Below are positions 1 through 39,862 of a DNA stretch of 39,862 nucleotides, piece after piece. Positions within the stretch are counted from its first letter, which is position 1. Each line of letters begins with the position of its first letter. This stretch comes from Chloroflexota bacterium (GTDB lineage Bacteria; Chloroflexota; UBA11872; VXOZ01): positions 1 through 39,862 of the forward strand of contig JAPPLM010000008.1 in assembly GCA_028874195.1 (NCBI GenBank), in the 5' to 3' direction. The translations under genes were made by a program, and so were the position numbers. A model generated the notes under the pieces. The model saw only the letters and a list, made by a program, of their open reading frames with translations. It ran no database searches and had not been told where the DNA came from.

Positions 1-20
1 CCAGGTGTTGCACTTGAAAT

Positions 21-494
21 GTGAATCCACCTTCCCGCTTGCGCGGGAATGACGGCGACGCGGGCGCGCCGCGCGAACGCTCATGGTCGGGTCCTTGGAA
101 CGAGCAAGAGTTGCGGGAGCTTAGCCCGTCAGAGTTTGAAGAGCTTGTTGCGCGGCTCTATCAGGAAATGGGCTACCGGGCATACAAGACACGCGATAGC
201 CGCGACGGGGGCGTTGACGTTATTGCGGAGTCAATGGCTACCGCCGCGAAACAAAAGCTGCTCATACAATGTAAGCATACCGAGAGTGAAAGTGTCGTTG
301 GTGTACCAATTGTACGTCAGCTTGCGGGTGTTCTCAGCAATACACCGGACGCCACGAACGCGGTCGTAGTGACTAACGGGGCATTTTCAAAGGATGCGCG
401 TCGAGAGGTGCAGAATAGCCGCATTGAACTTGTGAACGGTCAACACCTCCTCCACCTTCTGAACCAACTCATGAGCAAACATCAGCCTACGTAG
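21..494 (+). CDS. Mrr-type restriction endonuclease domain protein, N-terminus probably lost
   Basis: The protein (157 aa from a GTG) is essentially one Mrr-like PD-(D/E)xK nuclease domain. FEELV near residues 39-43 is followed by DGGVDV, with the metal-binding Asp at about residue 66, and then by QCK at 83-85, the Q-x-K variant typical of Mrr/type IV enzymes. The end (VVVTNGAFSKDA, then IELVNGQHLLHLL) is also typical of the family. Such domains cut DNA, often modified DNA, and usually carry an extra N-terminal domain. Here an in-frame TGA lies at 15-17, and the first ~15 codons are read from a dispersed palindromic repeat (32-55), so the start is doubtful. A repeat insertion or deletion may have removed the 5' part. 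The gene converges on the amidohydrolase and overlaps it by 8 nt. The nuclease call is firm; whether the protein is functional is unknown. Confidence 0.75.
   Translation: MNPPSRLRGNDGDAGAPRERSWSGPWNEQELRELSPSEFEELVARLYQEMGYRAYKTRDSRDGGVDVIAESMATAAKQKLLIQCKHTESESVVGVPIVRQLAGVLSNTPDATNAVVVTNGAFSKDARREVQNSRIELVNGQHLLHLLNQLMSKHQPT
32..55. repeat. Palindromic intergenic repeat, family D (TTCCCGC/GCGGGAA)
   Basis: TTCCCGC (32-38) and GCGGGAA (43-49) form a hairpin followed by TGACGG. The same unit recurs near 31727 and 33359. It lies inside the apparent 5' end of the Mrr-like gene. Confidence 0.7.
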
Positions 495-1278
495 CCATCT
501 TGAGCAGTCGCATGGCGTTCCCGCCGAGGATGGCTTCTTTCTGCGCGGCGGTGAGCGTGCGGCAGTGCCGTTCGATGAGTTGGGGCCCGAATTCGATGGG
601 CATGTGGGGCGCGTTGGTGGCGTTGAGCACGCGCTCGGTGCCGATGCCGTCCACGAGCTTCTGCACATAGATCGGCCGGAGTACGCCGGCCAGGTCAACG
701 AGGGTATTCTCCGCGCGCCGCATGAACGGCACGACTTCGTCCCAGGAGCCCGGTACGCCGGCATGGGCGAGGATGAACGTGATTTGAGGAAAGTCCAGGG
801 CGAGATTGGCGACGAGCGCCGGCGTGCAGGTGTGGCCGTGCTCCTCGCCGGTGTGGATCATGACCGGCACCTGTAGGGCCGCAATCGCTTCCAATACCGG
901 TCCCATGAGCGCACGGTCGGCGAGGGAATAGTAGCCTGCGCCGTAGGGGGAGGCGTCGATGGTGTTGAACTTGACGGCGTGAAAGCCCCGCTCCCGCAGC
1001 CAGTACTGCATCTCGTCGATGGCGGCTTGGCCGCGGGTCGGCTTGACGCGCGCGAAACCATAGATGCGGTCCGGGTAGTCGGCGATGGCTTGCGCGATGC
1101 GCTCGTGATCGGCGGCAAAGTGGTCGGCTGCGCCCACACCGGGCGGCGCGCACAAGGCGCGCTCCACGCCGCCGCGATCCATGTAGGCGATCATATCCTC
1201 CCCCTGCATGGTGGCGGGCATGCCCTGCACTTCCCAGATGGGATTGCGTCCGAGATAGCAATGGGCATCGAAAATCAC
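487..1278 (-). CDS. Amidohydrolase-2 family (COG2159-like) TIM-barrel protein with altered metal ligands
   Basis: The 263 aa protein starts at GTG and opens with DAHCYLG, matching the N-terminal DxHxHxG of amidohydrolase-2 enzymes. It continues with MIHTGEEHG and ILAHAG (barrel strands carrying His ligands) and ends with an LGGNAMRLLKM tail, the usual 'GxNAxRLL' signature. Family members hydrolyse or decarboxylate small cyclic or carboxylic substrates in the cytoplasm. Two canonical positions differ: the second His of HxH is Tyr8, and the late catalytic Asp (usually GSDxP) appears as ATNAPHMP. The protein may therefore bind metal differently or have lost hydrolase activity. It stands alone, convergent with the Mrr-like gene and downstream of secA on the same strand. 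No substrate can be assigned. Confidence 0.8.
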   Translation of the reverse strand: MIFDAHCYLGRNPIWEVQGMPATMQGEDMIAYMDRGGVERALCAPPGVGAADHFAADHERIAQAIADYPDRIYGFARVKPTRGQAAIDEMQYWLRERGFHAVKFNTIDASPYGAGYYSLADRALMGPVLEAIAALQVPVMIHTGEEHGHTCTPALVANLALDFPQITFILAHAGVPGSWDEVVPFMRRAENTLVDLAGVLRPIYVQKLVDGIGTERVLNATNAPHMPIEFGPQLIERHCRTLTAAQKEAILGGNAMRLLKMAT

Positions 1279-1356
1279 GAGACTGTATCCGTATTCGCTT
1301 CGGAGTTCTAGCCTAAGCGCCGTGTCTTAAGTGGTGTTCACTTTTCTCGTCAAGAG

Positions 1357-1380
1357 GCGGGGGACAAGCCCCCGCGCTAC
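1357..1380. repeat. Palindromic repeat, family B (GCGGGGG-ACAAG-CCCCCGC-GCTAC)
   Basis: A perfect 7-bp stem with a 5-nt ACAAG loop and a GCTAC tail sits in the gap between amidohydrolase and secA. The same core is at 33231-33254 and 34791-34814. It may end the secA transcript or be a mobile palindrome. It lacks a U-run on the minus strand. Confidence 0.7.
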
Positions 1381-1445
1381 TTTTCGATAGAGCATGTGTT
1401 CGTTACGGCAAGAACTGAGTAACCGAGCACGGGAGTCTAGGCACA

Positions 1446-4079
<2,634 letters not shown>

Positions 4080-4316
4080 GGTCTATCTTTAAAGGGCTGC
4101 ATAAACTGAGGAAGGGTACGTACTCTGTACCTTGTATCTTGCTTTCAGTCTACGTGGCGCAAATGAGTGAAGTCAATGAAGCCAACCGCGGCTCTCGCGG
4201 TGGCATGGAGACCTATTCTACGGGAAGAAACTGCCTACGCGACGGCTAGGGTGAGCAAGCGGTCAGACCCTAATCTGCACGAAAAGATAAACAAAACCGG
4301 CATTGCCTACCCGATT

Positions 4317-4345
4317 TTGCCACTGCAAACGTACTATGCTATACT
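4317..4345 (+). promoter_or_regulatory. Sigma70-type promoter for rpsO
   Basis: The -35 TTGCCA (4317-4322), a 17-bp spacer and the -10 TATACT (4340-4345) face rpsO. Bases 4080-4316, between this and secA, hold nothing I recognise apart from a short GGTAC/GTACC inverted repeat just upstream of secA. Confidence 0.6.
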
Positions 4346-4351
4346 AGCTTT

Positions 4352-4638
4352 GTTCGGCTGCAGGTTCGTCCAGTTCATGCAGCATCCCTGCAACGTTCCC
4401 CCTCGGATTGCTTTTGCTCTTTGCAATCTTCAATTTACTCTATCGTCCTTATTAAGTCATGTCTGGCGAACCTGCCGCTGAGCGTTCCGTGCCTGCAAAC
4501 TGCATGACTTCATGCGCTTCCTGATAGAAATTTCACCTGGAATAGCGACTATTGGTTGCGTTTCGAGGTAGAACATGCGACTATTAGGAAACGGTATGTG
4601 GTTTTTGGGAACGCAATCCATTGCGAGGTGAGTGTAGC
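4352..4638 (+). promoter_or_regulatory. Long 5' leader of rpsO
   Basis: About 285 nt separate the predicted transcription start from the rpsO start codon. The leader holds complementary TGCAGG/CCTGCA arms near 4359-4400 and two copies of GCGACTATT (near 4543 and 4576). The ribosome site GAGGTGAG is at 4625-4632. S15 autoregulates by binding structured leaders in several bacteria. Such control is plausible here but not shown. I see no open frame that would explain the length. Confidence 0.35.
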
Positions 4639-4905
4639 GTGCTGACGACAGAACAAACGCAAGGAATAGTCGCAAAATTTGGCCGGAGCGAGAACGACAC
4701 CGGGTCGTCCGCAGTGCAAGTTGCCTTGCTGACGCAACGAATCCAGCAACTCTCTGCCCACTTGGGCGAGCACAAGCACGACAAGCACTCTGAAATGGGG
4801 CTGCTCAAATTGGTAGGGCGGCGGCGGCGGCTTTTGCGGTATCTCCACCGCCGCGATCCGGCGCGGTATCGCGCCTTGATTGCGGAGCTTGGTCTGCGCG
4901 GCTGA
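4639..4905 (+). CDS. rpsO: 30S ribosomal protein S15
   Basis: S15 binds 16S rRNA in the central domain and starts assembly of the small-subunit platform. From the GTG at 4639 the protein is 88 aa, the normal length. It has the family hallmarks: LTTEQ start, [43 protein letters not shown] and the [13 protein letters not shown] end. The GTG is chosen over the in-frame TTG at 4621 because GAGGTGAG lies 6 nt upstream and the protein then starts like other S15s. In many bacteria pnp follows rpsO. Here the next gene is on the other strand, so the usual pair is separated. Confidence 0.97.
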
Positions 4906-4966
4906 GGGATGGTTCTCTTTAAAGAGGGCGGCTGATTGAGAGAGTAGCTAGTAGAGAAATCCGTTC

Positions 4967-5059
4967 GCCCCCGTATCGGGTATGGGGCAGGCTCTGAGCC
5001 TGTCGAAGCGTTGGAAACCCGTTCATGGTTCGACAAGCTCACCACGAACGGGTTTCCGC
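4967..5059. repeat. Composite dispersed repeat (families H and E)
   Basis: A family H unit (CCCCCGTATCGGGTATGGGG, from 4969) runs into a family E unit. Family E has GGAAACCCGTTC (5013-5024) and its exact inverse GAACGGGTTTCC (5046-5057) flanking TTCGACAAGCTCACCAC. Relatives of E lie at 26223-26281 and 28232-28288; relatives of H lie at 6693-6723 and 34891-34917. Confidence 0.65.
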
Positions 5060-5090
5060 TATCTTGCTGGACATGCTCTTCTTCAAAGAG

Positions 5091-5118
5091 AAGCGCTACG
5101 AAATCTCGTAGCGCTTTT
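5091..5118 (+). terminator. Candidate Rho-independent terminator
   Basis: A perfect 11-bp stem, AAGCGCTACGA / TCGTAGCGCTT with a 4-nt AATC loop, is followed by TTGC then TGTTCTT. It lies about 185 nt after rpsO, in the convergent gap before the minus-strand solute-binding protein gene. Confidence 0.55.
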
Positions 5119-5183
5119 GCTGTTCTTGGAGGTTGGCCCACCTGCACGTCCGCGGCGCCAGCAAGCGCTAGCCGCAGAGGTGT

Positions 5184-6530
5184 TCAGGCGCCTTTAGTGA
5201 CATCATTCCATTCGATACGTAAGGTGTAGAATTTGTCCGCCATTCGTTCCAGCGCTTGGCGCGGCGAAACCTGGCGCAGCAGCACGCGTTGAATCTCGCC
5301 TTGAGAAAAGTGTTCCCATGCCTGGAACCAGGGCGCCTCTCGCCCTTCGTGCGTGCGGGCGACTTGCCGCTGTTGCAGATAGGCGCTCATGTCTTCTAAG
5401 CCACGCTCATTTGCCAATCGCCTCACTTGCGGATCCGCATAGAGCGACTCGTAGGCGCTGCCAAGTGAGCGGTTCACAAACCAGAAGAGCGGTGTAAAGT
5501 AACGATCTTCCCGATCGATCCCGCCGAGGTACTGCAAGAGTTCCCAGGCGGCATCTTTATTCCGGCTGGCTCTTGGAATTGCATAGAGTCGCGTCCACAT
5601 GACTGAGCCGCTCTGGGAAGGATCATTTCCCGGGAAAAGGGCAACGCGGCGAGAACCCGGGGCGCCGTCCTCCCGTTGGTTGAAGAGAAAGTTGTAACCC
5701 GGCTGGATAGTGAAGGCGGTTGGGTTGCGCAGTGCGGCTTCATAGCTGCTCCCCAGGACGTCGGCATGGATGATTTCGGTGCTGTAGATGCCGGCCAAGA
5801 GCCATGAAAGAGTCTGCTCCGCGGCGGAACCGGGGAGATGAAAGACAGGATTCAGGTTCTCATCGAAGAAGGCGCCGCCTCGCGCATAGACCATTGCCCA
5901 CCAATCGATGTTCGTGCTGGTGTGAAAACGGTAGGTGAGCCGTATCGGGTACTCCACCAAGCCCCGCCGCTTGATTTCGAGGGCCTGCTCCGTGACTTCC
6001 TCCCACGTCGCGGGTGGCAGCGTGATGCCGGCGTTCCGAAGGATTTCTTCGTCATAGACCCACAGCGCGCACTCCGTATAATACGGCAAGCCGTAGCTTA
6101 CCCCTTTACACTGGATACCCTCGGCTGCTTGCGGGATCATGGATTCACGGTATTGTTTGATACCGTTGAATTCGTCCAAGGGTTCAAGCCATTCGGCCTG
6201 AGCCCACGCGGCGAGATCGGTCTCCCGCACATAGACGGTGTCAAGCGGCTGCCCTTCGTTGAGCAGGCGACTGACAGTCTGGAAATACTCCTCGTCTATG
6301 ATCTCAGGCATAACGCGCAGGCCGGGGTACTGCGTACTGAATCGCTCCAGATTCCATAGCAGCAACTCAGGCTCGTAGCCCCAATAGACAAGACGTAGGT
6401 TAAGCGGCTCCTGCTCGTCTCCGAATGTCTGGCCGCGATTGCACGCAGCAGCCAGCAGGGCACTGGAAAGGAGGAGATGGCGACGGGAAAGCGGGTTGCC
6501 GGAGGACAGGGGTGCTTGTAGTCTGTTCAC
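5184..6530 (-). CDS. Tat-exported lipoprotein, ABC transporter substrate-binding protein (family 1)
   Basis: The ~448 aa protein has an SRRHLLL twin-arginine motif, a hydrophobic stretch and a lipobox ending LLAAAC. It should be folded in the cytoplasm, exported by Tat and anchored by lipid. The body is that of a family 1 extracellular sugar/oligosaccharide-binding protein: LRLVYWGYEPELLLWN, later YGLPYYTECALWVYDEEILRNAG, and a helical C-terminal lobe. I place the start at the GTG at 6530 because GGAG lies 6 nt upstream. The in-frame GTG at 6542 has no ribosome site. There is no permease or ATPase next to it, so the partner transporter must be elsewhere. The ligand is unknown; sugars are usual for the family. 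Confidence 0.85.
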   Translation of the reverse strand: MNRLQAPLSSGNPLSRRHLLLSSALLAAACNRGQTFGDEQEPLNLRLVYWGYEPELLLWNLERFSTQYPGLRVMPEIIDEEYFQTVSRLLNEGQPLDTVYVRETDLAAWAQAEWLEPLDEFNGIKQYRESMIPQAAEGIQCKGVSYGLPYYTECALWVYDEEILRNAGITLPPATWEEVTEQALEIKRRGLVEYPIRLTYRFHTSTNIDWWAMVYARGGAFFDENLNPVFHLPGSAAEQTLSWLLAGIYSTEIIHADVLGSSYEAALRNPTAFTIQPGYNFLFNQREDGAPGSRRVALFPGNDPSQSGSVMWTRLYAIPRASRNKDAAWELLQYLGGIDREDRYFTPLFWFVNRSLGSAYESLYADPQVRRLANERGLEDMSAYLQQRQVARTHEGREAPWFQAWEHFSQGEIQRVLLRQVSPRQALERMADKFYTLRIEWNDVTKGA

Positions 6531-6610
6531 TATTGACTCCACACCAAGAGGTTACTAGAACGTTACCACTCAAGGAGTGCTTGCGTCAACGGCAGCGTGC
6601 CGACAGGCGG

Positions 6611-6635
6611 GCGCAGGTTGCAAACCTACGCTACC
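6611..6635. repeat. Palindromic repeat, family C (GCGCAGGTTGCAAACCT)
   Basis: The GCGCAGGTT gca AACCT arm pattern followed by ACGCTACC; the second arm carries one change. A perfect copy is at 25999-26023 and an inverted, degenerate one near 34873. It lies upstream of the minus-strand binding-protein gene. Confidence 0.6.
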
Positions 6636-6658
6636 GGGGACGTGAGGCGCGGTATTCA

Positions 6659-6686
6659 TTGCCATTTTGTTTAATGCGACTATATT
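6659..6686 (+). promoter_or_regulatory. Promoter for the small DUF gene
   Basis: TTGCCA (6659-6664), 16 bp, TATATT (6681-6686). The -35 is identical to that of rpsO. The leader then crosses a family H palindrome at 6693-6723. Confidence 0.5.
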
Positions 6687-6692
6687 GGGGTT

Positions 6693-6723
6693 AGAGTCTG
6701 CCCCGTACTCGATACGGGGGTGA
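6693..6723. repeat. Palindromic repeat, family H (CCCCGTACTCGATACGGGG)
   Basis: CCCCGTA and TACGGGG arms flank CTCGA, preceded by AGTCTG. It is the inverted form of the units at 4969 and 34891. It is transcribed as part of the leader of the gene at 6812. Confidence 0.6.
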
Positions 6724-6811
6724 GGAGGGTCTTTGCGCCTGCCGGCACAGGTTGCGCACAGACCTCCTTTAGGGACGAGCGCATATCCTCAAAAGAAAGT
6801 GAGCGAGGCTT

Positions 6812-7090
6812 ATGGCGGAGAAGATCATGACGCTGCACCCGGCGGGCAAGGCGGGTGTGAATATTGACAAGCAGAAGTACGACACTGTGCGGGGAGCCAT
6901 TCTGCAATCGTTGCAAGAACACGGCACGCTGACGTTCGGCGACCTGACCGCTGAGGTGCGGAGAAGGTTGGAAGGCACATTTACGGGCTCGATCTCGTGG
7001 TACGTGACCACGGTGAAGCTCGACCTGGAGGCGCGGCGCGAGATTGCGCGGGTGCCAAAGAGCAGCCCGCAGCGGCTAATCATCCTCTGA
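6812..7090 (+). CDS. Small conserved protein, DUF6958-like
   Basis: A 92 aa soluble protein. Recognisable pieces are KIMTLHPAGKAGVNID, KYDTVRGAIL, TFGDLTAEV, GSISWYVTTVKLDLEAR and a PQRL end. From memory this matches the small family named DUF6958: predicted winged-helix-like helices and a conserved 'WY..TVKLDLEAR' core, with no known function. The pattern suggests a compact nucleic-acid- or protein-binding fold, but that is inference. It starts at ATG 6812, has its own promoter at 6659 and a strong hairpin after it (7222-7256), so it is probably a single-gene transcript. There is no functional link to its transport neighbours. Confidence 0.7.
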   Translation: MAEKIMTLHPAGKAGVNIDKQKYDTVRGAILQSLQEHGTLTFGDLTAEVRRRLEGTFTGSISWYVTTVKLDLEARREIARVPKSSPQRLIIL

Positions 7091-7221
7091 TGCGCTGACC
7101 GGGCAAGCGCTGTGCTTGCAATTGACGCGAGGAGGGGCAAAGGCTGCATGGCTTGACCGCGCAGGTCGTTTGCTTCCCGCTGAAAACGAGCCGTTTGCCG
7201 CCAAGGGGTTGGATAGATGAG

Positions 7222-7263
7222 GAAGACGGCCACGAACTAAGTCCGTGGCCGTCTTCACTTTTC
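7222..7263 (+). terminator. Strong hairpin terminator
   Basis: A perfect 13-bp stem, GAAGACGGCCACG (7222-7234) with CGTGGCCGTCTTC (7244-7256) and a 9-nt loop, is followed by ACTTTTCC. It lies between the DUF gene and the converging binding-protein gene and could stop both transcripts. The U-run favours the plus strand. Confidence 0.75.
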
Positions 7264-7321
7264 CTCGTACCGAGGTCGGCTCTCTATGAGTCACGCGCTG
7301 TAACTCAACACCGCAGTCGGT

Positions 7322-8761
7322 CTACGGCCAGTTGCCGAGCTTCTCGCGGATGGTCGCGACACCCTCGTCAACGATGGCTTGCATAGTCGGCTGGATTTCC
7401 TTGAGGAACGTAGCCGCATCCTGCTCACCGGTCCAGAGCTTGGAGTCGCCGATGTCGTTAAGCAGCGTCGTAACCTGGCCGCCGGTGGGCAAGGATCCGA
7501 CGTTCCACTGCGGAACGGCCGTGGCGAGCGCATCCTGCGCCACAGAGATGCGCGGGTTGCTGTAGCCCTGGAAGGCCTCATTGATGAACGGCTCGATCTC
7601 GGGTATCCAAGCCGGGATACGGCGGACGAACTTGCCGAGACGACCTTCGTGTAGCAGCCAAGCCATGTAGTCAAACGCCGGCTCGCGCTTCTCGCTGCCG
7701 TAGACCAAACCGAGCTTGTGCTGGTTGGCATCAGGCGTGGAGCGTACCACGCGCGGCATGGGCGCCATCACGAAGTCCACGCCCTGCTCCAGCGCCTTGT
7801 CGGCGTACGTGAGGGGCAGACTGCGAGGTGCCGAAATCATCAAGGGCACCTGACCGGTCAGGAAGGGATTCTGGCCGCCGAAGTAGGTGTTGTTGCGATC
7901 GGCCTGCGGCGGAATCACCTGGTGCTTGTGGATCAGGTCGAAGAAGCTCGTGTAGCAGTCGATCATCGCTTCAGAGTCGCAGGTTGCCGTCGTCAGATCC
8001 TGCGAAATCCAGCTACACTCGTCGCCCCAGAGCAACTGCCAGGAGCACCAGTCGTGCGCATGGTTACCCATGGCCCATTGGCTTACCTTGTCGCCCTCGA
8101 ACTTGCGCAGCTTGACCATCACGTCCAGCCACTCGTCCCACGTCCACGAATTCGCCACATCTGCCGACGGATAATCAAGGCCCGCGGCATCAAAATACTC
8201 GGGGTTGATCATGACGACGTGGGCGTTGCCGCCGTGGCCCATGGGCAGCAAGTAGACTTGCCCCTGGAACATGGCATCGCGCTCGAGGAGATTCGGGTTG
8301 TAGACACTCAGGTCGAGGCCCCGTGCCTTAACCAGATCATCCATGTTCTGGGCGAGGTCCTGCATTACCTGCGCAAAAGCGCGGCGCGGGAACTCGGAGA
8401 TGTCCGGCGGAATGCCGCCGGCCTGCATGGTCTTGATCTTGGCGACGCGGTCCGCGGTACCACCGACCTGAGAGACGAGCTCAATGGTCGCGCCCTCGTT
8501 CTCAGCGATATACGGCTCGGCCATATTCTGCAAGAACTCTTGTTCGAGCTCGGTCGGGATCTTAAGGAAAGCGACGATGTTAACACTCGCCATTTCCTTG
8601 GCGGGCGCCGCTTCCTTCTGCTCCGGCTCGGCCGCTTTTTCTTCCATCGAGCCGGAGTCCGCCGGTGCTGCGCCTCCGCAGGCGGCGATGACTATAGACG
8701 AAGCCCCCAGCATGGCCGATCCTGCAAGTAGGCGTCGTCGAGACAACGTGCTATCGAGCAT
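7322..8761 (-). CDS. Tat-exported lipoprotein, ABC transporter substrate-binding protein
   Basis: This 479 aa binding protein carries SRRRLLAG (twin arginine), a hydrophobic run ending IVIAACGG (lipobox) and an Ala/Glu/Pro-rich tether (about residues 30-55). After that comes a family 1 solute-binding body: VNIVAFLKIPTELEQEF, GGIPPDISEFPRRAFAQVMQ, WTWDEWLDVMVKLRKFEG, and ITPW-type helices towards the end. It should capture a ligand, most likely a saccharide, outside the membrane and pass it to an ABC permease. AAGGAGG sits 7 nt upstream of the ATG, an excellent ribosome site, and a near-consensus promoter is at 8842-8870. No transporter membrane gene is adjacent. It is only distantly similar to the protein at 5184 and the pair at 9246/24522. 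Confidence 0.88.
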   Translation of the reverse strand: MLDSTLSRRRLLAGSAMLGASSIVIAACGGAAPADSGSMEEKAAEPEQKEAAPAKEMASVNIVAFLKIPTELEQEFLQNMAEPYIAENEGATIELVSQVGGTADRVAKIKTMQAGGIPPDISEFPRRAFAQVMQDLAQNMDDLVKARGLDLSVYNPNLLERDAMFQGQVYLLPMGHGGNAHVVMINPEYFDAAGLDYPSADVANSWTWDEWLDVMVKLRKFEGDKVSQWAMGNHAHDWCSWQLLWGDECSWISQDLTTATCDSEAMIDCYTSFFDLIHKHQVIPPQADRNNTYFGGQNPFLTGQVPLMISAPRSLPLTYADKALEQGVDFVMAPMPRVVRSTPDANQHKLGLVYGSEKREPAFDYMAWLLHEGRLGKFVRRIPAWIPEIEPFINEAFQGYSNPRISVAQDALATAVPQWNVGSLPTGGQVTTLLNDIGDSKLWTGEQDAATFLKEIQPTMQAIVDEGVATIREKLGNWP

Positions 8762-8841
8762 TGCGCTACCTCCTTAAACTATTGACGTTACGCATTTCTG
8801 GCGGCATGCTCGCGCCAGTGCCACCCCTGATAGCAGCACCG

Positions 8842-8870
8842 ATTTTAGAGCGGTCTTTTGCACCTGTCAA
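8842..8870 (-). promoter_or_regulatory. Near-consensus sigma70 promoter for the binding-protein gene at 7322-8761
   Basis: Reading the minus strand: TTGACA (8870-8865), a 17-bp spacer and TAAAAT (8847-8842). The leader of ~75 nt contains a CTGGCG/CGCCAG hairpin (8799-8819) and then the AAGGAGG ribosome site. Confidence 0.75.
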
Positions 8871-8968
8871 ATATACGGCGGAATAGGCATTGAAGTGGCA
8901 ATTTATGGGGAGATACTCTCAATAATGCGCGCCGTTATCGCCAGGAGTGGCGCGTCGAGTCCCCGTGT

Positions 8969-8997
8969 GTGACAGAAGTTTCGAAACGTGCTATAAC
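8969..8997 (+). promoter_or_regulatory. Sigma70-type promoter for the binding-protein gene at 9246
   Basis: GTGACA (8969-8974), a 17-bp spacer and TATAAC (8992-8997), each one base from consensus. It is divergent from the promoter at 8842, so the two binding-protein genes share a 480-bp control region. Confidence 0.65.
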
Positions 8998-9245
8998 TGC
9001 TGGCAGAATACGCCGACACGGTGGATGAGAATTCGTATGCTGAGATGTCCGTGAAGGGGGGGATCGCAGTCTGGACACTCAGCGAGTTGGAACGCTCTTA
9101 AGCGCTCGCATGATACTAGAACGGCAACGCTAGAGGAGTTGGAGCGTTTCGGTTGGTACGAGGATGTGGTCAGTCGCCTTAAACGCGGCTGATTGCGCTT
9201 CGATTGCAGTGAAGAGGCAGCACGCAATTTAGAAGGAGATCACTT
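8998..9245 (+). other. Leader region with possible coding remnants
   Basis: About 240 nt lie between the predicted start of transcription and the ATG at 9246. Two short frames here look protein-like but are out of phase with each other: one ends ...VWTLSELERS (stop near 9100), the next reads TLEELERFGWYEDVVSRLKRG (to 9192). They could be a decayed small gene or chance. An AGAAGGAGAT ribosome site for 9246 ends the region. Confidence 0.3.
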
Positions 9246-10640
9246 ATGCGCGGAGAACTCACACGACGGACGTTACTTGGCGGTAGCGCGGTAGCCGGTA
9301 CCGGCCTGCTGCTGGCGGCTTGCGGAGCTGCAACGACTGCTCCTGCCGGTGATGCGCCGGCCGCGGCGGATGCGCCACAGGAAGAGAAGACGACCGAGGC
9401 CCCGGCGGCTGCGGAGCAGAAGACGGTTAACTACCTCCATTACACCACCACGCAGGCGGTGTGGGATGAAAGCTTTGGCAGCCTTTTCGACACGTTCCGG
9501 GCGCAGAATCCCGACGTCGACCTTAAGGTGGACCCTGTTACCGGCGGTTTCGGCGTGCTCATCGATAAGGCCGTGGCCTCGTTTGCCGGCGGCATCGTCT
9601 TCGATGTCTATTACGGCCACTTTTCCTACATCAGCCAGTTCGCGACGGCGGAGATGATCCAGACGCTGGAGCCGTTCCTGTCTGCAGACCCCGAGGTCAG
9701 CAAGGACGACTACCACGTCTGGGCCACGGAGCGCATCCAGGGCCAGGTATACAGCATTGCGTGGTTCACCAACGGCAAAGAGGTTTGGTACAACGCCGAT
9801 CTTTACGCCGAGGCTGGTCTCAAGACTCCCAAGGAGCATGAAGCCGAGGGCACGTGGACCTGGGACACCGCGCTGGAAGGCGCGAAGAAGCTGACGAAGA
9901 TAGAGGGCAATAACGTCACGCAGTGGGGCTTCTTTACGCCCTCCTACTCATTCGGCTGGCACTGGATCCACCTGATGGCGTGGGGCGCAACCTGGTGGAA
10001 CGATGACTTTTCCGCGCCGGCCATGCTCACACAGGAGTTTGCCGAAGGCACGCAGTTTGCCGCGGACTTGGTGACCAAGCACCGCGTCATGCGCAGTCGC
10101 AGCGCCCCGAGTGAGGACGACGTGGCGCCGGACTTCAACACAGAACTCTTGGCGGCCCGCACCTGGGGCTCGTACGGTACGCGTACGATCCAAGAGCAGA
10201 TTATGTCCCAGGAAGAACCGTTCACGGTTGAAATGGAAATGCTGCCGAATGGCCCTGCCGGCCGGCAGGTTGTACAGTCCATCAACGCGAATTGGATCTC
10301 CAGTTCGTCGGCGCATCCGGACAGCGCCTGGGACTTCTACAAGTTCTGGCTGAGCCAGGAAGGCCAGAGCTTCATCGTGCCGCTGGGCGGTGGACGCTAC
10401 GTAGCGAACAAGAACTTCGAGGGCTTCACGGTCTACGACTACGAAGACCCCGCAGTCTACGCGCACGCTGCCGAGATCAGCGTCGAGCAGCGCCAGGTTG
10501 TGCAGCAGTCTGACGTCAACTCGGCATGGGCCGAGAACTGGGCGGCCTTGGAGCAACAGACCAAGACGGTCCAGGAGGTCCAGGAAGAGATGCAGCGGGT
10601 TGCCGAGAACGCGCTCCGCGAGGGCGGCTGCCTCTGCTAA
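9246..10640 (+). CDS. Tat-exported lipoprotein solute-binding protein, paralogue A with C-terminal GGCLC
   Basis: The 464 aa protein has LTRRTLLGG (twin arginine), a hydrophobic segment, the lipobox LLLAACG and an Ala/Pro/Glu tether. The mature part is a family 1 binding protein (YLHYTTTQAVW; GGFGVLIDKAVASFAG; YYGHFSYISQF; IQGQVYSIAWF; GTWTWDTALEGAKKL). It is the same length as, and closely related to, the protein at 24522-25916. Both end in an unusual Gly-Gly-Cys-x-Cys at the extreme C-terminus, absent from the two other binding proteins in the window. The start is fixed by AGAAGGAG 8 nt upstream. There is no permease nearby. A 30-bp perfect palindrome follows the gene (10724-10753). The ligand is unknown. 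Confidence 0.9.
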   Translation: MRGELTRRTLLGGSAVAGTGLLLAACGAATTAPAGDAPAAADAPQEEKTTEAPAAAEQKTVNYLHYTTTQAVWDESFGSLFDTFRAQNPDVDLKVDPVTGGFGVLIDKAVASFAGGIVFDVYYGHFSYISQFATAEMIQTLEPFLSADPEVSKDDYHVWATERIQGQVYSIAWFTNGKEVWYNADLYAEAGLKTPKEHEAEGTWTWDTALEGAKKLTKIEGNNVTQWGFFTPSYSFGWHWIHLMAWGATWWNDDFSAPAMLTQEFAEGTQFAADLVTKHRVMRSRSAPSEDDVAPDFNTELLAARTWGSYGTRTIQEQIMSQEEPFTVEMEMLPNGPAGRQVVQSINANWISSSSAHPDSAWDFYKFWLSQEGQSFIVPLGGGRYVANKNFEGFTVYDYEDPAVYAHAAEISVEQRQVVQQSDVNSAWAENWAALEQQTKTVQEVQEEMQRVAENALREGGCLC

Positions 10641-10723
10641 CTTCCGCGCCTGGCGGTCACCGTTTGGTGACTCAAGCAATACAGAGTTGCAATTCCGGAT
10701 TGCAGCAAGGATAGATTGCTTAA

Positions 10724-10753
10724 CGTAGGGGCACGACATGTCGTGCCCCTACG
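10724..10753. repeat. 30-bp perfect palindrome, family A
   Basis: CGTAGGGGCACGACA is followed directly by its exact reverse complement. Other copies of the family (GTAGGGGCACGA half-site) are at 15716-15743, 25946-25973 and 33082-33105. It forms a hairpin right after the binding-protein gene, without a U-run here. Confidence 0.85.
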
Positions 10754-10823
10754 CTGTATTATGGACACGGCAAGAAAGTGGCATATGGCTTTGCGAGAAT
10801 AGTAGCGCGGAAGGATGAATATT

Positions 10824-11642
10824 GTGGCAACCGAAACGAGTGTTGCGTTACGTATTTTGGGGACACATTGGGCGACGCCGAATGCACGGGATGCAGGCTG
10901 GGTCGAAGAGGAATTTGACCTCAATCCGGCGGAGACCGGCTTCGTGGCGCTCCATCTGTGGAATGTGGGAGACGCGAATGGACCTGCCATACCGGAAGAC
11001 TATTTTGTGGATATGGGCATAGCCGAAGGACAAATGGAATCCGTGCGAATCTGCGACAATTACATTCGTCCGGCGATCGCGGCGGCGCGCGCGGCAGGCC
11101 TACAAATCTTCCACGTGGAACCGGGAAATATCGCCATGAAGTACGACTCGGTCCACTACATGCTGGAAGACGAGGACGTGAATCCCCCGCCCGGTCCTGC
11201 GCGACCGCCGGAAGCCAATCCGGGCTGGAATTTGGAGCGCGCCGAACGCTCCCACGGCGTGGGCTACGGCGACTGGGAGGGTTGGCAGCAGTTGCGCATC
11301 ATGGAATCTTGCGATGCCGAGCCCGGTGATCAAGTAATCCTCACTAGCGCCCAATTCGACCGCATATGCCGCAGCAAGGGCATCAAGAATCTCATTTATA
11401 CGGGATTTGCAGCGAATATGTGCATCTTGGGTTCTGCCGGGGGTACGCAACCTATGCTCGGCTACGGCTACAGAGTCTTCCTTATCCGTGAGGCGACGCT
11501 GGCGGTGGAATACCCGGATACATTTGACGAGCGCCTCATGACCCGTTCGGCCCTCAAGTACTTCCAACAGGCCGTGGGCGATACGGTTGGGTACGATCAG
11601 TTCATCGCGTCATGCGAGGCCGTCGCGGCGGCCCGCCGGTAA
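10824..11642 (+). CDS. Isochorismatase-fold cysteine hydrolase relative with non-standard triad
   Basis: A 272 aa cytoplasmic protein. The fold is visible from FVALHLWNVG (strand 1), IAAARAAGLQIFHVEP, GDQVILTSAQFDRI, KGIKNLIYTGFAANMCILGSA and GYRVFLIREAT. The nucleophile Cys200 in NMCIL is kept. The Asp of the usual 'D-x-Q-N' is His44 (HLWN), and the catalytic Lys of the 'K...F' strand is missing (ILTSAQF). Canonical members use Asp-Lys-Cys to hydrolyse amides or vinyl ethers, so this one probably has another reaction or a changed mechanism. I prefer the GTG at 10824, 9 nt after GGAAGG, over the ATG at 10815, which abuts it. The 100 nt after it lead into the metal-uptake operon; co-transcription is possible. 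Confidence 0.75.
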   Translation: MATETSVALRILGTHWATPNARDAGWVEEEFDLNPAETGFVALHLWNVGDANGPAIPEDYFVDMGIAEGQMESVRICDNYIRPAIAAARAAGLQIFHVEPGNIAMKYDSVHYMLEDEDVNPPPGPARPPEANPGWNLERAERSHGVGYGDWEGWQQLRIMESCDAEPGDQVILTSAQFDRICRSKGIKNLIYTGFAANMCILGSAGGTQPMLGYGYRVFLIREATLAVEYPDTFDERLMTRSALKYFQQAVGDTVGYDQFIASCEAVAAARR

Positions 11643-11742
11643 GCTATTCCCGTTAGAGTAGGTGTCTCTGTACCAGAGTTAAGTTGCCTGCGCGCAAACA
11701 TCGCTGTGGAGTGTTGCTGAAGAACAAGGGAGTTTGAGGTAG

Positions 11743-12879
11743 ATGAGACGCAGGCCAATCAGGCGTATCGCCAGCATCGTGTGGGCGTCATTCTTGATGC
11801 TCACGCTGGTTTCTTTTGTGGCTTCGTGCGGAGGCGATGACGAGCGGGATGCGAAGCCGTCCGATGAGCCTGCGGCGCCGCAGGAGACGGTGATTCGCGT
11901 CGTCACCACGTCCAACATCATCGCCGATTGGGCCCGCATAGTCGGTGGCGACCGCGTCGAAGTCATTAGCCTCATGCCCGTAGACGTTGACCCGCACACG
12001 TTTCAACCCGGCCCCCGCGACGCCGCGCAGATTGCGGAAGCTGACGTGGTGCTGGCCGTTGGCCTGAGCATGGAGGGGTTCTGGCTGGAAGACCTCTTGA
12101 AAAACGTCGCTCGAGACGCGTCTATAGTCTTGGCGTTGGGTGACCTCATAGACCCTATCCATGCCCACTCTGATGATATGCATGGTGATGAGGAAGACGG
12201 CCACGAAAACGACGAAGATCATGAGCACGATGAAGACGGGGAGAATCACAAAGACGACGAAGAAGACGGGCATGACGACGACGGTCAGCATGAAGCTGAT
12301 GAAGACCATGAGCATGACGAAGACGAGCATGAGGGGCACGCCCACGTGCACGGTCCGGAGAACCCGCACTTCTGGTTTGATCCAATCCGCGTGAAGGTGG
12401 CCATCAATGCCATTGCGGCGCGGCTTTCAAGGCTGGATCCTGCGAATGCCAACGTGTACTTTACCAATGCGGTTGCATATAACGAGAAACTCGATGAACT
12501 GCACCACTGGACTGAGCACGAGGTCAGCGCAGTCGCCCCTGAGCGACGGTTACTGGTGACTTCCCACGACAGTTACCGCTACTTCGCCGAGCGCTACGGG
12601 TTCGAGGTGATCGGGGTAATCTTGGGTGTTTCTACCGATGTGGAAGCATCGGCGGAACACCTGGCGCACCTCGTGGAATTGGTAAAGGAGCGCGACGTGC
12701 CAGCGGTGTTCGGAGAGACGATCACGAGCGAACGCTTAGCGCAAGCCCTAGCTAACGAGACGGGCACGAAGCTCGTGCGGATCTACTCCGACTCGTTGGG
12801 AGCGGATGGCAGCGGCGCGGAGACATACATCAGCATGGTGCAGGAGAACGTGAAGCGCGTCGTCGAGGCCTTGCGATGA
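11743..12879 (+). CDS. Zinc/manganese ABC transporter substrate-binding lipoprotein, ZnuA-like
   Basis: The 378 aa protein has a signal peptide with lipobox FVASC. It is a cluster A-I metal-binding protein (TroA/ZnuA fold): TTSNIIADWARIVGGDRV, MPVDVDPHTFQPGPRD (first His ligand), NPHFWFDP (second His), TSHDSYRYFAERYGF (third His) and a C-terminal lobe with VFGETITSERLAQAL. Between the first two His ligands sits a long His/Asp/Glu-rich loop (about residues 140-205), a mark of zinc-type members thought to gather Zn2+. It is the first gene of a three-gene operon, overlapping the ATPase gene by ATGA. No Zur or MntR box is evident upstream. Zinc is favoured by the loop; manganese cannot be excluded. 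Confidence 0.93.
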   Translation: MRRRPIRRIASIVWASFLMLTLVSFVASCGGDDERDAKPSDEPAAPQETVIRVVTTSNIIADWARIVGGDRVEVISLMPVDVDPHTFQPGPRDAAQIAEADVVLAVGLSMEGFWLEDLLKNVARDASIVLALGDLIDPIHAHSDDMHGDEEDGHENDEDHEHDEDGENHKDDEEDGHDDDGQHEADEDHEHDEDEHEGHAHVHGPENPHFWFDPIRVKVAINAIAARLSRLDPANANVYFTNAVAYNEKLDELHHWTEHEVSAVAPERRLLVTSHDSYRYFAERYGFEVIGVILGVSTDVEASAEHLAHLVELVKERDVPAVFGETITSERLAQALANETGTKLVRIYSDSLGADGSGAETYISMVQENVKRVVEALR

Positions 12880-13691
12880 CGGCCAAAGGTGATGCGAATT
12901 CGTCCGCAGATATAGTCAAGACAAGCGGAAATGGAGATTCGTCCGCTGCGGAGCCGTCGCTCCTTGTTGAAGACCTGGTCGTAGACCGCGGCGAAGTGCA
13001 GGTGCTCAACGGCGTCACGTTCTCCGCGCAAAGCGGGCACATTATGGGCGTCATCGGCCCCAACGGCGCCGGCAAGAGCACGCTCTTCAATACTCTCACC
13101 GGGCTACTCCCGGCCCGGGAGGGACGGGTGCTCATCTGCGGCAAATCCATTCAAGACTCACAGGGTTCGGTTGCTTTCGTTCCCCAGCGGCAGAACATCA
13201 ACTGGGACCTGCCCATGACCGTGTGGGACATGGTCATGCTCGGGCGCACACGGCGCATCGGTTGGTTTCGCCGCCCGGGACGCGCAGACAGAGAGGCCGT
13301 AGAAGACGCCCTCAACCAGGTGTGGATGTGGGACAGACGGAATTCCTTGATTTCCGAGCTTTCCGGTGGTCAGCAGCAGCGCATCTTCATCGCCCGCGCC
13401 TTAGCCCAGGGCGTGGACGTGCTGATCTTGGATGAGGCTTTTCGAGGCGTGGACTTCACCTCACAAGAGGTTATGACGCTGGTGCTCCAGGAAATGCGGG
13501 ACGCCGGGAAGACTATCCTCCTGGCGTCTCACAACATCAGCTATATCCGCAAACTTACCGATGAATGCCTCTGCCTCAATCGCAGCGTCGTCGCTTGCGG
13601 TCCGACGGCAGAGGTGCTCGTGCCCGATGTCATGGAGGAGCTATATCGGTCGGTAGACATCTACCGCGCGTATGAGAGCGAGCAGAACTGA
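12876..13691 (+). CDS. Metal ABC transporter ATP-binding protein (ZnuC/MntB type)
   Basis: The 271 aa ATPase energises the uptake system. Walker A GPNGAGKST is at 61-69, the Q-loop VPQRQNINW follows, then the signature LSGGQQQR, Walker B VLILDEA and the switch His (LLASHN). The 'INWDLPMTVWDMVMLGR' stretch is characteristic of the Mn/Zn/Fe chelate subfamily. The first ~27 residues form a Ser/Asn/Asp-rich extension of low conservation; a later start is possible but the ATGA overlap with the binding-protein gene supports this one. It ends one base into the permease start, so the three genes are translationally coupled. Confidence 0.95.
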   Translation: MTAKGDANSSADIVKTSGNGDSSAAEPSLLVEDLVVDRGEVQVLNGVTFSAQSGHIMGVIGPNGAGKSTLFNTLTGLLPAREGRVLICGKSIQDSQGSVAFVPQRQNINWDLPMTVWDMVMLGRTRRIGWFRRPGRADREAVEDALNQVWMWDRRNSLISELSGGQQQRIFIARALAQGVDVLILDEAFRGVDFTSQEVMTLVLQEMRDAGKTILLASHNISYIRKLTDECLCLNRSVVACGPTAEVLVPDVMEELYRSVDIYRAYESEQN

Positions 13692-14512
13692 TGGACGTCA
13701 TTTCCGATGTCCTCGTTGCGCCGTTCCAATACGGTTTCATGGTGCGGGCGCTGATTGTCTCGCTCTTGGTGGGCGTCATGTGTCCCATGCTGGGCGCTTA
13801 CGTGGTGACCAAGGGCCTGGGATTCATGGGGGACGCGCTCTCCCACGCCGTGCTGCCCGGCATGGTGGCGGCTTTTCTAATTGGCGTCAATCCCTTCTTG
13901 GGGGCGATTCCCATGGGAATCGCCGTCGCTCTACTTAGCGGCTACCTGATTAAGCGCGCGGGTGTCAGCGCCGATACGTCGGTGGGAATTCTCTTTGCGG
14001 GGCTTTTTGCGCTCGGCGTGGTGATGCTGTCGTTTACGCGGGGACTGCGGGTGAGCTTGGAGGACATCCTGCTGGGTCAAGTGCTGGGGGTGACAACGCG
14101 CGACGTGGTCGTCACCGCCGTCATGGCCGGGGCCGTGTTGGCGGTTCTCTATCTGCTGCACAAGGAGTTCGTCTTCGCCAGCTTTGATCCCGCGGGAGCT
14201 TCGGTCATCGGGCTGCCCACGCAAGGCCTGGATTACCTCCTCCTGGCCCTGCTGGCAGTGGTCATCGTGCTGGCAATTCAAGCGGTGGGTATCGTGCTGG
14301 TGTTGGCGATGCTTATCACACCGGCAGCGACGTCGTTCCTGCTGGTGCGCAACTTTCCCAAGGCTATGTTTACCGGGTCGTTCTTAGGAGTCATTTCGGC
14401 CGTGGCGGGGCTCTATCTCTCGTATCATTACAATCTGCCGTCCGGGCCGTCTATGGCTTTGCTGGCAACCGTGATCTTCGCGGTTGTGGTAGCGGTGAAG
14501 AAGGCGCGATAG
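13691..14512 (+). CDS. Metal ABC transporter permease (ABC-3 family, ZnuB/MntC type)
   Basis: A 273 aa integral membrane protein with about eight hydrophobic segments. It shows family features such as MLGAYVVTKGLGFMGDALSHAVLPGM, GILFAGLFALGVVMLS and MLITPAATSFLLV. It forms the channel for the metal delivered by the upstream binding protein and driven by the ATPase. The start ATG overlaps the ATPase stop (TGATG). It is the last gene of the operon; 190 nt follow before the deacetylase gene, with no clear terminator seen. Confidence 0.95.
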   Translation: MDVISDVLVAPFQYGFMVRALIVSLLVGVMCPMLGAYVVTKGLGFMGDALSHAVLPGMVAAFLIGVNPFLGAIPMGIAVALLSGYLIKRAGVSADTSVGILFAGLFALGVVMLSFTRGLRVSLEDILLGQVLGVTTRDVVVTAVMAGAVLAVLYLLHKEFVFASFDPAGASVIGLPTQGLDYLLLALLAVVIVLAIQAVGIVLVLAMLITPAATSFLLVRNFPKAMFTGSFLGVISAVAGLYLSYHYNLPSGPSMALLATVIFAVVVAVKKAR

Positions 14513-14704
14513 GGTAACGACGCGGCGGCTCTTTGGGGCTAGTTGGCGAGAACACTCCCGCTTGAAGCTCAGGGCTCGGCGGGCAGCTCCAAGCGAGGTT
14601 TAGGATTGTGTGGAGATTTCTCCTGACTTCTCCGGCCGTGCCGCAGGCGTGATTTGTTGCGGTATTCTTATGGTGGGAAACATACGCGATAGGAGTGAAT
14701 AGCT

Positions 14705-15622
14705 ATGTATCCGAACGGAGCGCAATTCTGCCTGAGCCTGACCTTCGACGTAGAGATGTGCACCAACTTTCCGTATTGGACGTCGGTATGGGACCACTCC
14801 AAGGGTGCAATCGATGCGGACTGCAAGCAATACATCCAGAAGCTAAACGCGGTTGCCGCGAAGTACGGCGTGAAGCTGCATTACTTCCTGGTAGGCAGCG
14901 CTTTGGAAGACCCCGATCTCGATTACTTGAAAGCGGGCGTGGAGGCCGGACACGCGCTCGGCAATCACACATACACCCACGTCAACGTGCGGGCGCAAGA
15001 CATCCCGCAGCTCCAGGTGACTTATGCGGCAGCGCCGTGGCGGGCGCACGGTCGTTCCGCGCTTACGTGCATTCGCGACGAACTGCGCCAGACCAGCAGC
15101 GCCATGCGGGAGGTATTGGGCGTGGATCCGGTGGGCTTTCGCACACCCGGCGGTTTCGTAGATGGTCTACACACCGTGCCTGATGTCCAAAACCTGTTGA
15201 AAGATGAAGGGTTTGGCTACGCTTCCTCGCACTTCCGTTTTCCGGTGGATCCTCAGCGCAAACGTCCGCCGCGGGCGCGCTTGGAAGCGGCCATGCGCGA
15301 GAGTCTCGACTCGTTACAGCCCTACCGCTATCCCAACGGCCTGCCGGAACTCCCGCCCACCGGCATTACCGACATATGGGGATTCCGCTACCTGGACCTG
15401 GACCGCTGGGAATTCATCAACCTGCTCAAGCACGGTATCGACCATGCCCACGCCAACGGACAGGTGCTCACCATGACGTTTCATCCGCCGGTGCTGGCCG
15501 CCAGAGACCCGCATTGTGATGTCTTGGAAACGGTTTTGCCGTACGCGCTGGCGAAGCCCGGCGGCTGCTGGGTCGCCACGAACGATGAGGTCTTCGAGCA
15601 CGTGGTGCCAGGTGTTGCTTGA
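14705..15622 (+). CDS. Polysaccharide deacetylase (NodB homology) family protein
   Basis: The 305 aa protein has no signal peptide, so it is probably cytoplasmic. NodB motif 1 appears as LTFDVE (Asp15), motif 2 as GNHTYTH with metal ligands His88 and His92, motif 3 as FRTPGG near residue 150, and a late His in MTFHPP. Family members remove N- or O-acyl groups from sugars, or act on small amides such as allantoin-like substrates. The absence of an export signal and the 'GITDIWGFRY' insertion favour an intracellular small-substrate enzyme over cell-wall modification. TAGGAGTG lies 7 nt before the ATG. It is a single gene after the metal operon; its own metal may be Zn or Co. Confidence 0.85.
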   Translation: MYPNGAQFCLSLTFDVEMCTNFPYWTSVWDHSKGAIDADCKQYIQKLNAVAAKYGVKLHYFLVGSALEDPDLDYLKAGVEAGHALGNHTYTHVNVRAQDIPQLQVTYAAAPWRAHGRSALTCIRDELRQTSSAMREVLGVDPVGFRTPGGFVDGLHTVPDVQNLLKDEGFGYASSHFRFPVDPQRKRPPRARLEAAMRESLDSLQPYRYPNGLPELPPTGITDIWGFRYLDLDRWEFINLLKHGIDHAHANGQVLTMTFHPPVLAARDPHCDVLETVLPYALAKPGGCWVATNDEVFEHVVPGVA

Positions 15623-15648
15623 TCGTCCAATGCAAGTCGGGCCTTCTG

Positions 15649-15687
15649 ATCCCCTCTCCCGCCGGGAGAGGGTTAGGGTGAGGGGAT
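15649..15687. repeat. Dispersed repeat, family F (CCCTCTCCCGCCGGGAGAGGG)
   Basis: CCCTCTCCC and GGGAGAGGG arms are followed by TTAGGGTGAGGGG. A diverged copy is at 35961-35993. It is a hairpin just after the deacetylase gene. Confidence 0.65.
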
Positions 15688-15715
15688 CGCATTCGCAGTG
15701 AAGGAGGCGAGCGGT

Positions 15716-15743
15716 GTAGAGGCACGACATGTCGTGCCTCTAC
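15716..15743. repeat. 28-bp perfect palindrome, family A variant
   Basis: GTAGAGGCACGACA plus its exact inverse. Compared with the copy at 10724, one base of the stem (G to A) is matched by a compensating change (C to T) in the other arm, so pairing is conserved. Confidence 0.85.
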
Positions 15744-15848
15744 GTGCAATACTCTCCCATATGGCTTCTTCCTTAAAGTAAGTCTAAGGTTTCGGGACAG
15801 AGACGGGATCATAAGTATACTTGCGCGCACACCTAAGGAGAGTGCCCC

Positions 15849-17057
15849 GTGAGAAAGACGATTGACGAACTGGGCGTTACGTTCGACACGGAATTCGAGG
15901 CGGCTGCGGCTGAGGACGTTTCCCTGGACGATGACGGGACCGTGCATCTCTACACGCGTGTCGATCCCAAGCCCACGGGCTTTGACGAGCACTTCAAAGG
16001 CGTGCCTACGCAGTACCGCTACAGCGTGCGCATCACGGCGCACAGGGAAACACCCGCGCTGCGCATCCACGTGCACACCGATAAAGAACTGGGCGGCTGG
16101 TACATCCAGTTTGGCGGCTTTGTCAAGCGCGAGGGCGGCTGGGAGCCGATACCCTTGGAAAACGCCACCAACGTGCCGGACACCAGCGACGTGCTCATCA
16201 CGCTTTCTCTAGTCGCGGGCGAATCCGTGCTGCTGGGCAGCATGCCGTTCATCGCCCCGTCGGAATTGGAGGCGCAACTCGAGGCGCTCATGCGAACGGA
16301 GGGACACGTCTGGTCGACCCGCGTCCTGGGTGAGACAGCGAAAGGGCGCAAGATTTGGGCGCTGGAGACGGCGCCCCGCGCCAAGCGGATTGTCATGGCG
16401 GGCACGTCGCAAGGCGCGGAACCGGTGGCGGAACGCTTGGTGGAACTCGCACGGCGGCTCACGGTCGATCTCACGGACTCGCGCTGGCTATTGGACAACT
16501 ATCAAGTCAGCCTAGTGCCCATGATCAATCCCGATGGCGCGGCGGAGGGGTACAGCCTGCTCAACGGCAGCGGCGAGGTGGTGGCCGGTGGTTACGGGGC
16601 GGCGGTGTCCGGCGAGCCATGTCCCGTGGAGAGCAAAGCGCTGGCCGACTACGTCGCGCTGGCGCCGACACAAGCCTACTTGGAGTTCCACGCCCATTAC
16701 CGGACGATACCGCCGGGCCAGGAAGACCACCTGGGCGTGCGCAAGCTGCACTTGCTCAATCCCGGCATGACGGACATCTATACGCCGGACACGGACCCGG
16801 AATATGTTGAAAGTTTTAATGCGGTCATGCGCCAGCGGCTCGGCGAGCACAACGACCACAGGCCGATAGGCCTCTGGTGGAAGCCGGCGGCGTTCTTCAC
16901 GCCCAACCTCGCCAGACTCCATCACAACTGCTTGTTCTACGCCGTGCAGTCGTGGAACTACGACCTCCAAGCCACCACCGGCTGGGCCGAGCGCTACCTC
17001 TACGCCGCGGCAGAGGGCATCGCCATCGCCAGCGGTGAGCCCACGTGGAGAGAGTGA
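15849..17057 (+). CDS. M14 zinc-carboxypeptidase family protein lacking one zinc ligand
   Basis: A 402 aa cytoplasmic-looking protein starting at GTG with TAAGGAG 8 nt upstream. The N-terminal ~150 residues form a beta-rich domain. The C-terminal part has the M14 fold: the zinc motif HxxE appears as QGAE (Gln188, Glu191), followed by SLVPMINPDGAAEGY and the later ligand region YLEFHAHYR (His281). M14 enzymes cleave C-terminal residues or related amides with one zinc held by His-Glu-His. The Gln for His change suggests a reduced or altered metal site. A TATACT -10 box lies at 15816. No partner genes stand next to it, and the substrate is unknown. Confidence 0.78.
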   Translation: MRKTIDELGVTFDTEFEAAAAEDVSLDDDGTVHLYTRVDPKPTGFDEHFKGVPTQYRYSVRITAHRETPALRIHVHTDKELGGWYIQFGGFVKREGGWEPIPLENATNVPDTSDVLITLSLVAGESVLLGSMPFIAPSELEAQLEALMRTEGHVWSTRVLGETAKGRKIWALETAPRAKRIVMAGTSQGAEPVAERLVELARRLTVDLTDSRWLLDNYQVSLVPMINPDGAAEGYSLLNGSGEVVAGGYGAAVSGEPCPVESKALADYVALAPTQAYLEFHAHYRTIPPGQEDHLGVRKLHLLNPGMTDIYTPDTDPEYVESFNAVMRQRLGEHNDHRPIGLWWKPAAFFTPNLARLHHNCLFYAVQSWNYDLQATTGWAERYLYAAAEGIAIASGEPTWRE

Positions 17058-17356
17058 GAAGGAATTCTCCTGGATTCTAAGCATTCCAGGTGTGGTAAAT
17101 GCGTGGGCCATAAATGGGAACCCGTAGCGGGCATTCTGCACGCTAGCTCTGCCGAGAGATGGACCGGCGATGTAACCTCCGCTGTGGCAAGCCTGCCTGA
17201 GCACCTGGTTGACCCGCTCACTCTCGTATGGCCCTATGGTTTTCGTAGATCATGAGACACGAGCCGCCTTGAGGAAATGTACACAAAATCGCTACGGGCT
17301 ATGCATAGTCATCCGGAAGCCGACCACTTAGGGAATTCTCAATAGTCTTATGCCCA

Positions 17357-17836
17357 CTAGTTGACAAACTGACCGCCGTGCAACCGTCTGAAGACGTCTC
17401 TGACCTTATTCCGCAATTGCGTCGGTGTGTGCTCCATAAAGACCCGATAGATTTCCTCGCTCCCTAATTTATGCTCGAGTTCCATATGGAGGCTAGCGAA
17501 TCCATACTTTGCGTAGAGCGCTCGCAACGCCGACAGCCATGCACTATCCCCCATCGCTTCACGCAGCTTCACGAGGAAGTGCAAGCCCATAGAATACAAG
17601 CAAAGGTCTAACACGTGGCCTCTTTCTTCCAAGTCGTGCAGACTATTGAACCCTAGATCACGGCAGTCAGAATTCTCCACTCTCGGGATGTCCTGGCTAG
17701 CGTCATTGAAATGGATCGCTACATACTCAGCGCCACCTTCAGAGAACCAGCGTGGGCCAAAATAGAAGTAGTAGTGAGCCGTCTCATGTTGCACAATTCT
17801 AGGCTCCAACGCTGCAAATGGTGATAGCGACATCAT
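17357..17836 (-). pseudogene. C-terminal gluzincin peptidase part of the frameshifted secreted protein 1
   Basis: This 159 aa frame carries a clear metalloprotease core: QHETAHYYF (HExxH, zinc and catalytic residues) and, 18 residues on, WFSEGGAEYVA, providing the third ligand as in MA-clan, peptidase-MA-like proteins. By itself it lacks a signal peptide and the upstream strands of the peptidase fold, which sit at the end of the preceding frame (17833-19155). The two frames overlap by ATGA, so reinitiation is conceivable. However, a third frame across the joint (about 17835-17875) reads like the missing linker (EVTTWHDDVAIT), suggesting one ancestral protein interrupted by small indels. An assembly error is an alternative. 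Confidence 0.7.
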
Positions 17837-19155
17837 CGTGCCAAGTGGTGACCTCGAGGTCCTCCGTCGAAAACAGCAAGGATCACGTCATCCACCGGAA
17901 ACGGCAATTCCCAGAACTTCTCGGATCTGCGCACGGCTCTCTCCAGGTCTGCGAGCACCACCCGGCCAACACGGCTCGAGAGATTATGAACCACCCACAC
18001 GTTCACAGCGCCCTTATGAGGCAGGACTATCGTCGACGAGGCAGTAGAATAGGGATCGAAGAGTTGATCGGAGTCCAAACGCGCGCCGCCTGCCGCAATG
18101 AGAAAAACGCGCTCTCTCTCGTCCAGTCCATCGAGGAACCACGGTGTTGTCATTAGACGCTCTAACCCATCCGGGCTATTGCCGGCAATGTCTCTCATTG
18201 CGTAGACCAAGAACAGGTCTGCCTCCTTGGGCGGGTAAGGGATGAGGTTCAACACAAGACGCGCAAACTCTGGGCCCGAATGCCGATTGTGAGGCCAAGT
18301 GAGCATTTCTTGCATTAGAGAGATTCCATAGCGAGACTCTATGAGTGTGAGGCCGTCCACAACCCAGGGTGCGGTCGCCAACTCTGTCGCGAAGTCCAGG
18401 TCGACGCGATGTGCTATATAGTGCAGATGTTCGACCGCCTCTCGCTCCCAACGATCGATTCCGTCCGCGATCCAAGGGAGCGCAACTAGGTGGGGAACGA
18501 ACGCAGCGGCTACCAGATCAAGACTGCCTATAGAGCTGATTACACTTGCTTCATCGGGGCGCATGTCCTCGTCGAATATCCATGCCCACCCCAGCAGCAC
18601 CTTCGCCAACTTTGAGTTGTAACTGTCGATCTGCTTCAAGAAAGTGAATGCCAAACTCTCATCATCGTTTAGGCCGTCACGATACCATGCGGAGACTGAT
18701 GCTCTTTTGGCCAGAGAAGAACCGAATACTGGCGCTGGGGTGGGTGTGGGAGAAGGCGCAATTGTGGGGATTGGTGTAATTGTCGCACCCGGTATTGGGG
18801 TAGGAGTGGGAGTCGCGATGCCGCCGCCGGGGGCGTAGTCCGCTTCCCACTCGAAGCGTTCGGAGTTGAGCCGTTGGACGAGGCCGTTGGGGCCGTTGAC
18901 CCAGGTGCGGTAGCCGTCGGTGAAGGCGGTCCAGTTGTCGGCCTTGCGCCAGACCAGCAGGCCGCCGGTGGTATGCTGCTCGCTGTTGCCGTTGGCGGCG
19001 TAGCGCTCGTTCTCCAGACACTCGCCGACGATGTCATGGCCGATGAGATCGCGAATGGTCTTGAAGCCGAAGACGAACTGGCATTCCGCTGCCGTGACGG
19101 TCGTAGGCAAGAGGAAGAAGAGTGCAGTCGCGGTAAGAATTGCAAGCCTTTTCAT
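17833..19155 (-). CDS. Secreted modular protein 1: shared head, Pro/Thr linker, helical repeats (peptidase end frameshifted off)
   Basis: From the ATG at 19155 (GGAGAGG just upstream) the protein is ~440 aa. It has a Sec signal peptide (KRLAILTATALFFLLP...AAEC), then the ~80 aa head shared with the genes at 19525 and 22328: two Cys (AEC, GEC), TTGGLLVWRKADNWTAFTDG and WVNGPNGL. A Pro/Thr-rich linker follows (about residues 110-145). Next come helical repeats of the 'PW(I/V/F)xDG(I/L)' type (LPWIADGI, APWVVDGL, TPWFLDGL). The last ~60 residues look like the entry strands of the gluzincin domain found in the next frame. It probably faced the cell exterior as a surface or secreted peptidase. The head's role is unknown. 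Confidence 0.75.
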   Translation of the reverse strand: MKRLAILTATALFFLLPTTVTAAECQFVFGFKTIRDLIGHDIVGECLENERYAANGNSEQHTTGGLLVWRKADNWTAFTDGYRTWVNGPNGLVQRLNSERFEWEADYAPGGGIATPTPTPIPGATITPIPTIAPSPTPTPAPVFGSSLAKRASVSAWYRDGLNDDESLAFTFLKQIDSYNSKLAKVLLGWAWIFDEDMRPDEASVISSIGSLDLVAAAFVPHLVALPWIADGIDRWEREAVEHLHYIAHRVDLDFATELATAPWVVDGLTLIESRYGISLMQEMLTWPHNRHSGPEFARLVLNLIPYPPKEADLFLVYAMRDIAGNSPDGLERLMTTPWFLDGLDERERVFLIAAGGARLDSDQLFDPYSTASSTIVLPHKGAVNVWVVHNLSSRVGRVVLADLERAVRRSEKFWELPFPVDDVILAVFDGGPRGHHLAR

Positions 19156-19240
19156 TTGCCTCTCCGATTTGCGCAAATCCTACTGCCGCTTTACAGATAT
19201 GCGACTTCAATTGAACCGACTACTTGCCCTCGGACACCTA

Positions 19241-19489
19241 CTACTCGCGTGGATTGTTGAAGGGATTCCAGTATATGAGAATCCGATTGCGATTGATGTC
19301 GGTGACGTACAGATTGTCGTTCTCATCGAACGTCGCTGAGTAGGGCATGGAACCAAAGTCGTGGAAGAAACCGCTGGGCGCGGTGTCGGGGCCGAGCGGA
19401 TTGTGGTAGAAAGCGACGAATCTTGGGCCTAAGTAACTATTAAAGCCCACCGCCATTCTATTGCTGCTGTCAAAAGCGGGCTCCCACAT
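19241..19489 (-). pseudogene. Detached C-terminal NHL segment of secreted protein 2
   Basis: This frame encodes one to two NHL/propeller blades: SATFDENDNLYVTDINRNRILIYWNPF. It follows the large NHL gene (19525-21948) in a different frame. Reading the same frame upstream through the large gene's stop gives a continuous FEPNQAINVSGHALVDRVG..., so it is the true C-terminus of that protein, cut off by an indel near 19545-19555 (GGCGCGTTTGAGCC). Confidence 0.7.
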
Positions 19490-19524
19490 TCCAACCCTGT
19501 CAACCAGCGCGTGACCGCTGACAT

Positions 19525-21948
19525 TTATTGCTTGATTCGGCTCAAACGCGCCGCAAAGTACTTACGCTCAAGGCGCCCCAATTCAGTGACTACCTTGGTC
19601 GCGGCCGGCGCATAGACGACCGAATGGTTGTCGATCGGGATCGAGCCGGCGGCAAAGATGAGGAGACGCTTGTTGCCGGCCACCTCCAGCGAATGGTCCG
19701 AGACATAGAGATTACCGAGCCGGTCATACGCGAGTCCGCCCGGGAAGCAGAGCATGTCGGCTGTCGGCGGTCCGGTATGGTCCTCAGGATTGTCCCACGC
19801 GCTGAAGTGCGCTTGACGGTTGCACTTGTTTCCCGTTGCCTCCTTTTGTCCGAGGATCACGTCCACTACGGGATTAGAGAGCGGGTTGCGAATCCGCAAG
19901 ACGCGGTGGTTATGAGAATCGCTGATCCAGATCATATCCCCGTTGCCTACCGGCGCGATACTGCGTATGTATGGGCCGAGGGTAACCGTGCTGCTCGACC
20001 TATGGCCGGACCCTGGGATGGTAAAAGTGGTTGGGCCAAGCCAGACAGTCTCATTTGTGCCGAGTACCGGGATGCTTATACCCTCGGTGCGAATTGTCTT
20101 TATTGGGACTGACTGCGCCGTCAGCGGCAATTGATAGACTTTGATGAATCGCGTGGTATCAGTACCTAAGACCCACAGTCTGCCTGCTCCATCCACCTTG
20201 ATGCGGCCACAGCACGTAAGTGGACTCTGCTGCCAATACGTCTCGCCAATGACGCCGTCGGCCGCCTGGCCGTTTCTGAGGTTCCTCACGTCATTCCAGA
20301 ACATCAACCGCTTCCGGTCTGCCGCGATGAGTTGATCAGCGTACACGGCTACACCGGCCACCCAGCCCAACTCTCTGCCGCTCTTGAAATTGTGCCCGCC
20401 GGGTGGGTAGAAGAGCCGTTTGTCGGCGTTGCCAACGGCTGCATTGGTAGCATCAGCATTGGGGGCTGGAAAACGAAGGACGTCTTGGGTAAACAGTTTG
20501 ACCGAAACCAGCACATTGGCGTCGGCATCGATGCCAATTCCGCCGCCGCTGCGGCTGGGGACGTCGCCGTGTGCCCTTCGGGTGCCGTTGCCATTCAGGT
20601 CCCACAGTTCAAAGGTTTTGGCGTCGGAGTTGTTGACCCACATGCTGTTTTGGTTCGGGTGCATCTCCAGCGAGGTCGGACGATTGAAATCGGAGCCGAA
20701 TACTGACGCCGCGCTCATGCCAGACGTGAACGGAGGGTGGAATACCAATATGCGGTCGTTGCCCTTATCGGCGACGTAGAGCCAGCCGTTGCTCGCGACT
20801 CTGACTGCTGCCGGAGAATCGAGTTGACTGAGCCCGAATCCTTTTGTGCTGCTCTGGAAACTGGGTTGTCCGAGCACTAAGTCAGCTTGCTTGGCTATAA
20901 CTCCGGTTGCGGCGTTTAGGGGGAAGCGGAGCACGCGGTGATTGGCGGCATCCGCCACCCAGAGATTGCCACTGGGATCAATCTCTACGCCGCTGGCGAA
21001 GCCGCCAATGCTGAGCCGCAGTTCCCAGGATTGAAAGCATAGGGTGTCGCTGGTAGGCGCGAACCCGGGGTTGTCGCGGTTGCAGACGATGCCTGTGAAA
21101 TCGCCCTGCCCCCAAACTTCATCCGCAATGGTGTCGGTCTCAAACGGGCGAGTGTACTTGAGGACGCGGTTGTTGAGAGAGTCCGGCACGTACAGATTGC
21201 CCGCGGCGTCAAGCGCCATCGTCACATAACTGTGCTCCTCATCCGGTGAAATGGCCACGTCGGGGATACCGCAGAGCGTTTCCGCGCTGGCCGCAGCGCG
21301 GAAGGGGAAGTTCTGCACATTGGAGTCTCCATTGCAGGCGGCATGATCGAAGAGCGACGGTTGTCCGAGCACAATATCCGCCCAACAGGGGCCGGAGCCG
21401 GCATAGCACTTGCTCAGGTCTACGCCGAGTATGCGGCTATTGCCCGCGTCCCAGATGTACGCCCGGCCCGGGGAAACCGACCGGTCGACGATCACCCCTC
21501 CTGGATTGAAAACCTTGTACGGCACAACTTGGTCGTCGGTGATCTGCGAGAAGTCCGGCTGGCCGATGATGACGTCTGCCCAGAGATCGCCGGCAACGCC
21601 ACGCACGGCTGAAGTCTGAACAAGCGGGGGCTCTATCTCCCAAGGAAAGCGCTCGGTGTTCAGTCGTTGCTCCAAGCCGTTGGGGCCGTTGATCCAGGTG
21701 CGGTAGCCGTCGGTGAAGACGGTCACGTTATCGGCCTTGCGCCAGACGAGGAGGCCGCCGGTGGTCTGTTGCTCGCTATTGCCGTTGGCGGCGTAGCGTT
21801 GATCCTCCAAGCATTCGCCGACGATGTCGTGGCCGATGAGGTCGCGCAACGTCGCAAAGCCGAGGACGAACTGGCACTCCGCCGCCGCTGCGGAAATTGG
21901 CAAGAGGAAGAAAAGAGCGAGTGCGAGCAGTACTGCTAGCCTCTTCAT
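19525..21948 (-). CDS. Secreted modular protein 2: shared head plus NHL-repeat beta-propeller, C-terminus frameshifted
   Basis: 807 aa. Sec signal peptide (MKRLAVLLALALFFLLP), then the shared head (AECQFVLGF ... GECLEDQ ... TTGGLLVWRKADN ... WINGPNGLEQRL, to about residue 105). The rest is a large NHL-type propeller with recurring 'xxIxGQPxF' turns (VIIGQPDF, IVLGQPSLF, LVLGQPSF, VILGQKEA) and blade cores such as NLYVPDSLNNRVLKY, NLWVADAANHRVLRF and DMIWISDSHNHRVLRI. NHL domains bind proteins, RNA or glycans; an extracellular ligand-binding or scaffolding role is likely. The ATG is preceded by AAAGGGACC. The final blades continue in another frame (19241-19489), so the annotated stop is probably a mutation or sequence error. 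Confidence 0.85.
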   Translation of the reverse strand: MKRLAVLLALALFFLLPISAAAAECQFVLGFATLRDLIGHDIVGECLEDQRYAANGNSEQQTTGGLLVWRKADNVTVFTDGYRTWINGPNGLEQRLNTERFPWEIEPPLVQTSAVRGVAGDLWADVIIGQPDFSQITDDQVVPYKVFNPGGVIVDRSVSPGRAYIWDAGNSRILGVDLSKCYAGSGPCWADIVLGQPSLFDHAACNGDSNVQNFPFRAAASAETLCGIPDVAISPDEEHSYVTMALDAAGNLYVPDSLNNRVLKYTRPFETDTIADEVWGQGDFTGIVCNRDNPGFAPTSDTLCFQSWELRLSIGGFASGVEIDPSGNLWVADAANHRVLRFPLNAATGVIAKQADLVLGQPSFQSSTKGFGLSQLDSPAAVRVASNGWLYVADKGNDRILVFHPPFTSGMSAASVFGSDFNRPTSLEMHPNQNSMWVNNSDAKTFELWDLNGNGTRRAHGDVPSRSGGGIGIDADANVLVSVKLFTQDVLRFPAPNADATNAAVGNADKRLFYPPGGHNFKSGRELGWVAGVAVYADQLIAADRKRLMFWNDVRNLRNGQAADGVIGETYWQQSPLTCCGRIKVDGAGRLWVLGTDTTRFIKVYQLPLTAQSVPIKTIRTEGISIPVLGTNETVWLGPTTFTIPGSGHRSSSTVTLGPYIRSIAPVGNGDMIWISDSHNHRVLRIRNPLSNPVVDVILGQKEATGNKCNRQAHFSAWDNPEDHTGPPTADMLCFPGGLAYDRLGNLYVSDHSLEVAGNKRLLIFAAGSIPIDNHSVVYAPAATKVVTELGRLERKYFAARLSRIKQ

Positions 21949-22079
21949 TGGTCCCTTTTGTCTCCTTATGCGCCAATCCCGATTCCATTCCTAACGCATA
22001 TCATCGATGTGGCAATTGACTATACGTGAATCCAGCAGAAACAATGAACACGTCACTCCCCACGAGGAATTGTTCGCCA

Positions 22080-22220
22080 TCACGGCAACGTGTCACGCAA
22101 CTCTAGCGCTCTCCCAGGCATTTCCTCCAGCTTTACAATTAGCGCTGTTTGGTCATCCCCGACACCGCCACGCAGCATTGTACGAGACAAGATACCCTGC
22201 AATCGGCTGGGCCGGGTACG
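22080..22220 (-). pseudogene. Possible remnant of a PP2C-type phosphatase C-terminus
   Basis: The minus strand reads ILSRTMLRGGVGDDQTALIVKLEE and then a short tail to a stop at 22080. The 'GG.GDDQTALIVKL' string resembles the last strand of PP2C-family phosphatases (usually '...G..DN.TVIVV.L'). Nothing upstream in this frame fits the rest of the family. The remainder of 21949-22327, between two secreted-protein genes, holds nothing I recognise. Low confidence. Confidence 0.25.
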
Positions 22221-22327
22221 CTGTTTAGGCGTGCCACGGAATGAGGGCTGTGGGGTCAAGCGCCTCAACGGTCTAAGAAAAGGCATGGCAAATCGCGCTG
22301 AGAGGCTACTTCGATTCAGCGCGTATT

Positions 22328-24127
22328 CTATCTTCTGAAATTAGCTGCGATATCTCTGATTACAGACACCTCATACGCAGTGAGGCCGTCCTGGATCCAA
22401 GGCTTGGCTGCCACGACTTGGAACGCTTCCGTTGATTCCCGGGCGAGCCTATACAGTACAAGTACGCTATGCGTATCAGAGTCGGTAATTCCGTCTGCTA
22501 CCCAGGGCAGGGACCAAATCAACTGAGCGGTATCGGGTTTCTCCCACTCTAGTCGCACGAGCGCCACAATTGCTCTTTGGCCATCTCTAATCCCACCAGC
22601 CAACTTGGGGTGGGAGACGACGTAGCGCAGGTCGGCCTTGTCCTCGAACAGTGTGCGAAGAGTGTCCAGAACTTCAGCGTCTTCCATCTCCAGCGTATCC
22701 AGAAAAGGCATAGAGAGGAATTGATTAGCTATCGATTGATCCCAGCCGCTAATGTCCACGAAGTTTTCAACGGCTTTGAGTTCCCAATAGGTGAGACCGT
22801 CTTGCATCCATGGCTTGCCGACCAAGCTCTCTAACAACTCATATGATTTTTCGGCAAGTCTGGCCAGGCTTTTGATTGTGCGTTCTTCAAACTCAGACGG
22901 GTGAGCCGTCGCTATGTGCAAGGTCCTGTTAATGGGCCTACCCAATCCGTCTTGTACCCAGGGAAGGGCTTCAATTATCGCTGCGGCTCTCGGGTTATTT
23001 ATTCTAAGAATTAGCAAGTGGATGAATGGAAGATGGTCATCAGTTATACCGGCAAGGAGTCTTGGGTGTGACAGAATCTGTCGTATACTGCCTGGGCGTG
23101 TCCTTTCTAGGTTGGACAACCCACTAACTACCATGTAATCATCGCCATCCTCTTTCGTCTGTAGGAAGGGCATGCGGAGCATCTGCAAGACTGCCGCCTC
23201 GTCATGGAGGGCTAGGTAGATGATGTCTGAGAGTGATGGGCCGGGATAGGGGTCGTTTCCAAAGTGCTCCATCCAGGCCCAGAATACCGGCTGCGATGCC
23301 AAAGCGAGGTGCTGCAAGTCATTGACGTTGCTCGGTCTTTCGCTGAACCGAGGTAGCTTTCTGATCGCAGCCGCAGACTCTGGATCCCGGGTCTCTAAGT
23401 AGAGCACGGGTAAGAGTGCGAACTTGTCACTTGTAATCCCGTTGCGCAATTCCGGATGAGCCAGAAGGTCCTGTAGCCCCGCGGCATCGGAAATTAAGAG
23501 TTCATTGAGCACTTGCCATGCGGTCTCAGTACCATACCCAAGGCCTACCATGAATGGCATTCTCATAACGCGGAGAGCCATCGCTTCGTCTCTATAGGTC
23601 AAGGCAAGCACTTGACGGTAGAGCATCGGCAGAAAGGCGCCGTTTACCGATAGGCTTTCAGACTGGATCCAGGGCTTTTGCATTAGCTCCCAGAAGACTT
23701 GCGGAGATGCTTGCTGCAGTTTTCGCAGGCTTTGTGCAGTCTCGCCTTCCCAGTAGTCCTGAAGCCCATCACTGACCCAAGGCAAAACCGCTATCGCGTT
23801 TTCTGCTTCCCAGGGCAAGAACTCAATGTTCAGGCGCTGTTCCAGGCCGTTCGGACCGTTTACCCACGAGCGGTAGCCGTCGGTGAAGGCGGTCCAGTTG
23901 TCGGCCTTGCGCCAGACCAGCAGGCCGCCGGTGGTATGCTGGAGGCCGTCGCCGTTGGCGCCGTGGTGCTGGTTCTCCAGGCACTCGCCCACGACGTCGT
24001 GGCCGATGAGATCGCGCAGCGTCTTGAAGCCGAGGACGAACTCGCATTCCGCTGCCGCCGCAGTGGTAGGCAGTAGCAGGAACAGAGCAGAGGCGAAGAG
24101 AGCCGCGAAACGCTTCAGTGGTAACAA
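22328..24127 (-). CDS. Secreted modular protein 3: shared head plus long helical-repeat solenoid (intact)
   Basis: About 600 aa. A signal peptide (KRFAALFASALFLLLP) and the shared head (AECEFVLGF, GECLENQHH, TTGGLLVWRKADNWTAFTDG) occupy the first ~110 residues. The remaining ~490 residues are alpha-helical repeats of ~35 aa whose linkers cycle through four types: LPWVxDG, KPWxQDGLT, MPF(L/M), HPxLxxGI. This gives about three and a half rounds. It has no peptidase domain, unlike protein 1. There is no ATG at the position where the paralogues start. I choose the TTG at 24127 (GGAAAAG upstream); TTG 24151 or CTG 24118 are alternatives. It is probably an extracellular binding scaffold. The repeat family is not one I can name. 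Confidence 0.8.
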   Translation of the reverse strand: MLPLKRFAALFASALFLLLPTTAAAAECEFVLGFKTLRDLIGHDVVGECLENQHHGANGDGLQHTTGGLLVWRKADNWTAFTDGYRSWVNGPNGLEQRLNIEFLPWEAENAIAVLPWVSDGLQDYWEGETAQSLRKLQQASPQVFWELMQKPWIQSESLSVNGAFLPMLYRQVLALTYRDEAMALRVMRMPFMVGLGYGTETAWQVLNELLISDAAGLQDLLAHPELRNGITSDKFALLPVLYLETRDPESAAAIRKLPRFSERPSNVNDLQHLALASQPVFWAWMEHFGNDPYPGPSLSDIIYLALHDEAAVLQMLRMPFLQTKEDGDDYMVVSGLSNLERTRPGSIRQILSHPRLLAGITDDHLPFIHLLILRINNPRAAAIIEALPWVQDGLGRPINRTLHIATAHPSEFEERTIKSLARLAEKSYELLESLVGKPWMQDGLTYWELKAVENFVDISGWDQSIANQFLSMPFLDTLEMEDAEVLDTLRTLFEDKADLRYVVSHPKLAGGIRDGQRAIVALVRLEWEKPDTAQLIWSLPWVADGITDSDTHSVLVLYRLARESTEAFQVVAAKPWIQDGLTAYEVSVIRDIAANFRR

Positions 24128-24282
24128 TCGAGCGTCTTTTCCAGCGGACAACGCTTTTGCTTGTCACGTGAGCAGCATAACCATGAATTAGGCTTCGTGT
24201 CCACTCAGATGGAGGGTGCGCCCGTAAAGGGAACGGCTTCTTGCGGATAGAGGGGTCAAGGCACCCAATTAAACGAGTCCGC

Positions 24283-24310
24283 TTGCTCATGGCTGCCACG
24301 CTGGTATACT
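24283..24310 (+). promoter_or_regulatory. Promoter for the binding-protein gene at 24522
   Basis: TTGCTC (24283-24288), a 16-bp spacer and TATACT (24305-24310). The ~205-nt leader to the GTG at 24522 and the rest of the 24152-24521 gap contain no gene I can see. Confidence 0.5.
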
Positions 24311-24521
24311 ACCCTCAGTGGTATTCCTATTGATGGGGCACTTGACGTTGCGTTGGTAGCGGTTCGAGCCAGGATGCGTTCTGCAACGATTGAGAAAGGA
24401 GAGTAGGCAATTTCATTGGCTTGAAGCAGCACTGCACACGAGCCCCGTAGGCGCGCCAATAAGCGGCGCGCATTTCATTGATGCTTTTTGATCAGTTGAT
24501 ACTCACTTGGAGGAAGAGAAC

Positions 24522-25916
24522 GTGAAAGCGACAGTAACACGACGAACTTTGCTCGGTGGCAGCTTGGTGGCTGGCGCGGGTATGCTGGCGGCCGCGTGCG
24601 GACAGGCCATGCCTGCCGCGCCCGCAGAGGGTGAAGCCCCGGCGGCCAAGGAAGAGGCGGCCAAGCCGGCCGAAGAGACCAAGGCCATGGAGCCGAAGAA
24701 GGTCGTCTATCTGCACTACACCACCACGCAGGCGGTGTGGGAAGAGAACTTCGGGCAGATTTTCGATAACTTCCGGGCGCAGTTTCCCGAAGCAGAGCTG
24801 CAAGTGGATGCCGTGACCGGCGGTTTTGGCGTGCTCATCGAGAAGGCCGTGGCCTCGTTCGCGGGCAACGTGCCCATCGACATGTATTACGGCCACTTTT
24901 CCTATATCAGCCAGTTTGCCCAGCAGGAGATGATCCAGCCGCTGGACCCGTTCATCGCGAAAGATGCCGACGTGGCCCGCGAAGACTTCTACGATCATGC
25001 GCTGGAGAAAATCCAGGGCCAGATCTACGGCATTGCCTGGTTCAACCAGGGCAAGGAATTCTGGTACAACGCGGACCAGGTGACCGAGGCCGGTCTGACG
25101 TCACCGAACGACTTGGTAGCGGAAGGCAAGTGGACGTGGGACGCCGCGCTTGAGTTTGCGCAAAAGCTCACCAAGCGGGAAGGCGCGAACACGACCCGCT
25201 GGGGTTTCTTCTATGCCTACCACTCCACTGGCTGGTTTGGACATCACCTGAAGGCATGGGGCGCTGACTGGTGGAACGATGACATCAGCGCGGCGACGAT
25301 GGATACGCCCGAGTTTGCTGCTGCGGTGCAGGCCGCCCAGGACTTGGTCGTGAAGCATGAGGTTTCGCCCCGCATTAGTAGCCCAAGCGAGAATGACGCG
25401 AAGGCGTCCTTTGAAGAAGAGACTCTTGCTTCGCGTTTGGCGAGCGGCGCCAATACGCGCAGCTTCCAAGCGAATATCATGTCCAAGGATAAGCCCTTCA
25501 ATATCGGTCACGCGTTGCTGCCCGAGGGCCCTGGAGGTCGCAACACGATTCAGGCGCTCAATGCGAACTACCTTAGTTCATCGGCGCCGCAAGCCGATCT
25601 GGCATGGGAACTTTACAAGATTCTCGTTGGTCCCGAATCCGACCAGCAGATTGCCCGGCTCGGCGGCCGCCGCTACACGGCCAGCCGCAAGCAGAGCCCG
25701 GTGACCCTGTGGCCGTATGAGAATGCCGACGTCTACGCTCAGATGGCGGAACTCAGTGATGGCGCCCAGCAGATTGTGAAGCAATCTGAGGTCAATGGCG
25801 CTTGGAGCCAGGGCTGGAAGGACATCGAGGACGGCGTCCGCACCATCCAAGAGGTGCAGGAAGAACTGCAGCAAGTAGCCACGATTGCCCTGGAAGAGGG
25901 CGGCTGTATCTGCTAA
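24522..25916 (+). CDS. Tat-exported lipoprotein solute-binding protein, paralogue B with C-terminal GGCIC
   Basis: 464 aa from the GTG at 24522, chosen because GGAGG lies upstream and it aligns with the start of the paralogue at 9246. It carries VTRRTLLGG, the lipobox MLAAACG and an Ala/Pro/Glu/Lys tether. The mature domain shares long identical stretches with paralogue A (YLHYTTTQAVW, AVASFAG, YYGHFSYISQFA). The C-terminus again ends Gly-Gly-Cys-x-Cys. It should bind a solute outside the membrane for an ABC importer encoded elsewhere. The two copies differ in the second lobe (for instance SPRISSPSENDAK against MRSRSAPSEDDVA), so ligand specificity may have diverged. A palindrome with a T7 run ends the transcript (25946-25980). 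Confidence 0.9.
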   Translation: MKATVTRRTLLGGSLVAGAGMLAAACGQAMPAAPAEGEAPAAKEEAAKPAEETKAMEPKKVVYLHYTTTQAVWEENFGQIFDNFRAQFPEAELQVDAVTGGFGVLIEKAVASFAGNVPIDMYYGHFSYISQFAQQEMIQPLDPFIAKDADVAREDFYDHALEKIQGQIYGIAWFNQGKEFWYNADQVTEAGLTSPNDLVAEGKWTWDAALEFAQKLTKREGANTTRWGFFYAYHSTGWFGHHLKAWGADWWNDDISAATMDTPEFAAAVQAAQDLVVKHEVSPRISSPSENDAKASFEEETLASRLASGANTRSFQANIMSKDKPFNIGHALLPEGPGGRNTIQALNANYLSSSAPQADLAWELYKILVGPESDQQIARLGGRRYTASRKQSPVTLWPYENADVYAQMAELSDGAQQIVKQSEVNGAWSQGWKDIEDGVRTIQEVQEELQQVATIALEEGGCIC

Positions 25917-25945
25917 GTAGCCGTTTGCGTCTTTGGCTGAAATCG

Positions 25946-25980
25946 GTAGGGGCACGATATATCGTGCCCCTACTTTTTTT
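25946..25980 (+). terminator. Terminator made from a family A palindrome plus T7
   Basis: GTAGGGGCACGATA and its exact inverse (25946-25973) are followed by seven T (25974-25980), a textbook intrinsic terminator 30 nt after the binding-protein stop. It is a clear case of a dispersed palindrome serving as a terminator. Confidence 0.88.
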
Positions 25981-25998
25981 GTTGTCAACTTTTCCTCG

Positions 25999-26023
25999 GC
26001 GCAGGTTGCAAACCTGCGCTACC
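25999..26023. repeat. Palindromic repeat, family C, perfect copy
   Basis: GCGCAGGTT gca AACCTGCGC (25999-26019) plus CTACC-like flank (to 26023). Bases 26024-26222 that follow show nothing recognisable. Confidence 0.75.
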
Positions 26024-26222
26024 GTCTGCTGGGCATAGCCGGCGGTCACTAGCGGGGCTGTCAAGAGCAACGGCCCTATCGCGCCGAGAAGATGGGTTTC
26101 CCCCTGTAGGTAGTGGCGCGCTTACGAGCTTACGCTGTTACATGTGAGGCCGTGCCATAGAGTGGGAAACTCAGTTGATTAGAATTTATCTCACAAATGC
26201 ATTGCTCTGTGCAGATCCGCCT

Positions 26223-26281
26223 TTCGACAGGCTCAGAGGGAACGGAAAAGGTAAAAGCCCGTTCGTGCTGAGCTTGTCGAA
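26223..26281. repeat. Inverted dispersed repeat, family E
   Basis: TTCGACAGGCTCAG (26223-26236) and CTGAGCTTGTCGAA (26268-26281) are inverse arms with one mismatch, enclosing GGGAACGG...CCCGTTCG. It lies 40 nt after the 3' end of the antitoxin gene. Confidence 0.75.
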
Positions 26282-26320
26282 GCACGATTCGGCTTGTTGT
26301 GTCGATTTATGAGTTAGCTT

Positions 26321-26677
26321 TTAGCCGAGGTCGCTTTCACCGTCAACCGTCAGGGCATCGATGGTGGTCCCAAGCTCACGGGCAATCCGGGACAATACCT
26401 TCACGGATCCCGGCTTGATACCCCTCTCGATTTGCGATAGGTAGCCGGGGCTGAGGCCGGCTCGCCTGGCAAGTTCACGCAATGTCCAGCCTTTATGTGT
26501 TCTGAATGCCGTAACCGGGCTGCCGCCTTCACTTATTGCAAGCGCCACCGGATGGGGGATGCGCGTGCCGGAACGGTCAGCCTCCATCACCGCCAGCAAG
26601 TCATCCAGGTCTTCACTGCGTTGCAGCAGGGCTTCGTACTCGGCCTTTGGCAACTCAATCGTCTCCCCGCTAGCCAT
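26321..26677 (-). CDS. XRE-family antitoxin / transcriptional regulator
   Basis: 118 aa. The C-terminal half is a Cro/C1-type helix-turn-helix: TLRELARRAGLSPGYLSQIERGIKPGSVKVLSRIARELG. The N-terminal half (ELPKAEYEALLQRSEDLDDLLAVMEADR) is an acidic helical segment of the sort that wraps a toxin. AGGAGA lies 8 nt before its ATG. It overlaps the upstream RelE-type gene by 8 nt, giving the toxin-first order of HigBA-like pairs, so it should neutralise that toxin and repress their shared promoter. The pair is flanked by dispersed repeats, as expected of a small mobile or addiction module. Confidence 0.88.
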   Translation of the reverse strand: MASGETIELPKAEYEALLQRSEDLDDLLAVMEADRSGTRIPHPVALAISEGGSPVTAFRTHKGWTLRELARRAGLSPGYLSQIERGIKPGSVKVLSRIARELGTTIDALTVDGESDLG

Positions 26678-26939
26678 ATGCTCTTCTCCTGTGCCGGACT
26701 CGTAGTATCACCATGATAGCCACCGCACCTCCTTCACGCATGAACAACACGCGGTAGCGACCAACCCGGAGGCGTAAGTAGTCGCTGCCCGCTACGCGGG
26801 TGATCTGATTGCGCAGTGAGGCCGGGCTGGCTGCATACTGCTCGATCCTTCCGATTACCCTTACTCGCTCCGCGGGAGCCAAACGGCGAAGGTCTCTGGT
26901 CGCCTTGCTTGTCCACTCGATATCAAGGGGCCTTTCCAT
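26670..26939 (-). CDS. RelE/ParE-superfamily toxin (HigB-like)
   Basis: An 89 aa basic protein: IEWTSKATRDLRRLAPAERVRVIGRIEQYA, then ITRVAGSDYLRLRVGRYRVLFMREGG and VILRVRHRRRAYG. This is the compact RelE/ParE fold, whose members cut mRNA at the ribosome or poison gyrase. The Arg-rich C-terminal strand and the 'LRVGRYRVLF' core are typical. It is paired with the XRE antitoxin immediately downstream. There is no ribosome site before the ATG, and the -10 box ends only 7 nt upstream, so the message is probably leaderless. Confidence 0.88.
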   Translation of the reverse strand: MERPLDIEWTSKATRDLRRLAPAERVRVIGRIEQYAASPASLRNQITRVAGSDYLRLRVGRYRVLFMREGGAVAIMVILRVRHRRRAYG

Positions 26940-26945
26940 GTAGTC

Positions 26946-26974
26946 ATGTTAGTAAATAGCAAACGATCTCTCAA
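26946..26974 (-). promoter_or_regulatory. Promoter of the toxin-antitoxin operon, leaderless
   Basis: On the minus strand: TTGAGA (26974-26969), a 17-bp spacer and TAACAT (26951-26946). The predicted first transcribed base coincides with the ATG at 26939. Confidence 0.55.
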
Positions 26975-27031
26975 GTCCTGCCCTTCATACGAGAGGATGA
27001 TAGTTGTGACACCGAGTCTCGCATCTGGCAG

Positions 27032-27058
27032 ACCGTGCGCGGGAATGGCGCGTACGGT
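27032..27058. promoter_or_regulatory. Imperfect palindrome in the divergent toxin / oxidoreductase gap
   Basis: ACCGTGCGC (27032-27040) and GCGCGTACGGT (27048-27058) pair with one weak position. It is placed between two divergent genes, so it could be an operator or simply a hairpin in the leader of the gene at 27163. Confidence 0.3.
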
Positions 27059-27162
27059 AGTATTTCCCATAGAAAGCAACCTGAGAAGGCGTGTTCGGTC
27101 CGGTTAGAAAAGGACCTGCAGCGAGAATTCTCCTAAATCCACAGAAAGGACAGCAGAGTCCC

Positions 27163-28152
27163 ATGGCAGTAAGCGTTGGACTGGTAGGCGTGGAGCAGCA
27201 TGTGCCGCATGTGTTTGCGGGCATCGATGAATCGGATGAAATAGAGCTTGTGGCGGTGGCCCGGGCGGGTGGGCGTGCGGATGAGCTCAAGGAAAAGTAC
27301 GGCGCGCGCATCTATGACGACCACGCGACAATGTTTGCCCAGGAGCAACTCGACGTGGCGGCGGTCTGCTTGATTCCGGTCGATCAGGGCCGGGTCGTCA
27401 TCGACGCGCTTGAAGCCGGCTTGCACGTCACGGCGGACAAGCCGCTGATGATCTCGCAGGAAGAGCTCGACGCCACCGCAGCGCTGGTGCGGCAGCATCC
27501 GGACCGCAAAGTAGGGCAACTTTTCACGCTGCGCGGCGGGCCGGGCTATGCCAAACTGCATGAGATCGTGCGCGGCGGCGGCATCGGCGACGTCGTCCAG
27601 AGCTACGGCTTGCGTTCCGCCCTGGAGAAGCGCGCACAACGCGCGCCGTGGTTTTTCGATGAACGACTCTCAGGCGGCCCCATTCCCGATCTGCTCATCC
27701 ACGACATCGACGCCCTGCGCTGGATTACGGGGCTTGAGTACACCCACGTGCTGGCGCGGGAATCTAACTTCGCCCGGCCTGACGATCCCTACTATCGCAA
27801 TGCCGGACAACTCTTCTTCTTGCAGGAACAGAACGCGACGGCCATTATGGAGCATCACCGACTGGTGAGCCCGGCTTTTGCCGGCATGGACTGCCGCATG
27901 AAAGTCGTGGGCACAGACGGACAGGTGGAGATCACCGCGAAGGGTGAGGTGATTCTCTACAACAGCGATCACGCAGGGCAGGTGGCGGACCTTCCGGCCG
28001 GGCAGAGCGTATTTGCTGATTTCGCGATCAAGGCGTGCTCCGGTCAGGAGCCGCTGGTGGATACTGAGAGTGCCTTGCAATCGATGCAAGTGGCGCTGAC
28101 GGCCAAGGCGGCCGCGGAGGCGGATACGCTGGTTGCTATACCGCAAATCTGA
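27163..28152 (+). CDS. Gfo/Idh/MocA family oxidoreductase
   Basis: 329 aa. An N-terminal Rossmann half (VSVGLVGVEQHVPHVFAGI, ELVAVARAGG) is followed by the catalytic-site motif TADKP (Lys93) and a C-terminal alpha/beta half with IPDLLIHDIDALRWITG, the usual substrate-site Asp/His helix. Family members oxidise or reduce sugars, inositols or their derivatives with NAD(P). The dinucleotide loop departs from GxGxxG (GLVGVEQHVP), so cofactor binding may be unusual. The ATG at 27163 follows AAAGGA at long spacing (~12 nt). It stands upstream of the DegT-like gene; 297 nt with a -10 box between them imply separate promoters, but related metabolism is plausible. Confidence 0.88.
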   Translation: MAVSVGLVGVEQHVPHVFAGIDESDEIELVAVARAGGRADELKEKYGARIYDDHATMFAQEQLDVAAVCLIPVDQGRVVIDALEAGLHVTADKPLMISQEELDATAALVRQHPDRKVGQLFTLRGGPGYAKLHEIVRGGGIGDVVQSYGLRSALEKRAQRAPWFFDERLSGGPIPDLLIHDIDALRWITGLEYTHVLARESNFARPDDPYYRNAGQLFFLQEQNATAIMEHHRLVSPAFAGMDCRMKVVGTDGQVEITAKGEVILYNSDHAGQVADLPAGQSVFADFAIKACSGQEPLVDTESALQSMQVALTAKAAAEADTLVAIPQI

Positions 28153-28231
28153 TTGAAGGCTCGCCCGCATTCTTTCGCAAATTCAAGCGTCTTCGTTCGT
28201 TGTGTCGGTGGTCGGCGGGAGAACAAGATGG

Positions 28232-28288
28232 CCTTCGACAGGCTCAGGCCGAACGGATAGGCGGCATAGTCCGTTCGAGGTGAGTGGG
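28232..28288. repeat. Dispersed repeat, family E, diverged
   Basis: CCTTCGACAGGCTCAGGCCG then GAACGGA, with TCCGTTCGAGGTGAG as the opposite arm. It fills part of the gap before the DegT-like gene. Confidence 0.6.
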
Positions 28289-28413
28289 CTTTGCGATGTT
28301 CAATTCGAACCGTGATCGGAGAGACTGGGCGTATGAGCATGCAGATTAGTGGTTGTCACTAGAGGCGTGAAATCACGGGCTCTGGGCCGTGTGTCTCTTA
28401 CTGCCAATGTGTG

Positions 28414-28419
28414 TATAAT
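28414..28419 (+). promoter_or_regulatory. -10 box (TATAAT) for the DegT-like gene
   Basis: Consensus TATAAT 31 nt before the ATG at 28450; no good -35 is visible at 16-18 bp. An apparent upstream start (GTG 28411) overlaps this box and is therefore rejected as the start. Confidence 0.5.
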
Positions 28420-28449
28420 TCAATAAATCAATCTGGAGAGGAGCGTGAC

Positions 28450-29733
28450 ATGGCAATCAAGAGTCCTGCGGATGTCAGCTTGGCAATTAATGGCGGCACG
28501 GCAGTGCGGAGCGCGGATAACCCGCTGCCGCAAGTCTTTCCCCGGTATGTACCGGAAAGCGCCTACGACAACGTGCGCGCGGTGCTGGACGGCGGTGTGG
28601 CGAGCAACATGATCGGCAGCTTTGAGAGTGCTTTTGCCGAAGCTACCGGCACGAAGTACTGCGTCTCCATTTCAAACTGTACGGCCGCGCTGCACTCGCT
28701 TTACGCCGGCTTGGGTATCGGCCCCGGTGACGAGGTTGCCGTAAGTCCAATCACCGACTTTGGCACAATCGCGGGCATTGTCGCCCAGGGCGCTATTCCG
28801 ATTTTCCCCGACGTGGACGTGCGCACGGGGAATGTAACTGCCGAGACCATCGCGAAAGTGCTTTCACCGCGTACGGCCGTCATCGTCGCCGTGCATTTCT
28901 ACGGCCTGCTCTGCCCGATGGAAGAGATCGTGGCGCTGGGGCGGAGCAAGGGTATCACCGTCGTGGAGGACGTCTGCCAAGCGCCATTGGCGAACTATGC
29001 GGGAACCAACGTGAAGGGCAAGGCGGGCTCGCTAGGCGATGTCGGCGGCTTTTCGTTTGACGCGGAAAAGCACCTGACGGCAGACCACGGCGGAGCCGTT
29101 ACCACGGATAGTGAGGAAGTCGCCGATCGCGTGCGCAGTTTTGCGCTCTCGCGGGGCGCCGTATCGCACGAGGGCTACGGGCGCAAGCACGAGACCTTCG
29201 GACTGAACTATCGTTTCGGTCAATTCCAGGCGGGTCTGGCCTTGGCCGAGCTTGGTGTGCTTGAGGAGCAGAACGAGCGGCGGCGGCAAAGCGCCGCGCA
29301 CTTGAGTTCGCGTATTGATGAGATTGACGGCATGACCCCGCCGTATATCCCGCCCGGCAGCGACCACATTTACTGGCTGTATCACGTCCGCTTGGATCCG
29401 GACCAGTTCTCCTGCTCCGTTTGGGATTTTGCCGAGGCGCTAAAGGCCGAAGGCTTGGGCGCCAACGCCGGCGTCGCGCCCTATTACCTGGTGCCCGATA
29501 GCCATGTGTTCATGCAAGACAAGGCACATGTGGCGGGCAGGTCCGGTTGGCCGTGGGACCATCCGATGAATGAATTTGCCAAGGACATCGAATACAGCGC
29601 GGACATGTGCCCCGTGGCCAAGGAGCACGTGGATACTACCGTCCGCTGGGGCTGGACCGATAAGCACTCTGCTGAGGACATTGAGGATATGGCTACGATG
29701 TTCAACAAAGTGGCGGAATTCTATCGCGTTTAA
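28450..29733 (+). CDS. DegT/DnrJ/EryC1/StrS family PLP-dependent aminotransferase-like protein
   Basis: 427 aa. This is the sugar aminotransferase fold: LAINGGTAVR start, SNCTAALHSLYAGLGIGPGDEVAVSP (phosphate cup), VVEDVCQA (Asp174, contacts the pyridine ring) and FSFDAEKHLTADHGG with the PLP Lys207. Enzymes of this family transfer an amino group to keto-sugars; some are dehydratases. The intact Lys supports catalysis. GGAGAGGAG stands before the ATG. The neighbours (three Gfo/Idh/MocA proteins and a sulfatase) fit amino- or deoxy-sugar metabolism, but here more likely catabolic than the usual antibiotic or lipopolysaccharide synthesis. The C-terminal ~90 residues contain a W/D-rich insert near VRWGWTDKHSAED. 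Confidence 0.92.
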   Translation: MAIKSPADVSLAINGGTAVRSADNPLPQVFPRYVPESAYDNVRAVLDGGVASNMIGSFESAFAEATGTKYCVSISNCTAALHSLYAGLGIGPGDEVAVSPITDFGTIAGIVAQGAIPIFPDVDVRTGNVTAETIAKVLSPRTAVIVAVHFYGLLCPMEEIVALGRSKGITVVEDVCQAPLANYAGTNVKGKAGSLGDVGGFSFDAEKHLTADHGGAVTTDSEEVADRVRSFALSRGAVSHEGYGRKHETFGLNYRFGQFQAGLALAELGVLEEQNERRRQSAAHLSSRIDEIDGMTPPYIPPGSDHIYWLYHVRLDPDQFSCSVWDFAEALKAEGLGANAGVAPYYLVPDSHVFMQDKAHVAGRSGWPWDHPMNEFAKDIEYSADMCPVAKEHVDTTVRWGWTDKHSAEDIEDMATMFNKVAEFYRV

Positions 29734-29790
29734 CTTCAACCAGTCTTGATCAGCGACTGCGAGCGAGCACAACGCCAAAGACACATTGGG

Positions 29791-29829
29791 AAGCCATTGC
29801 AGGATTTACCTGGAATTCTGCAATGGCTT
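29791..29829. terminator. Bidirectional hairpin between convergent genes
   Basis: AAGCCATTGCAG (29791-29802) and CTGCAATGGCTT (29818-29829) form a perfect 12-bp stem with a 15-nt loop, between the DegT-like gene and the 3' end of the sulfatase gene. T-rich flanks are short on either side. Confidence 0.65.
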
Positions 29830-29913
29830 CTTGATTCGTGGTTCGATCGCCAGTACCCATACCCTATCACTGTGACCTAACGTTTCATTACAATAGCATT
29901 CCGATTGGGTTGC

Positions 29914-31506
29914 CTACGCGTGGCTTTGCCGTCGCGGCATCCGGTTGTCGGTGCGGATGAGTTCCTCCATGAGGCGCGTCTTCAGGTCGCGCTTCAGTTC
30001 TTGCACGTTGGGGTCGTGCCAGAGGTTACGCAACTGGCCGGGGTCGTTTTGCGTGTCGAACAATTCCCCGTAGTCCTGCTCGCCGTCGTCGCCGACGTAG
30101 ACGGTAAGTTGGTGCGTGTCGGTGACGAGCGTGCGCAGGCGCAGACCGATGTAGTCCTCGTCGTTCTCGATGACAATGGCGTCCTGCACAGAATCGGCCT
30201 CGCCTGTTAATTGCGGAGTTAGCGACCGCCCGGGCCAGGCTGCCATCTGTCGCTCCGCTTCCGGCTGGGGTATGCCCTTCATAAACGGCGGCCCGTATTC
30301 TGGCACTTCTACACCCGCTAAGTTGAGCAGCGTGGGTGGGATGTCTAAGTGGGACACCAGCGATTGTGAGACCTGGCCTCCGGGGAATCGCGCCGGCCAA
30401 CGCCAGATCGAGGGAATGTTCAGCATGCCGTCAAAGTGGAACGGCCCTTTGTTCAGCAGCCAGTGGTCGCCGAGCAGGTCGCCGTGGTCGGCGGTGAAGA
30501 CGACGACCGTATTATCAGCCAGGCCCAACTCGTCGAGTGCGTCCAGGATACGCCCCACCTGTTCGTCGATGAACGAAACCATGCCGAAGGTAATCGCCGT
30601 GATCTCGCACATCTGTTCATCCGGCATCTTGGTGGCCATGCGCCGGCCGGAGGTCCACTGGTCGGTCTCGTACATCAGGCGCATGTGCGGCGGCAGGTCG
30701 TCGAGTTCGCAGTCGCGTCGTGTCGGTGCCGGTATCGAATCGCGGTCGTACAGGGAAAACCAAGGTTCCGGCGCGGCATACGGATGGTGCGGATCGGGGA
30801 AGGAGGCCCAGAGCATGAAGGGTTGCTCGCGCTCGGCCGCGTCCTCCATATACGCAATGCTGCGGTCGGCAATCCAGGTGTTGTAGTGGTACTCCGGCGG
30901 CACGTTGATGCGGTAGGACTGCTCCGCGCCGCTGGCCGCGGGCGTGGAGGCTTGGCGGTTCCAGTGGGGAAGCACGTCCGGATGCTCCCGCTCCAGCCAC
31001 AGGTAGTGATTGTCGACGTTGCCGGGCCCGTGGCCGATGGTCAGTTCCGTACTCTCGAAGCCGTAGTAGGGCGTGGGCAGCGAGGAGACCTTGCGGTTGC
31101 GCCACATCCAACGCGTTTCAGGAAAGTCGCGCGGATCGAGCGTCTCCGGGTCTACGCCGATGGGATCGCCCGCCACCCGTACGTGAATCTTGCCGATGCT
31201 GTGGGTGCGGTAGCCGGCGTCCGCGAGCGTGCCGGTGACCGTGGGAAAGGCGGGGTCGAGGTCAATGCCGTTCGTGCGGACGTTGTGGCCGCGCGGTGTG
31301 AGACCTGTGAGCAGCGTGGAGCGCGAGGGCATGCAGAGCGGATTATTGACATAAGCGCGGGTGAGCAGCGCGCCGCCCGCCGCGAGCCGGTCGAGATTGG
31401 GGGTCTGCAGGGGCGTGTCATCCCGCCAGTCCCGCCACGCGCAGCGCATGTTGTCGCCGCGCATCTGGTCGGTGAGGATGATCAGGAAATTCGGACGCTT
31501 GCTCAT
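29914..31506 (-). CDS. Sulfatase (alkaline phosphatase superfamily, Cys type)
   Basis: 530 aa from the ATG at 31506, which has AAGGAG 7 nt upstream; the in-frame ATG at 31524 lies before that site. Motifs: ILTDQMRGD (metal Asp), LCMPSRSTLLTG with Cys58 of C-x-P-S-R, the residue converted to formylglycine, SIGKIHV, SFPDPHHPY and VVVFTADHGDLLGDHW (metal Asp/His). It hydrolyses sulfate esters, probably of carbohydrates or small alcohols. There is no signal peptide, so it acts in the cytoplasm on imported substrate; the needed maturase is not in this window. It ends convergently with the DegT-like gene. Together with the oxidoreductases it suggests use of sulfated sugars. Confidence 0.94.
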   Translation of the reverse strand: MSKRPNFLIILTDQMRGDNMRCAWRDWRDDTPLQTPNLDRLAAGGALLTRAYVNNPLCMPSRSTLLTGLTPRGHNVRTNGIDLDPAFPTVTGTLADAGYRTHSIGKIHVRVAGDPIGVDPETLDPRDFPETRWMWRNRKVSSLPTPYYGFESTELTIGHGPGNVDNHYLWLEREHPDVLPHWNRQASTPAASGAEQSYRINVPPEYHYNTWIADRSIAYMEDAAEREQPFMLWASFPDPHHPYAAPEPWFSLYDRDSIPAPTRRDCELDDLPPHMRLMYETDQWTSGRRMATKMPDEQMCEITAITFGMVSFIDEQVGRILDALDELGLADNTVVVFTADHGDLLGDHWLLNKGPFHFDGMLNIPSIWRWPARFPGGQVSQSLVSHLDIPPTLLNLAGVEVPEYGPPFMKGIPQPEAERQMAAWPGRSLTPQLTGEADSVQDAIVIENDEDYIGLRLRTLVTDTHQLTVYVGDDGEQDYGELFDTQNDPGQLRNLWHDPNVQELKRDLKTRLMEELIRTDNRMPRRQSHA

Positions 31507-31726
31507 GGGGTGCTCCTTTGTCATCTAGTCAGAATTCTATGGATCTCCTTTGGGAGCCGAATGAACTCTATTTCTTACATGATTCGGTAGGTGTTCCTCT
31601 CGGGAACAACACTCGTACTGAGTATAAACCTCTTGGCGCGACCTGCGGCATGATTCTGTCATGTGGGACTAAGTGTCCTAAAAACCGGAGACTGACTGAG
31701 CCTAGAGAAGGATCGAATCCGCATCC

Positions 31727-31840
31727 GTCACTCCCGCGCAGGCGGGAGTCCATCTTGATCTTTAGCGCATGCATTGCAGTCTTGTGGGGTTGTGATTTGA
31801 GGTTCCTGGATTCCGGCTTTCGCCGGAATGACGGTTCAAG
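31727..31840. repeat. Composite family D repeat upstream of oxidoreductase copy 1
   Basis: A GTCACTCCCGCGCAGGCGGG unit is followed by CTTTAGCGC and, 50 nt on, by GGATTCCGGCTTTCGCCGG then AATGACGGTTCAAG. The same order occurs at 33359-33498, so it was duplicated along with the gene. The rest of 31507-31887 has no gene. Confidence 0.75.
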
Positions 31841-31887
31841 TGTCTCTCTTCACCCTTAGACGGGACACTTGTCGCCTGTATGCGGCA

Positions 31888-31916
31888 TTGAAGCGCTTGC
31901 ATCCTGGGAATATAAT
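31888..31916 (+). promoter_or_regulatory. Sigma70 promoter of oxidoreductase copy 1
   Basis: TTGAAG (31888-31893), a 17-bp spacer and TATAAT (31911-31916). It is matched position for position at 33517-33545. Confidence 0.75.
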
Positions 31917-32014
31917 TGCTGTATTACTCTTGATGGTGCGATTGGAGTGTCCCTGATTGGTCTACCGCATTGCAATTGCACCGTACCACCCAAATGCAAG
32001 GATTGTGATCCCCC

Positions 32015-33055
32015 ATGAGTACCGAACGACGCGCCAGACTTGCCTTCATAGGTTGTGGCTCCTTTGCCACGGCCTCCATTTTTCCCCAGATTCCGCTGAT
32101 TCCCGAGATCGACCTCGTCGCTGTTTGCGACATCGAAGAAGAAAAGGCGCAGCGCAACGCCCGCAATTTCGGCGCGCGCCGCGTCTACACCGACATGGAG
32201 AAAATGCTTGATACCGAGGAACTTGATGGTGTGTTCACCATCGGACCGGCGCCGCAGCAATACCAGCTTGCGCCGGTGGTGCTCCGGCGCGGCCTGCCGG
32301 TCTACACGGAAAAGCCATCGGCCAATACGTCACCGGAAGCCAAGGAACTGGCTGAACTGGCGGAGGCTAACGGCACGTGGGGCCAGGTGGGCTTTATGAA
32401 GCGATTTGCAGACGTGTACACCATTGCCAAAGAGGTGATCGCCCGACCTGAATTCGGCGGCCTGCACGTGCTCAAGGTCAAGTTCGGCCAGGGCAAGTAC
32501 CCCCAGATTTGGGGCATCGACTCCGCCAAACGGGCGTTTCTCATCGGCCAGTGCGTGCATATCTTCGACCTGGTGCGTTTCTTCGGCGGCGACGTGCGCG
32601 CCGTGAATGCCCTCTACTATGAGGTCGGCCCGCAGAACTTCTCCTATCTCATCCACCTGGAATTCGTGAACGGCACGGTCGGCCACATGGACATTAATAC
32701 GCTCGATTCCAAGGCGGGGACCCGCGACGTCATCGAGACGCTGGAACTCATCGGCATGGAAACCCACGTGGTCTGCGAAGACATGATGAAGGTCACGTAC
32801 CAGCCCCACGAGCAGTGGACGGAGGCGGCCCCGCGCTTGGGACGCTACAACTATACGCTCGAACCCTCTTGGACGGGCCTCGGCAAGAGCCAGACGAACT
32901 TCGGCTATACCGGTGAGGTGCGCCACTTCGCCCGCCGCTGCCTGGGCTTGGAGAACAGCGGCCCCGACCTCTGGGATAGCTACAAGTCGCTCACGTTCGG
33001 CGAGGCGGTCTACCGGAGCTCCCACGGCGGCGGCCGGGTGCTGGTGGAACAGTAG
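32015..33055 (+). CDS. Gfo/Idh/MocA family oxidoreductase, tandem copy 1
   Basis: 346 aa. The N-terminal NAD(P)-binding site is AFIGCGSFATA, then AVCDIEEEKAQ; the catalytic EKP motif is at 99-101 (Lys100), and the substrate-site helix is GQCVHIFDLVRFFGG. It is very close to the neighbour at 33642 (56 of the first 60 residues identical) and the same length. Such enzymes reduce or oxidise sugars or inositols; the paralogues may act on consecutive or epimeric substrates. It has its own promoter at 31888 and a ~100-nt leader; there is no strong ribosome site before the ATG. A family A palindrome follows (33082-33105). Confidence 0.92.
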   Translation: MSTERRARLAFIGCGSFATASIFPQIPLIPEIDLVAVCDIEEEKAQRNARNFGARRVYTDMEKMLDTEELDGVFTIGPAPQQYQLAPVVLRRGLPVYTEKPSANTSPEAKELAELAEANGTWGQVGFMKRFADVYTIAKEVIARPEFGGLHVLKVKFGQGKYPQIWGIDSAKRAFLIGQCVHIFDLVRFFGGDVRAVNALYYEVGPQNFSYLIHLEFVNGTVGHMDINTLDSKAGTRDVIETLELIGMETHVVCEDMMKVTYQPHEQWTEAAPRLGRYNYTLEPSWTGLGKSQTNFGYTGEVRHFARRCLGLENSGPDLWDSYKSLTFGEAVYRSSHGGGRVLVEQ

Positions 33056-33081
33056 GCGCCATGCGGTTTGGCAAGTCTAGA

Positions 33082-33105
33082 AGGGGCACGATATATCGTG
33101 CCCCT
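33082..33105. repeat. Family A palindrome after oxidoreductase copy 1
   Basis: AGGGGCACGATA plus its exact inverse, 24 bp, 27 nt after the stop codon. It has no U-run. Confidence 0.8.
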
Positions 33106-33228
33106 ACGTCAGTATGGTGGCGCTTCAATTGCTAGACAAAGCGTGTTCCCGCGCAGGTGAATTCTCGGCATTGTAGCATCTGGTGATTTTCGCTGTGCAC
33201 GGAACAAGCCGGCCCTGAAGCGCGCAAG

Positions 33229-33254
33229 GAGCGGGGGACAAGCCCCCGCGCTAC
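33229..33254. repeat. Family B palindrome
   Basis: GAGCGGGGGACAAGCCCCCG then CGCTAC; matches 1357-1380 and 34791-34814. It is preceded by related GCGCAAG sequence shared with the copy at 34791. Confidence 0.75.
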
Positions 33255-33358
33255 ACTGTAGTTTCTAAATAGATAGTGAGTGATCAGATCCGTCATTTGT
33301 ATGTCGAAGATGGCGTGCAAATGAGGAAAGGTGAGAGGGCAACGCGAGGGGCGCGTAA

Positions 33359-33498
33359 TCCGTCATTCCCGCGAAAGCGGGAATCCATCTTCTCTTTAGC
33401 GCTTACTTTGCAGCCCCGTTGCCTTGTGGTTGAAGTTTTCTGGATTTCTGCCCCGTTTCACGTTCTGGGAAGGCTCTTCACCGGAATGACGGTTCAAG
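33359..33498. repeat. Composite family D repeat upstream of oxidoreductase copy 2
   Basis: CATTCCCGCGAAAGCGGGAA (33364-33383), CTTTAGCGC and a final CCGGAATGACGGTTCAAG mirror the block at 31727-31840. The middle is more diverged. The remainder of 33056-33641 holds no gene. Confidence 0.75.
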
Positions 33499-33516
33499 TG
33501 AAATAGGCACGCGGCA

Positions 33517-33545
33517 TTGATGCGCTGCTGGCACAGGAATATAAT
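33517..33545 (+). promoter_or_regulatory. Sigma70 promoter of oxidoreductase copy 2
   Basis: TTGATG (33517-33522), a 17-bp spacer and TATAAT (33540-33545), conserved with copy 1 while the spacer sequence differs. Conservation of hexamers and spacing supports function. Confidence 0.75.
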
Positions 33546-33641
33546 TGCCGTAATACACCTCTCGGCGTGGACTGGCAGCTTTTCTCAATCATGCCGCATT
33601 CAGGCTGCGCCACGACCTCACACATAGGAGCGAAATCCCCC

Positions 33642-34682
33642 ATGAGTACCGAGCGTCGAGCCAGACTTGCCTTCATCGGTTGTGGCTCCTTTGCCACCGC
33701 CTCGATCTTTCCCCAAATACAATTCATCCCCGAGATCGATCTCGTCGCCGTCTGCGACATCGATTTGGAAAAGGCGCAGCGCAACGCCCGCAACTTTGGC
33801 GCGCGCCGCGTCTACACCGACATGGAAAAGATGCTGGATACCGAAGAGCTGGACGGCGTCTTCACCATCGGCCCGGCGCCGCAGCAGTATGAGCTCGCGC
33901 CGGTGGTGCTCAATCGCGGCCTGCCGGTCTACACGGAAAAGCCGTCGGCTAATACCTCCGCTGAAGCCAAAGAGCTGGCGGAATTGGCGGAAGCCAAAGG
34001 AGTCTGGGGCCAGGTGGGCTTTATGAAGCGCTTTGCCGACGTCTACCTGATTGCCAAGGAGATTATTTCTCGACCGGAGTTTGGCGATCTGCACGTGGTC
34101 AAGACCAAGTTTGGGCAGGGCAAATACCCGCAGATCTGGGGCATTGACTCCGCCAAGCGAGCGTTTCTCATCGGCCAGTGCGTGCACATCTTCGACCTCA
34201 TGCGCTTCTATGGCGGCGACGTGAAAGCCGTGAACGCGCTCTACCACGAGGTTGGCCCCCAGAATTTCGCGTACTTGATAAACGTCGAATTCACAAACGG
34301 TATGGTCGGCCAGATGGACATCAACACACTCGATTCTAAGGTGGCGTTTCGCGACATCATCGAGAATCTGGAACTCATCGGCCTGGAGCAGCACGTGGTC
34401 TGCGAGGACATGATGCGGGTCACGTACCAGCCCTACGAGGAATGGACGCAGGAGAAGCCGCACCTGGGCCGTTACAACTACACCGTCGAGCCCGCGTGGA
34501 ACAGTATGGCGCGGAGCCAGATGAACTTCGGCTACACCGGCGAGGTGCGCCACTTCGCCCGCCGCTGCCTGGGTCTGGAAGACTCCGGCCCCGATCTCTG
34601 GGACAGTTACAAGTCCCTCACGTTCGGCGAGGCAGTGTACGAGAGTTCCCACGGTGGCGGCCGAGTAGAGGTTGAGCCGTAG
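33642..34682 (+). CDS. Gfo/Idh/MocA family oxidoreductase, tandem copy 2
   Basis: 346 aa, same domain order as copy 1: GCGSFATA dinucleotide loop, EKP with Lys100, GQCVHIFDLMRFYGG. The start at 33642 aligns with copy 1 (MSTERRARL) and has TAGGAG ~11 nt upstream; earlier in-frame ATGs lack support. Differences from copy 1 concentrate in the C-terminal substrate domain (for example DSKVAFRDIIENLELIGLEQ against DSKAGTRDVIETLELIGMET), so substrate preference may have shifted. With the upstream repeat and promoter it is half of a ~1.3-kb tandem duplication. Confidence 0.92.
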   Translation: MSTERRARLAFIGCGSFATASIFPQIQFIPEIDLVAVCDIDLEKAQRNARNFGARRVYTDMEKMLDTEELDGVFTIGPAPQQYELAPVVLNRGLPVYTEKPSANTSAEAKELAELAEAKGVWGQVGFMKRFADVYLIAKEIISRPEFGDLHVVKTKFGQGKYPQIWGIDSAKRAFLIGQCVHIFDLMRFYGGDVKAVNALYHEVGPQNFAYLINVEFTNGMVGQMDINTLDSKVAFRDIIENLELIGLEQHVVCEDMMRVTYQPYEEWTQEKPHLGRYNYTVEPAWNSMARSQMNFGYTGEVRHFARRCLGLEDSGPDLWDSYKSLTFGEAVYESSHGGGRVEVEP

Positions 34683-34790
34683 AGTCTCTGGCAGGTACAG
34701 AAGATATGCCATGAGGTCAATGATCCAGCATGAAATAGCAAGTGAGCCTCGCGCAACGTTTGGTGACTTCGATGCCCCGGTGTGCGAGGA

Positions 34791-34814
34791 GCGGGGGACA
34801 AGCCCCCGCGCTAC
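34791..34814. repeat. Family B palindrome
   Basis: GCGGGGG ACAAG CCCCCGC GCTAC, third copy in the window, after oxidoreductase copy 2. Confidence 0.75.
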
Positions 34815-34872
34815 TGAAGAACTCTTGAATCCCAAGTTGGCTGGAGAGGATGACGAGGGATGACACATCTCC

Positions 34873-34917
34873 GGTAGCGCAGGTTTGTAACCCCGTATCG
34901 AGAACGGGGCGGGCTCT
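34873..34917. repeat. Adjacent family C (inverted, degenerate) and family H units
   Basis: GGTAGCGCAGGTTTGTAACC (34873-34892) is a half-degenerate family C copy, followed by CCCCGTATCGAGAACGGGG (34891-34909), a family H unit. With the family B unit at 34791 they fill much of the 326-nt gap before the dioxygenase gene. Confidence 0.6.
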
Positions 34918-34941
34918 GCGCATCCTCGGTTGGAAAAATTG

Positions 34942-34947
34942 TATAAT
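34942..34947 (+). promoter_or_regulatory. -10 box (TATAAT) for the PhyH gene
   Basis: Consensus TATAAT 61 nt before the ATG at 35009; no convincing -35 at 16-18 bp. Confidence 0.45.
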
Positions 34948-35008
34948 CACCGGAGATGAGTCTGACACTGGATGTTTACAAGCGAGTTCTAGAGAAGGAG
35001 AAAGTTCA

Positions 35009-35788
35009 ATGGCGACAGCGCAATTGGTGACTTTGGCACCGGAGCAGAAGCAGTTCTTCGATGACAACGGCTACCTGGTGATGGAGGGGATGTACAACGC
35101 CGCTGAGATGGAGGAGATGCGGCGGGAGTTTCATGATCTCATCGCGAATACGGACGGCCGTCCCGAGGCCATGAGATACAATTTCATGGAGCAGGCGGAG
35201 GGGTATCCTATCGACCCCTATAACCCCAAGAACGTGCAGGGCATCATGGACCAGCCGCTGGCGAGCGATTACTGGTTCAACAACGTCACCGATCCCCGCA
35301 TCGTGAACGTCTTCATCGACCTCTTCGGCCCGGACATCGACTTTCACAACGGCAAGGTGCGCAATAACCCGCCCGGCTTTACGAACGTCCAGGGCTGGCA
35401 CCAGGACTGGCCCTACGAGCGCCATAGCAAGTCCGAGCTGGCGGCGGCGATCATCTACCTGGACGCCAACGACGTGGACCAGGGCTCGACCACCGTGCTG
35501 CCCGGCAGCCACTTGATGGGCGAGTGGGAGACGGATCACGGCCATACCGTGGCCGATGAGAGAGTGGAGGACTACGACCCAGTGCCGATGCTGGCGAAGC
35601 CCGGCGACGTGCTCTTCATCCACGTAATGGTGCTGCACACCGCCGGCAACAACTACAGCAACACCTCGCGCCACAAGGTCATCAACGAGTACAAGTCCAA
35701 AGAAGCCATTGATCAATGGGGCAACCGCTGCGCATACGCCGGTATGCCGGTAGCGCGTGACGGCAAGGTGTGCATCCCACAGCTTTAG
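35009..35788 (+). CDS. Phytanoyl-CoA dioxygenase (PhyH) family protein
   Basis: 259 aa non-haem Fe(II)/2-oxoglutarate oxygenase. It begins FFDDNGYLVMEG. The iron motif is WHQDWPYE (His131, Asp133), and the distal ligand His210 in VMVLHTAGNN is followed by the 2-oxoglutarate Arg in SNTSRH (Arg221). VLPGSHLMG is the typical PhyH turn. These enzymes hydroxylate a carbon next to a carboxyl, or remove methyl or similar groups from small molecules; in marine Chloroflexota and planctomycetes they often sit with Gfo/Idh/MocA and sulfatase genes. The ATG at 35009 has GAGAAGGAGA upstream. The substrate is unknown. Confidence 0.93.
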   Translation: MATAQLVTLAPEQKQFFDDNGYLVMEGMYNAAEMEEMRREFHDLIANTDGRPEAMRYNFMEQAEGYPIDPYNPKNVQGIMDQPLASDYWFNNVTDPRIVNVFIDLFGPDIDFHNGKVRNNPPGFTNVQGWHQDWPYERHSKSELAAAIIYLDANDVDQGSTTVLPGSHLMGEWETDHGHTVADERVEDYDPVPMLAKPGDVLFIHVMVLHTAGNNYSNTSRHKVINEYKSKEAIDQWGNRCAYAGMPVARDGKVCIPQL

Positions 35789-35960
35789 TGATTTGGACAG
35801 CGGCTCGCTGACGATTACAAGAGCTTAGGCTATCAGTGGTTCATTGGCACGGTACTGAGTGCTGTGCCTACCACTGCCGCATTCCTTATGCGTGTATTCA
35901 GGTGCACTCTGAGTCAGTAGCTTGGGGCGACTCGCGTGACTGTTGGCTAGACCGAGAAAG

Positions 35961-35993
35961 ACCTCTCCTGGGGGAGAGGGTTTGGGTGAGGGC
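35961..35993. repeat. Dispersed repeat, family F, diverged copy
   Basis: ACCTCTCCTGGGGGAGAGGG then TTTGGGTGAGGG; compare 15649-15687. It lies in the 264-nt gap before the DUF3604 gene. Confidence 0.6.
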
Positions 35994-36052
35994 GACCGCC
36001 CATGTATTTCGCCAAGTCCTACCTTTCTCAAACTGCATCGTAAGGACCTTAA

Positions 36053-37972
36053 ATGGGAAGCGAACTTCCAACGCCGCGTCTCTTTGACAACACCTCCGAC
36101 TGGTTCCCCATCAACCGCTCGTGGCAGTTCGAGCCACCGGCAGACATTCACGGGGCGATGACGCCCAATAAGGTTGAGGCCGCCAGTGGACATACCTTCG
36201 TGGCGACGCTCACCCTCGGGCCGGAACTCACGCTGTCCCCCGGCGCGCACGTCACTATGGAAGTGCCGAGCACGTGGGAGTGCCACCTGGGGAATCCCTA
36301 TCCGCGTGGACTGAAGACCGTTGGCAACCGTGAGAAGAGCCAGATTCGCAAGGTGGGATATGGGGCGTTCACGGACGTGGAGTGCACACGCCCTGAGGTT
36401 AAGCTGGCCTATGTCGCATCCTGGGGACGTCACATGGACCTGGTGGACGTGGTGGTGCAGGAGGGCGAGCTGGGGCCGGGCGATGCCGTCCGCGTCATCC
36501 TGGGACCGCCAGACGGCAACCTGGTGCAGGCGCAGCGCTATGCGCAGGTGGCGATCTTCACGGTAGGGGTTGACCGAAAAGGCGATGGGACCTACCGCCA
36601 GGCCGCCACGCACCCAACGGTGCGCGTGGTCGGCGCGCATGCTGAGCGCTTCAAGATATTTGCGCCCGCCGTCGTTCAGACCGGCGAGAATTTCGCGATC
36701 CGCGTGCTGCCGGTGGATGGCTACAGCTACAATGCCGCGACCGGCTATCAAGGACGGGCACAGACGATTGCCACTGAGGGCCTCGAGGTGCCGCAGGCCG
36801 TTGCTGTTGATCAACGTGCGGACCGTGCGGGATCAACCTTCTCTGCTAGAGCCGCGATTGAGGGCATCCACCGTGTCACGGTGGTCGATCCCGCCACCGG
36901 CATCGCGGGCAAGAGCAATCCCATTGGCGCGGGCTTCTTGCGCGATCGGAACGTCTACTTTGGCGAGATGCACAGCCAGATGTGGCATAGCCAGGGCACC
37001 GGAACCACTACGGAGTTTTTCGAGTGGGGGCGCGACGTGGCCGGTCTCGACTTCTGCGCCCCGGCGAACCACTACAAGATGCGTTTCGAAATCGTCGATG
37101 AAGTCTGGCAAGAGGTGGTGGATACATCCAACGCCTTCAACGATGCCCACCGGTTCGTCACGCTGGTCAGCCACGAGTGGGGCACAGGCAATCCCAACGG
37201 CCACAAGAACATCTATCATCGCGGCGATAGCGCCGAATTCATCTGCTCATTCGGGCCCGGCGGCATGACGCCGGATGAGCTTTGGGAGATCCTCAAGGGA
37301 CGCGACGCCCTGACCATCCCGCATCACACCAAATTTGGCAACATTACGAACTGGGACTACCGCAACGACACGCACCAACGGCTGGTTGAAATCTGCTCGA
37401 GCTGGGGCATCTCCGAGACCGGCGGCCCGCACAGTGTTCAGACTGCGCTGGCCATGGGGCATCGTATCGGTTTCATCGGCGGAACCGATTCCCACCACGG
37501 CTTGGCGAACCAGGGCAGCTTTTTCGTCGACGACGGCAACGGACTTGCCTGCGTGATGGCCCGCGAGTTGACCCGTGACTCCATCTGGCAGGCGCTCAAC
37601 GAACGACGCTGCTACGCCACTACCGGCGACCGCATTCTGCTGGACTTCACCATGAACGACGCGTCGATGGGTAGCGACCTCAGCGTGGACTTGGCCCAGT
37701 ACGGGCCCAGAGAATTCACCATGCGTGTAGCGGGAACCTATCGTATTGACGCCATCGAGTTACTGCGCAATAACGAGGTGATCTTCAGCGCCGACCCACG
37801 TAGCGACGTATGGGAAGATCGATGGACTGATGCTGACCCCTTACCAGAGATTGCGCTCACGCCTACGTTTCCCCATGACCGTCCCTTTGTCTGCTACTAC
37901 CTCCGTGTCACACAGGCCAACCGCCAAATGGCCTGGGCAAGTCCGATCTGGCTTACGGAACGGAAGCGTTGA
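36053..37972 (+). CDS. DUF3604 family protein (PHP-like metal-dependent hydrolase)
   Basis: 639 aa, no signal peptide. The N-terminal ~290 residues are two beta-rich domains. The C-terminal part is a PHP-like barrel: NVYFGEMHSQ (replacing the usual GDLHxH), FCAPANHYKM, VTLVSHEWG, LTIPHHTKFG and GFIGGTDSHHGL, all His/Asp metal-ligand segments, then a C-terminal beta domain after ATTGDRILLDF. DUF3604 proteins are poorly characterised; by fold they should hydrolyse phosphate esters or similar bonds with two or three metals. TAAGGA stands 6 nt before the ATG. The setting beside PhyH, Gfo/Idh and sulfatase genes suggests a role in breaking down a modified organic compound. The fold call is firm, the reaction unknown. 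Confidence 0.88.
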   Translation: MGSELPTPRLFDNTSDWFPINRSWQFEPPADIHGAMTPNKVEAASGHTFVATLTLGPELTLSPGAHVTMEVPSTWECHLGNPYPRGLKTVGNREKSQIRKVGYGAFTDVECTRPEVKLAYVASWGRHMDLVDVVVQEGELGPGDAVRVILGPPDGNLVQAQRYAQVAIFTVGVDRKGDGTYRQAATHPTVRVVGAHAERFKIFAPAVVQTGENFAIRVLPVDGYSYNAATGYQGRAQTIATEGLEVPQAVAVDQRADRAGSTFSARAAIEGIHRVTVVDPATGIAGKSNPIGAGFLRDRNVYFGEMHSQMWHSQGTGTTTEFFEWGRDVAGLDFCAPANHYKMRFEIVDEVWQEVVDTSNAFNDAHRFVTLVSHEWGTGNPNGHKNIYHRGDSAEFICSFGPGGMTPDELWEILKGRDALTIPHHTKFGNITNWDYRNDTHQRLVEICSSWGISETGGPHSVQTALAMGHRIGFIGGTDSHHGLANQGSFFVDDGNGLACVMARELTRDSIWQALNERRCYATTGDRILLDFTMNDASMGSDLSVDLAQYGPREFTMRVAGTYRIDAIELLRNNEVIFSADPRSDVWEDRWTDADPLPEIALTPTFPHDRPFVCYYLRVTQANRQMAWASPIWLTERKR

Positions 37973-38118
37973 AGCGGCAGGCGGGACTGACGAAAGAGGC
38001 GGCGAGAGTTTACTCTTGGAGATTGGAAGTTCATCCACTTTGTGGAGTTCCTCGCTCAGGTGTATTGTGTCGCATGGTTGAGATGCGCTTGAGAGAAAGA
38101 TCCCATTCCACTGCCGCG

Positions 38119-39672
38119 ATGAGAGTTAATCTGAATGCCAGGCGCTGGTTGGCAGCGTTCGTGCTGGCTTGCCTCAGTATCCTCTGCCTGCCGCACGTCT
38201 CTCTACAGGCGGCGAGCGCCACTCCCCAAGAGCAGGCTATCGCGCGGTTGAACGAATTGCGCGCGTATGCGCACGCGCCTCCCGTGCGGGCCGACCCTGC
38301 TTTGCAGCAGGCGGCGGAAGCGCATGCCGCTTACTATGCCGAGAATGGCTTTACCGGACACTATCAGGAGCCTACGAGTGCCGGCTTCACCGGGGCGACA
38401 CCGGCGGATCGCATAAAGGCCGCCGGGTTTACCGGTAAGTGCACCGGTGAGTCTGCCTCCACCATCGGCGGCGATCCGGCGGCGGCCGTGGACGCGCTGG
38501 TGAATAGCGTCTACCACCGCACGATTATGCTGCATCCGGCGTTGGTGCTGGTAGGCTACGGACAGAGCGCGGGCGGGAGTGTGTTCGACTTTGGGGGCTG
38601 TGTTGACGGCCTGCCGGTTCTCGATCGCCTCTACATCTATCCGGGAGTGGGCCAAAGCGACGTACCGCACAGCTTCTTGCCGAGAACTGAGATTCCGAAC
38701 CCGCTGCCGGACACCGAGGGCTACGTTGGCAGTCCCATAAGCATCGGCGCGTCGCCGTGGTCGCAAGAGCCGGTGCACATAACAGACGCACGGATAGTCG
38801 ACCAGGCCGGCGTACCCTTGTCCTTCCATCGCGTTGACGACGATGGCTGGACGTACTTCATGACCACACTGCCGCTGGGCGCCGGCCAGACGATTACGGT
38901 GAGCATCACCGGCAATGCCGTGGCAAGCGAGGTCGGCCCCTTCGCGCGCACGTGGTCGTTCTCAACGCAATCCGCTTTTCTGCCGCACATGCTCCACTTG
39001 CGCTTCGTACAGGGCACGCCGCAGCTTGTGACGGAGTACGTTGCCAAAGATTACGCTTGCTACGGCCAGACGACAGGGCAAACGTCCACACTTGCCGATG
39101 AGGTAGTCACCTTGCCGTGCTATGACATTGTGAACGGTTCGGAAGCGTATGGCGAGGTACCTTTTCTCGCAGAGTTCCGGCGCGCCGGGGGCGTTGACGC
39201 TCTCGGCTATCCGCTCACGCGTGCCATTACCTACGAGGGCCGGCCGACGCAGTTTTTCCAGAAGGGCGTGCTGCAATGGCAGTCGGCAACCCGCTCCTTC
39301 GCCTATCTCAACGTCTTCGACATGCTTAGCACGCAGGGTTTCGATCCGGTGCTTGCAACCCAATATCTCATTCCCCCGCCGGCTGATACGTCCGCGGCTG
39401 ACGGCCTTAACTGGGACCAGGTGGCGGCACGGCGCATGGCCATCATGTACGAGGCGCCGGCAATCGCCACCTACGTACTCAATACGCCGAACTGGCTCGA
39501 CCGCTACGGCCTCCCCACGGGCAGCCACGACTACGGCAACGTGGTGGTGGTACGTGCACAGCGGGCCGCGTTCCAGTGGTGGCGCGTCGACACACCTTTC
39601 GCCAAAGCGGGCGAAGTTACAGTGGTGAACAGCGGGGACATAGCGAAAGCGCTGGGCGCGTTCGTGCGGTAG
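38119..39672 (+). CDS. Secreted CAP (SCP/PR1)-domain protein
   Basis: 517 aa from the ATG at 38119, chosen because a signal peptide (RRWLAAFVLACLSILCLP...LQAA) begins there; an ATG at 38074 is the alternative. The CAP domain follows: AIARLNELRAYAHAPPVRADPALQQAAEAHAAYYAENGFTGHYQ and HRTIMLHPALVLVGYGQS. The middle is an Ig-like/beta segment (PVHITDARIVDQAG; GAGQTITVSITG). The end has a 'FRRAGGVDALGYPLT...GRPTQFFQKGVLQW' module that I recall from other Chloroflexota secreted proteins. CAP proteins are extracellular and bind sterols or partners, or have protease-like roles. The canonical His/Glu cavity seems only partly kept. It is a second externally directed protein besides the 17-24 kb array. 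Confidence 0.85.
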   Translation: MRVNLNARRWLAAFVLACLSILCLPHVSLQAASATPQEQAIARLNELRAYAHAPPVRADPALQQAAEAHAAYYAENGFTGHYQEPTSAGFTGATPADRIKAAGFTGKCTGESASTIGGDPAAAVDALVNSVYHRTIMLHPALVLVGYGQSAGGSVFDFGGCVDGLPVLDRLYIYPGVGQSDVPHSFLPRTEIPNPLPDTEGYVGSPISIGASPWSQEPVHITDARIVDQAGVPLSFHRVDDDGWTYFMTTLPLGAGQTITVSITGNAVASEVGPFARTWSFSTQSAFLPHMLHLRFVQGTPQLVTEYVAKDYACYGQTTGQTSTLADEVVTLPCYDIVNGSEAYGEVPFLAEFRRAGGVDALGYPLTRAITYEGRPTQFFQKGVLQWQSATRSFAYLNVFDMLSTQGFDPVLATQYLIPPPADTSAADGLNWDQVAARRMAIMYEAPAIATYVLNTPNWLDRYGLPTGSHDYGNVVVVRAQRAAFQWWRVDTPFAKAGEVTVVNSGDIAKALGAFVR

Positions 39673-39718
39673 ATATAGGGTTGGTTAGACGTAGAGCTAT
39701 TTGTATGCTCTTCCTAAT

Positions 39719-39834
39719 TGTCATTCCGAGCGAACGCGAGGAATCTAGGGTCCATGCTCTATGCAGTTTAATGGCCTCAGCTACCCTAGATTCCGCGCTC
39801 AGAGCGACACTCCGCTGCGCTCCGTTCGGAATTG
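39719..39834. repeat. Inverted dispersed repeat, family G
   Basis: ATTCCGAGCGAACGCGAGGA (39723-39742), then GAATCTAGGGT, is opposed by ACCCTAGATTC and TCCGTTCGGAAT. The arms enclose ~30 nt. It is a non-coding tail after the CAP gene, and the window ends 28 nt later. Confidence 0.6.
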
Positions 39835-39862
39835 TAAGTGTTGACTAATTCGTTGACAGATT

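Follow-up and report, generated by a model that had tools for sequence, protein, structure and literature searches.

What role is served by two cysteine residues placed at the very end of an exported binding protein? The question is raised by a 39,862-nucleotide stretch of DNA (the window), which makes up contig C32 of a Chloroflexota genome (G000; 3.5 Mb, completeness 98.3%), where a first-pass annotation had pointed out that two paralogous solute-binding lipoproteins both terminate in E-G-G-C-(L/I)-C. This end can be read directly in both genes. Protein A (464 amino acids; 9246–10640, forward strand) closes with the codons GAG GGC GGC TGC CTC TGC TAA at 10620–10640 (EGGCLC), which place Cys(-3) at 10629–10631 and Cys(-1) at 10635–10637, and protein B (24522–25916, forward strand) closes with GAG GGC GGC TGT ATC TGC TAA at 25896–25916 (EGGCIC), with Cys(-3) at 25905–25907 and Cys(-1) at 25911–25913. 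The interval originally marked in protein A, 10602–10640, contains the tail but also includes the final part of the last helix; the tail itself begins at 10620. The remaining two binding proteins in the window, both on the reverse strand, were correctly described as lacking such an end, the one at 7322–8761 finishing in GNWP and the one at 5184–6542 in VTKGA. The open reading frame of protein B is listed from a TTG at 24507; judged by eye, the GTG at 24522, which follows a GGAGGAAGAG stretch, is the likelier start.

All four binding proteins of the window belong to the Pfam family SBP_bac_1, and the two tailed proteins are ordinary members of it (PF01547, E 9.5e-18 for protein A and 1e-19 for protein B; 65.7 and 72.1 bits against a curated cut-off of 26). 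SBP_bac_1 is their sole Pfam match at E 0.001, and neither is matched by an NCBIfam model at the same threshold. Both carry a signal with a lipobox (RR...AAC-G, by eye), which in protein A reads LAAC-G and has Cys26 (9321–9323) as the predicted lipid anchor. The cysteines of the two proteins are limited to this lipobox residue, Cys(-3) and Cys(-1). The aligned lipobox Cys is found in 40 of the 42 family members described below, the remaining two lacking that end.

Our analyses of the genome of the window have identified 70 places that resemble protein A, eight of which constitute a family with 34–57% identity to it; the next full-length-like match in the same genome shows 29% identity. The family is present in six to nine copies per genome in each of the six genomes of one Chloroflexota genus that were examined. 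A profile (A1) built from seven own-genome members was run on 101 relatives, 41 genomes of the class and 400 genomes from across the phylum (these samples overlap). At E 1e-60 all matches in the three samples came from the six genomes of the genus; in the phylum sample, where at most 4 candidates were scored per genome, no such match was found in the 394 genomes from outside the genus. The best match outside the genus scored 198 bits, compared with at least 348 bits for family pieces of at least 260 residues. No member was found in the viral contigs that were scanned, and of the 27 loci obtained in a scan of genome contigs, 16 belong to the family and lie in four Chloroflexota assemblies; the family is thus carried by Chloroflexota MAGs, for which a sponge origin is suspected. 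The 47 family pieces that were collected comprise 45 places from the 101 relatives, the fragment G005:C95 and G005:C410, which was found by pattern. Three of these are cut before the C-terminus, leaving 44 readable C-termini (the G005:C410 fragment included); in the fragmented genome G005 some pieces may be gene halves, and each counted C-terminus is a separate place. Excluded from the counts was an N-terminal fragment (52% identity over 95 residues) that lies where contig C20 ends and is probably the missing start of the gene on contig C34.

All 44 readable C-termini share the end G-C-[LIV]-x, the last residue being Cys in 23 of them and Gln, Trp, Arg or Gly in the other 21. The conserved GGCxC tail of the first-pass annotation is thus upheld in respect of Cys(-3), which is family-wide, but what the family as a whole conserves is G-C-[LIV]-x, the last Cys being confined to one clade. 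At the nucleotide level, the pattern GGN GGN TGY NTN TGY TRR gives 23 matches in the six genomes, each of which is the 3' end of a family member (places were paired with family C-termini by eye, and the 23rd, G005:C410, by translation), compared with 3 matches for a reversed control pattern. The codons of the tail vary synonymously (GGC/GGT, TGC/TGT) and the residues are kept. An alignment was made of 42 members, leaving out G005:C95, which is without the hairpin discussed below, the C410 fragment and the three cut pieces, and keeping the fragment C215 and a paralogue whose in-frame TAG was read as X. Pairwise identity within it falls as low as 27%, and 41 of its 414 columns are invariant, G(-4) and Cys(-3) among them. 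Within the clade with a terminal C-x-C, each of the last six columns except position -2 is invariant, vs. 5 of the 24 preceding columns, and in its sister clade the G-C pair alone is fixed among the last six. The conservation of the tail is hence real and beyond chance. The suggestion that it reflects one recent duplication is rejected because the paralogues diverged long ago and occur in six species, and homologues across this whole range of identities retain Cys(-3). Selenocysteine or read-through at the tail was likewise rejected, 24 of 25 stops being TAA or TAG and the single TGA (G000:C34) corresponding to TAA in its two orthologues. A hairpin-type paralogue at G000:C59:17278–18609 contains one in-frame TAG.

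The position of the second cysteine divides the family into two groups. All 42 aligned members, in which both sites are readable, contain Cys(-3); 22 have in addition the terminal Cys and 20 have instead a Cys within the C-terminal half, in a beta-hairpin with the motif W-[DN]-x-x-C, and no member has both or neither. At the hairpin position the 22 C-x-C members carry Phe or Ile, viz. Phe255 of protein A (10008–10010) and an Ile of protein B (25284–25286), and the pairing of a hairpin Cys with the C-terminal Cys is accordingly absent from the window proteins and present in all 20 sister-clade members. When members with identical ends are thinned, 35 remain, 19 of the C-x-C and 16 of the hairpin type. 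Further cysteines beyond the lipobox are bound to subfamilies (an adjacent pair in three C-x-C members and extras in part of the hairpin clade). In a tree of 41 members (C215 was left out) and 7 outgroup proteins, the two types form sister clades with support values of 100/99 and 99/97, separated by one change. The 42 cases are not 42 independent events, because the either/or pattern rests on a single evolutionary switch. Within the clades, pairwise identity has means of 57 and 58% and minima of 40 and 38%, and on this comparison of sequences the covariation of the second cysteine appears as one event that has been kept across diverged clades.

These observations are most simply accounted for by a disulfide staple at the C-terminus of an ordinary SBP_bac_1 protein, of which the tail would be a lineage-specific form and in which Cys(-3) would supply one side of an intramolecular bond made once the protein has been exported. 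In the hairpin clade, Cys(-3) would pair with the Cys of the W-[DN]-x-x-C hairpin, so that the two sites touch and the end of the last helix is pinned there; we consider this bond probable. On one branch, the hairpin Cys and the terminal Cys would have been exchanged, and both window proteins fall in the C-x-C clade. Since their only other cysteine is that of the lipobox, Cys(-1) is the simplest partner left, and Cys(-3) would most probably bond to it in a small C-x-C ring capping the docked tail. The job of such a staple would be structural, viz. to immobilize the C-terminal end of a protein that is anchored by a lipid. The complete account, with its C-x-C ring and stabilizing role, has in our judgment an even chance of being correct. 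Of the roles that the annotation had listed for the tail, a disulfide is the best fit, the second cysteine being terminal or in the hairpin in every aligned member, but this regularity traces to one event on the tree.

Predicted structures are consistent with a docked tail. AlphaFold2 models were made of protein A (C-x-C type) and of L103 (hairpin type) from 40-row alignments of window and named-record proteins, with mean pLDDT values of 93.2 and 93.1, respectively. In both models Cys(-3) and Leu(-2) form a strand or bridge past the last helix, and the tail is modeled as ordered and docked. The last residues are less confident in the C-x-C model than in the hairpin model (mean pLDDT of the last block 76 vs. 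88). This lower confidence counts against the proposed reading, as does the fact that C-x-C disulfides are strained and uncommon. The fold itself is that of a two-lobed solute-binding protein (SBP): the best match of the protein A model in Foldseek is 5f7v (E 3.7e-25), and VIA likewise ranks this entry first for the L103 model (Z 40.2, 363 residues, rmsd 2.6). The nearest solved folds are those of Lmo0181 (5f7v), Lin1841 (5ysb, 5yse) and GacH (3jzj). The five best VIA rows align only as far as residue 385–387 of the L103 model, short of Cys388, which a few lower rows reach. Among solved structures, searches with protein A, L118, L119, A3 and L170 revealed no chain with both cysteines in the alignments listed, most of which end before the C-terminus, and a search with L168 returned no match at E 1e-15.

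A similar arrangement is seen in other SBPs. The comparison set consisted of SBP-like open reading frames of at least 300 residues, viz. 39 family rows and 78 others, a C-terminal Cys being one within the last 28 residues. Among the 78, a hairpin Cys and a C-terminal Cys occur together in 9, the hairpin Cys occurs alone in 11 and neither is present in 58, and none has the C-terminal Cys alone. Thinning at about 70% identity leaves 56 rows (8, 7, 41 and 0, respectively), for which the association of the two cysteines has a Fisher p of 4.5e-6, a value that ignores kinship and for which the windows were set after the pair had first been seen. The nine paired proteins are from Actinomycetota (L115, L119 and L168), Alphaproteobacteria (L118, L167 and L170), a genome of the window's class (L074) and other bacteria (L111 and L112); L116 also has a C-terminal Cys and falls below the 300-residue floor. 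The 78 include ten plasmid proteins, eight of them picked among the 40 matches listed for L118 and two among the 15 listed for protein A, and this sample leans, because the eight were found as matches of a protein that is itself paired; with the plasmid proteins removed, all six SBPs with a C-terminal Cys remain paired and 11 of 68 have the hairpin Cys alone. A C-terminal Cys without a hairpin Cys is found, among the compared rows, only in the C-x-C clade, which has its own second Cys.

Because all nine of the other SBPs with a C-terminal Cys also have a hairpin Cys, as in the hairpin clade of the family, a hairpin-to-C-terminus disulfide looks, from the sequences, to be recurrent in the SBP fold. 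Hairpin cysteines have other uses as well, since 7 of the 56 thinned proteins carry one alone. In these other proteins the C-terminal Cys lies inside the last helix, about 12 residues before the position of Cys(-3), whereas in the family it follows the helix in G-C-[LIV]-x, and the hairpin Cys is about 3 residues further on than that of the family. Since both positions are shifted, their putative staple would be analogous to that of the family and not the same pair.

The gene neighborhoods of the family are atypical of binding proteins. No match to BPD_transp_1 (PF00528) was found within 5 kb of the eight own-genome members; the member on C34, the gene of which is cut by the contig end, has one within 10 kb. 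A permease gene in the same cluster, by which an ABC importer cluster is recognized, was not found for the own-genome members of the family, in contrast to L167 and L168, the two paired SBPs with annotation, which are followed by a permease gene; the lack of an adjacent permease match also sets the family apart from known SBP_bac_1 sugar-binding proteins. A regular expression of our own for permeases, which was used without a positive control, flagged none in the family flanks. The scarcity is unusual for SBPs and is true of the whole SBP set of the genome, not just of the tailed family: of the 70 SBP-like places, one lies less than 5 kb from a BPD_transp_1 match and three, including the family member on C34, lie less than 10 kb from one. 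In genome G000 these 70 places stand beside 18 BPD_transp_1 matches, binding proteins being mostly uncoupled from permease genes. A distant permease may serve the family proteins.

Co-occurrence with thiol oxidoreductases, which had been put forward as a check on the tail, was observed, in that matches to DsbB and to DsbD/CcdA are present in all six genomes of the genus, but it is not specific to the tail. VKOR and Thioredoxin_4 were matched in none of the six, which counts against the disulfide reading. The DsbB copy of the genome of the window has two Cys pairs (by eye), and oxidation of the tail cysteines after export is possible given the DsbB match in every genome. The same genomes contain AhpC-TSA/TlpA-like matches with one in-frame TGA, which were found in all six. 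Genes for TlpA-like thioredoxins whose active site contains an in-frame TGA are present in G000 (L158, at G000:C5:14326–16662, and L159 and L160) and in G001 (L161); the site reads U-P-V-C in three of these four regions, from the two genomes, and variants occur elsewhere. A CcdA-like gene adjoins the TlpA-like gene on C5. A tRNA-Sec above the Rfam cut-off was found in five of the six genomes, and every control genome gave only a below-cut-off match. Judged by these sequence features, the TGA-bearing TlpA-like genes look like extracytoplasmic selenoproteins.

Other functions of the C-x-C pair have to be weighed against an intramolecular bond. The two thiols, being at the chain end of members without a hairpin Cys, might instead form an intermolecular disulfide, joining one binding protein to another or to a partner on the cell surface; as none of the eight own-genome paralogues lies less than 5 kb from a BPD_transp_1 match, a role outside classical transport is open. 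However, the sister clade pairs the same Cys(-3) with an internal Cys and the models show the tail docked rather than free, and we regard such a link as unlikely. C-x-C is a common thiolate pair, and binding of a soft metal ion (zinc, copper or mercury) or of a metalloid, in a sensor or scavenger, would suit the position of protein A near genes at 11743–14512 that resemble the metal importer ZnuABC (by eye). Protein B is not beside ZnuABC-like genes (by eye), no His, Asp or further Cys, one Glu aside, is invariant among the last six positions of the clade, and the sister clade is without C-x-C; this makes a metal site distinctly improbable. The tail as a sorting or modification signal, for example for lipidation of the C-terminal Cys, would fit an end that is short, fixed and C-terminal. 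A general sorting signal is rejected because the pattern is absent from all other proteins of the six genomes; all 23 GGCxC-stop matches fall within one family whose proteins already bear a lipobox, and a signal of this kind is scarcely credible.

A redox-active C-x-C served by the extracytoplasmic thiol system (selenocysteine-containing TlpA-like lipoproteins, CcdA and DsbB) is in keeping with the presence of matches to all these components in the six genomes. Set against it are the unannotated family flanks, which to 8 kb show no thiol-system gene (by eye), and the absence of C-x-C from the sister clade; we know of no use for a redox pair on a binding protein, and we consider this role very improbable. 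The sulfhydryl oxidase Erv2 reportedly uses a C-terminal C-x-C as a shuttle and resembles the window proteins in having the motif in its C-terminal tail, but these, with SBP_bac_1 as their one Pfam match, are not FAD oxidases. A docked tail acting as a reversible C-x-C switch, serviced by the same lipoproteins, CcdA and DsbB, we put forward as a long shot; if true, the switch would alter the state or the partners of a surface binding protein without neighboring permeases.

The intramolecular disulfide reading leaves the identity of these proteins unchanged. The value of the family lies in the natural experiment that it provides, in which every member seen has kept the same C-terminal Cys, while the likely partner of this Cys is found in some members inside the chain, in a hairpin, and in others at the last residue. 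More widely, the data suggest that a C-terminal disulfide recurs among the binding proteins of a very large family, and this could be of use in interpreting or stabilizing them. In the searches made of open-licence papers, no title or opening part of an abstract named a G-C-[LIV]-x tail with an exchanged partner.

Some further features of the window were noted. A 28-base palindrome (gtaggggcacga...tcgtgcccctac) occurs at 10725–10752, 15716–15743, 25946–25973 and 33080–33107, its half-sites giving eight matches in the window vs. 0.2 expected; there is a copy after each of the two tailed genes, and some sister genomes have identical copies after tailed genes of their own. The region 17833–24151 encodes three adjacent proteins that share an N-terminal domain (AEC-x-FV-x-GF...LIGHD) and differ in their C-terminal parts (by eye), and the genes at 32015–33055 and 33567–34682 are tandem, very similar oxidoreductase-like genes (by eye).

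Follow-up and report, generated by a model that had tools for sequence, protein, structure and literature searches.

Three neighbouring minus-strand genes (A, B and C) within a 39,862-nucleotide stretch of a Chloroflexota genome, hereafter the window, each encode a signal peptide followed by one common head of ~83 residues, which we consider, with slightly better than even confidence, to be an envelope tether, LGFP-like but divergent, that has spread by copying of a cassette. The original prediction, made from the sequence, had already viewed the head as a common surface-targeting or recognition module. This view gains inferential support from the LGFP-like predicted fold of the head and from an LGFP-like repeat that occupies the same slot in homologous proteins, as well as from signal peptides unaccompanied by another anchor and a wide diversity of partners.

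Organization of the array and of its site in related genomes

The presence of three minus-strand genes, each beginning with a signal peptide and a head of about 80 residues, was confirmed: the heads could be located in all three genes (Table 1) and display pairwise amino acid identities of 79-83%, far above chance. The array is flanked by a zinc-carboxypeptidase-like gene (15849-17057) and a solute-binding-protein gene (24507-25916). Further along the window, two adjoining and very similar oxidoreductase genes (32015-33055 and 33567-34682; Gfo/Idh/MocA-like by eye) form a tandem duplication.

Synteny of the genes flanking the array is kept in four congeners. Between these syntenic flanks, congeners G001, G002 and G003 carry no genes, and G004 carries a single gene composed of a head, a solenoid piece and an NHL region. 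On a G005 contig, two head-solenoid-gluzincin genes and a truncated head-NHL gene adjoin the same solute-binding-protein gene. The head cluster is thus variable within one genus. A profile search identified 14 heads on 10 contigs of the source genome. Because 11 of these 14 are located outside the array and three congeners have nothing at the site, the idea that the locus is a special reservoir is unsupported; the window locus is one variable site among many. Nothing pointed directly to effectors acting on a host or prey.

Table 1. Features of the array genes and of the LGFP-like repeat elsewhere in the window
Feature	Position	Strand	Basis
Gene A, signal peptide (MKRLAILTATALFFLLPTTVTA)	19090..19155	-	Translation; hydrophobic segment directly before the head
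Gene A, head	18838..19089	-	Profile match 7.4e-57; predicted model with pLDDT 96
Gene A, Pro/Thr-rich linker (YAPGGGIATPTPTPIPG...)	18724..18837	-	Translation; linker shared with most head genes in the genus
Gene A, solenoid body of the family of C	17863..18723	-	59% identity to the C33 paralogue (head + solenoid)
Gene A, gluzincin domain (HETAH...SEGGAEY), out of frame with the rest of A	17357..17836	-	50% identity to the C-terminus of the C33 paralogue
Gene B, signal peptide	21883..21948	-	Translation
Gene B, head	21631..21882	-	Profile match 2.8e-56
Gene B, NHL propeller	19525..21630	-	PF01436, 5.9e-22; 82% identity to the G004 homologue
Gene B, final ~100 residues, shifted by one base into another frame	19241..19546	-	88% identity with the end of the G004 homologue over 100 residues; DNA alignment
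Gene C, signal peptide, with CTG at the expected ATG	24053..24118	-	Sequence
Gene C, head	23801..24052	-	Profile match 1.8e-55
Gene C, alpha-solenoid body without peptidase domain	22328..23800	-	Predicted model of paired helices along its whole length, mean pLDDT 74
LGFP-like repeat in the CAP protein 37969-39672, outside the array	39157..39339	+	Seed of profile A4

Bodies and integrity of the three genes

The bodies had been described as diverging completely into three kinds. However, the part of A that precedes the peptidase and the body of C belong to one solenoid family, marked by PW-x-x-DG repeats, and there are hence two body types rather than three. The reading of C as a helical solenoid was upheld by its predicted model; its body is homologous to the solenoid part of the G005 head-solenoid-gluzincin genes. 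A structural search with the solenoid yielded no named relative, its matches being confined to designed helical-repeat proteins with a Z of at most 8. The NHL propeller predicted for B proved correct, PF01436 matching four stretches with 77 bits against a cut-off of 20; in the G004 homologue, a solenoid piece sits between the head and the NHL region. Both parts predicted for A, helical repeats and a gluzincin domain, can be recognised in its sequence, the solenoid being shorter than that of C, but the gluzincin domain with its HETAH and SEGGAEY motifs is out of frame with the head, whereas a paralogue on contig C33 of the same genome carries everything in a single frame. The Pfam M1 match of this domain is weak (14 bits against a cut-off of 27.7).

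Since the intact C33 paralogue (623 amino acids) matches both the solenoid and the gluzincin parts of A, gene A is frameshifted or mis-assembled, with a frame break between about 17863 and 17812. Compared with the intact 1007-amino-acid G004 homologue, gene B misses one base near 19546, and its reading continues in another frame to about 19241. Gene C displays CTG AAG CGT in place of the ATG AAG that opens the signal peptides of A and B, and its start codon, lost or non-standard, is thus uncertain. From these alignments, A and B look damaged in this assembly, and the cause may be assembly error or decay.

The frame breaks of A and B, the missing ATG start and missing peptidase of C and the empty site in G001, G002 and G003 would all suit a cluster that is largely a decaying remnant, made of pseudogenes with little function in this organism. 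We regard this as unlikely, although it is the strongest of the competing explanations: the open frames are long and their heads conserved, metagenome assemblies can carry single-base shifts as errors, and intact relatives occur in the same genome (C33, C23) as well as in G004 and G005. Such decay would moreover say nothing on the heads located elsewhere and is compatible with an envelope tether.

Sequence searches and predicted structure of the head

The head had been thought to match no named domain, and this was borne out: searches in Pfam, NCBIfam, PHROG, PADLOC and PDB sequences gave nothing usable, and a full-text literature search for the motif string found no paper. Structure prediction, put forward earlier as a check, yielded a confident model (pLDDT 96) featuring one helix packed on a five-strand antiparallel sheet. 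Two cysteines are invariant, and the core (W..DN.T.FT.G..TW) contains many conserved aromatic residues. The best structural matches were the LGFP domains of Corynebacterium glutamicum MytA, the first with a Z of 7.8 (58 residues, 2.0 Å) and the second with a Z of 7.6 (54 residues, 1.6 Å, 24% identity); values of this size are also seen for models that have no clear relatives. The next row followed at Z 5.8, almost two units lower, and Foldseek returned no match below an E-value of 0.001. Matches to polo-box domains (Z about 5.5, 5% identity) were discounted, this arrangement being a common one.

Comparison with LGFP repeats

The LGFP profile PF08310 matched none of 66 heads at E-values up to 10, and gave no match in the source genome. 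The head displays VGxC without the LGFP-type tetrapeptide (L-G-F/Y-P), of which only the G is kept; the LGFP domains of GH70 enzymes likewise retain only this G (PMC11299179). The LGFP domains of MytA interact with peptidoglycan-arabinogalactan and are built from a helix and a 3- or 4-stranded sheet, and some LGFP domains harbor a conserved cysteine pair (PMC11299179).

Chloroflexota possess LGFP-like repeats of their own, in CAP and related proteins, which we gathered in a profile (A4) seeded with a repeat of a CAP-domain protein of the window (Table 1). This profile finds MytA (6swz) at 1.4e-20 and detects such repeats in 77 of 151 genomes; a scan of viral contigs for them found none. The CAP-domain protein itself, with its C-terminal LGFP-like repeats, forms a bridge from the Chloroflexota repeats to MytA. 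Comparison of the head and A4 profiles gave a score of 19.84 and an E-value of 0.002 with an hhalign probability of only 14%, and this score tops those of 100 column shuffles, although the best shuffle scored almost as high. The alignment is in the expected register, with VGxCLxNE..NG..Q.TTGGLLVW placed on MytA.

No examined protein carries both a head and an LGFP-like repeat. In G007, G013 and G028, which represent another family of the class (L281, L276 and L280), solenoid-gluzincin homologues bear an LGFP-like repeat (E about 1e-12) that sits behind the signal peptide, in the slot of the head. As homologous solenoid-peptidases carry either module in the same slot, the head and the LGFP-like repeat stand in for one another. 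The relatives in G001 and G002 (L279 and L278) have neither, and a hydrophobic segment lies upstream of their solenoid.

Distribution, partners and rival functions

The head was found in 60 of 400 sampled Chloroflexota genomes, namely 35 of the 41 genomes of the source class versus 25 of the 359 others. A scan of 84,980 species led to 121 confirmed head stretches, and all 79 listed loci were titled Chloroflexi, Chloroflexota or Anaerolineae. Close relatives may, judging by sample names, be of sponge origin; the head also occurs in MAGs from soil, groundwater and sediment. Plasmid records searched for the head gave no match, and heads were present on five IMG/VR contigs (L183-L187). One head-bearing IMG/VR contig, of 19306 bases, has the same size as a Chloroflexi MAG contig (L181), and some of these contigs may be cellular.

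The profile search for partners advocated by the original prediction recovered the head across Chloroflexota, and the bodies of 95 head proteins matched 38 Pfam families. These include LRR, NHL, Ldl_recept_b, GSDH, CAP, LysM, META, Gmad2, DUF4232, DUF6782, SBP_bac_5, Peptidase_A4, Peptidase_C39_2, Metallophos and Sortase, and two head proteins additionally carry LysM. The head is N-terminal, directly behind the position of the signal peptide, in 87 of 93 proteins, a hydrophobic signal segment preceding it in 85 of these 87; it lies near the C-terminus in six proteins. One protein (L103/L168) has two heads in tandem, nearly all others a single one. LPxTG was found in none of the 93 proteins, and a C-terminal membrane segment in one. 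Two individual loci may be mentioned: a sortase-domain protein bearing the head C-terminally (L154, 2129-2983), and a pair of head-solenoid genes (L109; G005:C69) whose heads are nearly identical and whose bodies agree fully over the first ~210 residues, originating from tandem duplication or from an assembly repeat.

A secreted domain rich in conserved core aromatics, devoid of another anchor and joined to repeat proteins such as LRR and NHL could also be a carbohydrate- or matrix-binding domain aimed outwards, delivering its bodies to a host matrix, detrital polysaccharide or other cells. We hold this to be rather improbable, since sortase, LysM, SBP_bac_5, Cu/Zn superoxide dismutase-like and META partners hardly share one external target, the head also occurs in the soil, groundwater and sediment MAGs, and it is interchangeable with an LGFP-like repeat. 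Least probable of all is a role in folding, export or latency, the head then being a pro-region or a chaperone-like module at the N-terminus with no part in anchoring. Such a role would agree with the position behind the signal peptide and with a Pro/Thr-rich linker that could be cleaved, but it is at odds with the C-terminal and tandem heads, with non-enzymatic bodies following the head as often as enzymes and with a predicted fold resembling a binding repeat.

Probable copying of the head between genes

On contig C10 of the source genome, two adjoining genes are identical over 354 bp, from the last part of the signal peptide through head and linker, beyond which their bodies are unrelated. 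Between gene B and its G004 homologue, 6 of 36 fourfold sites differ in the head versus 127 of 306 in the body (Fisher p 0.0036); between gene A and its C33 paralogue, the corresponding values are 7 of 33 and 56 of 101 (Fisher p 0.0006). Synonymous divergence of the head is ~0.4 of that of the body. GC3 is higher in the head than in the following sequence in 13 of the 14 genes of the source genome and, within the genus, the nearest head in DNA sits on an unrelated body in 20 of 45 cases.

The C10 identity, the low synonymous divergence and the high GC3 of the head would fit gene conversion restricted to the head. Codon selection could equally account for the latter two, but not for the 354 identical bp. 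The domain swapping originally proposed is thus sustained by the identical cassette, the lower synonymous divergence of the head and the nearest heads on unrelated bodies. Swapping is also seen in related genomes, although most heads there are scattered single genes and not arrays.

Discussion

We propose that the head is a small secreted Chloroflexota module, divergent and usually present as a single LGFP-like unit, whose two conserved cysteines may form a disulfide. Once exported and freed of its signal peptide, the head would attach non-covalently to a glycan of the envelope and thereby retain the body behind the linker at the cell surface. Head and linker behave as a cassette copied from gene to gene, whereby one tether can serve many bodies. 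We infer the LGFP relationship, the disulfide, the glycan binding and the surface retention; the head probably works like an LGFP domain, although the affinity of a single unit may be too low to retain a protein.

More tentatively, and somewhat short of an even chance, Chloroflexota may possess a phylum-specific, sortase-independent surface-display tag in the form of a head-plus-linker cassette spread between genes by recombination. If so, gaining a piece of ~350 bp would turn a new secreted protein into a surface protein. Little is known of the Chloroflexota envelope, and most of the phylum is uncultured; as a marker for probable surface proteins over many Chloroflexota lineages, the head would give a handle on their surface proteome. 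Cassette exchange also offers a tractable example from nature of how one domain spreads over many proteins, and the head fills a gap in domain libraries.

LysM, SLH and SPOR are promiscuous non-covalent wall anchors, small modules that tie unrelated bodies to the envelope; their sequences and folds differ from those of the head. The closest known system is the LGFP repeat (PF08310; MytA/PS1, PDB 6swz and 6sx4), which like the predicted model of the head combines a helix with an antiparallel sheet and which, like the head, is joined to unrelated secreted proteins; in MytA repeat 1, G, C-L-x-N-E, G, Q, G and W are spaced much as in the head. Unlike LGFP, the head has no Pfam match and no LG-F/Y-P tetrapeptide, usually occurs as one unit where LGFP has 3-5 tandem repeats (commonly five), and features five strands, two invariant cysteines and 83 rather than about 54 residues. 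Given the mismatch in Pfam model, tetrapeptide and tandem arrangement, we do not file it under LGFP. The Chloroflexota LGFP-like repeats, which are clear sequence relatives of MytA where the head is not, share with the head the same phylum, an occurrence in secreted proteins and a weak in-register profile similarity.
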